A stretch of DNA of 64,000 nt, from NCBI GenBank assembly GCA_028691975.1, contig JAQUYF010000002.1, positions 1 to 64,000 on the forward strand, given 5' to 3'. The notes under the pieces are model-generated. The model did not search any database. It saw nothing but the letters and a program-made list of their open reading frames with translations, and was not told the DNA's origin. Source of the DNA: Bacteroidales bacterium. GTDB lineage: Bacteria > Bacteroidota > Bacteroidia > Bacteroidales > UBA932. Shown here piece by piece: positions 1 to 64,000 of the stretch. Numbering within the stretch: position 1 is the first letter of the stretch; every line of letters starts with the position of its first letter. A program made the position numbers and the translations under genes.

Positions 1-688
1 CAAGATGGACGTTAGTAAGTTCATCAAGATGAGCTGTGCGATCAGCCCATTCCTTAACCTTTGCTGGATAAGCAGGAGCAAGTTCATTAGCCCAAGTTAA
101 CTGCGAACCTTTAAGTATGTAAGAACCATTTGAGTGTGCAACATATATTTTAGAAGTAGGTGTAGTCGTTGAGTCAAGCTTATAAACGATGGTACCGTCT
201 TTCTTGCCGGTCAACTCTGTCATAAATGCTACATAAGCCTCATTAGCTTTTGTCCAGTCAGCAAGTGTCTTTGCGTTTGCTACTTCAACGGCTGCATTAG
301 CAGCATCGAAGTCTGCAGCAATCTGAGCCACCATGGCTTTTAATTCTGCTAAAAGGGCTTTATTATTTTCGTAGTTGCCATAATAGTCTGCAAGCTGTTG
401 TTTGTAGAACCAGTCGAACAGCATGGAGTTTTTCTTACCAGCGTAGAGCGGATTAACAGTGAAACGGCACCCGTCAATGTATCCTGCATTATCAAATGCA
501 GCATAGGTCCCTGCAGCCTTATTTTCGATATTTTCAAGGATAATAGCAAGTTCATATGTATAAATAACTTTAGTAGAGGTCTCGAACAACACAGCCTGAG
601 TAGGTGTAGTGAAAGTCTTGTCAGAGAAGTTTAATTCCCAATCCTTAACAATAGCCCAGTTTGCAGCTGAAGTCGATAGAAAAAGATT
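1..688 (-). pseudogene. 5'-truncated hypothetical secreted/lipoprotein-type gene; runs off left edge
   Basis: Minus strand is open from 688 to 1 (...SAANWAIVKDWELNFSDKTFTTPTQAVLFETSTKVIYTYELAIILENIENKAAGTYAAFDNAGYIDGCRF...). It has no start codon at its 5' end and an in-frame TAG at 689-691. Confidence 0.6.
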
Positions 689-745
689 CTAATTCAATGT
701 CTATAAGTCTTACTGTTTCTTCAAAGTATTTTTTCATGTAAAACG

Positions 746-1606
746 CTATGTAATAATTTTTATATAAGCTACATTAATTAACTTTGATATTTCCGCATTG
801 GGTGTATATTCAATTATACTTTTACCTGCGATCATAGCATCAACCATGCTTTTATCAAACGGGAAATGACCTATCACCTGTAAAGATTGTCCGGCACACC
901 AAAGATCTATATCTCCGCTTATTTTGGTATTCAGGTCGTATTTGTTGATGATAATATATATACTGACACCGAATTTACGCACCAATTCTACTGTGCGCTG
1001 TAAGTCGGACATGCCCGAAACGGTTGGTTCGGTTACTATCACCACCTTATTTACGCCTGTAATGGTAGATATAACCGGACAGCTTATTCCCGGAGGGCCA
1101 TCAAGTATAATGATTTCGAGATTGTGCGCTTTTGCCATTTCACGGGCTTTCGAGCGTAATTTGTTAATTAACTTGCCGGAATTCTCCTCGCCCGGAGCAA
1201 GCCTTCCATAGACCATTTTTCCGTATCGGAAATCGCCCCAATACAGACGGCTGTCGTCGGATGGAATCATATTGATTGCCTGTGCAGGACATATACGAGA
1301 ACAAAGAAAACACCCTTCACACGCCACTTCATTTATAGTAACAGAACCCCCATCCCAACCCAAAGCATCGAATTTGCAGTAAGTAACACACTTGCCACAC
1401 TCGTAACATAGATTTTTATTTATTTCAGCATGATAACCCGAAATGAACTTCTCTTCTCCTGTTTTTTCAGGGTCTAACAACAGGTATAGATTTGAAGCAT
1501 CTACATCGCAGTCCACAGCCACAACCTGTCCGGCTAATGCTATAAAAGCAGATGTTATGCTCGATTTGCCTGTTCCGCCTTTACCGCTTATTACCGCTAT
1601 TTCCAT
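746..1606 (-). CDS. MinD/ParA-type P-loop ATPase with inserted 2[4Fe-4S] ferredoxin domain (ORP-complex type)
   Basis: ISGKGGTGKSS Walker A; CYECGKCVTYC and CEGCFLCSRICP Cys motifs; DGPPGISCP. Confidence 0.9.
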   Translation of the reverse strand: MEIAVISGKGGTGKSSITSAFIALAGQVVAVDCDVDASNLYLLLDPEKTGEEKFISGYHAEINKNLCYECGKCVTYCKFDALGWDGGSVTINEVACEGCFLCSRICPAQAINMIPSDDSRLYWGDFRYGKMVYGRLAPGEENSGKLINKLRSKAREMAKAHNLEIIILDGPPGISCPVISTITGVNKVVIVTEPTVSGMSDLQRTVELVRKFGVSIYIIINKYDLNTKISGDIDLWCAGQSLQVIGHFPFDKSMVDAMIAGKSIIEYTPNAEISKLINVAYIKIIT

Positions 1607-2456
1607 AATACTTCAGTTGGTTTACGATGTTTTCAAATACAGATTTTACTTCCGGCATTTTTTCCGATACGATAGTGCCTTTGGAATATAGCCGAGCTAT
1701 CTCCTTGTCAAATGGGATCTCAGCCAACAAAGGAATATTTTCAGTTTGCAGATAGTGATAAACTGCTTGATCTCCCACACCGGCACGATTGATTACAACC
1801 CCGAACAACAGGTTCAATGTCCGAAGTGAATCAACAGCTTGACGCAGGTCGCTCAATCCAAACGGTGTAGGCTCGGTTACAAGAATTACGAAATCGGCTT
1901 GTGCTACGGTTTGGATAAATGGGCATGATGTTCCCGGAGGTGCATCCATAATCAAATAATCCGCCTTTATTTTTTCTGCACTTTTAATAGCTTGCTTTAT
2001 TATAGGGACAGGTGAGCTCGTTCCGGGGAGCATGCGCCCCTCTACAAAGCATTTTTTCCCGTCTATCTTATAAGTAGTTACCTTTCCAATATTTTTATAC
2101 GACTCTTTTATTACATAATTCGGACAGGCAACTTCGCACGCTCCGCATCCGTGACACAAGTCCTCTAATAAACGTATTTTCTGCATTTCGGGAGCTATAA
2201 ATATGGCATTATAGGTGCAGTATTCCGCACATTTGCCACAGAACTTACATTTCGTGGCATCTATTATCGGCAGGTATTGTGTGACATCCGACTTTTTATG
2301 CTCCATTGCGTTGATAAAAGCCAAAGAATTGGGGACCTCCGCATCGCAGTCTGCCAGCGACACGGAGATACCCATACTCCTGAATGTATGAAAGAGGTTG
2401 GTAGAAACAAATGTTTTACCTGTTCCTCCTTTACCACTTGCAACCGCTACTTTCAT
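1581..2456 (-). CDS. MinD/ParA-type P-loop ATPase with inserted 2[4Fe-4S] ferredoxin domain (paralog)
   Basis: SGKGGTGKTF Walker A; CKFCGKCAEYC, CHGCGACEVACP; DAPPGTSCP. Confidence 0.9.
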   Translation of the reverse strand: MKVAVASGKGGTGKTFVSTNLFHTFRSMGISVSLADCDAEVPNSLAFINAMEHKKSDVTQYLPIIDATKCKFCGKCAEYCTYNAIFIAPEMQKIRLLEDLCHGCGACEVACPNYVIKESYKNIGKVTTYKIDGKKCFVEGRMLPGTSSPVPIIKQAIKSAEKIKADYLIMDAPPGTSCPFIQTVAQADFVILVTEPTPFGLSDLRQAVDSLRTLNLLFGVVINRAGVGDQAVYHYLQTENIPLLAEIPFDKEIARLYSKGTIVSEKMPEVKSVFENIVNQLKYYGNSGNKR

Positions 2457-2821
2457 TAGTGACCGCAGTTATGGTGTTCATGATCGTGATTACATGTACC
2501 TTCGAGAATTGATAAAGCACCATCAATAAAGGCTTCCACCAATTTGCGAGGCTCTGAGGTTCCTATTCCGGCATAGATCGAGATTGACTCCTTAGCAAAG
2601 AGGTCTTTGGCTTTTCCGCCGATTCCTCCGGCAATGACAACAGTCGCTCCTTGTTGTTTTACCCATGCGGGATAAACTCCCGGTTGATGCTCCGGAGGGG
2701 TGATTGTTTCTTCTTTTACGATTTCTCCGTTTTCAATCTCTGCAAAATAAAATTGTTCGCAATGGCCGAAATGGGCGCATAAAAGCCCTCCTTCGACAGG
2801 GATAGCTATCTTCTTATTCAT
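2456..2821 (-). CDS. NifX/NifB/orange-protein-like (dinitrogenase Fe-Mo cofactor family) protein
   Basis: MNKKIAIPVEGGLLCAHFGHCEQF; His-rich C-terminus NHDHEHHNCGH. Start reset from 2911 because the 2911 frame overlaps the DUF5320 ORF. Confidence 0.85.
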   Translation of the reverse strand: MNKKIAIPVEGGLLCAHFGHCEQFYFAEIENGEIVKEETITPPEHQPGVYPAWVKQQGATVVIAGGIGGKAKDLFAKESISIYAGIGTSEPRKLVEAFIDGALSILEGTCNHDHEHHNCGH

Positions 2822-3029
2822 TGTTCCCTGTATTTGCAGTGCCGGCACATTTTCCCAAACCACGACCTTGGGCTCTGCCTTGTCCCATTCCGCGACCCTG
2901 TCCTTGTCCACGACCTTTGCCGCAACATTCGCGACTTTGACCCGATTGATTACCCGTAGAGTTTCCTCTCATTCTTCTTCCTTGTCCTGAACCATTTCCA
3001 TTTGGCCCTGTTCCATCAAAATTTGGCAT
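2814..3029 (-). CDS. DUF5320-like Gly/Arg-rich small protein
   Basis: N-terminal MPNFDGTGPNGNGSGQGRR signature and GRGQGQGRGMGQGR repeats. Confidence 0.75.
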   Translation of the reverse strand: MPNFDGTGPNGNGSGQGRRMRGNSTGNQSGQSRECCGKGRGQGQGRGMGQGRAQGRGLGKCAGTANTGNNE

Positions 3030-3040
3030 AATTGTAATTT

Positions 3041-3358
3041 TTAGTTGTTAAACATTTCGATTATTTCGCTTACGCGTTTTTCAGATTCTTTGTTGGCTAT
3101 CATTTCGACCCCCAACTCTTCGAGCAATGGTCTGATCTTTACACCAAACTCGCCCGATACTATTTTTTGTACTCCTTGTGCCGCAACAAACTTTACCGCA
3201 GCAGGCCCGGCACCTTCTTCTGCCTCCGCAGCAGGATTTTTCAGGAAGTTGTGCAACTTGGTTTCCGTATCATAGATCAGAAACCATGCACAACGTCCGA
3301 AGCGGGCATCTATCATGCTATCCATAGTGTTACCCGTACTCGTAATTGCTATTTTCAT
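3041..3358 (-). CDS. NifX/orange-protein-like (dinitrogenase Fe-Mo cofactor family) protein
   Basis: MKIAITSTGNTMDSMIDARFGRCAWFLIYD. Confidence 0.85.
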   Translation of the reverse strand: MKIAITSTGNTMDSMIDARFGRCAWFLIYDTETKLHNFLKNPAAEAEEGAGPAAVKFVAAQGVQKIVSGEFGVKIRPLLEELGVEMIANKESEKRVSEIIEMFNN

Positions 3359-3398
3359 ATAATTATCTATTAATGATTCTTTGCAAATGTAGCAATAA

Positions 3399-3412
3399 TG
3401 AACATATGTTCA
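3399..3412. promoter_or_regulatory. Palindromic operator candidate TGAACATATGTTCA (site 1, divergent promoters)
   Basis: Perfect 14-bp palindrome. -7-like TACTTTTG at 3424-3431 (+) and TACATTTG at 3391-3384 (-). Confidence 0.7.
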
Positions 3413-3492
3413 AAATAAATAATTACTTTTGTGAAACAAATAGTTTGATTGGTTTGTTTTTTGATAGTATAATCAGTTAAATCACTAAAAAA

Positions 3493-4209
3493 ATGATAGA
3501 CATGGAAACAACACAGGTTTATGGGATGCCACGCATCGGTGATGCGGCACCGGAATTTAAAGCGGTAACAACTCAGGGAGATATTAATTTTCCGAGTGAT
3601 TACAAAGGGAAATGGGCTATATTATTCAGTCACCCGGCAGACTTCACGCCGGTTTGCACATCTGAGTTTATGACTTTTGCTTCAATGAGTAAAGATTTTG
3701 AAGCTCTGAATTGCCAATTGGTTGGATTATCGGTAGACGGTCTATACAGCCACATTGCATGGCTTCGGACAATCAAAGAGAAGATTGAATACAAGGGAAT
3801 GAAAAATGTAGAGGTAACATTCCCGTTAATCGAAGACATCACAATGGAGGTTGCGAAAAAATACGGTATGTTGCAACCGGGTGAAAGTGCAACAAAAGCA
3901 GTGAGAGCAGTATTTTTTGTAGATCCTAAAGGCATTATTCGAGCTGTCATTTACTATCCGCTATCGCTGGGTCGTAACTTCGACGAGATTAAACGTGTTC
4001 TTATTGCCCTGCAAACTGCCGATAATTTTGGTGTGGCTACACCTGCCGACTGGCGTCCGGGCGATGATGTAATTGTTCCTACGGCAGGTTCATGCGGAGT
4101 GGCAAAAGAGAGAATGGAAGGACTTCAGGAGGGCGTTACCTGCTACGACTGGTTTTTCTGTACGAAGAAATTACCAAAAGAAGAGGTTGAAAAGAAGCTT
4201 GGTAAATAA
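3493..4209 (+). CDS. Peroxiredoxin (Prx6/archaeal-type AhpC/TSA family)
   Basis: FSHPADFTPVCTSEF active site; C-terminal GSCGVAKERMEGLQEGVTCYDWFFCTK. Confidence 0.92.
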   Translation: MIDMETTQVYGMPRIGDAAPEFKAVTTQGDINFPSDYKGKWAILFSHPADFTPVCTSEFMTFASMSKDFEALNCQLVGLSVDGLYSHIAWLRTIKEKIEYKGMKNVEVTFPLIEDITMEVAKKYGMLQPGESATKAVRAVFFVDPKGIIRAVIYYPLSLGRNFDEIKRVLIALQTADNFGVATPADWRPGDDVIVPTAGSCGVAKERMEGLQEGVTCYDWFFCTKKLPKEEVEKKLGK

Positions 4210-4269
4210 TTTTTATTGCATTAAAAGAACGGGAATTGAAAAATTCCCGATTTTCATATAAAGGCATTG

Positions 4270-4698
4270 TTACTTGCCGTTTATCTTTATTTCATAGGTT
4301 ACTGGTGCCGATTTCGACAACATTGCAGATACGCCGCAATACCTTTCGTGTGAGAGGGCTACCGCTTTTTGAATCTTCTCCGCTTCCGCTTCAAGACCTT
4401 TGCCCTCAAAACGGAATATGATTTTGAAAAATTCATAAACATAAGGGTGCTCATCTTCGGTTTGTGAAGATTCGACTTCTACCGAAAATTTTTCTACCTC
4501 TACACGCATTTTTTTAAGAATCGATACTATATCCATACTTGTGCAACCACCCAGAGCTACAAGCAGTAGTTTCTTAGGACGCGGCCCTGCGTTGTTTCCG
4601 CCGACAGTGGCATCGGCATCAAGCGGTATTATATGACCATCCACTTCCGCATCGAAAGCCATTCCGCCTTTCCAGTTAAGTTCTGCATTTACTTTCAT
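4270..4698 (-). CDS. OsmC/Ohr family protein
   Basis: GPRPKKLLLVALGGCTSMDIVSIL and SHERYCGVSAMLSKSAPVTYEI. Confidence 0.88.
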   Translation of the reverse strand: MKVNAELNWKGGMAFDAEVDGHIIPLDADATVGGNNAGPRPKKLLLVALGGCTSMDIVSILKKMRVEVEKFSVEVESSQTEDEHPYVYEFFKIIFRFEGKGLEAEAEKIQKAVALSHERYCGVSAMLSKSAPVTYEIKINGK

Positions 4699-4756
4699 AT
4701 CTATATTTTTTATGGTTTAATCATTTATGTGTTCTGCAAAATTCATTCCTTAGAAG

Positions 4757-5821
4757 CTACACCTTTAGAACTTTAGGTTCTTTAGGAGCTCCGAGATATT
4801 CCATTTTTCCGCCAAGATATTTTGCATGGGGATCGTATTCAATACCTATTTTATCCAGTAGCGATTCTACGCTGACCTGATGCAGCTGCATCCCCATTTC
4901 CCACGGGTCTAAACCCAATATCAAGCCTGCCATCTCTTCATATGTCAGTACAGGTATGCCGTATCCGTTTTCCCCATACGTTATGCCCTCGGCTTCGGCA
5001 AGCACATACTGCCAGCGGTCGAGAAAGAATGTGCAACCGGGACAATTCGTAACGATAAAATCGGGTTGATAAGGCTTCATTGAGTCAAACTTCAATTTGC
5101 TGTTCGACAAAGGATAAGCCCTGTTCTCTTTCACGATATAGTTACGAAAACCGAATCCACAACAATGGCGGCGTTCGGGGTAATCTACAACCTCTCCTCC
5201 CCAAGCCTCAATCATTCCGGTTAAAACTTTGGGGAACTCTGCTCCGCCAACGCCTTTGCTCGGAAATATTTTTGCATAATGACAACCTACATGATCGACC
5301 ACTTTCAACGGTTCACCTGTTTCTTTGTTAATCAGTCTGTATTTTGCTTTGGCAGCTATTTCGTTCCTGAATTTATAAATTATATCGCTCGTATGGACAA
5401 GGTTTTCGGGTTGCTCAAACTCCCGTCCGGTTGATGAGTGTAACTGTTTTCGCGTATTATCCAACGTTTCCGGGAAGTGTTTCCACGCATCTTCCATTTC
5501 CGTATATATACCGAACGATGTTACGCATGAGGGTATAAAATTCCTGTATCCCGCATCATTCATCAACGAATACTGACGCGCAACGACAGTCATCGTAGTT
5601 TCTATCGGTACGATTCCCGAATGGTATGCAATGCCGGTACAGGTAGTCTGGTGCGGATCGTCATAAACGTTTTTACCCAACACCTCCCGAAGTATGCGTA
5701 AGAATGTTTCTTCGGAACCGGGAAAGAAATTCTGCCTTATACAGCTTCGCGCATAGTAGTAATCATCTTCGGCAATCTCTTTCTGGTAGTCCTGCCATTT
5801 ACGGTTATTATTCTTGTTCAT
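4757..5821 (-). CDS. Heterodisulfide reductase subunit B-like (CCG domain) protein
   Basis: C-terminal CCG domain: GCHYAKIF...RRHCCGFGF...TNCPGC. Start reset to ATG at 5821, overlapping the end of the HdrC-like ORF. Confidence 0.85.
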   Translation of the reverse strand: MNKNNNRKWQDYQKEIAEDDYYYARSCIRQNFFPGSEETFLRILREVLGKNVYDDPHQTTCTGIAYHSGIVPIETTMTVVARQYSLMNDAGYRNFIPSCVTSFGIYTEMEDAWKHFPETLDNTRKQLHSSTGREFEQPENLVHTSDIIYKFRNEIAAKAKYRLINKETGEPLKVVDHVGCHYAKIFPSKGVGGAEFPKVLTGMIEAWGGEVVDYPERRHCCGFGFRNYIVKENRAYPLSNSKLKFDSMKPYQPDFIVTNCPGCTFFLDRWQYVLAEAEGITYGENGYGIPVLTYEEMAGLILGLDPWEMGMQLHQVSVESLLDKIGIEYDPHAKYLGGKMEYLGAPKEPKVLKV

Positions 5822-6431
5822 TTGCAATCCATTTTTCAATCGTTTCAAAACGTTCCATCGCTCCTGTTTCCTCGAAGATAGCTCGAAGTTCCGCCATATC
5901 TTCTTCGGCAATGCGGCGCATCGAGCCGGAACCCTCTCCGTCATAATTCGCTCCGATGCGGCGTGATATGGTTGCTGTATGTTTACGAAACCAATCCCAT
6001 ACAGGGCCTTGTTCGGGGTGATAGTCTGTTTCCACATCGTCCACGTAAACACAATATCCTCTTTTGAGCATCGTATCGCCAATGATGCGTTTTACCTCTA
6101 ATTGTTGTCGTCCTAAACGTGATTGAGCAAATAGACCTCGTTGCTGAGAAAGCTGACGCAATGCCTGAATAACGTAACCGGGCGTATTTCCTCGCGGGCA
6201 ACGGGTTTTACATGAAAGACACTCTCCGCAATACCATATCGTATCGCTTTTGAGCAGCTGATCAATCTTCTCTTCATCGCCCTGTTGGACGGTCAGCATT
6301 ATATCACGTGGACTATATTGATAGAACTGCGCCGCAGGACATACAGCTGTGCATACTCCGCAACTGATACACGCTTTCAAACCTTCAATAAAGCGTAAAT
6401 CCTGTTTCAGTTCATCAATTATCTTTGACAT
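5808..6431 (-). CDS. Heterodisulfide reductase subunit C-like 4Fe-4S protein
   Basis: CISCGVCTAVCPAAQF and CGECLSCKTRCPRGNTP. Confidence 0.9.
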   Translation of the reverse strand: MSKIIDELKQDLRFIEGLKACISCGVCTAVCPAAQFYQYSPRDIMLTVQQGDEEKIDQLLKSDTIWYCGECLSCKTRCPRGNTPGYVIQALRQLSQQRGLFAQSRLGRQQLEVKRIIGDTMLKRGYCVYVDDVETDYHPEQGPVWDWFRKHTATISRRIGANYDGEGSGSMRRIAEEDMAELRAIFEETGAMERFETIEKWIANEQE

Positions 6432-7233
6432 AATAAAATCTCTTTGTTGAAGAGAAAGTTACCACTTTCTCTGCCAAAGCATGGAATGCCTTTCCGGTTA
6501 TTGAGTCGGAATCCATGCTTACCGGCTCACCTGCATCACCGCTCTCGCTTATACCTTGAACGACAGGTATTCTTTCCAATAATTCAAGTCCCTCTTCCTT
6601 TGCGAATTTTTCGCAATTTTCCTTACCGAAAATAAAGTATTTCTCATCGGGATGTTGTTCAGGAGTGAACCATGCCATATTTTCGACAAGTCCGAGGATC
6701 GGGATATGAATATCTTTATTTCGGAACATATTCAGCCCTTTAATTGCCGAAGCCAATGCGACCTGTTGCGGTGTGCTGACGATTATCGCTCCGTTTACAT
6801 GGAGTTCATTGATTAACGTGATATGTATGTCGCCCGTTCCCGGAGGAAGGTCGATCAATAGAAAATCCAACTCACCCCATTGACCCTGATTCATCAATTG
6901 CTTCAAGGCGTTGGATGCCATCGGGCCGCGCCAGATTGCAGGATCTTTTGCAGGTAGAAAAAACCCGATAGACAGTATCTTGACTCCGTGTTGTTCGATA
7001 GGGATTATGCGTTCTTCTCCTTGTGTTCCGGTCACTCCGGGCTGCTCCCCTTCAACTCCCATCATTTTTGGGATAGAAGGCCCGTATATATCTGCATCGA
7101 GTAGTCCTACCTTGTACCCTTGTTTAGCCAGCGCTACGGCTAAATTTGCGGTTACGGTAGACTTACCGACACCGCCTTTACCGGATGCTACTGCTATTAC
7201 ATGCTTTACTCCGGGTATTTTTTGTGTTTGCAT
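6415..7233 (-). CDS. mrp: Mrp/NBP35/ApbC-family P-loop ATPase
   Basis: VASGKGGVGKSTVTANLAVALA; DLPPGTGDIHITL. Confidence 0.92.
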   Translation of the reverse strand: MQTQKIPGVKHVIAVASGKGGVGKSTVTANLAVALAKQGYKVGLLDADIYGPSIPKMMGVEGEQPGVTGTQGEERIIPIEQHGVKILSIGFFLPAKDPAIWRGPMASNALKQLMNQGQWGELDFLLIDLPPGTGDIHITLINELHVNGAIIVSTPQQVALASAIKGLNMFRNKDIHIPILGLVENMAWFTPEQHPDEKYFIFGKENCEKFAKEEGLELLERIPVVQGISESGDAGEPVSMDSDSITGKAFHALAEKVVTFSSTKRFYYVKDN

Positions 7234-7244
7234 TACTGTATATG

Positions 7245-7574
7245 TTAATGTGTATAATCAAGAATCAGAATGTCATCTCCGATTAGTCGGCGAATGGATG
7301 CTATCATATTTTCCCTGTTCGGGCAAGGAAACCCTATCGGATTACCTTTAGTAATACACGAAGCAAGAACAATTACTTCCGCTCCGCGATCTACCATCAG
7401 CTTTGCTCTGATTGCCGCTCGTTTGCCTGGACAACCACCGCACGAAATAAAACCGATTACCTCCGATGGGCCGATCTCTGCAAATGCAAGTTTACCTTCT
7501 TTTGCAACTTTAAAATCTGTGTTGCCCGGACACATATCTTCGGTCTGCTGGCAACGAATTATACCTACTTTCAT
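7245..7574 (-). CDS. CGGC-domain protein (putative metal-binding)
   Basis: MKVGIIRCQQTEDMCPG; GFISCGGCPGKRA. Confidence 0.8.
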   Translation of the reverse strand: MKVGIIRCQQTEDMCPGNTDFKVAKEGKLAFAEIGPSEVIGFISCGGCPGKRAAIRAKLMVDRGAEVIVLASCITKGNPIGFPCPNRENMIASIRRLIGDDILILDYTH

Positions 7575-7582
7575 ACTGATTA

Positions 7583-7864
7583 TTATTTCATTTTAAGTCG
7601 TCGTTTAACCTGAAAGAATCTGTAAATACCTACTATAAGGAAGCCGAAACTTACTGCAAAGGCGATATATCCGGCAAATTCCAAATGTTTGAAAAATTCT
7701 ATTTCAGTAAGCCCTAAACCTGCCATCAACATGTATAATGATGCTCTTATATAAGACAGAAAAGTCCGTTCATTTGCAAGTTTAGTTCGTTCAATCGCTA
7801 AATAATCTCTTAGAATTAACTCAGAGCTATCGTTATAAAATGGTTTTTGAGATTTTGTCGGCAT
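7583..7864 (-). CDS. DUF202-family membrane protein
   Basis: LAIERTKLANERTFLSYIRASL signature plus two TM segments. Confidence 0.85.
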   Translation of the reverse strand: MPTKSQKPFYNDSSELILRDYLAIERTKLANERTFLSYIRASLYMLMAGLGLTEIEFFKHLEFAGYIAFAVSFGFLIVGIYRFFQVKRRLKMK

Positions 7865-7901
7865 ACTATTATTTATTTGACGTACAAATATACTATATTT
7901 A

Positions 7902-7915
7902 TGAACAAATGTTCA
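7902..7915. promoter_or_regulatory. Palindromic operator candidate TGAACAAATGTTCA (site 2, divergent promoters)
   Basis: -7-like TACTTCTG at 7926-7933 (+) and TATATTTG at 7892-7885 (-). Confidence 0.7.
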
Positions 7916-7944
7916 ATATTATTCTTACTTCTGCAAAAATTTCA

Positions 7945-8340
7945 ATGATGGAAGAACAAATATTGCGAAGCGAAACACGACAATTCAAAGCCATATTCCC
8001 CAATACGTTAAACGCGAATGAAACCCTTTTCGGCGGACAGGCAATGAAGTGGATGGACGAAGTGGCCTATATTACGGCAACCAGATTCACACGTCAGAAA
8101 ATGTTCACGGTCAATACCGAAAATATATACTTTCTGAAAACCGTACATCCAAATTCCATAGTAGAAATTGTTGGGAAAATTGAAAAAGCCGGAGCGGTTA
8201 AATTGAGAGTTAAGGTTGAGATATATGCCGAAGAAATGTACGGACAGAATCGGGAAAAAGTAGTAGAAAGCGTATTTGTTTTCGCAGCTCTGGATGATAA
8301 TATGAAGCCCAAACGCATCGACTACTCAAATATAAAATAA
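7945..8340 (+). CDS. Acyl-CoA thioesterase (hotdog fold, YciA/BFIT-like)
   Basis: NTLNANETLFGGQAMKWMDEVAYITATR. Start ATG 7945 or 7948, downstream of the site-2 promoter. Confidence 0.85.
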   Translation: MMEEQILRSETRQFKAIFPNTLNANETLFGGQAMKWMDEVAYITATRFTRQKMFTVNTENIYFLKTVHPNSIVEIVGKIEKAGAVKLRVKVEIYAEEMYGQNREKVVESVFVFAALDDNMKPKRIDYSNIK

Positions 8341-8410
8341 CATTCAGGCATAAGATTATTGATTTAATGCTGTCTAATAATGCAGTAATAAATTCAGCGA
8401 TTATCATAAG

Positions 8411-10810
8411 ATGAAAAAAACAGCAAAATTTTCAGCATTTATACTATTTATTTTTCTTGGTTCACTTCCCTTGACATCTTTTAGTCAAAGTAGACCCTAT
8501 TCTGTAACCGGAAAATTGTTGGATGCGGAAACAAAACAGCCGATTGAATACGCTTCGGTTGCAATTTTCAAACTTCCCGACAGTACTCTTGTTACGGGTG
8601 TTTCAACCAATGGGCAGGGTGTGTTTACAATTAACAACTTGGGTAACGGTAGGTATTTTCTCAGATCCAGCTTTGTGGGCTACAAGAATGGAATAAAACA
8701 ATTTGAAATTAACGGCTCAAATGTAAAACTGACAGAGCCGATTCATCTACAGCCTGCCGCATTGTCCATAGGCGAAGTCACCGTAACCGGAACAAGAAGC
8801 GAGAAACAACAGAGCGTAGAAAAAACAACCATAAATGTCGCTAAAAACATTGCGGCTGTTTCCGGAAATATTACTGATGTATTGAAAGGTCAAGCCGGAA
8901 TAAATATCGACAACGAAGAAAACATCTATGTAAGAGGTAATAAAAATACGTTGGTTTTGATGGACGGAGTTCCCACTACATTATCCTCCCTCAATTCGAT
9001 TCCTGCATCCAATGTCGAGAATATCGAGATAATTACGAATCCTGATGTAAAATACGATGCGGAAGGTACAGGCGGTATCATCAATATCGTAACCAAACGC
9101 AGAGGCGAAGCAGGTTTCAGTGGGCGAGTAATGTTGAATTACAATTTCGGCAATTCGGTGAACGGCGGCTTAAATCTTCATTACTCTAAGGGAATATGGG
9201 ATTTCGATTTCGGATATAATGGCAAATATGACAAATATGATATAAACAGCACGCTTGACCGATTTCTTTATTCGGATGAAATTCGTGTCCAACAGGAGAT
9301 GCTTTCTCGTCAATTAAGCACATCACATACAGGAACATTCATGATGGCTGTCAGACCATCAAAGAAAGATGTTATTTCGCTTGGACTTAAAGGCGTTTTA
9401 CCTGAGTTGCATAATAAACAGTCAATTATAGGTACACAAACCGACAATACGAATACTGTTACACATTTCAACCGTTTGAACGACATTGATCATTTGAGGC
9501 GAATGTTTGAAACAACATTCTCATACAAGCATATCTTTGAAAAAGGCAAACACGAGCTCTCTTTCGATGCATCTTACTCCAGAAATCGCGGACGCCGCCC
9601 TGCCGAATATTATATCGAAGATATTTTATTGCAGAAATCTACCGGAGGTGGCGATCCTACCAATATGGCAGTACAGGCCGACTATCTGAAATCGGTATCA
9701 AAAACAGGGAAAATTGAGTTTGGACTGAAAGGGCTCTCTAAATACAATAATTTTGATTATAAATTCTATGATCTGAATACGGGAACGGATGAATGGATAT
9801 TAGACCCCGCATTTAGTAACGATCTGAAATATCAGGAGTATATATACTCTTCCTATCTTATGTATTCGGACAAACTGTCAAAGAAGCTGGAGTATAAAAT
9901 TGGTGCAAGGTTGGAGTATAACACATCGGAACTTACTCAGGCATCATCAAATGAACGCATATACCATGAATACTGGTTCCCTTTTCCGTTCGCTCAACTC
10001 AAATATACGTTAGATGATTCTCAAAATATCGCATTGAGCATAAATCGCCGCATAACACGTCCGACATACCCACAGATCAATCCATTTATCAGTGTAGTCG
10101 ATCAAACAACTTATGAAACAGGAAACAAGCACCTTGTTCCCGAAATACAAGACAAGGTGGAGCTGAATTATTCACTGATTAAAAACAGCTTCCAACTTCG
10201 TACAAATTTGTTTGCAAGTATATCAAAAGATTATATAACACAGGTTTCCATGCTATCGGATGCTGACAAGTTGATGCTGACATACGTCAACGGTAGCCGT
10301 CAGAATAAAATTGGCGCAGATTTGGACATTACATACAAATTCAATAAATATATATCTGTAAATCCTGCATTCTCTGTGTTTCATACACGCTCGACAGGAC
10401 AATACAACGAGATTGATTTAAGTACAGACGACTTTGCATGGACTGGTAGTTTGAAAACTACAATAAAGCCCGAAAAGAGAACGGAAGTACAGATTTTCCT
10501 GAATTACAATTCTCCGTTATCACTACCACAATTTCGTTTAGGGGAAATATACTACGCCGACATTTCCGTAAGACGCTCGTTTCTTGACAATAAACTTTCA
10601 GTCAGTCTGACAATGACCGATGTTTTTAATACTCGCAAATGGAATATAGAATCGGACAATGCGGTTTATAAGTTGGATAACTACAGTAAAAACCAAACTC
10701 GTATGGTATGGCTGGGGCTAACATTCAATTTCAATTCTTATAAGGCAAACAAACCGCAGAAAAGCGGAGATGGAGAAATTGACAATCGCATAATTAAATT
10801 AGGAGATTAA
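8411..10810 (+). CDS. TonB-dependent receptor / outer-membrane beta-barrel protein with CarboxypepD-reg-like N-domain
   Basis: Signal peptide; GKLLDAETKQPIEYASVAIF; plug NIDNEENIYVRGNKNTLVLMDGVPT; long barrel. Confidence 0.88.
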   Translation: MKKTAKFSAFILFIFLGSLPLTSFSQSRPYSVTGKLLDAETKQPIEYASVAIFKLPDSTLVTGVSTNGQGVFTINNLGNGRYFLRSSFVGYKNGIKQFEINGSNVKLTEPIHLQPAALSIGEVTVTGTRSEKQQSVEKTTINVAKNIAAVSGNITDVLKGQAGINIDNEENIYVRGNKNTLVLMDGVPTTLSSLNSIPASNVENIEIITNPDVKYDAEGTGGIINIVTKRRGEAGFSGRVMLNYNFGNSVNGGLNLHYSKGIWDFDFGYNGKYDKYDINSTLDRFLYSDEIRVQQEMLSRQLSTSHTGTFMMAVRPSKKDVISLGLKGVLPELHNKQSIIGTQTDNTNTVTHFNRLNDIDHLRRMFETTFSYKHIFEKGKHELSFDASYSRNRGRRPAEYYIEDILLQKSTGGGDPTNMAVQADYLKSVSKTGKIEFGLKGLSKYNNFDYKFYDLNTGTDEWILDPAFSNDLKYQEYIYSSYLMYSDKLSKKLEYKIGARLEYNTSELTQASSNERIYHEYWFPFPFAQLKYTLDDSQNIALSINRRITRPTYPQINPFISVVDQTTYETGNKHLVPEIQDKVELNYSLIKNSFQLRTNLFASISKDYITQVSMLSDADKLMLTYVNGSRQNKIGADLDITYKFNKYISVNPAFSVFHTRSTGQYNEIDLSTDDFAWTGSLKTTIKPEKRTEVQIFLNYNSPLSLPQFRLGEIYYADISVRRSFLDNKLSVSLTMTDVFNTRKWNIESDNAVYKLDNYSKNQTRMVWLGLTFNFNSYKANKPQKSGDGEIDNRIIKLGD

Positions 10811-10883
10811 TAAGCAGATTATCAATACAGAAACAGTGCCTAAATATTTATTATTCAGCACTGTTTTCTGTTTTCTGAATGTT

Positions 10884-10916
10884 ATTTTCTATTGGACATT
10901 TCTTCCATTGGAAAAT
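10884..10916. promoter_or_regulatory. Imperfect inverted repeat ATTTTCTATTGGA-N7-TCCATTGGAAAAT upstream of a -7-like TATCTTTG (10923-10930)
   Basis: 11 of 13 arm positions complementary; adjacent to a Bacteroidota-type -7 element. Confidence 0.5.
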
Positions 10917-10970
10917 AATACATATCTTTGTGCGTTATAAATTCACAAAATAGAGAAAATAGAGTTTAAT

Positions 10971-11192
10971 ATGGATAAAATCATTGTTTTAATCAAGCGA
11001 AACTGGCTCACCTTGCTTGGGGTTGTGGTCGGAATAATAGGCGGATTTTTGTATTGGAGATTTGTTGGATGCAGCAGCGGTAGCTGCCCGATTACATCCT
11101 CTCCGACAATGAGTGCGTTGTGGGGCGCAATGATGGGCGGTTTAGTATTCAGTTCATTTAAAAAAGAGAAAAATGAGAAAATATCTAAATAA
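10971..11192 (+). CDS. Small membrane protein (DUF6132-like)
   Basis: Two TM segments; GCSSGSCPITSSPTMSALWGAMMGGLVF. Confidence 0.65.
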   Translation: MDKIIVLIKRNWLTLLGVVVGIIGGFLYWRFVGCSSGSCPITSSPTMSALWGAMMGGLVFSSFKKEKNEKISK

Positions 11193-11409
11193 TTGGGATG
11201 CCGTGCGTATCATTCGCCTGCTGGCAGGCGTAGGCTTTGGAATATATGCCGTAGTGTCAAAAGAGTACTTGTTTTTGATGTTGGCGGGAATGTTTCTTTT
11301 ACAAAGTATATTCAATGTCTCGTGCTGCGGAGCGGGCGGGTGCTCAACCGAACCAAAGAAAACGAAAACACAGGTATATAAAGATCAGATAGAGCAATAT
11401 AAAGGATGA
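11173..11409 (+). CDS. Small Cys-containing membrane protein (DUF2892-like)
   Basis: RIIRLLAGVGFGIYAVVSKEYLFLMLAGMFLLQSIFNVSCCGAGGCS. Confidence 0.6.
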   Translation: MRKYLNNWDAVRIIRLLAGVGFGIYAVVSKEYLFLMLAGMFLLQSIFNVSCCGAGGCSTEPKKTKTQVYKDQIEQYKG

Positions 11410-11870
11410 AAAAGATAGGAATACTTTTACTGCTTATGGCAGGAGTGATCTCTTGTGGCAGACAACCGAAACAGACAAACAGCATTAATCAAAAACAAGA
11501 AAATAATATGAAAACGATTCAATTAACGAAAGTAGATTTTTTAACAAAAGTAGCTAACTATGAAGCAAATCCGCAGGAGTGGAAGTATTTGGGTGACAAG
11601 CCGGCAATAATTGACTTCTATGCGTCATGGTGCGGCCCATGCAAGACTATTGCACCTGTTTTAGAAGAACTTGCCGCTGAATATGGCGATCAAATATATA
11701 TCTATAAAATAGATACTGAAGCAGAACAAGAGTTGGCAGCAGCATTTGGCATTCGTTCGATTCCTTCTATTCTGTTCGTTCCGATGGATGGTGCTCCGCA
11801 AATGGCACAAGGAGCCATGCCTAAGGCTTCATTCAAGGAGGCGATAGACAAAGTCTTACTCAATAAATAA
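11406..11870 (+). CDS. Thioredoxin-family lipoprotein
   Basis: Lipobox-like VISCG; FYASWCGPCKTIAPVLEELA. Confidence 0.93.
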   Translation: MKKIGILLLLMAGVISCGRQPKQTNSINQKQENNMKTIQLTKVDFLTKVANYEANPQEWKYLGDKPAIIDFYASWCGPCKTIAPVLEELAAEYGDQIYIYKIDTEAEQELAAAFGIRSIPSILFVPMDGAPQMAQGAMPKASFKEAIDKVLLNK

Positions 11871-11877
11871 ACGAAAA

Positions 11878-12060
11878 ATGGCTTTAACAGTAGATAAAAA
11901 CAGATGTCCTCAGAACCATAAATGCCCTATGTTGAGAGTATGTCCGGTAGATGCAATTACTCAGGATGGCTACGGATTGCCAAGAATCGACCCGGAAAAA
12001 TGTATCGAATGCGGTAAATGCACTAAGTATTGTCCTATGGGCGCAGTAAAGAAAAACTAA
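11878..12060 (+). CDS. 4Fe-4S ferredoxin-like protein
   Basis: CPQNHKCPMLRVCPVDAI and CIECGKCTKYCPMGAV. Confidence 0.88.
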   Translation: MALTVDKNRCPQNHKCPMLRVCPVDAITQDGYGLPRIDPEKCIECGKCTKYCPMGAVKKN

Positions 12061-12067
12061 TCGAATT

Positions 12068-12421
12068 ATGGAAGCATTATGTAGAATTAGAGATATATTT
12101 CGTTCTATCAACGATTTTGAAATTCATTTCCAGTCAAAATACAGCATAGGGCTTAATGAAGGTATGTTATTGTGTACTATTTCTAAATTTGAGAAATGTT
12201 CTTCGGGAGAAATAGCGGAAATTCTCGGGCTTTCATCATCGAACTCTTCAAAAGTAATTGCCTCGGTAGAAAAGAAGGGTTTCATCAAGCGCAAGATCGG
12301 CAAGGATGATAAACGCAAAATGTACTTTACTCTTACCGAAAAAGGTATAGAGTGTTTGAAATTTATCAAATGTGATTCTGATGATGTCTTGAGAATTATA
12401 GATAAGATTAGAGAAATTTAA
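12068..12421 (+). CDS. MarR-family winged-helix transcriptional regulator
   Basis: SSGEIAEILGLSSSNSSKVIASVEKKGFIKRKIGKDDKRKMYFTLTEKG. Confidence 0.85.
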   Translation: MEALCRIRDIFRSINDFEIHFQSKYSIGLNEGMLLCTISKFEKCSSGEIAEILGLSSSNSSKVIASVEKKGFIKRKIGKDDKRKMYFTLTEKGIECLKFIKCDSDDVLRIIDKIREI

Positions 12422-12516
12422 AAATGACAACTACAATGCTGTCGCTAAATCCGGAGCAAAGTCTTATGTAAGTTGCGCAATCGGACGAATGAGTAAATAA
12501 ACTTATGGTAAATATC

Positions 12517-12545
12517 AAAAAGCTACGAATATTTGTAGCTTTTTT
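12517..12545 (+). terminator. Rho-independent terminator
   Basis: AAAAAGCTAC-gaatattt-GTAGCTTTTTTG. Confidence 0.7.
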
Positions 12546-12597
12546 GTTTACACCTCTATAAAAAGGTAATAAATAATTATATTTGCCATCACAATTA

Positions 12598-12611
12598 TCA
12601 ACATATGTTCA
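12598..12611. promoter_or_regulatory. Operator candidate TCAACATATGTTCA (site 3)
   Basis: One mismatch to the TGAACAnnTGTTCA palindrome; lies 12 nt downstream of -7-like TATATTTG (12578-12585). Confidence 0.55.
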
Positions 12612-12626
12612 AAACTGATTAAATTA

Positions 12627-15080
12627 ATGAAACACATCATCATTGGCGGAGTAGCAGGCTGAGCTACTGCCGCAGCACGTATCCGTCGAGCTGATGAATC
12701 GGCAGAGATCATTCTTCTCGAAAAAGGCAAATATATATCATATGCAAACTGCGGATTGCCGTATTACATTGGCGGAACTATTGCAGAACGCGAAAAATTG
12801 TTCCTGCAAACACCCCAATCGTTTGGTGGTCGATTCAATGTTGATGTTCGTATTGAAAACGAGGTTATTGGAATTGACTCAACTGCAAAATCTGTTAAAA
12901 TTCGCAAAGCTGACGGTACGGAATACTCTGAAAATTACGACAAACTTTTATTGTCGCCCGGAGCGAATCCCGTTTGTCCGCCATTGGGAGGAATTGACTT
13001 GGATGGTATTTTTACGCTGCGCGATGTCAATGACACGGATAAAATCAAGAATTACATTACGACACACGAGGTAAAGCAAGCAGTCGTAGTCGGGGCGGGT
13101 TTCATCGGACTGGAAATGGCCGAAAATCTCCAACATGCCGGAGCTGCTGTCTCTATTGTCGAGATGGGCAATCAGGTGATGGCTCCCATTGATTTTTCGA
13201 TGGCTGCGCAAGTTCATCAACACTTACTGCAAAAAGGAGTTGCACTGTATCTTGAACAGAGCGTAGAGCGATTTTCAAAAAATGGGAACCGATTAGATGT
13301 TCATTTCAAAAGCGGTGAAACAATCCCTGCCGATATTGTAATCCTATCAATAGGCGTGCGTCCTGAAACAACACTTGCGAAAGCCGCCGGACTTAAAATA
13401 GGCGAAACAGGCGGAATATGGGTGGATGAATATTTCGAAACCTCTGCAAAGGATATATATGCTGTGGGCGATGCCGTTGAATTTCCGCATCCGTTGACAG
13501 GCAAACCGTGGCTTAACTATCTGGCAAATCCTGCCAACCGTCAGGGGCGTATTGTTGCCGACAATATGGTTTCAGGTAACATCACGAAATATGAAGGTGC
13601 GATTGGTACTTGCATCGCTAAGGTTTTCGATATGACCGTTGCTGCGACAGGACTTGCTGCCAAACGCCTCAAACAAATGGAAATTCCTTACCGCAGTTCG
13701 TGGACACATTCGGGTTCGCACGCAGGATATTATCCCGATGCGTTGCCATTAAGCTTGAAGATTACGTTCGACCTGCAGACTGGGAAACTTCTGGGCGGAC
13801 AATGTGTCGGTTATGACGGTGTGGATAAACGTATTGACCAAATCGCACTGCTTATCAAAAATGGCGGAACAATTTACGATCTTATTAAAGTAGAACACGC
13901 CTATGCACCGCCATTCTCATCGGCAAAAGATCCGATTGCAATTGCGGGATATGTTGCAAGTAACATAATCAGTGGCGTAATGCCTGCTATGACATGGCGA
14001 GAGATGCAAAACGCTAACCGTGATGAAGTTGTGATTCTTGATGTCCGCACAAAAGATGAATGTGCTATGGGAATGATCCCTGGAGCTGTGAATATTCCGG
14101 TGGATGAGTTGCGTGGCAGACTCAGTAAAATCCCGACCGATAAACCGATACTTATCTATTGTGCGATCGGATTGCGCGGATACCTTACTACGAAAATTCT
14201 CGTGGCGAACGGCTATACGAATGTAAAAAATCTATCGGGCGGTTACAAGACCTACTCTACGGCGGTGGCTCCGGTTAAACGCACCGAGCCTACGGTCGTA
14301 GCACCGGCTTGTAAAACAGATAATATCGACCAGCAAATTGCGAAAATGGAGATTAAAACAGTTAAAATAGATGCCTGCGGATTGGCTTGTCCCGGCCCTG
14401 TGATGAAGATTAAACAAGCTATCGACTCTATTGGCGAAGGAGAACGTATCGAAATGGTTGCCACCGATGTCGGTTTTGCCCGTGATGCTCAGGCATGGTG
14501 CAATACTACGGGGAATCAACTCATATCCAATACGGAAGAGAAGGGCAAATTCACGGTCGTGATCGAAAAAGGCTCGTCTAAAGCCTGCAAAACTATCACT
14601 TCGTGCGATGGAAAAGGCAAAACATTGATAATGTTCAGCGATGACCTTGATAAAGCATTGGCTACTTTTGTACTTGCCAACGGCGCCGTCGCGACTGGGC
14701 AAAAAGTAACGATCTTCTTTACCTTCTGGGGGTTGAACGTCATCAAAAAAGTGAAGAAACCCAAAGTTGAAAAAGATATTTTCGGAAAAATGTTCGGCAT
14801 GATGCTGCCGTCGAGTTCGCTGAAACTGAAGCTCTCGAAGATGCACATGATGGGAATAGGCAGCCGCATGATGCGCTCGATTATGAAGCGTCACGGCATT
14901 GACTCACTGGAGTCACTTCGTGATCAGGCGATTGCCAACGGCGTGGAATTTATCGCCTGCCAGATGTCAATGGATGTGATGGGCGTAAAACGTGAAGAGC
15001 TGCTCGATCATGCAACCATAGGCGGCGTAGCAACTTACATGGAACGCGCCGATGATGCCAATGTAAACCTGTTTATATAA
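12627..15080 (+). pseudogene. CoA-disulfide reductase-type flavoprotein fused to rhodanese, TusA and DsrE-like domains; in-frame TGA at 12660-12662
   Basis: ATG 12627 reads MKHIIIGGVAG*ATAAARIRRADESAEIILLEKGKYISYANCGLPYYIGG and joins the 12756 ORF in frame. Domains: pyridine nucleotide-disulfide oxidoreductase, rhodanese (YCAIGLRGY), TusA (CGLACPGPVMK), DsrE-like C-terminus. Confidence 0.85.
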
Positions 15081-15102
15081 TTGGATAACAATATTATATC
15101 GC

Positions 15103-15135
15103 AAGCCTCCCTATCGAATCGGGGGGCTTTTTTTG
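15103..15135 (+). terminator. Rho-independent terminator
   Basis: AAGCCTCCC-tatcgaatc-GGGGGGCTTTTTTT. Confidence 0.75.
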
Positions 15136-15155
15136 TTGATTAACCCTCTTGTATG

Positions 15156-15169
15156 TGAACATTTGTTCA
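15156..15169. promoter_or_regulatory. Palindromic operator candidate TGAACATTTGTTCA (site 4)
   Basis: 10 nt upstream of -7-like TATTTTTG (15180-15187). Confidence 0.68.
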
Positions 15170-15233
15170 ATATAATGATTATTTTTGCAACCAAGCAATA
15201 AGATTTTCATCAAAATTGTGATCTAACTTCTAT

Positions 15234-15776
15234 ATGGAAAAAAAGACGGAAAACAGAATCAATATTACCGAAGTGGTGGAGAAATACCATCCTATGGTTT
15301 TCCGTATAGCTGTTGGATTTGTCCATATCCGTGAAGATGCCGAAGATATTACACAGGAGGTTTTTATTAAGATTTATCAAAACCAAGATAAATTTCGCGG
15401 AGAATCGGAAATATCGACGTGGCTATACCGCATCACGGTTAATACTTCTCTCAATTTTATTGCTCAAAAGAAACGCAGGAGCTTTTTACAGTTTGGTGAT
15501 GAATTATTGAAAAACTTATTCGGCAAAGCCGATGAACGTAAAAATCCGCAGCAGGAACTTGAAGAGGCGGAGGAAAAAGCAGAAATACGAAAAGTGATAG
15601 ATTCACTTCCCGAAAAGCAACGTATTGCGTTTGTTTTGACAAGATATGATGAGCTTCCACAAAAAGAAGTTGCCGAAATCATGCAGATTTCTCAACGCGC
15701 GGTAGAACAGCTATTATTGAGGGCAAAAGCGAATCTCAACAAAAAACTCTCATCAGCCATAAGAAACCGTAAATAA
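15234..15776 (+). CDS. ECF RNA polymerase sigma factor
   Basis: EDAEDITQEVFIKIYQN; STWLYRITVNTSLNF; LPQKEVAEIMQISQRAVEQLLLRAKANL. Confidence 0.92.
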   Translation: MEKKTENRINITEVVEKYHPMVFRIAVGFVHIREDAEDITQEVFIKIYQNQDKFRGESEISTWLYRITVNTSLNFIAQKKRRSFLQFGDELLKNLFGKADERKNPQQELEEAEEKAEIRKVIDSLPEKQRIAFVLTRYDELPQKEVAEIMQISQRAVEQLLLRAKANLNKKLSSAIRNRK

Positions 15777-15798
15777 GATTTGTCTAAAGAATAGAAAT

Positions 15799-16098
15799 AT
15801 GAAAATGGAAAAGATCGACAAATACATTGAAGACGAAAAAGCGATAACACCATCGCCATTTCTGGAGAGCAGAATTTTAGCCCGTATCGAAAATCTTGAA
15901 AGGGAACAAATTCCAATGCCGAAAAGGGCAAGATTATGGCCGAGTGTTGCTGTTGTTGCGGGCATTGCAATTATCGCTTTTACTGGTATTAAAATCGGCA
16001 GTACATACAAGAATCCTTCGCCCAATTATGCAGGACTTATTGTAAACGACAATTATATAGAACAACTATCAATATATACGGCAGATGATAACGAATAA
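15799..16098 (+). CDS. Single-pass membrane protein, putative anti-sigma factor
   Basis: Immediately downstream of ECF sigma; one TM segment. Confidence 0.5.
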   Translation: MKMEKIDKYIEDEKAITPSPFLESRILARIENLEREQIPMPKRARLWPSVAVVAGIAIIAFTGIKIGSTYKNPSPNYAGLIVNDNYIEQLSIYTADDNE

Positions 16099-16618
16099 AA
16101 CTAAAATACTTTGGATCGTAATTACTTTTCTTGCCGTGCTGAATATAGCTACAATAGCTACGATTATATACAATAACAGGCAAGTAAAAACGGAGGATGA
16201 AAATATTGTTTTTGAGCCTGACACTCAACCCCTAAATGGTATGTATTTCAAACAGACATTGGGTTTTGACAATCATCAAATGGAGGTGTTCAGACAAAGT
16301 AGCCGAGCATTTCGGCAAAATGCAAATCAAATCATCGGTTCAATAAACCGATCTAAAGAAGAGCTTTTTATTGAACTTCAGGCGGAACAACCGGATACGG
16401 TAAGATTGAAGGAAATATCTAAAGAGATAGGTGTGTTACATGCAGAATTAAAGGATGCAACAGTAAATTTTTATCTGGAATTAAATTCGGTATGCAATCC
16501 TGAACAAAAGAATAAACTAAAAACTGTATTTGTGCCTCTTTTCAGAGAAACTCCATTGCAAGGAGGGCATGGAGGTAATAACGGGCGAGGTCATGGTCGC
16601 AGAAACAGAAATTTTTAA
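16085..16618 (+). CDS. CpxP/Spy-like periplasmic protein
   Basis: N-terminal TM; helical region FKQTLGFDNHQMEVFRQSSRAFRQNANQIIGSINRSKEELF; Gly/Arg-rich tail. Confidence 0.6.
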   Translation: MITNKTKILWIVITFLAVLNIATIATIIYNNRQVKTEDENIVFEPDTQPLNGMYFKQTLGFDNHQMEVFRQSSRAFRQNANQIIGSINRSKEELFIELQAEQPDTVRLKEISKEIGVLHAELKDATVNFYLELNSVCNPEQKNKLKTVFVPLFRETPLQGGHGGNNGRGHGRRNRNF

Positions 16619-16647
16619 ACCAGTATAAACATTAATAAATTTTAGTC

Positions 16648-17055
16648 ATGAAAAAGAAACTGATTTTATCATTATTTGCATTAATTGCAACAATTGGTAT
16701 TGCTTCGGCACAGAATACTCAAACAAAAAGTCAAACGCAAACTACACAAACACGCCGGACTTGTTTTGTTGATGCCAACAATAACGGGGTGTGCGATAGT
16801 TATGAGAATGGAACTTGCAAGGTAGGTAATGGGAAAGGTCTGCAAGACGGAAGCGGTAGAGGACAGGGATTACGCAACGGAAGTGGACGAAGAGGCGGTG
16901 GGAATCAAGCCATAGGACAAGGTAGAGGACGTGGTGGAAACGCAGGGCAAGGATTACGTAATGGCAGTGGTCGTGGTAACGGAGGACGCGCAGCCAATTT
17001 CGTCGATGCGAATAACAATGGTATCTGCGATCGCAGGGAAACAACCACGAAATAA
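16648..17055 (+). CDS. Secreted Gly/Arg-rich protein with two FVDANNNGxCD motifs
   Basis: Signal peptide; FVDANNNGVCDSYENG and FVDANNNGICDRRE flank Gly-rich repeats. Confidence 0.7.
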   Translation: MKKKLILSLFALIATIGIASAQNTQTKSQTQTTQTRRTCFVDANNNGVCDSYENGTCKVGNGKGLQDGSGRGQGLRNGSGRRGGGNQAIGQGRGRGGNAGQGLRNGSGRGNGGRAANFVDANNNGICDRRETTTK

Positions 17056-17100
17056 TTGATAACTATTTTTGCGATTTTTAAACTATCGAAAAATATTCCC

Positions 17101-17132
17101 AAAGGGCACTACAGAATGAAGTGCCTTTTTTA
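17101..17132. terminator. Terminator hairpin between convergent genes
   Basis: AAAGGGCACT...AAGTGCCTTTTTT. Confidence 0.6.
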
Positions 17133-17951
17133 TATTTCTATTATAAATCCGCTGTAAAAAGAGATAAATTTCTCGCCGAGTGTTTCCGATAAGATTTTTT
17201 GAGCATTTATTCCTGTGCAATGACCGGTAATAAGTTTCATTTGTGGATATAATGACTTGATTTTATATGCTATTTCAGTAAGCTGCTCGTCTGTTTCATA
17301 TTTATTTTCTGCATCGGAGTCAATCAAGTGTGTTCCTCCGATATATGCGTACAAATCCTGACATTGGCAAGCCGAAAGCGTGTTCAGTATGCCCAAATGC
17401 GTACATGCCGAAAGAACTATGTCTCCTTGAGGCGTATCGATACATAATGCCATTTCATGCAGGAAATCGTCCGGCAAATCGTTTACAAGCAATGTCCGGT
17501 TCGCTTTCGGCGTGCCGAATAATACAGGAATATTACAGTGCAACATTACACTCTCAGATAGTCGTATATCTGTATCGACCAAGACAAACCGTTCGGGATT
17601 ATTTTCTACAATGGAATAATCCGGTGAAATATCTCGTTTCGACCCTCTGCGTGTGGAATAATAATAATTTCCTGCAATGTGAGATGAGATAAATATTTTT
17701 GCTTTACTGTTCTGTTTGATGAAATTTGCCAATCCGCCTGTATGATCTCGGTGGGCATGAGATAACACCAAACAATCAATATCTGCAATGCTTATACCTA
17801 ATCTCGCGGCATTGTCTTCAAACTTACCGGAGGCACCAACATCCATTAACCATTTGCGATTATCGACCTCAAAATAGATACTTAATCCATGTTCTGTTTG
17901 TAAATCCGTATGAGGATTAGGTGTATTGTCTATGAGAATAACCACCCTCAT
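17130..17951 (-). CDS. MBL-fold metallo-hydrolase (COG1237-like)
   Basis: LSHAHRDHTGGL; DVGASGKFEDNAARLGI; ITGHCTG. Start reset to ATG 17951 (ATGA overlap with the upstream frame). Confidence 0.85.
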   Translation of the reverse strand: MRVVILIDNTPNPHTDLQTEHGLSIYFEVDNRKWLMDVGASGKFEDNAARLGISIADIDCLVLSHAHRDHTGGLANFIKQNSKAKIFISSHIAGNYYYSTRRGSKRDISPDYSIVENNPERFVLVDTDIRLSESVMLHCNIPVLFGTPKANRTLLVNDLPDDFLHEMALCIDTPQGDIVLSACTHLGILNTLSACQCQDLYAYIGGTHLIDSDAENKYETDEQLTEIAYKIKSLYPQMKLITGHCTGINAQKILSETLGEKFISFYSGFIIEI

Positions 17952-18523
17952 TTCTTCCCCTGACTTTTCAGGTATAGCTGATGGTGATAACACCCTTTAC
18001 GCATCATTTTTGAACCGCATTTCGGACATTGATGCTCTTTACATGGCTTCCCTTTCTCGTGCGGGATTTCTGTATCGCATTGAACGCAAATACATATACC
18101 GCCCTCACAATCCATATCTTTGCAACAACGGGTTAAACTATGAAGATTTTTTGAAAGACAATGATTGCAGGTATCTGTTTATTCTTTGGAAACAATTACC
18201 TGACTGCAATCTTCACAACGATACCAGTGATCGTCCGAATAAAAATCACCTCCCTTTATAATAATCGCTTTCCCTTCCACGAATGCCTGAGCAATAGTTT
18301 TACGAGCTTTCTCGTATATGCGCGTAAAAGTAGGGCGAGAAACATTCATTCTCTCGGCTGCCTGCTCTTGTGTTAAGCCTTCGTAATCTGTCAGCTTAAT
18401 TGATTCATATTCTTCAAAGAGAAGTTCAATCGGCTCTACATCCGTAATCGGCACACCGAAAGGTCTGAACCCTTCGACCACAGGCGGAGTCGCCATCATT
18501 CTTCTTCTTTTTGGTCTGGGCAT
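17948..18523 (-). pseudogene. DUF134/UPF0251 DNA-binding protein with Cys-rich C-terminal extension, interrupted by TAA at 18179-18181
   Basis: MPRPKRRRMMATPPVVEGFRPFG...GLTQEQAAERMNVSRPTFTRIYEKARKTIAQAF...WYRCEDCSQVIVSKE*TDTCNHCLSKNLHSLTRCCKDMDCEGGICICVQCDTEIPHEKGKPCKEHQCPKCGSKMMRKGCYHHQLYLKSQGKK*. Confidence 0.75.
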
Positions 18524-18632
18524 ATTTACGCTTATTAGTTTTACATCACAAATATAGTTAAAGCCGAATGCAAACAAATGGGATTTGAATTGCTGAGGCA
18601 CATCCTATATTATGCAAATATACAACTATTAA

Positions 18633-18646
18633 TGAACAAATGTTTA
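18633..18646. promoter_or_regulatory. Operator candidate TGAACAAATGTTTA (site 5)
   Basis: One mismatch; on the minus strand lies 10 nt upstream of -7-like TATATTTG. Confidence 0.6.
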
Positions 18647-18861
18647 TAAAGCGGAATGGAATTTCAAATACTATGTTTGCTATCGAAAATGTAATCAAGG
18701 AAAAGATTGTATTTGAAAATGTAGGTAATACGGAGATATTTTAGTAACTTTACACCAAGTTAAGTCGCTCTTTATTTGATGCAAGAATTAAGCAGACCAA
18801 CGAAGTCCGCTCGTTTCTAAATCGTTACCTGTCGCGAAAATTCTTCTTGCAACTTGCTTAT

Positions 18862-19947
18862 TCATAGCGCAAAAGACAAAATTCTATGTCTTGCGGTATG
18901 AGTCGAGATGTTTTTACTGATGCCGGCCTTTTTTGCCAGTTTTTTCAAATGGTTGTTGATCAGGACGGTAGCGGAGATGATTGCTTTCGAAATATCTATT
19001 TTGGAGGCAGAGTCAATGTCTACTTTTAAAAAATTAAATATATATTTCTCACAATCAGACGGTTGCTGCACATAGCCATCAAATATATTTTGAACCTTCC
19101 GAATAATCGGGACAGTAATCTTACTGCCTGTTTTCTTCATCACGATGCTGATATGAGCACCATCATAGTTACTCCATTTCAGCCGCAGTATGTCGGAGAT
19201 TCGCAAACCAGTATAACACTCCGTAAGAAAGATATTTCGCACATCGAAAGGAATTGTACCGGGGGTAAGTTTCAGAGAGATAAGTTGATCAAGTTCCGAT
19301 TCTTCGAGATAACATCGCTCTGCCTGTTCTCTCGTGAAAGATGTTTTAATAAAGGGATTGTCGGCGGCCTTCAGTCCCTGTGAGTTGTATGTCTCAAGCA
19401 GCAGCTTTTCTAAAATCTTCATATTTTCAGTTATGGTGTTTTTTTTGTTGTGCAATGTGTTTTTCAGGTATAAAGCATAGTTTTCAATAAAGTCGGAAGT
19501 GATTTTATTGATGGGTAAATGGCTGTGATTTAGATATTTGATTAACTTTGATATTGCAGCATGATAATTTTTGTAAGAGCAGTATTGCCCATTACTTAAC
19601 AGCGTATCCAGCGTGCCTTTAGCGTGCTCCAGGAAGTCACAAGAGTTGACCGAGTGTATTTTCCTTCGCATGGAGCCGATATCGTTAATTCCCGTTGAAC
19701 TGTTTAACATAAGCAGCCATTTTTCAATATCGGCAACTTCTTTTTCGATGAAAGTATTCAATTCTGCATAGTTGGGGTGTTTTCTTGTGACAAGTTGCCG
19801 GTTTTGGTTCCAATATTCCGGCTTTAACCGGTAAATTGTCTTGTAGGTCGTCTGACGGTTAAGAGTTATTCTTAAACAAATCGGAGCTTCGTGCGTTTTT
19901 GCGGAGATATGATCCATGCGCATCACTAATTTTTTTGAAATAGTCAT
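18862..19947 (-). pseudogene. Tyrosine recombinase/integrase truncated just after the HxxR box
   Basis: ECYTGLRISDILRLKW; STHTARH then RILSFAL*. The C-terminal segment carrying the catalytic Tyr is absent. Confidence 0.8.
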
Positions 19948-20053
19948 AATTTTTTAATTTTATTGGTAAAACATAAGTGAAACAAAAATAAAAAGAAAGG
20001 GTGCACGGGGAATAATGTTAAATTTGTCGGAGAATCCGATAACTAAACACCAA

Positions 20054-21211
20054 ATGAAACAATTGTTCAAAATAACCTGTCTGATAATCATCGTCTTATC
20101 TCTTTGTTCATGTCAGCCGTCCGCTACAAAAGAGGCAAAAGTATGGGCATGGCTCTCCGGCAAGACAACAACGACACCCGAAAGGTGGGAGGAGCTGTTT
20201 TCGGCTGCGGAGCAAATCGGAATAGATGCAATCCTGCTGGAGTGTCACGGCGGATATCCGGAAATACTTGGGGATACCTCGGACTTTCGCGACAGCGCAG
20301 CCATTACAATAATCAAAAATGCACTCCCGTATGCTCAGAAGCATAATATTGAATTGCATGCGTGGATTTGGACAGCTAACAGAACTGAGATGTCTTGGCG
20401 CAGGGCACATCCCGAATATTATCAGGTCAACGGCAAAGGAGAGTCTTGTCTAGATATAAAGCTTTATAACAGAGAACACTACAGGTGGCTGTGTCCATCA
20501 AGACCTGAAAATTTGGAATATATGAAAGAGCGGGTTAGGGAATTGGCGGAAATAGAGGGTCTTGCAGGCATCCATTTGGATTTTATCAGATACCCTGATG
20601 CGATACTGCCTTATGCGTTGCATGAAAGCAGAGGAGTTGTGCAGGATAAGGTCTATCCGCAATGGGACTTTTGCTATTGTGATGAGTGTCGCAGGCTCTT
20701 TAAAGAGCAGACAGGCATAGATCCGATGGATCTTGAAGATCCGACTTCCAATCAAGCATGGATGCAGTTCAGATGGGATGCCATGAGTCACTTCGCAAGT
20801 GAAATAGCAGCCGAGATCAGGCGGCTCGGTAAAGTCTCTTCTGCAGCAGTATTTGCATCGCCGGAGGAGTCTAAGAAACTTGTCCGTCAGGACTGGGCCA
20901 ATTATCGCAACTTTGATTATATTTTTCCGATGCTGTATCACAAATACTACAATTGGGATGATGAGATGGTTGAAATTGCCACAAGACAGGGAGTTGAGGC
21001 TCTTGCAGAAGCGCACAACGATGCTTCTCTCTGCACGGGCCTGTTTACAGGCCATGTGCCTGCAGAGAGAATCGGGGAGTTTTTGGATATGACGGAGCGC
21101 GGTGGCTCCAACGGCATCTGTTTTTTCTCCATGGAGGGAATCCTGCGTAAGGCCGGCTATGCTGATTCGCTGAAAGCCGCCCTTCATGGAAAAATAGGGA
21201 GAGATGAATGA
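20054..21211 (+). CDS. GHL10/family-10-like glycosyl hydrolase lipoprotein
   Basis: Lipobox LSLCSCQ; GLAGIHLDFIRYPD; FDYIFPMLYHKYYNW. Confidence 0.75.
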   Translation: MKQLFKITCLIIIVLSLCSCQPSATKEAKVWAWLSGKTTTTPERWEELFSAAEQIGIDAILLECHGGYPEILGDTSDFRDSAAITIIKNALPYAQKHNIELHAWIWTANRTEMSWRRAHPEYYQVNGKGESCLDIKLYNREHYRWLCPSRPENLEYMKERVRELAEIEGLAGIHLDFIRYPDAILPYALHESRGVVQDKVYPQWDFCYCDECRRLFKEQTGIDPMDLEDPTSNQAWMQFRWDAMSHFASEIAAEIRRLGKVSSAAVFASPEESKKLVRQDWANYRNFDYIFPMLYHKYYNWDDEMVEIATRQGVEALAEAHNDASLCTGLFTGHVPAERIGEFLDMTERGGSNGICFFSMEGILRKAGYADSLKAALHGKIGRDE

Positions 21212-21252
21212 TTTTTTACTATCTTTGCCCGTTAATATAAAAAGCATATAAT

Positions 21253-22356
21253 ATGGCAGTAAAGTGTGGTATTGTGGGGCTTCCGAATGTGGGCAAATCT
21301 ACTCTTTTCAATTGTATAAGTTCTTCTAAGGCACAGGCGGCAAACTTTCCGTTTTGTACAATTGAGCCGAATGTAGGTTCGACTGTTGTGCCCGATGCGA
21401 GATTGACGGTGCTTGAACAGTTGGTTCACCCTAAAAGAGTGGTGCCTGCTACTGTTGAAATAGTAGATATTGCGGGTCTTGTGAAGGGAGCAAGTAAAGG
21501 AGAAGGTCTTGGCAACCAGTTTCTTGCCAATATCAGGGAGACAGATGCAATTTTGCACGTGTTACGCTGCTTTGATGATGCAAATGTGGTGCACGTGGAT
21601 GGAAGTGTAGATCCTGTAAGAGATAAAGAGGTTATAGACCTTGAACTGCAGTTTAAGGATTTGGAGACCATCACAAACAGACTTGCCAAGGTGCAGAAAC
21701 AGGCCCAGACCGGTGGGGATAAACAGGCTAAGAAGGCTGTCGATGTGATGTTGAGGTACAAAGAGGTGCTTGAGCAGGGCAAGAATGCGAGAGAAGTCAC
21801 GCCGGATAATCCTGATGAGGAGAAAATTGCCCGCGAGATGTGTCTTCTGACCAATAAGCCTGTCATGTATATCTGTAATGTAGATGAGGCTTCCGCCAAA
21901 AATGGAAACAAATATGTCGATGCTGTCAGAGAAGCCGTGAAGGGAGAGGATGCCGAGATACTTGTCATTGCAGCCAAGATTGAGTCTGAAATTGCCGAAC
22001 TGGAGGATTTTGAGGAGAGGGAGATGTTTTTACAGGAGATTGGCTTAAAAGATTCCGGAGTCGTGCGATTGATACAGGCAGCTTATTCGCTACTCAATCT
22101 GCAAACCTATTTTACCGCAGGTGAACCGGAGGTAAGAGCATGGACCATCAATAAGGGAGATAAAGCCCCGCGCGCAGCAGGAGTGATACATACGGACTTC
22201 GAGAAAGGCTTTATCCGTGCCGAAGTGATAAGGTACGAGGATTATATTACGCTGGGATCTGAAGCAGCCTGCCGTGCGGCCGGTAAGCTAAACAGCGAGG
22301 GTAAGGATTATGTGGTGCAGGACGGTGATGTAATGCACTTCCTGTTTAATGTATAA
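21253..22356 (+). CDS. ychF: Redox-regulated ATPase YchF
   Basis: GIVGLPNVGKSTLFN; ANFPFCTIEPNVG; C-terminal GKDYVVQDGDVMHFLFNV. Confidence 0.97.
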   Translation: MAVKCGIVGLPNVGKSTLFNCISSSKAQAANFPFCTIEPNVGSTVVPDARLTVLEQLVHPKRVVPATVEIVDIAGLVKGASKGEGLGNQFLANIRETDAILHVLRCFDDANVVHVDGSVDPVRDKEVIDLELQFKDLETITNRLAKVQKQAQTGGDKQAKKAVDVMLRYKEVLEQGKNAREVTPDNPDEEKIAREMCLLTNKPVMYICNVDEASAKNGNKYVDAVREAVKGEDAEILVIAAKIESEIAELEDFEEREMFLQEIGLKDSGVVRLIQAAYSLLNLQTYFTAGEPEVRAWTINKGDKAPRAAGVIHTDFEKGFIRAEVIRYEDYITLGSEAACRAAGKLNSEGKDYVVQDGDVMHFLFNV

Positions 22357-22383
22357 AAGACAAATAATAAAACACAAATAAAA

Positions 22384-23718
22384 ATGAAACGTTTTCTTTC
22401 AATTTTAATTTTTACGGCAGCGATTGCAGTCAGCTGCAACAATAAGGCTCTGGAGCCTGTGGCAGACCCCACATGGTACTCCAATCCAACCTATTTCACG
22501 GAGAAAAATTCCATGTATGTCGAGATGCCGATCGATACCAATGATATCATCATGTTGGGTGACGACTATATGGACAGAGGTATTTGGGAGGCCTTTTTTG
22601 CAAACAGAGATATCAAAAACAGAGGAATTGCCCTTGATGCTACACCTCACGTTTTGTACAGAATAGATCAGATTGCCGGGCAAGCTCCGAAAAAAATCTT
22701 CGTGAGTGTCGGGTTTAGAGATGTCCTCCACGGATCTCAGGCAGACAGTGTCGTGATAAACATTAAAGAGATTATGCGCAGAGCGCACAAGCTTTCACCG
22801 AAGACATCGCTTTACTATCTCGGAACACTTCCTACCGGCAATATGACTCCGGAGCAAATAGCTGAGGTTAAAGAGATTAATACACAGATAGCCGCAAATG
22901 CCGAGGCCGGAAAATACACTTACGTTGACGTTCCTGCAGTGATTACAGGCGAGAACGGTACAATCTCCGACCAATACACATGGAATGGTGTTAACCTCAA
23001 TGGTGCAGGGTATGAAGCTTATGCAAAGGCAATAGAAGAGTATATCGGGCAACCTGCCCTAAATAAGGCAAACGACAAGGAGTATCCTGCAATTACAGAT
23101 TACTATAAGCACAGACTCTCTATCTTCAATTCACTTCCGGATACTCACAATCGGATTATAATGGTAGGGAACAGCCTCAATAACAATGCTTTATGGTCAG
23201 AATTGCTGCCGTTTACGGATGTCCTTAACCGCGGTATCAGCGGAGATGTTGCAGAAGGCGTTTACAATCGTCTCGATGATATTATTGCCGAACAGCCGAA
23301 CAAAATATACCTGATGATAGGTATCAATGACTTCATCAACAATCCTGATAAAAAGGCAATTGATGTATGGACTACATACGAGAAGATAATTAAAAAGATA
23401 CAGGAAGAGATCCCTCAGACAACAATCTACGCTCAGAGTGTCTTACCGCTAAGCGCCGACAAATCAGAGCAGTATGGCGGAGTAAACAGCAAAGTTATAG
23501 AGCTTAACAAGCTGATTGAAGCCGGCAAAGACAAATACGGATATATCTATCTGGATATAGCCAAAGAGCTTCAGGATGCGGACGGAAACCTTGCAGAGAG
23601 CCATACTACTGACGGTGTCCACCTTTCAGCCACAGCCTATTTTATATGGGCAAAACAACTCTCTTTAGGCAACAGAATGATAATAATGAGTGATCCTTAC
23701 GTGGAAGAGCAAAAATAA
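22384..23718 (+). CDS. Tandem SGNH/GDSL-type lipase/esterase lipoprotein
   Basis: Lipobox VSCN; second-domain motifs VGNSLNN, GINDF and DGVHLS. Confidence 0.8.
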
Positions 23719-23719
23719 T

Positions 23720-25486
23720 ATGTATAGAACTAATACATGCGGAGAATTGCGTATTGACCATGTCGGTCACACAGTTACCCTCGCGGGTTGGGTGCAGAGA
23801 ATCCGCAAAATGGGAGGTATGACATTTATTGATTTGAGAGACCGATACGGTATAACTCAATTGGTAATTGACGGGACTTCCGCAAAAGAAATCAATGACA
23901 CTGTAGCATCTCTCGGCCGAGAATATGTAATTCAGGCTGAAGGTAAAGTTGAAGAGAGACAGAGCAAAAACAATAAGATCCCTACGGGGGAGATTGAGAT
24001 TAAACTCACAAAAATCAATATACTGAATAAAGCGCAGACCCCTCCTTTCACCATCGAAGATGAATCGGATGGAGGAGAAGAGCTCAGGGCTAAATACCGT
24101 TATCTTGATCTACGCCGTAATCCTCTTAAAAAGGCACTGATGCTCAGGCACAAGATGGCTCATGAAACGAGAGTGTATCTTGATAGTCAGAATTTTATGG
24201 AGATAGAGACCCCGTACCTGATCAAGTCGACACCTGAAGGAGCGAGAGACTTTGTGGTGCCGAGTCGTATGAACCCCGGCGAGTTTTATGCTCTTCCGCA
24301 GAGTCCGCAACAGTATAAACAGTTGCTGATGGTGGCGGGTTTCGACCGTTATTTCCAGATAGTTCGTTGCTTCAGAGATGAAGATCTCAGGGCAGACCGT
24401 CAGCCGGAGTTTACACAGATCGACTGCGAAATGTCTTTTGTCGAGAGAGATGATGTTTTGAGGACATTTGAAGGTCTTGCGAAACACCTCTTCAAGAGTG
24501 TTTTAGGTAAAGACTTTAAAGAGCCGTTCCTTCGTATGCCTTACAGCGAGGCGATGGGCAGCTACGGAAGCGACAAGCCGGATATAAGATTTGGAATGAA
24601 GATCAATGAACTCACAAACGATGTTAAGGGACACAATTTCTCGGTGTTTGATGACGCTCAGTATGTCGGCGGCATCGTTGTAGAGGGCATTTCCGCTTAT
24701 ACACGCAAGCAGATCGACGAACTTACAGAGTGGGTTAAGAGATCTCAGGTTGGAGCAAAAGGATTGATATATATCAGAGTAAATGAAGACGGACTTAAGT
24801 CTTCGATTGACAAATTTTTCACACAGGACGATCTGAAGAAGATTGTCGGCAAGGTGGGAGCCAAGAGCGGTGATATTATTTTCATTATGTCGGGAGTAAA
24901 ATCCAAAACTCAAGTTGCTTTGGGAACACTACGTATCGAGATGGGCAACAGGCTTGGTCTGCGTGACCCCAAAGTCTTTGCTCCTTTGTGGGTATGTGAT
25001 TTTCCTCTCCTTGAGTGGGATGATGAGACCAATCGCTTCTATGCCATGCACCACCCGTTTACAGCTCCTAAGCCTGAAAATCTTGACAAGTTTTACAGCA
25101 ATAAGAAGGAAGATTTGGAACTTGTTTCAGCCAATGCTTACGACTTTGTTCTTAACGGGACTGAGGTTGGCGGAGGTTCAATCCGTATTCACGATGCAGC
25201 TGTTCAGAAGAGAATGTTCGAGGTGCTCGGTATGACGGACGAAGAGGCTCAGTACAAGTTCGGTTTTCTGATGCAGGCATTTAAATTTGGTGCTCCGCCT
25301 CACGGAGGACTTGCTTTCGGCTTTGACCGCTTCTGCGCATTGTTTGGGGGACAGGATACCATCAGAGATTATATAGCTTTCCCTAAAAACAACACAGGCA
25401 GGGATATGATGGCGGATGCTCCTTCTAAGATAGACGATATTCAAATGAAAGAGCTTTACCTGAAGAGTACCGCTCCTGAAGAATAA
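23720..25486 (+). CDS. aspS: Aspartyl-tRNA synthetase
   Basis: [44 protein letters not shown]; class II motif GLAFGFDRF. Confidence 0.97.
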
Positions 25487-25518
25487 TAGTATTAATACAC
25501 ATAAAAATACACATAAAC

Positions 25519-26412
25519 ATGAATCCAAAAGATATAAAAGGTCCATATAATCCAAATCAGCCCAAACCGGAAAAAAAGAGGACATTAAACCTCAACATGG
25601 ATGAGCTGGAAGGAATCGGTAAAATCATTTCAATTGCCTCAGGCAAGGGCGGTGTCGGCAAGTCAACGGTTGCCGTTAATTTGGCAGTCACTCTTGCCCG
25701 TATGGGGTATAAAGTGGGACTTGCAGATGCGGATGTTTACGGCCCGTCAGTGCCCAAAATGACGGGGACAGAGGGTGCAGTGCCCGGAGTCGAGATATTT
25801 GACGTTGATGGAAAGCCCCTTAATGAGGGAGATCAGATCCCTCCGGACAGTAAAGAGATTATTTTTCCGATAGAAAAATATGGAGTCAAATGGATGTCGA
25901 TTGGATACTTTGCCCGCCCCGAGCAGGCCTTGATCTGGCGCGGACCTATGGCTTGCAATGCACTGAAACAGATGATTCAGCAAGTTCGTTGGGGAGAATT
26001 GGACTTTCTGTTGATAGATATGCCTCCGGGAACAGGCGATATTCATATTTCACTGGTACAGGATATTCCTCTTGACGGTGCGATAATAGTCAGCACTCCT
26101 CAGGATGTGGCTCTTGCCGATGTCGAGAAAGGTGTCAATATGTTTCGAAACGAGAATGTTCAGAAGCATATTTACGGCCTCGTAGAGAATATGTCATGGT
26201 TTACTCCTGCCGAATTGCCCGATAATAAATATTATATCTTCGGTAAGGACGGCTGCAGAAGGATGGCGGAGAAATATGACCTGCCTCTGTTGGGACAAAT
26301 CCCAATCGTACAAAGCGTTAGAGAAGGTGGCGATAACGGCACTCCCGAGGCTTTGCACGATGGACCTGTCTATGAAGCTATGCAAGCAATCGCTTCACAA
26401 TTGCTGAAATAA
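25519..26412 (+). CDS. mrp: Mrp/ApbC-family Fe-S carrier ATPase
   Basis: IASGKGGVGKSTVAVNLAV; DMPPGTGDIHISL. Confidence 0.95.
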   Translation: MNPKDIKGPYNPNQPKPEKKRTLNLNMDELEGIGKIISIASGKGGVGKSTVAVNLAVTLARMGYKVGLADADVYGPSVPKMTGTEGAVPGVEIFDVDGKPLNEGDQIPPDSKEIIFPIEKYGVKWMSIGYFARPEQALIWRGPMACNALKQMIQQVRWGELDFLLIDMPPGTGDIHISLVQDIPLDGAIIVSTPQDVALADVEKGVNMFRNENVQKHIYGLVENMSWFTPAELPDNKYYIFGKDGCRRMAEKYDLPLLGQIPIVQSVREGGDNGTPEALHDGPVYEAMQAIASQLLK

Positions 26413-26827
26413 TTTTGCCGTCTGCCCGGCCTGCAAGGGCCTTTGTAGCAGTACCCATAACCTTACCCATATCTGCGGCCGAGGTTGCTCCGACCTGTGC
26501 AATAATCTGCTTCAGAGCCGCTTCGACTTCGGATTCGGACATTTGTTTGGGAAGGTACTTTTCCATGACTTTAATCTCGGCAAGTTCGTTGTCTGCGAGT
26601 TCCTGTCGGTTTTGCTGAGAATAGATCTCGGCACTCTCTTTACGCTGCTTTACGAGCTTTTGGATGAGTTTGACAATATCGGCATCGGTAATCTCTCCCG
26701 TTGCCCCTTCAGATGTTTTAGCAAGCAGGATAGCTGCCTTAATACCTCTGACAGAGGCTAAGGCAACTTTATCCTTTGCTATCATAGCATCCTTCAAATC
26801 CTGTTGTATTTGTGATTCGAGTGACAT
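26378..26827 (-). CDS. GatB/YqeY domain protein
   Basis: LKDAMIAKDKVALASVRGIKAAI; GKVMGTATKALAGRADGKIIS. Confidence 0.9.
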   Translation of the reverse strand: MSLESQIQQDLKDAMIAKDKVALASVRGIKAAILLAKTSEGATGEITDADIVKLIQKLVKQRKESAEIYSQQNRQELADNELAEIKVMEKYLPKQMSESEVEAALKQIIAQVGATSAADMGKVMGTATKALAGRADGKIISAIVKRLLA

Positions 26828-26836
26828 GATATAATG

Positions 26837-29032
26837 TTATTTAACGATAGTCATTTCATCAAGCAGATAGCCTGCTCCGCCATAGATATCGACAATAAAG
26901 AGGACATATCTGATATCTACATTGATACAGCGTTGAAGCTCAGGTTCGAAGATAATATCTCCGGACATTGCTTCCCAGTTGCCGTCAAAGGCAAGACCGA
27001 TAAGTTCGCCGTTGGCATTCAGAACGGGGCTGCCTGAGTTACCTCCCGTGATATCACCGTTGGTGATAAAGCAAGCCGGCATCTTACCGTTGCTCATAGC
27101 GTACTGACCGAAATCGCCTTTGGCATACAGTTCTTTAAGCTTTTGAGGTACGACAAATTCCCAGTTATCCGGATCTTCCTTTTGCATAACACCGTCAAGT
27201 GTTGTGTAGTAATTGTAAACTACTGCATCCTTCGGAGAATAAGGGAGTACCTGTCCGTATGTAAGCCTCATTGTCGAGTTAGCATCAGGGTAAATAGCTT
27301 CTCCCTTACGCATTTCAAGCTGACCGGCTATGAATGCCTTTTTCCCATCATTAAAGGAACTCTGTTGAGCTGCCATAGCTGCTCTCAGTGCGGGTACAAT
27401 AGTCTGGACATCATTACAGAATACTACTGCGGGGTCTTTTTCGACAGAATTTACGACAGTAGCCGTCTCATCGGAACTTTCCTGCCTGTTTGGTTCGAAA
27501 AGAGGCAGAACCTTGTCAGCTGAAACGAAAATCGAGTTGGCATACAGATTGTCAATATAGGTGTCAATACTACCGCCGAAATCTTTGTCGATTGTAGTAA
27601 AGAAGGCAGGATAGTGCTCTGCGTCAACTTTCTCTTTATAGATCTTAATCATTGCCTTTGAGACTTTCTTGTCGGTAGAAGGAGAATAGTCCTTGTAGAA
27701 GGATTCCACATAATCCATGTATCTTGCCTTGTTGCCCTTTTCGTAAGCAGCCTTCTGTTCCGGAGTAGTACATTCCTGAAGTCCTGTCAGATAAGAGTTG
27801 ACGGTACTTGCAACAGACGCAATTTCAATGGCTCCCAAAGTTTCTGCCAGATAACGGTAAATGTAAGTTGCCTCTTTTCTGCCTGCAACAGCAGAATTGA
27901 TTTTCGTCAAAGCGTCTCCATATTCGGCTTTGCGGGACTTTTTCTTACCAATCCACTCTTCAAAAGCTCTTTCCTGCTCTGCGCGGCGTTCCTGAACATT
28001 AAGTTTGGCAAATGTTTCATTCATGCCGATCCATTTTTTCCATCCGTTGGTAGAACCGCTGTATTTGCTTGCGTACTGAATCTTCACCTTAGGATCTGCA
28101 AGCATATCTTTAAGGATGATCTCCTGACGAATACCGCGAGTATAGATGCTTATGGCATTGGAGATATCGCGAGTCTCAACAAGCTCCGACTCTGTCATAA
28201 ACCTGTTTGTACGTCCGGGATAACCCATGATAAAGGTGAAGTCATTTGGCTGAACACCCTTCAATGAGATGGCCAGGTGTTGCTTCGGAGTGTACGGAAC
28301 ATTGTCCTTAGAGTATGGAGCAGGATTGTTGTCCTTATCGGCATAAACTCTGAACATGGAGAAGTCACAGGTGTGACGGGGCCACATCCAGTTGTCTGTG
28401 TCTGCTCCGAATTTGCCGATTGATGAAGGCGGTGCTCCTACGAAGCGGATGTCTCTGTAGACCTTGGATACTACAAGATAGTAAGCGTTTCCGCCATACA
28501 TCGAATAGACGCGTGCATTGAGGCAGGTATTGTCGCCTACGGCATTTTTGACAAGCTCAGCGGCAACAGACTGGTATGCTTTGTCTTTTTCTTCTTGAGT
28601 GTCGGCTTTTTTCATAGCCTTTTCAATACGGGAAGTAACATCCGTAAAGCTTTCAAGAAAAGTGACGGAAAGACCCTCTGCAGGCAGCTCCTGATCTCGA
28701 TTCATAGCCCAATACCCGTCGGTAAGGTAATCATGCTCTACGGTGCTCAATCTTTGGATGGAGCCGTATCCGCAGTGGTGGTTGGTAACCAGTAATCCCT
28801 CAGAGGAGATAATCTCTCCGGTGCAGCCTCCGCCAAAATGTACGACAGCATCCTTCAAAGAGGAGTGGTTAATACTGTAAATATCTTCTGCAGAGAGCTT
28901 AAGGCCCATATTCTGCATAGTCTTGATATTCATTTTTTCAAGTAATGGCAATAGCCACATTCCTTCGTCAGCCCGCATAGGGGTAAGAATGAATAGCAGT
29001 GCCATGGATAAGATAATGCTGAGTTTCTTCAT
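26837..29032 (-). CDS. S46-family dipeptidyl-peptidase (DPP7-like)
   Basis: [49 protein letters not shown]. Confidence 0.92.
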
Positions 29033-29080
29033 ATTTTTAAAAAATTGAGTAAATTCGAAACGAATTACAAATGTAAAAAA

Positions 29081-30742
29081 ATGTATTCAAAAAGAGAAAT
29101 ACTGATTGTGCCCGATAAATTCAAGGGAAGCGCAACAGCTGCTGAAGTAGCAAGTTCACTGGAGGTTGCAATTCGCAAGATCTTTATAGGCAGAGACAGA
29201 CTGCACATCGAGACTCTGCCGCTTGCAGATGGGGGAGACGGTTCGACAGAGGTGCTTTTAACAGCCCTTTGCGGTGATGCTCAAATAGTTGATGTAGAGA
29301 CGTTTGACCCGCTTATGCGACCGATTAAGGCTCCGATGCTGATATTCGAGAGAGAGCGGGTAAAGTATGCTTTCATAGAGATGGCAAAGTGCTGCGGACT
29401 GACTCTCCTGCACAGATCCGAATACAATCCGGAAAGAACTACCACTTACGGGCTTGGAGTGATGATACAAAAGGCAGCCGGAATGGGCGCGACCAAAATC
29501 ATGATGGGAATAGGAGGAAGTGCCACAAATGATGGTGGTGCCGGAATGCTTGAGGCCGGTATTCCTCAGGGAATCACTGTTCAAGTGGCCTGTGACGTTG
29601 AGAATCCTCTGCTCGGACCGAATGGTGCAACTATGATTTACGCTCCTCAAAAAGGGGCGGACGGGGCAATGTTGGAGAGATTGGAGCGGCGGATGGAGTG
29701 TTTTGCCGAACAGGCTGAAGCCAAACTGAGGGAGAAGGGTGATGAACAGCGTGCCGCAAATTACAGAAGCATCCCCGGAGGCGGTGCAGCCGGCGGTGTG
29801 GGTGCCGCTCTTTACGGATTTTATGGTGCAGAGCTTGTTCCGGGGTGGAGACTGTTTGGAGATATGTTTTCTCTTGAGGAGAAAATAGCAAAAGCCGATG
29901 CGGTTATAACGGGAGAGGGTCGCTTTGACAGCCAGAGCCTTAGCGGAAAGTTGGTTGGAGGAGTGTCCCAGCTTTGCAGAAAATATAAAAAGCGTTTGAC
30001 GGTAGTCTGTGGCGAATCTGCCCTTAATGAGGCTGTATGGCATAAGCACAGGATATCGGATGTTTATGCCCTTTCGGAAATAGAGCCTGATAAGGAGGTC
30101 TCTATTCGCGATGCCAAAATGCTGCTCAAAGGGATAAAGGGAAGGTCTCAACTGCTCTATGCAGGATGTGATGAGGCGGGGCGAGGCTCCCTTGCGGGGC
30201 CTGTTTTTGCGGCAGCAGTAATTTTGCCGGAAGGCTTCTGTCATCCCCTGCTTAACGACTCTAAGCAGCTCAGTGAACAGCAGAGAGATGAGCTAAGGCC
30301 TATAATTGAGCGGGAAGCCTTAGCCTGGAGCGTTGCGGCTGTGCCGGCAGAAGAGATAGACAGGATAAATATTCTGAATGCTTCGATAGCAGGGATGCAG
30401 AGGGCACTGGATGGCCTGAAGGGGGTCAAAGGGGTTCCGACAGTTCCCGAAATGATACTTGTTGACGGCAATAAATTTAAGAAATACAAGAATATTCCAC
30501 ATCACTGCATAGTTGGAGGAGACGGCAAAATTGCCTCAATAGCAGCTGCTTCTATTCTGGCTAAGACACATAGAGATGAATTTATGCGAAAGATTGCAAA
30601 AGAATTTCCAATGTACGGATGGGACCGAAATATGGCTTATCCTACGGCAGAACATCGAAAAGCGATTGAAAAGTATGGGACAACAAAATATCATCGGCTC
30701 TCATATAAACTCTTGCCCGACAATGATAGATTGTTTTTTTGA
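29081..30742 (+). CDS. Glycerate kinase fused in frame to ribonuclease HII
   Basis: Glycerate kinase: [44 protein letters not shown]. RNase [37 protein letters not shown] at 30119 is a possible internal start. Confidence 0.9.
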
Positions 30743-30816
30743 AATAAAAAATATAAATTTGCAGGCTATACTTTTAGGAAAAAGAGGAAAAAAATAATAA
30801 ATTAGAATCATCAACA

Positions 30817-32970
30817 ATGAAAAATTACTCCACAGAAAACATTAGAAACGTCGTTTTGCTTGGAAGTACCAGGTCAGGTAAGACTACCTTGGCCGAAACT
30901 ATGATGTTTGAAGGTAAAGTCATAGACCGCAGAGGTACTGTAGAAGCAAAAAACACAGTGTCTGACAACACAGAAGTCGAACAGCTTTATCAACGCTCCA
31001 TTTATGCAACTCCACTTTATGCAGAGTTCATGGACAACAAATTGAATATCATCGATACCCCGGGTGCAGATGATTTCGTAGGGGGAGTTATCACGGCTTT
31101 TAAAGTATGCGATTCGGGAGTAATGACTATCAATGCACAGCAGGGTGTTGAGGTTGGCACAGAGATACTCGGTCGTTATGCAGAGAAGATCAAAATGCCT
31201 ATGCTTATAGCTGTCAATCAGCTTGACACTGAAAAAGCAAATTGGGAAAATACAATAGAGTCACTTCATCAGGCATTCGGAAGCAAGCCGGTAGTTGTAC
31301 AGTATCCTGTCAATGCAGGAGTCGGTTTTGATTCATTCATTGATATTCTGAAGATGAAGATGTACGTTTTCAAAGATGACAACGGTACAAGAGAAGAAAA
31401 AGAGATCCCTGCAGATCAGAAAGATCAGGCTGAAGAGATGAAAGCCTCCCTTATGGAAATGGCAGCAGAGAATGATGAGGCTTTGATGGAGAAGTTTTTC
31501 GAGGCCGGCGAGTTGAGCGAAGAGGATGTAAACAAAGGTCTTAAAATAGGTTTTGACAGCGGAGAGCTTTATCCTATCTTCTGTGTATCGGCTAAAAAAG
31601 ACATAGGTGTAAAACGTATCATGGAATTTATTATCAATGTTGCTCCATCTCCGGCTCAGGATGTGGTTAAGAGCGTTGACGGTAATGATATCAAATGTAC
31701 GGTAAGCGGCCCTACTTCAATCTTTATTTATAAAACAGCTGTGGAGCAGCACTTGGGCGAAGTTTCTTACTTTAAGGTAATGTCCGGCAAGTTGTCGGAA
31801 GGTCAGGATGTCGTTAATCCGCAGACAGGATCAAAAGAGAGAATTTCCGCCATATATGCTGTTGCAGGCAAGAAAAAAGAGAAATTAAATGAGATGTTGG
31901 CAGGTGATCTCGGTTGTACTGTGAAGCTGAAGAGCGTTAAGACCAACCAGACACTGAATCAGGCCGGTGACGACGAAATTATCGCACCTATCGTGTTCCC
32001 TCCTTCAAAATATCGTACAGCAATTAAGGCAAAGGAAGAGAAAGACGATGAGAGATTGGGTGAAATCCTCAACAGAGCAACTGCAGAAGATCCGACACTC
32101 GTTATTGAGTACTCAAAAGAGTTGAAACAGACTATCTTGAGTGGTCAGGGAGAGCAGCACATCAATATTTTGAAATGGTATATCAATAATGTACAAAAGC
32201 TTGAAATTGATCTGTTTGCGCCACGTATTCCTTATCGTGAGACTATTACGAAGGTTGCAAACGCATCCTATCGACACAAGAAACAATCAGGCGGTGCAGG
32301 TCAGTTCGGTGAAGTTCACATGCTGATTGAGCCTATCGTTGAAGGTGTTGAAGCCGGCAACAAGTTTAAAGTTGACGGTCGTGATATGATCTTGAACATC
32401 AAAGGTAAAGAGGAGACAACTCTTGACTGGGGCGGTAAACTTGAATATTACAACTGTATCGTGGGCGGTGCTATTGACGCACGTTTCATGCCTCCTATTT
32501 TGAAAGGTATCATGGAGAAGATGGTCGAAGGACCTTTGACAGGTTCATACGCACGTGACATCAGAGTTTTTGTTTATGACGGTAAGATGCACCCTGTAGA
32601 TTCAAATGAGTTGTCATTTAAGTTGGCTGCACGAAATGCCTTTAAAGAGGCATTTAAGAAGGCCGGTCCAAAGATTATGGAGCCTATCTACAATATCGAG
32701 ATACTTGTGCCGGGAGATTGCATGGGAGATGTAATGTCAGACTTGCAAAACCGTCGCGCGATCATCGAAGGTATGAGCACAGATAAAGGCTTCCAGGTAC
32801 TTAAAGCCCGTGTTCCTTTAGCAGAGCTTTACAAATATTCTACAACGCTCAGCTCTCTTACTTCAGGGCGTGCAACATTTACAATGGCCTTTGCGGATTA
32901 CCAGCAGGTACCTGCAGATGTTCAGGATAAGTTGCTGAAGGCTTATGAAGAAGAACAGGAAGACGAATAG
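30817..32970 (+). CDS. Elongation factor G paralog (EF-G2-like)
   Basis: [31 protein letters not shown]-type domain [25 protein letters not shown]. Confidence 0.93.
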
Positions 32971-33617
32971 TGATAATCGCTAACAATATAGACAAATCCT
33001 TCGGAACCCTTAAGGTTCTGAAGGATATTTGTTTTCAGGCAAAAGAAGCTGAAGTGGTCAGCATTGTCGGTGCCAGCGGTGCCGGCAAATCGACTTTGCT
33101 GCAAATACTCGGCTCCCTTTCCAAACCGAACAGCGGTACGGTTGAGATAGACGGGGTTGATATTTTCTCCCTTTCCGATAAAGAGTTGGCGGAGTTTAGA
33201 AACAAAAAGATCGGCTTTGTGTTTCAATTTCATCACCTGCTTCCCGAATTTACGGCAGTAGAGAATGTGATGATACCTGCTCTTATCGCAAAACAGGGGC
33301 GAAAAGAGGCTGAAGCGCAGGCTGTGGCTCTTCTGACGGAGTTGGGACTTGGAGAGAGACTTCACCACAAGCCTTCCGAACTTAGCGGGGGAGAGCAGCA
33401 GAGAGTGGCTATCGCAAGGGCCATCATCAACCACCCGACAGTCCTTTTTGCGGACGAGCCTTCCGGCAATTTGGACAGTAAAACAAAAGGAGAAATACAT
33501 TCTCTGTTTTTTACGCTCAGAGACCGCTACGGTATTACCATCATTATTGTGACTCATGACAATGAGCTTGCAGAACTGTCTGACAGAACCATCGAGATGA
33601 AAGATGGGAGAATTTAA
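32970..33617 (+). CDS. ABC transporter ATPase (LolD-like)
   Basis: [33 protein letters not shown] start overlapping the preceding TAG. Confidence 0.92.
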
Positions 33618-34323
33618 GTTTAAAAGATTTAGCATCAACAACCAGCACTCTGCAATGAAGGTCAATACCGATGGAGTATTGCTCGGGGCGTGGGTGAGTC
33701 TCTCTTCGGAGGATACCCTGTTGATGGATATAGGTACGGGGACGGGTGTTATGGCACTAATTGTTGCACAGCGTTTGTCCGACCTCTCAGAACATCCTTT
33801 CAGAATAGAGGCCATAGATATTGACGAGGCCTCTGTCTGCGAAGCCGCGGACAACTTTGCCTCTTCACCATGGAAGGAGTCTCTACGGGCCGAAAACTGT
33901 CGATTGCAGAGCTATCGCAGGCAATGTAAAGAGTTTGACTTGCTTTTTTGTAATCCTCCATACTTTAAAGATTCGCTCAAGGCGCCTTCTCTGCGCAGAA
34001 GCAACGCACGTCATGAGGAGTCTCTTCCCGGGCCGGATATTATAGTGGGGGCAAAGGAACTCCTTTCCCCGCATGGCAGGCTGTCTCTTATTCTGCCGCC
34101 AGTCGAAGGGGACGGGTTTATCACTATCACCAAGGGCAACGGTCTGTATCTCAATAGAATATGTAAAGTTAAAAGCCGGCCGGGTCTGGAAGTGAAACGC
34201 TATATGATGGAGTTTTCATTTCGACAAACGGATCTTATGGAAGAGAGCCTGACTATACAAGAAGAAAGCGACTATACTGCAGAGTATAAGTCGCTTACTA
34301 AAGATTTCTACCTTAATTTCTAA
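33604..34323 (+). CDS. tRNA1(Val) adenine-N6 methyltransferase-like
   Basis: [40 protein letters not shown]. Confidence 0.9.
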
Positions 34324-34829
34324 CGAGCTTCCGGAGATTCATTTTGGTTTGGAGCTCCATTGCGTGGAGGATTGGCAGGCTCCTTTCTCAACGAATAGAT
34401 CATTCTGACTCTAAAAACCTCTTCCGCTACGTACAGTTTTGCAACCTTTTCAACAGGGAGTACTTTTCTGAACTCAGGGTTATAGTCTGCAATAATCTTA
34501 TTTTCTTTTGTAAGAGCATCAAGGTAAGCATTTATCCTTTTTTCGTACTCCTGTGCAGAGATTGTCTCGCCTTTTTTGCCTTTCATGGCATGAAGAGCTT
34601 TCATCGTCTCTCTGTGAGCTGTCTGGACATCCTTCCAGTATTTGTTGTAAACAGGCCAGAAAACCTGTGCTTCCTCAGAAGTTAAGTCCAACTCGGATGT
34701 GAAAAAGGCTATTTTTTCACTTTGAATCTTTTCATTTTTACTTTTTCCATTCTGTTCTGCCTTTTTCTCTTGAGAGAAAACCGGAATGGTCAGGATAAGT
34801 GTCAGTGCTAAAATAAGGAATCGTTTCAT
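34320..34829 (-). CDS. Periplasmic CpxP/Spy-like protein
   Basis: Signal peptide; SELDLTSEEAQVFWPVYNKYWKDVQ. Confidence 0.6.
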   Translation of the reverse strand: MKRFLILALTLILTIPVFSQEKKAEQNGKSKNEKIQSEKIAFFTSELDLTSEEAQVFWPVYNKYWKDVQTAHRETMKALHAMKGKKGETISAQEYEKRINAYLDALTKENKIIADYNPEFRKVLPVEKVAKLYVAEEVFRVRMIYSLRKEPANPPRNGAPNQNESPEAR

Positions 34830-34835
34830 TATGAA

Positions 34836-35279
34836 TTATTTAATAAGGTCGGCATAAATGTAGTGAATATCGGCAGAGGTAAGCTGTGAAGAGAGATATG
34901 TTACAATGTCTTCATCATCGGGAGCCGATTCATCGTAAGAGGATTGAAACAGGGTGTCTGCCTCGGCTATCTCAAGATAGTCAACGGTTGCCCTGTTGTA
35001 GTATTCATCTTCAAGAAGAGTGATGTAGGGTGAGACCTCTTCGTCTCCGGGGAGAGTGTGAGTCAAAGTCAGCACTCCGTAACCGAGACCGAATATAAGT
35101 GCAAAGGAGCACAACAGTCCGAAAGCGGGCTTGAAGTACTTCAGGAAGAGGCTTTCATGTACAGGTGCCTTTATGCGCTCCCTGACACTGTCTTCCATTT
35201 TGGCAAAATAACCTTCAGGAACGCTGAAGGCGTTTCTTTTTAAATCCGGGTTATCGAGTATGTTTTTAATTTCATCCAT
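34836..35279 (-). CDS. Putative anti-sigma / membrane protein
   Basis: One TM; located directly downstream of an ECF sigma gene. Confidence 0.55.
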   Translation of the reverse strand: MDEIKNILDNPDLKRNAFSVPEGYFAKMEDSVRERIKAPVHESLFLKYFKPAFGLLCSFALIFGLGYGVLTLTHTLPGDEEVSPYITLLEDEYYNRATVDYLEIAEADTLFQSSYDESAPDDEDIVTYLSSQLTSADIHYIYADLIK

Positions 35280-35293
35280 GATTATCCTTTAGA

Positions 35294-35851
35294 CTATTGT
35301 TTTGCCAAAAAGTTTAATTCTTCCTTAATGCTTGCCTGTACTTTGTTGTATGCGTGATGATAAGAAGCCTTCAGGGCACCGACTGAAATATTGAGGATCT
35401 CGGAAATCTCTTCATATTTCAGTTCATCGAAATACCTCATGTTAAAGACGGCTTTTTGCTTCGGAGGAAGCTTTGCTATGGCTTTTTGCAAGGCAAGCTG
35501 CAGAGCATCTCCATTAAAGAATGGGTCCGCCTCCAACTTATTTGCTACGGCTTTGGAATTATCACTCAGCGAAAGGGTTGCTTTAATGTTTTGCCTTTTA
35601 AGAAAAGTAATACATTCGTTGGTGGCAATACGGTAGAGCCATGTATATAATTTTGCATCTTCGCGAAATGTGTCAAGAGCTTTCCACGCCTTAATAAAGG
35701 TATTCTGGAGCAGATCATCGGCATCGTCATGGTTACAGACCATTTTACGGATATGCCAATACAAACGCTCACCATACTTTCGCATAATGAGGTTAATGGC
35801 CTGCTGTTCCTCTCCGGAACGATATAGCTCTAATATTTCGCTATCTTCCAT
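35294..35851 (-). CDS. ECF RNA polymerase sigma factor
   Basis: DADDLLQNTFIKAWKAL; LKYEEISEILNISVGALKASYHHAYNKV. Confidence 0.92.
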   Translation of the reverse strand: MEDSEILELYRSGEEQQAINLIMRKYGERLYWHIRKMVCNHDDADDLLQNTFIKAWKALDTFREDAKLYTWLYRIATNECITFLKRQNIKATLSLSDNSKAVANKLEADPFFNGDALQLALQKAIAKLPPKQKAVFNMRYFDELKYEEISEILNISVGALKASYHHAYNKVQASIKEELNFLAKQ

Positions 35852-35856
35852 CTATG

Positions 35857-36801
35857 CTACAAAAGCTCCTTCACGGCTCTGACAATGTGGTCTGCATCAA
35901 GTCCGTAGGCTTGCATGAGCTGTGCAGGTTTACCACTCTGACCAAATAGATCATTGACCGCCACAAATCTCATTGGGACAGGATTATTTCTTACAAGCAG
36001 TCCGGCAATGGCTTCTCCTAAACCTCCTGCAATCAAATGCTCCTCTGCGCAGACTAATCGCCCTGTTTTAGAGACTGACGCCAAGATAGCGGCTTCATCC
36101 AAAGGCTTAATCGTATGAATATTCAAAAGATCCACCGAAATGCCCATATTTTCAAGCATTTCAGTAGCTTGGATTGCTTCCCAAACGAGATGTCCGGTTG
36201 CAATGATGCTCACCTGAGTGCCGCTGTTCAAATGCAGAGCTTTTCCAATCTCAAACTGCTGATTGTCCGGAGTGAAATTAGGGACTGAAGGTCTTCCGAA
36301 TCTCAGATACACAGGGCCTGTGTATGCAGCTGCTGCTATGGTTGCAGCCTTAGTCTGATTATAATCGCAGGGGTTGATAACCGTCATGCCCGGCAACATA
36401 CGCATCAGGCCTATGTCTTCCATTGTCTGGTGAGTTGCTCCATCCTCACCGAGAGTTATACCGGCGTGGGATGCTGCTATCTTGACGTTGGTATTGGAGT
36501 AGCAGACGGACTGCCTGATCTGATCATATACTCTTGCTGTCGCAAAATTTGCAAATGTGCCTGCAAAAGGGATATAGCCACTTATTGCGAGACCGGCAGC
36601 GACTCCAATCATATTTGCCTCGGCTATGCCGCTCTGAAAAAATCTTTCCGGGTGCTCTTTTGCAAAACTGTCCATCTTGAGCGAGCCGGTCAGGTCGGCG
36701 CAAAGCGCTACGACTTTAGGATTGGTCCGACCTAACTCTGCGAGTCCCGCTCCAAAGCCGGAGCGAGTATCTTTGTTTCCTGTATTAATATATTGTATCA
36801 T
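35857..36801 (-). CDS. Transketolase C-terminal subunit
   Basis: ADLTGSLKMDSFAKEHPERFFQSGIAEANMIGVAAGLA; HAGITLGEDGATHQ. Confidence 0.93.
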   Translation of the reverse strand: MIQYINTGNKDTRSGFGAGLAELGRTNPKVVALCADLTGSLKMDSFAKEHPERFFQSGIAEANMIGVAAGLAISGYIPFAGTFANFATARVYDQIRQSVCYSNTNVKIAASHAGITLGEDGATHQTMEDIGLMRMLPGMTVINPCDYNQTKAATIAAAAYTGPVYLRFGRPSVPNFTPDNQQFEIGKALHLNSGTQVSIIATGHLVWEAIQATEMLENMGISVDLLNIHTIKPLDEAAILASVSKTGRLVCAEEHLIAGGLGEAIAGLLVRNNPVPMRFVAVNDLFGQSGKPAQLMQAYGLDADHIVRAVKELL

Positions 36802-36802
36802 G

Positions 36803-37672
36803 TTAGTAGTCTCCTATTGTTTCTTGAAGTTGTGATAAAGCCTGTTCACACTGCTCCTGCGATGGGTTTTTACCATGCCATTTGCAGGTGCCTGCCATAA
36901 AATCCACTCCGTGCCCCATCTCTGTCTTGAAAAGAATCATAACAGGCTTGCCCTTGCCGAGAAGATTATTTGCAATTGCGAAAGCCTCCTCAATAGAGGT
37001 AAAAGAGTGTCCTTCAGCCACGATAACTTCCCATCCGAAAGCCTGCCACTTGGCCGTAAGATCTCCGAGACTCTGGACCTCTTCCGTAGTGCCGTCAATC
37101 TGCTGTCCGTTCCAGTCTGTCATTGCGATCAGATTGTCTACTTTGTGGTGAACTGCGGATGCTGCAGCTTCCCAAACCTGTCCCTCTTCGCTTTCTCCGT
37201 CCCCAAGCAGGACGAAAATACGATTAGTATCACCGTTAAGTTTTTTGCCGAGGGCGGCACCAATTGCAACGGAAAGACCCTGTCCGAGACTTCCTGCGGC
37301 CTGATTTACCCCGGGCAGCCCCTTTCTGACGGAAGGGTGACCCTGAAGACGTGAGCCAAACAGTCGGAACGAGCCAAGCTCACTTACAGGGAAATAACCT
37401 CTGCGAGCGAGAATGCTGTAAAGGACGGGAGAAATATGTCCGGCAGAGAGAAAAAACATATCTGAATTTACTCCGCTGCGTTGCCATTTCTCCGGTACAA
37501 TATTCATCTCCTTGAAAAACAGACAGGTCATGATGTCCGTGCTGCTCAATGAACCTCCCGGGTGTCCGGAAGCTGCTCCCGTAACCATACGGATGATATC
37601 GCGCCTCACTTGAGAGGCAATTTGTTCCAATGTATAAGTGGTAAGCATAATATTTGTAGAATTAAAGAACAA
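36803..37672 (-). CDS. Transketolase N-terminal subunit
   Basis: [35 protein letters not shown]-binding region. Confidence 0.93.
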
Positions 37673-37695
37673 AGATAATCATTATCTTTGCCCCC

Positions 37696-39480
37696 ATGAA
37701 AAACATTAGGAACTTTTGTATTATTGCGCACATAGACCACGGTAAAAGTACTCTGGCCGATAGATTGTTGGAAATGACAAATACTCTTGACGAAAGAGAT
37801 ATGGAAGCCCAGGTGCTCGATTCCATGGATTTGGAGAGGGAAAAGGGGATTACAATCAAGAGCCACGCCATCCAAATGGAGTACAATTATAAAGGTGAAA
37901 AGTATATTTTAAATCTGATTGACACCCCGGGTCACGTCGATTTTTCTTATGAGGTCTCTCGTGCTATTGCCTCTTGCGAAGGGGCATTGCTGGTGGTGGA
38001 TGCCACACAGGGAATACAGGCACAGACCATATCCAACCTCTATCTTGCGATTGATCACAATCTTGAGATCATTCCCGTGCTCAATAAGATTGACATGGAG
38101 TCAGCCATGGTGGATGTGGTTAAGGATCAGGTGATAGACCTGATAGGGTGTGACGAGAGTGATATCTTACTTGCAAGTGCCAAGACAGGAGAAGGTGTCC
38201 CTGCTATTCTCGAGAGGATCGTTGAGAGAGTCCCCGCTCCGGCCGGAGATCCTGATGCACCGCTTCAGGCATTGATTTTCGACTCTGTGTTTAACTCTTT
38301 CAGAGGAATTATTGCATACTTCAAAGTGGCAAACGGCTCCATCAGAAAAGGTGACAAGGTGAAGTTTTTCAATACGGGAAAAGAATATGAAGCTGATGAG
38401 GTGGGTGTTTTGAAGATGAAGATGTGTCCGAGAGATGAGATTCCTACGGGAAGTGTAGGCTATATTATATCAGGTATAAAGACGGCTTCCGAGGTGAAAG
38501 TCGGTGATACCATTACACATGTAGAGAGACCGTGCAAAGAGCATATTGCCGGATTTGAAGAGGTTAAACCAATGCTTTTCGCCGGCGTCTATCCGGTTGA
38601 GGCTGATGAATATGAAGATTTGAGAGCCTCACTGGAAAAGTTGCAGTTAAACGACGCTTCATTAGTATTTGAGCCGGAGGCTTCTCTCGCGTTGGGCTTT
38701 GGCTTCAGATGCGGATTTTTGGGGTTGCTCCATTTGGAGATTATGCAGGAGAGACTTTACCGAGAGTTTGACATGGATGTCATTACTACCGTGCCAAACG
38801 TCTCATACAAGGTCTATACTACTCAGCATGAAGTGGTTGATGTACACAATCCGTCCGGTCTGCCGGCTCCGACTCTTATTGATTATATAGAGGAACCGTA
38901 CATTAAGGCGCAGATTATCTCAAAAAGCGAGTATTTCGGTGTGATTATGAAGCTTTGTCTTGACAAGCGAGGCATACTGACAAGTCAGCATTTTCTTACG
39001 TCAGAAAGGGTAGAACTGACATACGAGATGCCTTTAGCGGAGATTGTCTTCGATTTTTACGATAAGTTGAAGTCCATATCAAAAGGATATGCCTCATTTG
39101 ACTACCATATTATAGGATATAAGAAGGCAGACCTTGTGAAGCTTGATATTCTCCTTAATGGTGAGCAGGTAGATGCCCTCTCTTCTCTTATACACCGTGA
39201 CCATGCATACGATTTCGGTCGCAGGATGTGTGAAAAGCTCAAAGAGCTGATACCGCGTCAGCAGTTTGAGATAGCCATTCAGGCTGCAATCGGGGCAAAA
39301 ATCATCGCTCGAGAGACAGTCAAGGCAGTGCGTAAAGATGTGACGTCCAAGTGTTACGGCGGGGATATTACCCGTAAACGCAAACTGCTTGAGAAGCAGA
39401 AAAAAGGCAAGAAACGCATGCGCCAGGTTGGAAATGTGGAAGTTCCGCAGAGCGCCTTTATGGCCGTCCTGAAGCTCTAA
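37696..39480 (+). CDS. lepA: Elongation factor 4 (LepA)
   Basis: [35 protein letters not shown]. Confidence 0.98.
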
Positions 39481-39525
39481 CATTTGCCGCGCATTGGAAG
39501 CACGAAAATGTCGAAATTAAAAATT

Positions 39526-39558
39526 GAAAGGCCGTGCAAAGATAATGCACAGCCTTTC
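39526..39558 (+). terminator. Terminator-like hairpin downstream of lepA
   Basis: GAAAGGCCGTGC-aaagataat-GCACAGCCTTTC. Confidence 0.55.
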
Positions 39559-39633
39559 GTCACTTAACCTAAGAGAAAACTAATTTGTAGTTTGTACTTA
39601 GACTATAAATAATCAATATGGTTTAATTTAATT

Positions 39634-40647
39634 TCAAGAAAAAATTCCTACCGCTCCCAAAACTGCCAAGGCAACAAGAGACATAAGCCATATTACAAAC
39701 AAAACCAGGCCCGGTTTCCATTTAGGAGGCTTAAATCCAAAAGTCATCTGGATACCGCCGTACAAAAGACCAAGGAACGGAGTAAAGAAGGCGATCATTC
39801 CGACAATTTTAACAAGAAGAGGAGGAAGAGTTGCTATTACGGGAGAATAATCGGATATCCATTCACTTATACCGGCAATATCTAATTGAATATGGGCAAC
39901 TTCAACACCAAACAGTGCAACGACCCCGGCCGTTAAGCCTACGGTACCTATGATTATGAGTATAACACCGATAATTATGCAGATAACTCTACCGAGCACC
40001 TTCCAAAAGTCCGCTTGGCCGATAGTTCTTGCCTTTTGTTCAACAACCTTTGCACCCTTTTCGATATTCTTTCCGATTTCGTCAAAAGTGCCGCTCTCTC
40101 CCTTCATCTCACATCTCTGTGAAACAGTTTTTGCCGGAGGCACAATTATCCACAAAACGAGGTATACTACCGGTACAAACCATGTTCCGAACCAGGGGAC
40201 AGTGATAAAGCCAACGGACGAGAAGCAGCAGAAGATGACAACCCACAAGATTCTGACAAGCACGATATCCATATTAAAATAAGCTGCCAGACCGCTACAG
40301 ACACCTCCTAAGATTTTGTGCTCAGGATTGCGGTAAAACTTCTTTTTTGTATTGTACCTATAACTCTTCGGTTCTTCCGTAGAGGACTCATCTTCAATAG
40401 TTTCAGGCTTTCCTAAGACGTCAATTATCTGCTCTATCATCCACACGGAAGCGACTCCGTCCTTACCACATTTTTCAAGAAGCAACTCCGCCATGCGCTC
40501 TTCGATCCCTTCCATAATCTCTGCACCTCCATCAGTTGACGAATAATAATTGTCCAACTCGGACAGATATTTTTTAACCATCTCATAAGCATCCTGCTCA
40601 AGGGTGAAAGCATATCTTCCTATGCTTACTTTTTCAACTTGTTTCAT
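39634..40647 (-). CDS. PspC-domain membrane protein
   Basis: KKFYRNPEHKILGGVCSGLAAYFNMDIVLVRILWVV. Confidence 0.9.
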   Translation of the reverse strand: MKQVEKVSIGRYAFTLEQDAYEMVKKYLSELDNYYSSTDGGAEIMEGIEERMAELLLEKCGKDGVASVWMIEQIIDVLGKPETIEDESSTEEPKSYRYNTKKKFYRNPEHKILGGVCSGLAAYFNMDIVLVRILWVVIFCCFSSVGFITVPWFGTWFVPVVYLVLWIIVPPAKTVSQRCEMKGESGTFDEIGKNIEKGAKVVEQKARTIGQADFWKVLGRVICIIIGVILIIIGTVGLTAGVVALFGVEVAHIQLDIAGISEWISDYSPVIATLPPLLVKIVGMIAFFTPFLGLLYGGIQMTFGFKPPKWKPGLVLFVIWLMSLVALAVLGAVGIFS

Positions 40648-40659
40648 AGTTTATGCCTC

Positions 40660-40989
40660 CTATTTTTTTAACATTTCTATCGTATCCACCATCTCTTTCC
40701 AGGCATTGTCCATCTCTTCAAGTTGTGATCGACCCTTGTCTGTAATCATGTAGTACTTCCTTGGAGGACCCTGAGTAGATTCTTCCCAGCGGTAAGTAAG
40801 TAAACCCTGATTTTTTTGACGAATAAGCAGTGGATAGAGCGTGCCCTCCACGACTATCATATTTGCTCCCTTCAGTTCATCTATGAGAGAAGAGGCGTAG
40901 GCGTCTTTTTTGTTGAGAATACAGAGAATGCAATATTCAAGTACTCCCTTCCGCATTTGCGCCTTTACATTATCAATATTGTTTTCCAT
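40660..40989 (-). CDS. PadR-family transcriptional regulator
   Basis: GVLEYCILCILNKKDAYASSLIDELK; EGTLYPLLIRQKNQGLL. Confidence 0.92.
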   Translation of the reverse strand: MENNIDNVKAQMRKGVLEYCILCILNKKDAYASSLIDELKGANMIVVEGTLYPLLIRQKNQGLLTYRWEESTQGPPRKYYMITDKGRSQLEEMDNAWKEMVDTIEMLKK

Positions 40990-40997
40990 TATTATCT

Positions 40998-41567
40998 TTA
41001 TTTTTTTTGTGAAAATTTACCCATATTTTCAGCTGTAACCGGCCAACCGCGCATTTCACACTTCTGTGCTGCAGTCACAGCCTTTGGAGCTACAATCCAA
41101 AATATGATATAAGCCCAGAAGCCTGCACTGCCCAAAAGTAGGGCGATGACAAAGAGGATTCGCACGAGGACAATGTCAATATTAAAGTATGCTGCAAGTC
41201 CGCTGCAAACACCGCCGATTATATTATTATCGGGATCACGATAAAATCTTTTTGTACCGGTTGCCTGGTACTGCTCTTTATTATCGTTTGTGCTGTAACC
41301 ACCATCTCCGGCACTTCCGTCCGGCATTCCGAGTTGTGAGATCACCTTGTTGACAAGTGCGAGATTAACTACTTCCGATTTGGAGCCAAGCTCTTGCTCA
41401 AATAACTCGGCAATTCTCATCTCCAGATCATCCATCACTTCTTTTGTTTGACATCCCATGTGGGCCTTTGTCCTAAAGTTGTTGAGGTAGGCATCCAATT
41501 TACGATATGCATCCTCATCAATTGTAAAACTCCTTCCGCCGATCCCCACATTAATAACTTTTTTCAT
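40998..41567 (-). CDS. PspC-domain membrane protein
   Basis: KRFYRDPDNNIIGGVCSGLAAYFNIDIVLVRILFVI. Confidence 0.9.
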   Translation of the reverse strand: MKKVINVGIGGRSFTIDEDAYRKLDAYLNNFRTKAHMGCQTKEVMDDLEMRIAELFEQELGSKSEVVNLALVNKVISQLGMPDGSAGDGGYSTNDNKEQYQATGTKRFYRDPDNNIIGGVCSGLAAYFNIDIVLVRILFVIALLLGSAGFWAYIIFWIVAPKAVTAAQKCEMRGWPVTAENMGKFSQKK

Positions 41568-41739
41568 TTCCGTTTGTTTAATTGTTTAATAACTATCACT
41601 ATTTATTGTTCCAAATAATTTGGTACTGCAAAGATATATATAATTTTTAATATCTTGTATCACAAAGTACTGAAATTTTAAAAAAAGTGTCGATTTTTTT
41701 TGCGACACTTTTCAACTCCTTAGCGTAATCTCCTAACTG

Positions 41740-42081
41740 TTACTCAGTTGGCTGTTGTGCCGGAATTGTGTTTGCAGGGAATTCCGGTTGGCCACTTGTC
41801 GGAGCAGTTTGTTCAATTTTCTCTTTAACCTGTGATTTGTGAGACTGTCTGCCCGGAACCACGAAAGTTGCAACAATACAGAGAGCCAAAACGGCAATTG
41901 CCAGACCCCAAGTCAATTTTTCGAGAAAATCTGCGGTTTGACGAACGCCCAAGGTCTGATTGCCGGCTGCAAAGTTTGCTGCCAGTCCACCACCTTTTGA
42001 ATTCTGTACTAAGACAACAAGAGTTAATAGAATACTCGCGATTACTATAATGATAGAGATAGTTATATACGCTGCTTGCAT
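41740..42081 (-). CDS. secG: Preprotein translocase subunit SecG
   Basis: LVVLVQNSKGGGLAANFAAGNQTLGVRQTADFLEKLTW. Confidence 0.9.
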   Translation of the reverse strand: MQAAYITISIIIVIASILLTLVVLVQNSKGGGLAANFAAGNQTLGVRQTADFLEKLTWGLAIAVLALCIVATFVVPGRQSHKSQVKEKIEQTAPTSGQPEFPANTIPAQQPTE

Positions 42082-42083
42082 AA

Positions 42084-42653
42084 TTATTTTAATTTATTTT
42101 TTATTTCTCTAATAGGGAGTGCAAAGTAAGTACTTTTTTCCGGATATAACAAAATTAGTTTTTTATAAACATCTAATGCTCTTTGATAACACTCCTGTTT
42201 GGCATATACTTTTGCAAGAGTTTCGGTTACGAATTCGTCACACTCCTCACGTGCCGTATCGGATGTACCGGAGAGTGCTTCAATTCCCGATTCTCGAGAT
42301 ATGGCATTTAGCGTAGCGTTGATAGGGGAGAAGATATTCATCTTTTGAAGTACCACTCCTTCCTGTTCCAGTTGCTTGAAATCATCCTGACCAAAATAGT
42401 CCCCGCCCACAACATGATATTGCGGTTGCGGTTTGGTCTGAACCGGAGCCGGCTTTTCCTGTTGTTTGAGAACAGCTTTGATAAACATTTTTTTAGAGAG
42501 AAGATGTATTCCCGCCTCACTTACGGCTGCGCGAAGACTCTCTTCCGACTGCATTGTCATACGGGAAATGTACTCTTGTCTGGCAAGAGAGAACCATGGA
42601 TAATTTTCCAGCAATTGTTCCAGGTCGGAGTTAGTGAGACTGTTTATTTCCAT
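42084..42653 (-). CDS. Hypothetical protein (TPR-like)
   Basis: Single long ORF between secG and an lptE-like gene; FVTETLAKVYAKQECYQRALDVYKKLILLYPEKSTYF. Confidence 0.65.
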   Translation of the reverse strand: MEINSLTNSDLEQLLENYPWFSLARQEYISRMTMQSEESLRAAVSEAGIHLLSKKMFIKAVLKQQEKPAPVQTKPQPQYHVVGGDYFGQDDFKQLEQEGVVLQKMNIFSPINATLNAISRESGIEALSGTSDTAREECDEFVTETLAKVYAKQECYQRALDVYKKLILLYPEKSTYFALPIREIKNKLK

Positions 42654-42663
42654 TGTATTACAT

Positions 42664-43173
42664 TTACCAATTTGCTACGGTAGCATTGAATATATCTTCA
42701 ACCAATTTTTCAATAATCGTGTCGCACAAGGTTGCCTCGACTTCATCCAGAGAACGCTCGGAATTGTAATCTTCATAAGCGGCAAAGGATTGTTCGAAAT
42801 TTTCTTCAGGATACTTTTCATTTACAAACTTCACCTTCACAGTGATTGTAAGCCTGTTTTGTGCTGCGACCTCATCAGCAGTAATAGCAGTTGCCCTGAC
42901 ATCATAAGACTCAACAGTTGCCGTGACATTCAGGTCTCCGACATCTTCTACCTGCTCAAGATTGGTCAATTTGCGGTACTTATCGTTAAGAGCTTCAGTT
43001 AAAGAGTTGGCTAAGGTAGGATTAACCTTGAGGGCTTTATTAACTACAGGCTCAATGCAGATGGTTTTGACATCCGACTTAATGGATGTTCCGCTGAAAG
43101 AATAGAGCCAGCATCCGCTAACGGTACAAAGCGTTAATAATATGCCTATCGTATATATACAAATTCTCTTCAT
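42664..43173 (-). CDS. LptE-like LPS-assembly lipoprotein
   Basis: Lipobox VSGCW; YSFSGTSIKSDVKTICIEPVVNKA. Confidence 0.8.
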   Translation of the reverse strand: MKRICIYTIGILLTLCTVSGCWLYSFSGTSIKSDVKTICIEPVVNKALKVNPTLANSLTEALNDKYRKLTNLEQVEDVGDLNVTATVESYDVRATAITADEVAAQNRLTITVKVKFVNEKYPEENFEQSFAAYEDYNSERSLDEVEATLCDTIIEKLVEDIFNATVANW

Positions 43174-44324
43174 CAGTCAATTCCCAGTTCTTTAATCTTT
43201 CTGTACAGAGTCCTTTCGGAAATGCCCAGCTCCTCTGCTGCAGCTTTTCTCTTTCCCCCGTGCTTTTCGAGTGCCTTTTTAATTAAATCCGCATTTACCT
43301 CCTGGATAGAGAAGTGATCTACCTCTTTTATGTCTTCAGGCTTGATCAGGAGAGGATTAACCAAACTTGTTTGTGACGAGGAGTCATCCTGTACCTCGCC
43401 TTCTCCCATTTGAGCTTTCAGATCATCCACGTCTTTTCGCAGCTGAAACAATATCTTGAAAATAATGTCTCTGTCACCCGTATAATCGGCATTGGCGTGG
43501 GCGTCTGCCGTTCTGACAGGAAGTTTGTCGGCTCTGTCCAAAGGCAGATATTTTTTCAGGACTTCAGCTGAAATCAGTCTTTCGTGCTCCAGCACGGAAA
43601 TCTGTTCGGCAACACTCTTGAGTTGACGCACGTTGCCCGGCCACCTGTAAGACTCCAGCACCTCCTGAGCGAGAGGATTGAGTTTAATGACGGGCATCAT
43701 ATATTTATCGGCGAAGTCAAGAGCAAATTTTCTGAAAAGCAAATAGATATCCTCTTTTCTGTCACGCAGTGGCGGCATCATTATGGGAACGGTATTCAGT
43801 CGGTAATACAGGTCTTCCCTGAAACGCCCCATCTCGATGGCATGCATCAGGTTGATATTTGTGGCAGCAATCACCCTTACATCAGTTTTCTGAACCTTTG
43901 AAGAACCTACTTTCAGAAATTCTCCGGTTTGAAGCACTCTTAACAGCCTGACTTGAGTAGAGAGTGGCAATTCGGCAACTTCATCAAGAAACAGTGTACC
44001 ACCGTCGGCCTCTTCAAAATATCCCTTTCTTGTCTCCAGGGCACCGGTGAAAGATCCCTTCTCATGTCCAAAAAGTTCGGAATCTATTGTCCCTTCAGGA
44101 ATGGCCCCACAATTAACTGCAATATATACTCCGTGCTTTCTCGGACTGTTTTGATGGATAATCTGCGGAATGACTTCTTTTCCCACGCCACTTTCTCCCG
44201 TTACAAGGACGGAAAGATCCGTGCCGGCAACCTGGCGTGCAATCTCTAAAGCCCTGTTAAGCTCAGGGTTGTCGCCAATAATATCAAAGCGTTGTTTTAT
44301 CTGTACTAAATCCATATTATGCAA
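43173..44324 (-). CDS. Sigma-54-dependent Fis-family regulator
   Basis: GESGVGKEVIPQIIH; GAFTGA-type motif HEKGSFTGALETRKGYFEEADGGTLFLDE; C-terminal HTH ELGISERTLYRKIKEL. Confidence 0.93.
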   Translation of the reverse strand: MHNMDLVQIKQRFDIIGDNPELNRALEIARQVAGTDLSVLVTGESGVGKEVIPQIIHQNSPRKHGVYIAVNCGAIPEGTIDSELFGHEKGSFTGALETRKGYFEEADGGTLFLDEVAELPLSTQVRLLRVLQTGEFLKVGSSKVQKTDVRVIAATNINLMHAIEMGRFREDLYYRLNTVPIMMPPLRDRKEDIYLLFRKFALDFADKYMMPVIKLNPLAQEVLESYRWPGNVRQLKSVAEQISVLEHERLISAEVLKKYLPLDRADKLPVRTADAHANADYTGDRDIIFKILFQLRKDVDDLKAQMGEGEVQDDSSSQTSLVNPLLIKPEDIKEVDHFSIQEVNADLIKKALEKHGGKRKAAAEELGISERTLYRKIKELGID

Positions 44325-44431
44325 AGTTAAAAATATTTTTATCTAATAAATAATTTAGCACTATATTTGCAGACTATGAGGTGAAAAATCACTAACTAAT
44401 AATAAATTAACAAAACAAACTCATATTATTT

Positions 44432-46075
44432 ATGAAAAAGAATCTAATTAAAGTGTTGTTCTTAGCGGTTGCTACATTTGCTTTGGTCTCATGCGACAAT
44501 CCTGCTAAGATGGCTGAAGCCGCTGATCAGGTTAAAATTACTTGCAATCCTGAAGTTCTTGAAGTTATCGCCGGTAATATCGACGCAAAAGTTGATGTTA
44601 CTTTTCCTGCAGAATACTTTCACCCTAAGGCTGTTCTCCAAGTTGTTCCTGTCTTGATTTACAACGGTGGAGAGGTTCAGGGAACACCATTTGTATATCA
44701 AGGTGAGAAAGTTACCGAAAATTATAAGACTGTTACCAAAGACGGTGCTACAATCAGCGAAAGAGTACATTTTGCTTATGTGCCGGGTATGGAAAAGTCT
44801 GAACTCGTTGCTCGTGCAAAAGTTGTTTACAAGGGTAAAGATTTTGAATTTCCTGCAGACATTAAAATTGCAGACGGTGCCAATACTACATATATGCTGG
44901 TTGAGGCTTCCGGTGAATATGAAATGATGAAAGACAACTATCAGGAGACTATCCCTGAAACTGTTGAAGCTCAGATTCTTTATCTGATCAACAGCTCTAC
45001 AGTACGTCCTTCAGAGGTTAAATCATCCGATATTAAGGCTTTTGAGCAGTCTTTGAAAGACCTTGCAAAAGATGACCGTAGAGAGGTTAAGGGTACAGAA
45101 ATCGTTGCTTATGCTTCTCCTGACGGAGCCGTTAACTTGAATGACAAACTTTCTGCAAATCGTGAAAAATCGGCAGAAAAAGCTTTCGATAAGATCACCA
45201 AGAAGCTGAATGCCGGTGAAGTATCTACAAAGAGTATCGGTGAAGACTGGGAAGGTTTCCAGGAATTGGTTAACAATTCAACTATTGAAGACAAAGAGCT
45301 TATCATTCGCGTTCTTTCTATGTATAGCGATCCTAACGTTCGTGAAAGAGAGATTAAGAATATGTCTGCAGTATATCAGTCACTCGCTAAAAACATTCTT
45401 CCTGAATTGCGTCGTGCAAGATTTATTACCAACGTTGAATATACAAACTATACTGCTGAGGAATTGACAGGATTGGTTGAAAACAATATCGACGTGCTTG
45501 ATGAAGAGGCTCTTCTTCGTGCAGCTACACTGGTTAAAGACAATGCTGCCAAACTGAATATATACAACAAGGCTATTAACAAATACAACAGTGACCGTGC
45601 CAAGTACAATGCAGCCGTTGTTAAGCTTAACGAAGGCAAAAATGATGAAGCTAAGGCACTTTTGGAGAAGATGGAGAAGCAGAATTGCTATTACAAAAAC
45701 GCAATGGGTGTAATCGCAATGCGCAAAGGGAATAACGAAGAAGCAGCTAACTTCTTTGCAAACTCACACCGTCCACAAGCTAAAACCAATGCAGCCGTTC
45801 TTGATATCCTTAACGGTAAATATACCGATGCCGCTGCCAAACTTGAAGGTACAGGTACCGAAAATGAAGGTCTTGCCATGATTTTGACTAATCAGCTTGA
45901 TAAAGCATCTGCAGCTATTAAGTGCAAATGTCCTCACGCTTCTTACCAGAGAGCGATTATCGCAGCTCGTAAGGGTGACGCTCAGACAGCTAAGGCAGAG
46001 ATCGAAAAAGCAGCTAAGAGAGCTGATTATGCAAAGAGAATCGAAACCGACGTTGAATTTGCTAAAGTTAGATAA
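44432..46075 (+). CDS. TPR/OmpA-like lipoprotein
   Basis: Lipobox LVSCD; VKGTEIVAYASPDG...ANREKSAEKAF; TPR-like C-terminus. Confidence 0.65.
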   Translation: MKKNLIKVLFLAVATFALVSCDNPAKMAEAADQVKITCNPEVLEVIAGNIDAKVDVTFPAEYFHPKAVLQVVPVLIYNGGEVQGTPFVYQGEKVTENYKTVTKDGATISERVHFAYVPGMEKSELVARAKVVYKGKDFEFPADIKIADGANTTYMLVEASGEYEMMKDNYQETIPETVEAQILYLINSSTVRPSEVKSSDIKAFEQSLKDLAKDDRREVKGTEIVAYASPDGAVNLNDKLSANREKSAEKAFDKITKKLNAGEVSTKSIGEDWEGFQELVNNSTIEDKELIIRVLSMYSDPNVREREIKNMSAVYQSLAKNILPELRRARFITNVEYTNYTAEELTGLVENNIDVLDEEALLRAATLVKDNAAKLNIYNKAINKYNSDRAKYNAAVVKLNEGKNDEAKALLEKMEKQNCYYKNAMGVIAMRKGNNEEAANFFANSHRPQAKTNAAVLDILNGKYTDAAAKLEGTGTENEGLAMILTNQLDKASAAIKCKCPHASYQRAIIAARKGDAQTAKAEIEKAAKRADYAKRIETDVEFAKVR

Positions 46076-46093
46076 TCTCAATAGATTATAAAT

Positions 46094-46134
46094 TTTAAGA
46101 GGGCGACTAAAATCTACTTTTAGTCGCCCTCTTG
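46094..46134 (+). terminator. Strong terminator hairpin
   Basis: AAGAGGGCGACTAAAA-tctac-TTTTAGTCGCCCTCTT. Confidence 0.8.
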
Positions 46135-46152
46135 CTTCTATGCCGAAATAAG

Positions 46153-47184
46153 TTAGTATTCCATTTCATTCAGTCTCACATTCAATTCCGCAATCTTTTC
46201 AATCAATTGTTCGAACGGCAACGATTCACCGTATATCATCGTTTCGCGCATTGCCTCGTAATCTTTTCGCCACGAATCAATAATATCATCAGGTGGCACA
46301 ATGCTGATTGTTTGTGGGCGTAACGTGTCGTAATCAAAACCCTTTAGCCCTATAAATGTGCGGCGATGCTCAATAACTGACAAATATAAATTTTTATCCG
46401 CAATAGCGTGCCCGGCGTATGGTGAATCCATAATCTTGGCGATGTCGTAAAGATGTCTTGACATTCGTTCCGTGCGAATCCGGTTGTGCGGTTTGGCAAA
46501 CTCTTCGTGCAGTAAACAAATCTTCTCAATGAAGGTCCGTTCGACCACTACCGTACTCACATTGAATGACGGCTCTGCAAAAGGTGCGCCTTTGTAAACA
46601 GAATCTATCATTGAACATAAAGCAACCTCGGTTGTCTGTTCTTTCATTGAGCGCCCTCCAACTTCTATAATTACTGTACGCTTAATATACGGCAAGTCAT
46701 CAAAAATAGAATTATATTGTACTTCGATCATTTCAGGGTCGGTAGTTGATACGGGTGTTATATTTACCGATACGTTGAACTTGTTGGCATCTATTCCCTG
46801 TGTAATCATCTCTTGTTTCAAATCGAATTGTAACCGTTCACGGACAAATGAACACGATGCACGGCGCAACTTGTCGCTAATTTGCGTTTTTGTCAATACA
46901 CCATCGAATCCAAGAAACTCCCTGTTTACCGCAATATCCACGTCCTCTGAAAAGCGGTCTATCAACGACCAGCATTTACTCAAACTTGTACCGCCCTTGA
47001 ATGACAGACTGTCGGAATATGGCAGCGCAAATAACGCTCTTAATGCGGCTGTTACCCACCAGTCTTTTTCAATAATCTGCCTGTTAAGACCCAACTCAGA
47101 TTGTACACGATGGCAGATATCCCGTCTGTCCGATATGCTTAAATCTATATATTTCATCATGAAGCTAATGTTTTGCGTACCCAA
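46153..47184 (-). CDS. AbiEii-type nucleotidyltransferase toxin
   Basis: FKGGTSLSKCWSLIDRFSEDVDIAV. Confidence 0.88.
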   Translation of the reverse strand: MGTQNISFMMKYIDLSISDRRDICHRVQSELGLNRQIIEKDWWVTAALRALFALPYSDSLSFKGGTSLSKCWSLIDRFSEDVDIAVNREFLGFDGVLTKTQISDKLRRASCSFVRERLQFDLKQEMITQGIDANKFNVSVNITPVSTTDPEMIEVQYNSIFDDLPYIKRTVIIEVGGRSMKEQTTEVALCSMIDSVYKGAPFAEPSFNVSTVVVERTFIEKICLLHEEFAKPHNRIRTERMSRHLYDIAKIMDSPYAGHAIADKNLYLSVIEHRRTFIGLKGFDYDTLRPQTISIVPPDDIIDSWRKDYEAMRETMIYGESLPFEQLIEKIAELNVRLNEMEY

Positions 47185-47756
47185 ACAGGCGCTAATTGAA
47201 TATCGTGATAATAGTCTTCATGCGATATGGTTTGCAAGTGCTTCTTCAAAATAGCAATTTGCTCGGCAGTAACATTCTCTTGGCCTATCTCACGCAGTGC
47301 CGCGACAAGCATCATCATCATTTCTGACTTGAAGGCGAAACTGCGCATTTCGGATGTGTGCTTAAACAGTATGCCCTTGCCTTTACCGATAGAGATTCTG
47401 CGTGCAGAACCGTCGGTAACAAACACAACATTTGCAGGAACCTGTGTAGACAGTCCCAATATGTTCAGTACATAGGCACCGGTTGGCATAATACGTACTT
47501 TGTCGCGTTTTGCCACAGCGTTTGCAATGTCCTCAATACTTGGCTGTATGATACCGCTTACCCATTGGGTGTCAATCTTTGGATAGCAATATATCCCATG
47601 GGCAACACGTATTACAACTCCGACTTTGCATAAGCGCATTAAGGCAATGCGCACTGCTTCCGAGGACCCTATATCTGTAAAATCATCAGGAAATAGAATT
47701 GCTCCACGGTCCATTCTTCGTATTCTGTCTTCAATTTGATTATAAATGCTTTGCAT
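47157..47756 (-). CDS. AbiEi-like antitoxin (DUF6088-type)
   Basis: Overlaps the toxin gene; VRIALMRLCKVGVVIRVAHGIYCYPKID. Confidence 0.82.
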   Translation of the reverse strand: MQSIYNQIEDRIRRMDRGAILFPDDFTDIGSSEAVRIALMRLCKVGVVIRVAHGIYCYPKIDTQWVSGIIQPSIEDIANAVAKRDKVRIMPTGAYVLNILGLSTQVPANVVFVTDGSARRISIGKGKGILFKHTSEMRSFAFKSEMMMMLVAALREIGQENVTAEQIAILKKHLQTISHEDYYHDIQLAPVWVRKTLAS

Positions 47757-47919
47757 AGATTACTTCGTTAAAAATCAGTAACAAATATATGAAAAATTTG
47801 TTACTAAATAAATTGTGTGACAACTATAATACCACTTTTCCGGTTAGTTACTGTATTTTGAAGGTGATATTCCAAGCAACAGTTTCACGTAGCGGATGAA
47901 GTGCGACAGCCGATTGTCG

Positions 47920-48615
47920 TTATGCTTTGCCAAATTCTTTCAGGACAGGTTCATAGATAGACCAAACTTCGCGGTGCTCTTCATAAAACTCTCTGATTGT
48001 CTTTTTGTTGTAGCTGTTACGGCTTTCCGTATCGGCTCCGGAGCGGATCAACAGTCTGAATATCCGCTGGAAATCCTCTGTCATTTCCGGTGTCATTCTG
48101 AGCCCCGGAAAGGGTTTCCCTGTCAGCGGATTAATGCTTGGGCAGAGGTAGCATGCCTGACTCAGTGCTTCACTGAGGGCATTGTCGTTGTAATTGTTTA
48201 CTCCGTTTACGTTTGCGCCCATGCGTATCATCCTTTCGAGCAGTGCGTAGGAGCGGTCGGCATCTTCTTTCGTATGCTTCCATGCAAACGCAATGTTGTC
48301 CGGATCGTCAGGGTCAACACATCCGTATCTTCTTGAGTTCCAAAGGGCTACACTAACAGCGTCGTGCAGCACGGGATGTGCCTGCGCTATATGCAGATCT
48401 GCGGATTCCATGAAATTGACATCTGCCCCGTGATCAAGCAAAAAATCGACGATGTCCCGATGCCAATTTGTGCACAGGCTGACTTGCAGTGGGGACATAC
48501 CTTTTGTATCTACGGGCTTTTTAGGGGCAACAGCGTTCACAAGTGACGGCTCTTTGCCAATCATCGCCTTTACTTCGGCAAGATTGTCCTCTTTTATAAG
48601 TGTGAAGATATCCAT
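47920..48615 (-). CDS. Ankyrin-repeat protein
   Basis: GMSPLQVSLCTNWHRDIVDFLLDHGADVNF; ATG at 48615. Confidence 0.75.
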   Translation of the reverse strand: MDIFTLIKEDNLAEVKAMIGKEPSLVNAVAPKKPVDTKGMSPLQVSLCTNWHRDIVDFLLDHGADVNFMESADLHIAQAHPVLHDAVSVALWNSRRYGCVDPDDPDNIAFAWKHTKEDADRSYALLERMIRMGANVNGVNNYNDNALSEALSQACYLCPSINPLTGKPFPGLRMTPEMTEDFQRIFRLLIRSGADTESRNSYNKKTIREFYEEHREVWSIYEPVLKEFGKA

Positions 48616-48628
48616 TCTTTTTCTAATT

Positions 48629-49555
48629 CTAAAAGAACGATTCGGTGTCACTGATGACAATGATTTCCGCACCGGAATTAAAGGCCGTGGCAATCTCATC
48701 TCCACCGTTTGATATTGAGCAGCGGCAACTTGTAGGTCCCGTTACCTCTTTAACCTTTAACTTACCCAGCTTCTTACGAGACTCAATTCCGTTCATGTTG
48801 ATAATAGAATAGACGTAAAAATAGTCCCCTTTACATACACCGATCTCTTCACCGCAACTTAGAAACAGGTCCTGAAGCTTACCTTTTTTGTTAAATTCGC
48901 CGAGTTGAAGGATAGAAGTTGTGTATTTGAAGTTATCATCAATATACGAATTTATATATGAATAAAGGCTGTAAACGACACTCTGTTCGGCAGATTCAAT
49001 CGAAGGATTGGAAGTGCTGTCAAGACGGATAGTTCGAACGTAGAGATCCGACAACGCCACACAGTCGTAACAGTAGAGTGTAAATTCCACCGTTGCACTG
49101 AATCTCTCTTTTTTATCTTCATTAACAACGACATCCGTTGCATAGTAGGATATATATACCGTCATATAGTAGCGTGCATTTTCAAACTCGGCCATGATAT
49201 TTTCCCTTCTGGAAAGATCATAAGGGGTTGACGGCTTTTTGGATCGTGTATAATACAGGGAAGGAAACACAAATTCCGGACGGCCATAACCATAGTCGGC
49301 GACATCTATCACATTGAGTCTGTCTTTTCGTGCAAAGTCTTGAATAAAATGTTTTCTCAAATATTCAAAAAAGCCTAAAGATAGATTTGGAACACCCGTA
49401 AAGTTGTCAATGACAATGGTTTCTCTCTGTGGAATAAGCAGATTATGTTGAACTGCTGTCTGCTGCTCCTCCGTCTGTTCGGCTTGTGGGTCTTGTGCCA
49501 CAAGGGTGAAGGCAAAGGATATAGACAGGATCAGTAATAGAGCAAATTTTTTCAT
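48629..49555 (-). CDS. Secreted hypothetical protein
   Basis: Signal peptide; single long ORF. Confidence 0.6.
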   Translation of the reverse strand: MKKFALLLILSISFAFTLVAQDPQAEQTEEQQTAVQHNLLIPQRETIVIDNFTGVPNLSLGFFEYLRKHFIQDFARKDRLNVIDVADYGYGRPEFVFPSLYYTRSKKPSTPYDLSRRENIMAEFENARYYMTVYISYYATDVVVNEDKKERFSATVEFTLYCYDCVALSDLYVRTIRLDSTSNPSIESAEQSVVYSLYSYINSYIDDNFKYTTSILQLGEFNKKGKLQDLFLSCGEEIGVCKGDYFYVYSIINMNGIESRKKLGKLKVKEVTGPTSCRCSISNGGDEIATAFNSGAEIIVISDTESFF

Positions 49556-49624
49556 AACAGTACTTCTTTTAAGTTTAAGTGAACAAAGTTACAATTATTT
49601 GTAAATAATTACCTACATTTGCGA

Positions 49625-49775
49625 CGTGATTTTGGTCAAGGGAATCCGGTGCAAATCCGGAACTATACCCGTAGCTGTTAATTCCACTATCTCCAAGCAT
49701 TCTAAGCCACTGTCTGTCAAAGATGGGAAGGCGCTTAAAGAGGGAAATGAGTCAGAAGACCTGCCAAGATTAATT
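49625..49775 (+). promoter_or_regulatory. Cobalamin riboswitch
   Basis: GGAATCCGGTGCAAATCCGGAACTATACCCGTAGCTGT ... AAATGAGTCAGAAGACCTGCC, directly upstream of a TonB receptor. Confidence 0.92.
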
Positions 49776-49821
49776 ATTAATTAGAACTCTCGGGGTGAAG
49801 GGTTCATAATTGTAGAGTTTA

Positions 49822-51819
49822 ATGCGCTTATTTTCTTGGAAAGGAGTCTTTGCGACGGCAGTGGGTCTGTTTCTGTCGGCGGCTGTGTTTGCGCAGAGCG
49901 AGGATACCGTCATTGTCCGTACTCTTGATGAGTCTCGGGTAGTGGCTACGGCAAAGCCTTCTTCTACTCTGCAAACAACTTTGGTCCAAGCTGTTGATCA
50001 TTCTGACATAGAACGACTCGGGATGCATGAGCTTTTCGAGGCGGTAAGAAGTTTCGCGGGGGTGAATATCAGGGATTATGGAGGAATTGGAGGCATCAAG
50101 ACGGTCTCTATCAGAAGTTTAGGCTCTCAACATACGGCTGTCTCTTATGACGGCCTGGCTATTTCCAATGTCCAGAGTGGACAGGTTGACCTCAGTAGAT
50201 TTTCGCTTGACAATATAGAGCAAGTCTCCCTCTCTATCGGTCAATCGGACAATATATTCCAGACAGCAAGGCTTTTTGCTTCGGCGGGGGCTTTGGAAAT
50301 TAAGACAGTGCGTCCTCAATTTGATGATGCTCCTGTTAACATTGCCATGAAAATGAGGTTCGCTTCATTCGGGACATATAATCCATATTTAATGTATCAG
50401 CAGAGGCTTGGCCGCAAATGGGCCATGAGCATCAATGGAGATTGGCTGACATCTAAAGGGGAATATCCTTTTGTTCAGCAGAATGGCTCGGCGACAACAA
50501 CACTCATTCGAAAGAATGGGGATGTGAATAATGTCAGGGGGGATGTAAATCTTTACGGAGACTTCGGCAGAAAAGGCACTCTTACTCTGAAGGGCAATTA
50601 CTACTATTCGGAGCGCGGTCTGCCTGGTTCAGTAGTCCTTTATAATGAGGATGCAAGAGAACGTTTGTGGGACAGAAATGCCTTTGCGCAAGCCAGATAC
50701 GAGGTCTCTCTCGGCGAGAAATGGGCATTGCAGAGCAGTCTGAAGTACAGCTATGCGTGGAACAGATATATGGATTTCAATGAAAAATATGCAGGCGGGC
50801 AGGTGGAGGATCTGTACACTCAGCACGAGTATTACGGCTCGGTTGCCACTCGATATCAATTGTCTGAAAAGATTCATTTTACTTTGGCTGAAGATCTGTT
50901 TCTAAACACATTGGACTCATCCATACCTGAATGTCCATTCCCCTCAAGGTGGACATCTCTGACAGCACTGGCAGGACAGTACAAAGACGCGAGACTTACT
51001 CTGACAGGAAGTTTATTGGGAACCATGACTTCCGAAAAAGTCAAAACAGGGACAGCAGCTCCCTCACGGCAACGCCTCTCACCAGCCCTCAGTTTGTCTT
51101 ATAAAATATTTTCCGACAGGAATATAAGAGTCAGAGTATCCTATAAAAATGTATATCGTATCCCTACATTTAATGACCTGTATTACAACCGTGTCGGGAA
51201 TGTCAATCTGAAACCGGAACGGGCATCACAATACAATCTCGGCGTAACCTGGAGCGGGCAGGCAGTTGTAATAGATTATGCGAACATTAGCGTGGATGGC
51301 TATTATAATAGAGTGAAAGACAAGATAGTCGCTATCCCTACACTATTTATCTGGAAGATGATGAATATGGGAGAGGTAGCAATTGCCGGTACGGACATCA
51401 ATCTATCTGCAACGAAACGGTTTGGATCAGATATGGAACTGATTCTATCCGGCAACTATTCCTATCAATATGCGGTAAATGTATCGGATCCCGAATCAAA
51501 GACATATAAACATCAGATACCTTATACGCCGCGTCATTCAGGTAATGTAAATCTCTCATGGATAAACAGATGGGTGAATGTGGGATATCTGCTTACAATG
51601 GTGGGAGACAGATATGCTTTGCCACAAAATATTGAGGCGAACAGAATAGACGGCTATGCGGAACACACGTTCTCATTCAACCGTACTTTTGAGTTTTGGG
51701 GCATTGATTTGCGGCTGCAGGCAGAGGTTATCAATCTGACCGACTGCATGTACGATGTGATTCAGTACTACCCGATGCCGGGAAGGAATTACAGATTGAC
51801 AATACAAATTAAATTTTAA
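49822..51819 (+). CDS. BtuB-like TonB-dependent cobalamin receptor
   Basis: Plug GIGGIKTVSIRSLGSQHTAVSYDGLAISNVQSGQVDLSRF; downstream of riboswitch. Confidence 0.88.
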   Translation: MRLFSWKGVFATAVGLFLSAAVFAQSEDTVIVRTLDESRVVATAKPSSTLQTTLVQAVDHSDIERLGMHELFEAVRSFAGVNIRDYGGIGGIKTVSIRSLGSQHTAVSYDGLAISNVQSGQVDLSRFSLDNIEQVSLSIGQSDNIFQTARLFASAGALEIKTVRPQFDDAPVNIAMKMRFASFGTYNPYLMYQQRLGRKWAMSINGDWLTSKGEYPFVQQNGSATTTLIRKNGDVNNVRGDVNLYGDFGRKGTLTLKGNYYYSERGLPGSVVLYNEDARERLWDRNAFAQARYEVSLGEKWALQSSLKYSYAWNRYMDFNEKYAGGQVEDLYTQHEYYGSVATRYQLSEKIHFTLAEDLFLNTLDSSIPECPFPSRWTSLTALAGQYKDARLTLTGSLLGTMTSEKVKTGTAAPSRQRLSPALSLSYKIFSDRNIRVRVSYKNVYRIPTFNDLYYNRVGNVNLKPERASQYNLGVTWSGQAVVIDYANISVDGYYNRVKDKIVAIPTLFIWKMMNMGEVAIAGTDINLSATKRFGSDMELILSGNYSYQYAVNVSDPESKTYKHQIPYTPRHSGNVNLSWINRWVNVGYLLTMVGDRYALPQNIEANRIDGYAEHTFSFNRTFEFWGIDLRLQAEVINLTDCMYDVIQYYPMPGRNYRLTIQIKF

Positions 51820-51830
51820 AGCATAAATTT

Positions 51831-52898
51831 ATGAAGAAAACCTTTTTATTAACAGCTATGATTTGCGCAAGCATTCTATTTGTTTCTTGTGAAAAAGAAC
51901 CTAACATTGACCCTGAAGTTCCTGAAGCTACAACGGGTGTTTTTGTACTCAACAGCGGCAACTTCGGTTCAAATGATGCTTCTTTGGCACAGTACAATCC
52001 CGACACTAAAGTCGTCACTTACGGAGTGTTCCAATCGGTAAATGGACAGAAATTGGGAGATACCGCTCAGGATATGCTTATTTACGGCAGTAAAATGTAT
52101 ATTGCCGTTTACAATTCGGGTGTTATTTTTGTGACCGACCGCTCAGGAAAGATATTGAAAGAGATTAAGGAAGAGGGACGTTCGCCACGATACTTTACTA
52201 CATACAAGGGCAATGTCTTTGTTACATATTACGAAGGCTATCTTGCCAAAATTGACACAACATCTCTCTCTGTAATGGCTTCCGTTAAGGTAGGAGACAA
52301 TCCTGAGCAGGTAAAAGCCGCCAACGGCAAACTTTATGTTGCAAATTCAGGCGGGATGCATTACCCGAATTACGGCAAGACGGTATCTGTAGTCAATCCT
52401 GCAGTAATGGCCGTAACCAAAACCTTGTCGGTTGTTGATAATCCGGCTAATATTGAAGTTGACAGTAAGGGAGATGTTTATTTAGTATCACTTGGCAATT
52501 ATGCGGATATCTTAGGTACATTGCAAAAAATAGATTCTCAAACAGATGTGGTAACAACGGTTAGCAACCTTCCTGTGTCATTTATCACAATGGGATTGAA
52601 TGACAAAATATATTTTGTCAGCTCTCAATATGATGCTTCATGGAATCTGATTGCCGATTACTATGTATATGACGCTCTCACCGAAACGGTCACAGGTAAG
52701 TTTATTACCGATGGTACATCTGTTTCCGGCCCATATTCAATAACTGCCGATCCTGTAACCGGCAATGTGTATTTGGGAACATCGGATTATGTTTCCACAG
52801 GAGATATGTATATCTTCTCTGCAAACGGAGTACTGATTAACAAGTTTGACACCGGCGGAATCAACCCGATAGGTTGTTATTTTGTAACAAATAAGTAG
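51831..52898 (+). CDS. YncE/DUF5074-like beta-propeller lipoprotein
   Basis: Lipobox FVSCE; repeated propeller-like segments. Confidence 0.75.
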   Translation: MKKTFLLTAMICASILFVSCEKEPNIDPEVPEATTGVFVLNSGNFGSNDASLAQYNPDTKVVTYGVFQSVNGQKLGDTAQDMLIYGSKMYIAVYNSGVIFVTDRSGKILKEIKEEGRSPRYFTTYKGNVFVTYYEGYLAKIDTTSLSVMASVKVGDNPEQVKAANGKLYVANSGGMHYPNYGKTVSVVNPAVMAVTKTLSVVDNPANIEVDSKGDVYLVSLGNYADILGTLQKIDSQTDVVTTVSNLPVSFITMGLNDKIYFVSSQYDASWNLIADYYVYDALTETVTGKFITDGTSVSGPYSITADPVTGNVYLGTSDYVSTGDMYIFSANGVLINKFDTGGINPIGCYFVTNK

Positions 52899-52902
52899 CA
52901 AT

Positions 52903-54033
52903 TTGAAACAGAAATGCATTAAAATAGTTTTTTGGGTAGTTGCGGTTATTCTCGGTTCCTGCTCCGGCGGGGGCCGGGAATCAACCGTTTTGCAACCTCT
53001 GAAACAGGATAGTCTCTACTATGCAAGGGGCCTACAGATAGCTTATTATCAGGACTATACAAAAGTAGACATAAGGGATCCATGGGATACTTCAAAGATA
53101 AGAGACAGTTACATTCTGGTTGACAGGCAAAAACAACTTCCTGAGGGACTGCCTGAAGGGATCGTCATTAGAACTCCACTTGAACGGGTGGCTTCTTATA
53201 CTTCTGTACATGTTTCAGTACTGGAACAATTAAGATCTTTGGATGTTGTTGTAGGAGTTTGTGAACCACAGTACGTCACATCTAAAGAGGTTCTCGAGAG
53301 AATAGCTTCAGGCCGTATAGCCAATATAGGAGAGGCAACTGCTCCCAATTTAGAAAGAATCATTGACCTGCATTGTGATGCAATCATCGCTTCGCCCTAT
53401 GAAAACAGCGGTTACGGCGCTGCCGAAAAGTTGGGAATACCGATAATCGAGGCTGCCGATTATATGGAAAATCATCCGTTGGGAAGGACTGAATGGGTGC
53501 GTTTCTTCGGTCTGCTTGTGGGAAAGAGAGAGTTGGCAGATTCCCTTTTTTTTGCCACAATGAACAGATACAATGAATTGAAACGTAAAGCAGAAGCCAT
53601 ACTGGAGAAGCCTACAGTGCTGCTTGAAAGAAAGTATGGCTCCTCGTGGCTTATCCCTCCGGGAGACAGTTATGTAGCCACAATGCACAAAGATGCGGGA
53701 GGTGATTACATCTTCAAAGATCATACGGGGGCTGAAAGCACCCCAATCTCAATAGAGATTGTGATAGATAAGGCCATCCATGCGGACTATTGGCTTTTTA
53801 AGGAGAGTTCAAGCGGTGGAACCACCTATGAAGAATTGGGAAGAGATACTCCGATTTATAAAAATTTCGACGCCTTCAAAAATAGAAAAATCTATATCTG
53901 CTGTACAGTGGGAACTCCTTACTATGATGATATTACGATCCATCCGGACTGGATATTGGGAGACTTTATTCACATTTATCATCCGGAGCTTTTACCGGAT
54001 TATCAGCCGAGGTACTATTTCAAGCTTGAGTAG
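52903..54033 (+). CDS. BtuF-like ABC substrate-binding lipoprotein
   Basis: GSCSGGG lipobox; VGVCEPQYV; PNLERIIDLHCDAIIASPYENSGYGAAEKLGIPIIEAADYMENHPLGRTEWVRFFG. Confidence 0.85.
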   Translation: MKQKCIKIVFWVVAVILGSCSGGGRESTVLQPLKQDSLYYARGLQIAYYQDYTKVDIRDPWDTSKIRDSYILVDRQKQLPEGLPEGIVIRTPLERVASYTSVHVSVLEQLRSLDVVVGVCEPQYVTSKEVLERIASGRIANIGEATAPNLERIIDLHCDAIIASPYENSGYGAAEKLGIPIIEAADYMENHPLGRTEWVRFFGLLVGKRELADSLFFATMNRYNELKRKAEAILEKPTVLLERKYGSSWLIPPGDSYVATMHKDAGGDYIFKDHTGAESTPISIEIVIDKAIHADYWLFKESSSGGTTYEELGRDTPIYKNFDAFKNRKIYICCTVGTPYYDDITIHPDWILGDFIHIYHPELLPDYQPRYYFKLE

Positions 54034-54797
54034 ATACTGCCTTGCGGATTAATTTTAAGGTTGAAATACCTTTCGAAAGCACCATCGGCAATCAGTTCCT
54101 GAGGGGAGCCGCAAGTTAACGGATCCTGCGAGTTGAGAAGCCAGATGAGGTCCGAGGTTCTGAGGGCAAGGTCCAGGTCATGAGTGGATAGGAGAATAGA
54201 TTTCCCCTGATTATGAGCGAGATTGCCAAGTAGTTGCATGGTCTCTATCTTGCTCGACACGTCCAAAAATGCGGTTGGCTCGTCCAATATTATTATCGGA
54301 CACTCCTGAGCGAGTGCTTTGGCGATAAATGCTTTCTGTCGCTCACCATCGCTCAATTCGGCTATATATCTGTCTGCCTTGTCTATAATACCCACTGCGT
54401 CAAGAGATTGAGCTATAACCGAGTGGTCTTTTTCTTTTAACTGCCCGAAAAAATCGGTATGCGGATATCTGCCCAGTGAGACAAGTTCATAGACGGAAAT
54501 GCCTCCGGCTGAAGTTTTTTCCGTCAGGACAACCCCTACAAGTGTAGAAAGTTCACCTCGAGAATAGGAGGAGAGAGGTCTTCCCTTCAATAATATTTCT
54601 CCGCCAAGCGGCTTCTGAAAACCGCATAATGTCTTAAGCAGAGTAGATTTGCCGCAGCCGTTGAGCCCGAGCAGGCAAGTCACTTCTCCTGCATGGAGAC
54701 GTAGATCCAAAGAGGCGTGTACAACCTTCCTTTTACCCCGTGTGAGGGGATATCCTATCGAAAGATTTTGCGCAGCAATGGTAATCTCTTTGCTCAT
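54015..54797 (-). CDS. BtuD/FecE-like ABC ATPase
   Basis: GLNGCGKSTLLKTLCG; LSDGERQKAFIAKALAQE. Confidence 0.9.
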   Translation of the reverse strand: MSKEITIAAQNLSIGYPLTRGKRKVVHASLDLRLHAGEVTCLLGLNGCGKSTLLKTLCGFQKPLGGEILLKGRPLSSYSRGELSTLVGVVLTEKTSAGGISVYELVSLGRYPHTDFFGQLKEKDHSVIAQSLDAVGIIDKADRYIAELSDGERQKAFIAKALAQECPIIILDEPTAFLDVSSKIETMQLLGNLAHNQGKSILLSTHDLDLALRTSDLIWLLNSQDPLTCGSPQELIADGAFERYFNLKINPQGSIYSSLK

Positions 54798-54799
54798 GA

Positions 54800-55804
54800 T
54801 CAGTTAAAATATTGAATATTCTTGCGGTTGACGATAACGTAAATTATAATAGGCGCTCCGATAATAGGAGTGATGGCGTTTAGAGGAAGGATGGCGTTGC
54901 TGCCGGGTATAATGGTAAGCATATTGCACAGCAGTGCGATGCAGCTGCCTGAAAGGATGGTAACAGGAACGAGCTGTTTATGGTTTGAGGTGCCAAGCAG
55001 CAGCCTTGCTATATGAGGTACGGCCAGGCCGACAAATGAGATTGGGCCGCAAAATGCGGTAGTCGCAGCTGTCAGAACCCCTGTGCAGAGCAGGATGATA
55101 ATACGTGTCCTCTTAATCTTGACGCCAAGATTTGATGCATAATAATCACCCAAAAGGAGGGCGTTTAACGGCTTAATCAGTAAAAGAGAGACAATGATTC
55201 CCGCAATGGCAAAAGAGGCGAAATATGGCAGTTTTTCAACAGAAACACCGGAAAAATCTCCCATTCCCCACATAACATATTGATGGACTTTGTCCGCAGA
55301 GGCGTGATAGTTGAGTATAGAGATGACGGAGGAGGCGAGATAACCTATCATAATGCCGATAATCAGAAGCATTACGTTGCTGTGTACTTTCCTTGAAAAG
55401 AGAATAATGACAATAAGTACAACAAAGGCTCCCACAAAAGCTGCAAAAATAGTTGTCAGATAGCTTCCGGCCGAGAAATAAATCATGACCAGCGCGACCC
55501 CCAGATTTGCACCGTCGCTGATACCGAGGATGGATGGGCCTGCAAGTGGATTTTTGAACAGAGTTTGAAGTAACAGACCACTGACCGCAAGGGATGCACC
55601 GGCAAGGATGGCTGTGATCGCCTGAGGCAGACGGGACTGGAGTACAATTTGTGTCCATGTCGCTTTCTCGGAGGCTCCGCCACCAAAAAGAATGTTAAAA
55701 ACCGAACGCAGCGGAATCTGCACTGCGCCATACACAAGATTGCCTGCGAAAAGCAGCAGGACACAGAGAATCAAAACAGTGTATGTAGCGGTGTGTTTAC
55801 GCAT
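54800..55804 (-). CDS. BtuC/FecCD-like ABC permease
   Basis: RLPQAITAILAGASLAVSGLLLQTLFKNPLAGPSILGISDGANLG. Confidence 0.92.
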   Translation of the reverse strand: MRKHTATYTVLILCVLLLFAGNLVYGAVQIPLRSVFNILFGGGASEKATWTQIVLQSRLPQAITAILAGASLAVSGLLLQTLFKNPLAGPSILGISDGANLGVALVMIYFSAGSYLTTIFAAFVGAFVVLIVIILFSRKVHSNVMLLIIGIMIGYLASSVISILNYHASADKVHQYVMWGMGDFSGVSVEKLPYFASFAIAGIIVSLLLIKPLNALLLGDYYASNLGVKIKRTRIIILLCTGVLTAATTAFCGPISFVGLAVPHIARLLLGTSNHKQLVPVTILSGSCIALLCNMLTIIPGSNAILPLNAITPIIGAPIIIYVIVNRKNIQYFN

Positions 55805-55822
55805 ATCATTGCCAATAATTTG

Positions 55823-56293
55823 TCAAAAGTGCTTTTGTCGGAACTTATAAGTAATGTCGGTCATTGAGCCGTCTGCGGCCACACAATATAAACGCTGATT
55901 AGTAGTGGGGCTCTTCAATCCTCCAAGCTCTTCGACATAGTTGCCTATCTTGACAAAATCAAACGGAGAGGTATTGAAATTCTCAGGAAAAACTTCAGCT
56001 CCCGAATACCATGCGGTTTTGACAGCGTATCTCTTTTTGATAAACAGGGCAAGCCGCATAACTTCATACGGATTGGCGTCTCCACCCATAAAACAGAAAC
56101 AGGTGATATCTGCTCCGTATCTGTCAAACAAAGCGGAGATAGAGCGTTCGTCCAAAGGGTCACCGATATCCTGCCTCAAGTGGGCACTGTGACATCCCGG
56201 ACAGTTGTTTGGGCATCCTGTAATATTGACGGCAAGGGTTACTTCATCCGGTATTTCCTGAAAGACAATATCGTAATTATAGTACTTTAACAT
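55823..56293 (-). CDS. nrdG: Anaerobic RNR activating protein
   Basis: NITGCPNNCPGCHSAHLR radical SAM motif; adjacent to nrdD. Confidence 0.88.
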   Translation of the reverse strand: MLKYYNYDIVFQEIPDEVTLAVNITGCPNNCPGCHSAHLRQDIGDPLDERSISALFDRYGADITCFCFMGGDANPYEVMRLALFIKKRYAVKTAWYSGAEVFPENFNTSPFDFVKIGNYVEELGGLKSPTTNQRLYCVAADGSMTDITYKFRQKHF

Positions 56294-58386
56294 TAACTGA
56301 CTTTCTCATAATATCGTCTGGCAGCTTCTTTCTGTCGTGCCTCCGAGAAGCTGCTGACGCGTTTCATATAACCGATAACACGTGTAAGATAATCGATGTT
56401 GTGGCTATGGCATTTAGGGCACTCTTTGAGATACCTCTTGTCAATATTTCCGCAGTCGTTGCAAATGGTGTTAGGGATATTGAAAGTAAAGTAGTTACAC
56501 CCTTCTTTTGCGGCTACCCGCAAAATTTGGCGGTACTGATCTTTACTCAAATGCTCTTCCAAATTCATGTGGAGAGCGGATCCGCCTGTCAGATGCTCAA
56601 TATATTTACTGCCATGCAAACGGAACTTATCCAGAATGTTGAGGGATTCATCTTCTACGATGTAGAAATAACTGTTGTAGCAGTCACGAGGCACAAAATA
56701 GCCATCCTCCCGATCCCATTTGGCGTGCTTAACACCCACGTTTTCGGCAGGAATCATCTCACAGTTAAACATTACGTCTTTAGTCCTGTACTTTTTGTTG
56801 TAGGTCTCGACGAGTCCGAGTACACTCTGTACAAATTTGGTGTAATCCTCGTTGTCCGTAATCCTGATTCCCAAAAATTCGGCAGATTCTACAAGTCCGT
56901 TAACTCCTATGGTCAGATATTGACGGCTCATATTAATATACCCTGCATCAAACAGAGGAAGCATACCTTTTCTGCAAAGGTCCTTGAGATTTTCGTTGTA
57001 TGCAAGCTGCACTTTGTGTACCAGGTCGACAATTTCCTCAAGATACTGTAAGTATGGAATATGCTCTTTGACGGCAAATTGTATGCATCGGTTGAGGTTG
57101 ATGGTCAATACACTCTTGCTGCCCGTGGATACACCTCCGGCTCCAAGCGTATAACTGAACCCGTTGTCCTGAATCTCGTTGCGCAAGCGGCAGCAGCTAC
57201 TCAGCGAGTCGGCATTGTCACTCATATAAGTAAAGAAAGAGTGGCCCTCAGAGTACATTTGAGCGGTAAAGTCTCCGTATTCCTTATCTTTAACATCACC
57301 ATCTTTGGTCAGTAGAGCCATTGTCTCAACAGGGAATGTCAGTAAAGACTTTGTTCTCTCTTTGTTGAACCATTTCATGAAACGCTTCTGTAGCCATGAA
57401 AGTGAATCCCAATGAGGTTTGCTTCCGTCAGGGAACACAAATTCTCCGAAGAGACTTTCAAAGTAGTAGCGGTCATAATATGCTATATTCCAAAACACTG
57501 CCTGAAAGTTACGCGCACCTGTAGGTTGGTTGATGGAGTAAACAATCTGTTCAAAGCAGTCGGTGATAACTTTATCGATAGTTCTGTGTTTGTTGGACAG
57601 ATCAACGACCTTATCGGCCTCTTTATAATACTCGTTGCCATACTCCAGCCCCACAAAGTAATTCATATACATCAAAAATTCCGGAGTGGCACAGGCACCG
57701 CTAAGCATACTCGACACGATGAAGACCAGGTTGACGAAGCCACCGCAGAAAGACTTGAGGTTGGTCGGTTTTGTGGAATTGCCGCCTACTGAAATGGTTC
57801 CATTCAAAAGCCATGGATACATCGTAATACTTGCACAGTAGTTGGCAAGACTTGTCTCGTCATTTTTATAGATAAAATGTGAGGTCAGATAGTTGATATA
57901 TTTATCCGACAACTCCTTTCCAAACATATCTTTAATTCTGTCCGTAAGCATACGTCTGTTGAGGCGGATAAAGTTGGCCTTTGGAAGCTCCCCGATAAGA
58001 GTAGCAATATTTTTCTGCTCAACATTGGCATTTGCATCATACTTACTGCCGGAGGCAGGATTGGATGCATTACAGTAATTCATCAAAAAGTTGAGTCGAT
58101 CTCTTACTTCGCGATCTTCCAGGTGGCGCTGTCTGTAGAGCATGAAAGACTTCGCAACTGCAAAGTATCGTTCTGACATAAGTGAAACTTCTATCTGATT
58201 TTGAATCTCCTCTACATGCATTCCTGAGGAAATACTTACACGGCTCAAGATGCCTGTGATGATCTCCTCCGTAGCGAAAGTGCCGGAGGCTAAAAAGGCT
58301 TTCCTTATGGCATTTTTTATCTTGTCGATAGAAAACGGGACTCTCTTGCCGTCTCTTTTAATGATGTACAGTTCTGTGCTTTCCAT
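56293..58386 (-). CDS. nrdD: Anaerobic ribonucleoside-triphosphate reductase
   Basis: ATP-cone N-terminus; CNDCGNIDKRYLKECPKCHS zinc site; RVIGYM glycyl-radical loop. Confidence 0.95.
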   Translation of the reverse strand: MESTELYIIKRDGKRVPFSIDKIKNAIRKAFLASGTFATEEIITGILSRVSISSGMHVEEIQNQIEVSLMSERYFAVAKSFMLYRQRHLEDREVRDRLNFLMNYCNASNPASGSKYDANANVEQKNIATLIGELPKANFIRLNRRMLTDRIKDMFGKELSDKYINYLTSHFIYKNDETSLANYCASITMYPWLLNGTISVGGNSTKPTNLKSFCGGFVNLVFIVSSMLSGACATPEFLMYMNYFVGLEYGNEYYKEADKVVDLSNKHRTIDKVITDCFEQIVYSINQPTGARNFQAVFWNIAYYDRYYFESLFGEFVFPDGSKPHWDSLSWLQKRFMKWFNKERTKSLLTFPVETMALLTKDGDVKDKEYGDFTAQMYSEGHSFFTYMSDNADSLSSCCRLRNEIQDNGFSYTLGAGGVSTGSKSVLTINLNRCIQFAVKEHIPYLQYLEEIVDLVHKVQLAYNENLKDLCRKGMLPLFDAGYINMSRQYLTIGVNGLVESAEFLGIRITDNEDYTKFVQSVLGLVETYNKKYRTKDVMFNCEMIPAENVGVKHAKWDREDGYFVPRDCYNSYFYIVEDESLNILDKFRLHGSKYIEHLTGGSALHMNLEEHLSKDQYRQILRVAAKEGCNYFTFNIPNTICNDCGNIDKRYLKECPKCHSHNIDYLTRVIGYMKRVSSFSEARQKEAARRYYEKVS

Positions 58387-58619
58387 ATTAACAATCGATT
58401 AGTTATAGTACAAACACCCATACAGGCCTCATTTTGAGGGCCAATGCCCCAAGTAAATGAAACTTGATATAAGGTTAAATCCCAACAAAGTTAAAAGCAG
58501 ACTGCCTGAAATATGTAGATAAAATTTTTAAGTTATCAACAGGTTATGAGCAATTGCGGCGAGATAGCTTTCTGAGTGATATTTGCACAATCTCGAAGAG
58601 GTTGCTACCTTTGCCGCCG

Positions 58620-60227
58620 ATGATAGATAATTTTGAAGAACTCGGGCTCAACCCCGAATTGGTTAGTGCTGTGACGGAGCTTGGATTTGAAAAGCCTACT
58701 CCTGTCCAGGAAACGGTGATTCCCAAGCAATTGGATGAAGATGGAGATATTGTATGCCTTGCCCAGACAGGTACTGGTAAAACGGCGGCATTCGGACTTC
58801 CTCTGATTCAGACGATGAATCAGGACTCTTTGGATACTCAGGTTTTGATTTTGTGTCCAACTCGTGAACTCTGCCGTCAGATCTCCGATGATCTGAACAG
58901 CTATGCAAAATATTCCAAAGGCTTTAAATTGGTTGCGGTCTATGGCGGCAGCAATATTGAACAGCAGATAAGAAGTCTGCGCAAAGGCGCAAATGTGATT
59001 GTGGCAACTCCGGGTAGAATGGTCGATCTGATTGAGCGCAAAGTGGCAGATCTGTCGCTTGTCAACAGGCTGATTTTAGATGAGGCGGATGAGATGTTGA
59101 ATATGGGCTTTAAAGAGGAGCTGGATGCCATAGTGAGTCACTGTCCGGAAAACAGGAGAACGTTGCTGTTTTCGGCAACTTTGCCGTCAGAGGTGGAGGG
59201 GATAGCGAAAAAGTACATGTACAGGCCTGAGATTATAACGATTGGCAAGAGAAATCAGGGTGCGGAAAATGTGAAGCACTATTTTTACTTAGTAGAGGCT
59301 AAAAACAGATATCTCGCGCTCAAACGAATAGTAGACTTTAACCCGCACATATACGGAATCGTATTTTGCCGGACACGGCAGGAAACACAGGAGATAGCAG
59401 ACTCCCTGATCAGGGACGGATACAATGCCGAAGCTCTGCATGGGGAACTGTCTCAAACACAGAGGGATTGGGTGATGTCTCGCTTTCGTAACAAGACCCT
59501 GTCGCTGCTTGTGGCAACAGATGTGGCAGCTCGCGGAATTGATGTGAGCGACCTGACTCACGTAATCAATTACAATCTGCCGGATGAGCCTGAACAATAT
59601 ACTCACAGAAGCGGCAGGACGGGACGTGCCGACAAAACAGGTATATCTATTGCAATTATCAATACTCGTGAGAAGTCCAAGATTAAGCGGATTGAAAAGA
59701 TTCTCGGAAAAACATTTGCGCAAGCGAAAGTGCCTACCGGTAAAGAAGTTTGTTCAAAGCAGCTCTTTAATCTGATAGATCAGATTGAAAACACCGAAGT
59801 GAAAGAAGAAATAAATGAGTACATGAGCGTTGTGGAGAGCAAATGGTCATATCTGAGCAAAGAAGATATCATCCGTCGGGTACTCTCAATTGAATTTAAC
59901 AGATTCCTGGAATACTATAAACATGCTCCTGATCTGAATGTTCCGGAAGGACCTGTCAAGAGCGAAGAAAAAGTGCAGAAAGCTAAAGATCCGGAGAAGG
60001 GCTATACGTGGATCAGGCTCAATACAGGAACAAGACGAGGCATCACACCTCGTCAAATAATTCGTCTTATGACCGCATGCGGTCTTGGAAAAAAGGGAAT
60101 TGGCAGAATAGAACTTTATAATGATTTCACCCTCATTGAAGTGAGTTCGCGGGCGGCAAATACCATCGCCGAGCAGTTAAACGGCTCTTCTTACAGAGGA
60201 AAGCGGCTTGTTGCTCAGGTAGGGTAG
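58620..60227 (+). CDS. DEAD-box RNA helicase with DbpA-like RNA-binding C-domain
   Basis: AQTGTGKTAAFGLPLI; LDEADEMLNMGF; HRSGRTGRADKTG. Confidence 0.93.
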   Translation: MIDNFEELGLNPELVSAVTELGFEKPTPVQETVIPKQLDEDGDIVCLAQTGTGKTAAFGLPLIQTMNQDSLDTQVLILCPTRELCRQISDDLNSYAKYSKGFKLVAVYGGSNIEQQIRSLRKGANVIVATPGRMVDLIERKVADLSLVNRLILDEADEMLNMGFKEELDAIVSHCPENRRTLLFSATLPSEVEGIAKKYMYRPEIITIGKRNQGAENVKHYFYLVEAKNRYLALKRIVDFNPHIYGIVFCRTRQETQEIADSLIRDGYNAEALHGELSQTQRDWVMSRFRNKTLSLLVATDVAARGIDVSDLTHVINYNLPDEPEQYTHRSGRTGRADKTGISIAIINTREKSKIKRIEKILGKTFAQAKVPTGKEVCSKQLFNLIDQIENTEVKEEINEYMSVVESKWSYLSKEDIIRRVLSIEFNRFLEYYKHAPDLNVPEGPVKSEEKVQKAKDPEKGYTWIRLNTGTRRGITPRQIIRLMTACGLGKKGIGRIELYNDFTLIEVSSRAANTIAEQLNGSSYRGKRLVAQVG

Positions 60228-60311
60228 CGAACAGAAAAAAGCGATTCGTTGCTCAGGTAGGACAATGAGCATAGGAAAGCGACCTGTTGCTCAAGTAGGG
60301 CGGTGAGACAG
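60198..60311 (+). repeat. 38-bp tandem repeat, 3 copies, beginning inside the 3' end of the helicase gene
   Basis: TTGCTCAGGTAGG / TTGCTCAGGTAGG / TTGCTCAAGTAGG start at 60211, 60249 and 60287. Confidence 0.8.
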
Positions 60312-60319
60312 TTATAGCC

Positions 60320-60646
60320 TTACAACTCTACCACTTCAGCTTCAGGAGCGTTTTTCATTACGGAAGCAATACCGTTGTTTCTTGTAACCTCTGAAGAGTA
60401 CATCTGGCTCTGTCCGACAACTTGGCCGTTGGTTGCTTTCAGATTGAAGAAAGGCTTGCCGTTTTTAGCTATTTCTTTAGCGAAATGAGCTTCTACCGCA
60501 CTATTTTTCTTAACTGATTCAACTCCTTTCAGGCATGCATCTTTGGTTTTGTAACCTTCACTTGTAAGGATAATTTCACCGTTGGATGCTTTTAGATTAA
60601 ATTGGAATTCTCCGTTTTTTCTTGTTGAAATTTCAAATTTTGCCAT
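60320..60646 (-). CDS. YegP/DUF1508-family protein (two repeats)
   Basis: KNGEFQFNLKASNGEIILTSEGYKTKDACLKGVESVKKN duplicated. Confidence 0.92.
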   Translation of the reverse strand: MAKFEISTRKNGEFQFNLKASNGEIILTSEGYKTKDACLKGVESVKKNSAVEAHFAKEIAKNGKPFFNLKATNGQVVGQSQMYSSEVTRNNGIASVMKNAPEAEVVEL

Positions 60647-60657
60647 GATAATTATTT

Positions 60658-62070
60658 TTGTTAATTCTTCTTTGCAAAGTAATGAAAAAAAATGGAGAAA
60701 TCAAAACTGTAATCGCTTATATTTGTGCTATGAAGACAATAATTAAATATATTATGCCAACTCTTGCGGTGGCTGTTATGCTGTTACTGGAAACTTTTCC
60801 TTTTGTCCTACGTGCTCAGGAAGTTGGTCTGAATGTTGGGCAGGAAGTGGATCAGCATGTGAGCCTGAATGTTGGGCAGGAAGTGGATCAGCATGTGAGC
60901 CTGAATGTTGGGCATGAAGTCGCTCAGGAAGTTGGGCAGAATGTGGGCCAGAATCTGGATAAGAATGTTGGTCAAGAAGTGGATAAGGCTGATATTCAGG
61001 ACGGTAAGATTCCTCATGAACTGATTGTCGAGAAGGACAATCCTATCTTATTGATGTTCACCGCTTCGTGGTGTGCCCCGTGTCATTTTATGCGCAATGT
61101 TATATTTAAAAATGCTGAAGTTGCCGCTTTGCTGAAAAAGTATAATATAGTGATGCTGGATATTGATACGTCTATGGGAGCAACCCTGCAGAGGGTGTAC
61201 TGTTCTCAATTCTCCGTACCATATTATATTTTGCTGGATAAGGATCAAAATCCTATTATCGCCCAGGTTGGGGCAAATGAGAGAGCTTCCGATTTTGCCG
61301 CCTTCCTCCGCCGAGGCTTACCTTTTGAGAAGGATGTGGCCCTTGTAGATACTGTCTCTCAGGAAGATATGGATGTTCTGACTGGTGAAGACTATAAAGC
61401 CGCCTATAAGCTATCCGGCGACAAGGTGGCTGCTACCTGGCACTTTATTGTAGAGGTCGGAGCGAATGTTTCCAACATAGGTGGATCAGATTATAATAAG
61501 TATAAATTAGGCTATAGTGCTTTTGCCGGGGCTCAGCTACGTGCATACAAGACCACCTTCGAGACGGGTGTGATGTTTAATTCAATTGGAGGGATATACG
61601 GCGTGGCATCTGCGGGGACATCTTCTGAAGGATCTGTTGTTTCAGGGAAGGCAGGGTCTGTTGTTTCAGGGAAGGCAGGGTCTGTTGTTTCAGGGAAGGC
61701 ATGGGCCGTTGCGTCAGGGGATGTGGAATCTGTTGTCTCGGGAAAGGCGGAATCTGTTGCTTCAGGTGAACGCATAACTTTGAATTATGTCGGAGTGCCG
61801 GTAGATGTTGCCTTTAAGATTTATCGCGGCTTGTATCTCGGAGTAGGTCTCTCAGGTGCTTATCTGCTTACCGATTTATCCTCTACTACTTTGGATTACA
61901 AGAAGTTTGATGTAGCTATGAGGGTCCGCGTATCCTATTGTTTCTCACCGCAGGTGCCGCTGCGCATCTCCCTTGGTTTTAACAAAGGTCTTGTTAACCT
62001 TCGTCGCGGAGATATTATCAACAGTTCCACCAACAATACCTTTGCCCTCAGCCTCGCTTACACATTTTAG
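60658..62070 (+). CDS. Thioredoxin domain fused to an outer-membrane beta-barrel domain, with two internal minisatellites
   Basis: LLMFTASWCAPCHFMRNVIF; C-terminal barrel VDVAFKIYRGLYLGVGLSGAYLL...NTFALSLAYTF. Confidence 0.8.
   Translation: MLILLCKVMKKNGEIKTVIAYICAMKTIIKYIMPTLAVAVMLLLETFPFVLRAQEVGLNVGQEVDQHVSLNVGQEVDQHVSLNVGHEVAQEVGQNVGQNLDKNVGQEVDKADIQDGKIPHELIVEKDNPILLMFTASWCAPCHFMRNVIFKNAEVAALLKKYNIVMLDIDTSMGATLQRVYCSQFSVPYYILLDKDQNPIIAQVGANERASDFAAFLRRGLPFEKDVALVDTVSQEDMDVLTGEDYKAAYKLSGDKVAATWHFIVEVGANVSNIGGSDYNKYKLGYSAFAGAQLRAYKTTFETGVMFNSIGGIYGVASAGTSSEGSVVSGKAGSVVSGKAGSVVSGKAWAVASGDVESVVSGKAESVASGERITLNYVGVPVDVAFKIYRGLYLGVGLSGAYLLTDLSSTTLDYKKFDVAMRVRVSYCFSPQVPLRISLGFNKGLVNLRRGDIINSSTNNTFALSLAYTF
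60829..60936 (+). repeat. 36-bp in-frame tandem repeat (LNVGQEVDQHVS), 3 copies
   Basis: Copies start at 60829, 60865 and 60901; degenerate continuation after. Confidence 0.9.
61633..61773 (+). repeat. 24-bp in-frame tandem repeat (SVVSGKAG), 3 near-perfect plus ~3 degenerate copies
   Basis: tctgttgtttcagggaaggcaggg starts at 61633, 61657 and 61681. Confidence 0.9.
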
Positions 62071-62226
62071 CGCGAAACTCACTGTGTTTTAGTACGAAGT
62101 TCCCTTTTTTAGCATGAAACTCTCTTTTCTATCACGAAGTTCTCTGTTGAGGATTTCTGTTTGAGCACAAACTCTCTGTTTGCAGCGTTCTTTTTTCAAG
62201 TTTTAGAGCGAAGTTCTCTTTTCAAG
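62065..62226 (+). repeat. Degenerate ~20-22 bp repeats (TTTTAGxxCGAAxTTCTCTTTT), about six units
   Basis: Units at ~62065, 62087, 62107, 62128, 62160 and 62201; first unit overlaps the TAG stop. Confidence 0.65.
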
Positions 62227-62329
62227 TGTTAAGCGTTTTTGCGATGTAAAGAAAGGACATCTCGAGCCAATTATTACAATCTACTGATGCACAGTTAACT
62301 AAGATTCTTGACAAATACTTCTAATTCTT

Positions 62330-63120
62330 TATGTGGAGGCGAAAAGGCGATATTGCTGGGGAAATGGTTCAGGTGAGGAATTGATGCTTTGTTCGTATAT
62401 TGTATAATACGTTGTTTACTTGGCGTTTACGCCTGTAATAGGCAGCTTGTCAATTCTTTACGTGATCATCATAATGAGGTGAGTGGGTATGGTATTTCTG
62501 TATGCGGAGGCGGAAAAGGCGATATTACTGCGTAAATTGTTCAGGTGAAGAATTGATGCTTTGTTCGTATATTGTATAATACGTTGTTTACTTGGTGTTT
62601 CAGCACGTGGTGGTCGGTTTTGCAATTCTTTATGTGGAGGCGAAAAAGGCGGTATGGCTGCGTAAATGGTTCAGGTGAGGAATTGATGCTTTGTTCGTAT
62701 ATTGTATAATACGTTGTTTACTTGGCGTTTACGCCTGTAATAGGCAGCTTGTCAATTCTTTACGTGATCATCATAATGAGGTGAGTGGGTATGGTATTTC
62801 TGTATGCGGAGGCGGAAAAGGCGATATTACTGCGTAAATTGTTCAGGTGAAGAATTGATGCTTTGTTCGTATATTGTATAATACGTTGTTTACTTGGTGT
62901 TTCAGCACGTGGTGGTCGGTTTTGCAATTCTTTATGTGGAGGCGAAAAAGGCGGTATGGCTGCGTAAATGGTTCAGGTGAGGAATTGATGCTTTGTTCGT
63001 ATATTGTATAATACGTTGTTTACTTGGCGTTTACGCCTGTAATAGGCGGCTTGTCAATTCTTTACGTGATCATCATAATGAGGTGAGTGGGTATGGCATT
63101 TCTGTATGCGGAAGCGGAAA
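62330..63120 (+). repeat. 302-bp higher-order tandem repeat (alternating 172/130-bp subunits), ~2.5 copies
   Basis: TTGATGCTTTGTTCGTATATTGTATAATACGTTGTTTACTTGG starts at 62381, 62553, 62683, 62855 and 62985. Confidence 0.9.
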
Positions 63121-63359
63121 GGGTAGTATTGTTGGGAATTATTTAATTTATGTAGTGGCCGGAAGCCAAGTGTCTATGTTATGGCCTCTGTAAAATAACA
63201 GTATTTTCTGTTGCTACTTTTTTGGAATGGAGTTGATGTTGAAGTAGGAGCGGACTTTATTTGTGAAAAAAGATTTTGCATTCTGTTTCAAACACATCCT
63301 CACGTTAGCTGGAGGCAGAGGCTGTATCAGGTATGCTTGGTAAGACAGATTGAGGAATT

Positions 63360-64000
63360 TTATAATCCTAAGCATCTGATAATTTGCTTCTTTGATGCGT
63401 GATAATTGATATACAGATAATTACCATAAGACTGTTTTTCTTTCTGAGTCAAGCATGTATAAGATACTTTATGAAATCTTTCCGGGATCTCTTTGTCAAT
63501 CAAAAGACATAAATCCAAATCCGTTATTGCGCGAGGCTTGAACCTTCGTTTTTCTCTTTGCAGTACATTTTCTATGGAAAAACCCGTACCTGTTTCAATA
63601 TCTGTCAATTGAATCGGTTTTGCACTCACAGGATCTTTCGCCTGTTCTTCTTTCCATTCTTCAGATGAAAGACAATTCATGCGGTAGAGGTAAGTACGTG
63701 GTGTAAGAAAAATGTTTTCTACGCGGCTGATATCCAAATAGCTTTCAGGTATGATTAATCCTGAGCTATCGAGATTCAGCCCTTTGGGCAAATTAACATT
63801 CTTGGTGAGAAGTTTATGGATAGCAGAGGTGTCGGTAACCAATTGATAATGGTTTTTATGTCTAAGTTCGTTTTGAAAATAGTAGTTGGCTGAGGAATAT
63901 TCGTAGCTAAAAGGCGTTTCTGTAACATTGTGATGTACAGGATTTCTTAGGATGTATGCGATAGCTGTAAGGATGTGATTTGCGCCAGCAAGTTCTATTG
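63360..64000 (-). mobile_element. RAYT/IS200-like Y1 transposase-family protein, N-terminus beyond right edge
   Basis: Open minus frame to the window end: IELAGANHILTAIAYILRNPVHHNVTETPFSYEYSSANYYFQNELRHKNHYQLVTDTSAIHKLL... Confidence 0.65.

Follow-up and report, generated by a model that had tools for sequence, protein, structure and literature searches.

DeoR of Bacillus subtilis, a member of the SorC family, contacts a 5'-TTGAACA-3' half-site within its operator ATTGAACAAAATTTCAAT (PMC11229326). In Desulfovibrio vulgaris two divergent operons for the orange protein (ORP) are under sigma-54 control (PMC6345978). The DUF134/UPF0251 proteins (PF02001, COG1342, PRK04217) are annotated as a family of unknown function, and a search of the open literature (subscription journals being outside its scope) recovered no report of an operator, target or function for them. 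ArsR/SmtB regulators use 12-2-12 operators.

Here we analyse a Bacteroidales window (the whole stretch of 64,000 nucleotides) bearing an island whose promoters share a 14-bp palindrome. On sequence comparison we consider it highly likely that this palindrome is the operator of DUF134/UPF0251, which is predicted to bind it as an autoregulating repressor of the island units.

A shared palindrome at the island promoters

The island genes, palindromes (operators, unstranded, ranked by the weight matrix described below) and -7 elements (those at operators 1 and 2 read from sequence) are as follows:

746..3358, minus strand: ORP-like operon encoding two P-loop ATPase-ferredoxin proteins (MrpA, MrpB), two Nitro_FeMo-Co (NifX/ORP-type) proteins and a DUF5320 protein
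3384..3391, minus strand: -7 element TACATTTG of the ORP-like operon, 7 nt from operator 1
3399..3412: operator 1, TGAACATATGTTCA, rank 1, between the divergent ORP-like operon (minus) and Prx6 (plus)
3424..3431, plus strand: -7 element TACTTTTG of Prx6, 11 nt from operator 1
3493..4209, plus strand: Prx6, a 1-Cys type peroxiredoxin (NCBIfam PRK13189)
4270..4698, minus strand: OsmC family protein
4757..7864, minus strand: DUF202, CGGC, Mrp/NBP35, HdrC and HdrB genes
7885..7892, minus strand: -7 element TATATTTG, 9 nt from operator 2
7902..7915: operator 2, TGAACAAATGTTCA, rank 2, between the DUF202-CGGC-Mrp-HdrC-HdrB operon (minus) and the thioesterase-TonB unit (plus)
7926..7933, plus strand: -7-like element TACTTCTG, one base off, 10 nt from operator 2
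7942..8340, plus strand: 4HBT thioesterase
8411..10810, plus strand: TonB-dependent outer-membrane receptor
12068-12421: MarR protein
12578-12585: -7 element TATATTTG of the CoADR gene, 12 nt upstream of operator 3
12598..12611: operator 3, TCAACATATGTTCA, rank 4, at the CoADR gene
12627..15080, plus strand: CoA-disulfide reductase (CoADR) fused to rhodanese, TusA and DsrE domains, with an in-frame TGA at 12660-12662
15156..15169: operator 4, TGAACATTTGTTCA, rank 3, before the ECF-sigma unit
15180-15187: -7 element TATTTTTG of the ECF-sigma unit, 10 nt downstream of operator 4
15234..17055, plus strand: ECF sigma factor, a short protein matching no Pfam family, a weak Metal_resist match and a DUF6520 protein
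17130..17993, minus strand: metallo-beta-lactamase-fold (MBL) hydrolase, downstream of DUF134
18182..18523, minus strand: DUF134 (UPF0251) regulator, 114 aa, recognition helix SRPTFTR (PF02001, E 9e-25)
18622-18615, minus strand: -7 element TATATTTG of the DUF134 gene, 10 nt downstream of operator 5
18633..18646: operator 5, TGAACAAATGTTTA, rank 5, before the DUF134 gene, the predicted autoregulatory site

The first-pass annotation had reported the five palindromes at 3399, 7902, 12598, 15156 and 18633, and both sequences and coordinates were confirmed; their consensus is TWATGAACAWWTGTTCATWA, with a TGAAC-N4-GTTCA core. The exact 12-of-14 pattern TGAACAnnTGTTCA has three copies in the genome (2.01 Mb in 106 contigs, about 87% complete), all on the island (3399, 7902, 15156), and a backwards control pattern has no exact match in the whole 2.01 Mb. 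The sites at 12598 and 18633 are one mismatch away from the exact pattern, a tolerance that genome-wide also admits C5:4820, C13:13959 (inside a gene) and C43:65. The exact TGAAC-N4-GTTCA core occurs genome-wide at three island promoters and at one site within a gene. With up to two mismatches the 64-kb window yields nine matches against 4.1 expected, the four that are not island operators being degenerate. A position weight matrix (PWM) built independently from 71 sites of other genomes, none from the source genome, places the five operators at ranks one to five in the window (31.0, 27.3, 23.4, 22.6 and 18.6; next match 7.5), and when the window was simulated twenty times with a Markov-2 model, one match arose, at the lowest operator score. 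Operator 5, that of DUF134 itself, is the weakest of the five, with one mismatch and a PWM score of 18.6.

Association of the palindrome with DUF134

The window DUF134 is a clear family member (87.6 bits against the PF02001 profile, curated cut-off 27), and its stop codon TAA at 18179-18181 is followed by an in-frame Cys-rich C-terminal remnant. It carries a sigma-4-like HTH; Pfam searches matched region 4 alone, with sigma region 2 absent. The HTH aligns with that of B. subtilis DeoR (hhalign probability 97.2, E 5e-11), a PDB sequence search returned DeoR alone, near threshold, and Foldseek recovered sigma region 4 and DeoR domains, including 7bhy (DeoR; E 0.15, probability 1.00), none below E 0.001. 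Relatives show either a fused NifX domain (Fe-Mo cofactor/ORP-type) or a CxxC...CxxC C-terminal extension. Of 297 genomes sampled across the phylum of the window, 76 encode a protein above the family cut-off, and the family also occurs in archaeal control genomes and on 189 plasmid records, many of them from Klebsiella and Citrobacter.

Comparison with over a hundred other genomes ties the palindrome to this family. An unbiased search for 5-N-5 palindromes in the 300 nt upstream of 79 DUF134 genes returned TGAAC-N4-GTTCA as the top motif, present in 40 (controls 3), and an exact site lies within 100 nt of the start in 30 of the 79, against 2 of 1178 control stretches. The site of this type upstream of the window's own DUF134 (18633-18646) recurs before DUF134 in other genomes, and in other Bacteroidota no palindrome ranks higher in that position. 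Among the genes adjoining sites, in loci totalling 1560 genes, DUF134 is found 53 times (9.0 expected), and in the other genomes sites also adjoin 4HBT (12 of 19; 1.7 expected), Prx6 (5; 1.9), MBL (4; 1.5) and NifX2 (3; 1.7). No ArsR gene was noticed among the neighbours of the sites. One locus (L061) repeats the divergent layout of operator 2, with 4HBT and an outer-membrane receptor on either side of the site, and the ORP-like set of NifX/ORP-type proteins and Mrp-ferredoxin ATPases stands beside DUF134 in five others (L086, L089, L103, L161, L162). The five genomes of the genus that encode a DUF134 above the family cut-off are exactly those with Prx6, which none of the other 32 has; congeners have TGAACAAAGGTTCA before the orthologous Prx6, and the site is absent at close Prx6 orthologues in two DUF134-less genomes (G050, G056). 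In other phyla the 5-4-5 spacing is kept upstream of DUF134, with TTGACATATGTCAA in Roseburia and Selenomonas, TTGACAAATGTCAG in Treponema and a ATGGCATATGCCAA-like site in Gammaproteobacteria; within 150 nt of the start their density is 85 times that found elsewhere.

The half-site changes with the recognition helix. DUF134s with T/S-type helices are associated with TGAAC in 46 cases and with TGAGC in none, and G-type helices with TGAGC in 10 and TGAAC in none, the change from SRPT-F/L-TR to SRATFGR being accompanied by a change of operator to TGAGC-N4-GCTCA. Two G-type loci suggested this site, which was subsequently recovered at the start of DUF134 in nine more genomes; all nine have SRATFGR, and they belong to only two families. 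The generalization that all G-type DUF134s carry TGAGC holds for SRATFGR (9/9) and one SRPTFGR locus and fails in most Chlorobia-like genes (SRQTFGR/SRPTFGR), which had neither motif and no recognisable palindrome; exact TGAGCANNTGCTCA matches are scattered in those genomes. Nor does a single helix residue amount to a full code, since a DUF134 on a Parabacteroides plasmid combines an SRPTLSR helix with TGAGC half-sites. Of 91 T/S-type DUF134 genes, 45 have no exact site nearer than 300 nt to the start of the gene itself, and in some of these the site stands at the operon head instead.

DUF134 is very probably the binder of the operators, because the motif tops the DUF134 upstream regions, recurs before the same partners, follows DUF134 into and out of genomes and shifts with the helix. 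Of the two proteins named for binding tests in the first-pass annotation, DUF134 is favoured by the 53 adjoining genes and the tracking of helix by half-site, and MarR, with one adjoining gene of 1560, is not.

Binding by the island MarR or another local regulator, with DUF134 merely a target, is highly improbable. MarR proteins do bind palindromes of comparable length, one site (L035) is flanked by a MarR-CoADR pair and a NifX gene, and exact intergenic motifs occur in some genomes without DUF134, as in G054, where one (L010) precedes a MarR gene by about 0.1 kb. Against this, DUF134 is the common element at sites across many families while the other neighbours vary, the half-site shifts with its helix, and the PWM scan of the window bore out the earlier remark that DUF134 has its own upstream site and the MarR operon none. 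The likeness of the core to the GAAC-N4-GTTC boxes of Firmicutes LexA, also remarked on earlier, is real, but LexA (SOS) control is extremely improbable: the genome, about 87% complete, has no LexA of normal size (the sole above-cut-off match to the LexA DNA-binding domain is weak and lies in a 375-aa frame), the flanks are TTA...TAA with T/A rather than C/G at the outer half-site position, and the sites stand at sulfur, redox and ORP genes, and in relatives at DUF134, 4HBT, Prx6, MBL and NifX. None of the exact TGAAC-N4-GTTCA sites genome-wide is a LexA box at a DNA-repair gene. Chance or base composition, to which so short and A+T-rich a motif might be ascribed, has a negligible probability given that all three exact copies of a 2-Mb genome fall within 12 kb, that the independent PWM puts the five operators on top and that the sites are conserved at orthologous operons. 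Neither a random density of the motif nor a lack of conservation before orthologous operons, the outcomes named beforehand as contrary, was found: exact copies are confined to the island and relatives keep the motif. By these comparisons the five palindromes are real regulatory sites, and the proposed island regulon is supported by the PWM ranks and by recurrence before the same partner genes.

Promoter geometry and proposed regulation

As the first-pass annotation had described, a TAnnTTTG-like -7 element lies 7-11 nt from the operators, on both sides at 3399 and 7902, and at 12598 it sits 12 nt upstream of the operator. At 23 of 55 upstream sites of other genomes the first base of TAnnTTTG comes exactly 1 nt after the site, and at 14 it comes 9-11 nt after, the background rate being 0.0023 per position. 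Where the spacing is roughly 10 nt, the -33 region lies under the operator and shows no obvious TTTG; in the 1-nt class the operator fits between the likely -33 and -7 elements. For 8 of 10 operators of the TGAGC group, the distance from the first base of the -7 element to the operator start is 11 nt, which places the operator about at the transcription start. Cross-genome comparison supports, at the level of sequence, the identity of the motif, its family-wide link to and co-occurrence with DUF134, the half-site change and the promoter geometry.

From these we infer dimeric binding, the sign of regulation and the signal. DUF134 is a small HTH protein, kin to sigma region 4 and the DeoR DNA-binding domain, that by analogy may bind as a dimer with one subunit per TGAAC half-site. 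The operators lie between -33 and -7, over -33 or just downstream of -7, so that bound DUF134 should exclude RNA polymerase. Its most likely role is therefore to repress its own gene together with the island units: the ORP-like NifX/Mrp, peroxiredoxin/OsmC, DUF202-CGGC-Mrp-Hdr, thioesterase-TonB, persulfide-reductase-like CoADR fusion, ECF-sigma and MBL units. Derepression would probably follow a sulfur, redox or metal-cluster signal, and the whole is best read as an ORP/Mrp-thiol-sulfur stress regulon.

That DUF134 binds the sites as an activator or dual regulator seems rather unlikely. Its kinship to sigma region 4, a -35-binding domain, and the 10-nt class, where the operator takes the place of an obvious TTTG at -33, speak for it; the other class, between the likely -33 and -7 elements, and the TGAGC operators about at the transcription start (8/10) occupy positions typical of repressors. 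Extending the repressor reading, we lean somewhat towards the view that DUF134s across phyla repress their own genes and share an operator code that can be read: a fixed 5-4-5 palindrome, A/T-rich at its centre, whose half-site (TGAAC, TGAGC, TTGAC, TGGC) tracks the helix. Such repressors would control ORP/NifX-Mrp, thioesterase and peroxiredoxin/persulfide genes and would respond to a sulfur or metal-cluster signal through NifX or Cys-rich C-terminal domains. If DUF134 is indeed the binder of the island operators, a widespread protein of unassigned function gains a concrete job as a regulator, and ORP/Mrp metal-cluster proteins, thioesterase, peroxiredoxin and persulfide-type enzymes are tied into one regulon, which makes the search for an inducer a direct experiment. 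Naming the operator makes the regulator testable by gel shift, for example with TGAACATATGTTCA and TGAGCATATGCTCA.

Relation to DeoR, ORP and LexA systems

The window protein shares with the DUF134/UPF0251 family the sigma-4-like HTH, relatives adding NifX-domain fusions. The island is reminiscent of the Desulfovibrio ORP operons, which likewise combine NifX/ORP-type proteins and Mrp-ferredoxin ATPases in one operon, as at 746-3358; unlike in D. vulgaris orp, the island palindrome overlaps an ordinary Bacteroidota-type promoter. With Firmicutes LexA boxes the operators have the GAAC-N4-GTTC core in common and differ in target genes and outer bases. The likeness to DeoR extends to both protein and DNA: its helix SRPTVSR aligns with SRPTFTR of DUF134, and its operator ATTGAACAAAATTTCAAT (PMC11229326) has the TTGAACA half-site and the TGAA-N6-TTCA spacing of the island operator. 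Unlike DeoR, DUF134 is without a matched C-terminal effector-binding domain: Pfam gave no phosphosugar-binding match in the window protein or in those of L054, L081 and L095, of which the last two carry Nitro_FeMo-Co in this part instead. DUF134 also has one 14-bp palindrome, whereas DeoR has a 39-bp two-part operator.

Distribution of the palindromes and their linkage to DUF134

The five palindromes of the window are found at 3399, 7902, 12598, 15156 and 18633, precisely where the first-pass annotation had placed them, and the promoter relation which it had described is also correct: the sites at 3399, 7902, 15156 and 18633 have a -7 element of the Bacteroidota type (TAnnTTTG) at a distance of 7-11 nt, the two divergent promoters show such an element on either side of the site, and at 12598 it lies upstream of the site. 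The exact pattern TGAACANNTGTTCA has three copies in the whole 2.01 Mb genome (3399, 7902 and 15156), all inside the window, and the wider pattern TGAACNNNNGTTCA adds one intragenic match. Consistent with the island-wide regulon proposed earlier, a PWM built from 71 upstream-type sites of other genomes, to which the window genome contributed none (consensus TWATGAACAWWTGTTCATWA), ranked the five sites 1-5 with a wide gap to the next match.

Among relatives, three different families of the order had exact motifs directly in front of DUF134 genes, and we therefore collected 80 DUF134 loci from named genomes. When the 300 nt preceding DUF134 were searched without a presupposed motif, TGAAC-N4-GTTCA emerged as the most frequent 5-N-5 palindrome (40 of 79 loci versus 3 in control stretches). 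Across 18 of these genomes, of 3-8 Mb, the exact 12-mer pattern has 0-2 copies per genome, most of them at the locus of DUF134. About half of the T/S-type DUF134 genes, and most Chlorobia-like ones, lack a site near their start (an exact one in the former case). On evidence that is comparative throughout, DUF134 is the predicted binder of these sites. In L010, from a genome without DUF134 (G054), a MarR gene accompanied by an efflux gene also has an exact TGAACAAATGTTCA, located about 0.1 kb upstream.

Recognition helices and operator types

DUF134 proteins with SRPT(F/L/Y)(T/S)R helices are associated with a TGAAC site or none, and those with G-type helices with a TGAGC site or none, one Parabacteroides plasmid DUF134 with SRPTLSR being the exception. 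The TGAAC:TGAGC counts are 46:0 for T/S-type and 0:10 for G-type helices (Fisher value 3e-11, which overstates independence because the nine SRATFGR genomes come from two families). TGAGC was predicted from two G-type loci and then found in these nine further genomes, all with the helix SRATFGR, no more than about 40 nt from where the DUF134 domain starts. Among G-type gene starts, L178 shows TGAGCATACGCTCA and L172 two GCATATGC repeats.

Plasmid-borne DUF134s of other phyla have related palindromes with unchanged spacing: TTGACATATGTCAA in Roseburia and Selenomonas, TTGACAAATGTCAG in Treponema and a ATGGCATATGCCAA-like form in Gammaproteobacteria, where the operons contain NifX and often a PaaI thioesterase. 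The enterobacterial and Aeromonadales plasmids L211 and L213-L216 carry DUF134-NifX operons with TGGCATATGCCA-like palindromes upstream, followed in 4 of 5 by PaaI. Plasmid records with DUF134 number 189, and Klebsiella and Citrobacter account for many of them. On the Selenomonas plasmid pSRC1, DUF134 is preceded by an Mrp/NBP35 gene with a TTGACATATGTCTA site about 70 nt upstream of it (L208, near 2034), which suggests that the Clostridia-type operator governs Mrp as well.

Site-adjacent genes, interrupted genes and a potential signal

In DUF134-bearing loci the genes adjacent to sites encode DUF134 itself (53), 4HBT thioesterase (12, out of 19 such genes in these loci), Prx6, MBL, NifX and CoADR. 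The window layout of 4HBT, site and outer-membrane receptor recurs in L061; in L174 an MBL-CGGC-4HBT unit more than 10 kb away from DUF134 has its own site, and in L162 a site heads Prx6-DUF134-NifX2-NifX-MrpB-MrpA. Within the genus the 4HBT gene is restricted to this genome. Five genomes of the genus (G000, G012, G014, G017 and G020) encode a DUF134 that scores above the family cut-off; precisely these five also have Prx6, each with a site upstream of it, whereas 0 of the other 32 do. No site was found at the Prx6 orthologues (74-75% identical) of the DUF134-less G050 and G056, or at that of G059, whose DUF134 has another helix type.

Three island genes show interrupted or truncated frames:

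12660-12662, + strand: in-frame TGA, codon 12 of the CoADR-rhodanese-TusA-DsrE gene, near its glycine-rich nucleotide-binding motif (MKHIIIGGVAG*ATAAARIRRADES)
18179-18181, - strand: in-frame TAA that ends the DUF134 gene at 114 codons, with a Cys-rich remnant beyond it in the same frame
18862-19947, - strand: tyrosine recombinase, whose frame stops just past HTARHR

Past the TGA the CoADR fusion is open up to 15080. The remnant (TDTCNHC...ICICVQC...CPKCGSKM) resembles the C-terminus of long DUF134s, with their conserved CxxC...CxxC; the DUF134s of congeners are naturally short, and the HTH of the window protein is intact. Both stops could be either real or assembly errors. The recombinase appears to have lost its catalytic end, which suggests that an integrase has decayed at the edge of the island.

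Because the targets comprise the CoADR-rhodanese-TusA-DsrE fusion, peroxiredoxin, OsmC, MBL, Hdr and Mrp/ORP, we infer sulfane sulfur, redox or metal-cluster stress as the signal. DUF134 proteins of 283-322 aa are encoded in L081, L082, L095 and L101, and the C-terminal Nitro_FeMo-Co (NifX/ORP) domain fused to DUF134 in L081 and L095 is possibly a built-in metal-sulfur cluster sensor.

Promoter geometry and similarity to DeoR

Downstream of 55 sites preceding DUF134 genes the -7 element starts after 1 nt (23) or 9-11 nt (14), two classes differing by about one helical turn, and in 8 of 10 cases TGAGC operators start 11 nt past the first base of the -7 element. These positions fit a model in which DUF134 at the operator would block the promoter and cause repression; activation by DUF134 is also conceivable.

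AlphaFold predicts residues 31-90 of the window DUF134 confidently (block pLDDT 82-97) and places helices at 36-47, 52-58 and 63-83. The model can be superposed on domains of sigma region 4 and on 7bhy, the DNA-binding domain of DeoR, at 0.5-0.8 A across 39-50 columns, even though the Foldseek E-values exceed 0.01. In hhalign DUF134 matches the DeoR domain with probability 97, aligning SRPTFTR with SRPTVSR. DeoR makes base contacts to TTGAACA within ATTGAACAAAATTTCAAT (PMC11229326), and this operator and the DUF134 palindrome have the TGAA-N6-TTCA frame in common.
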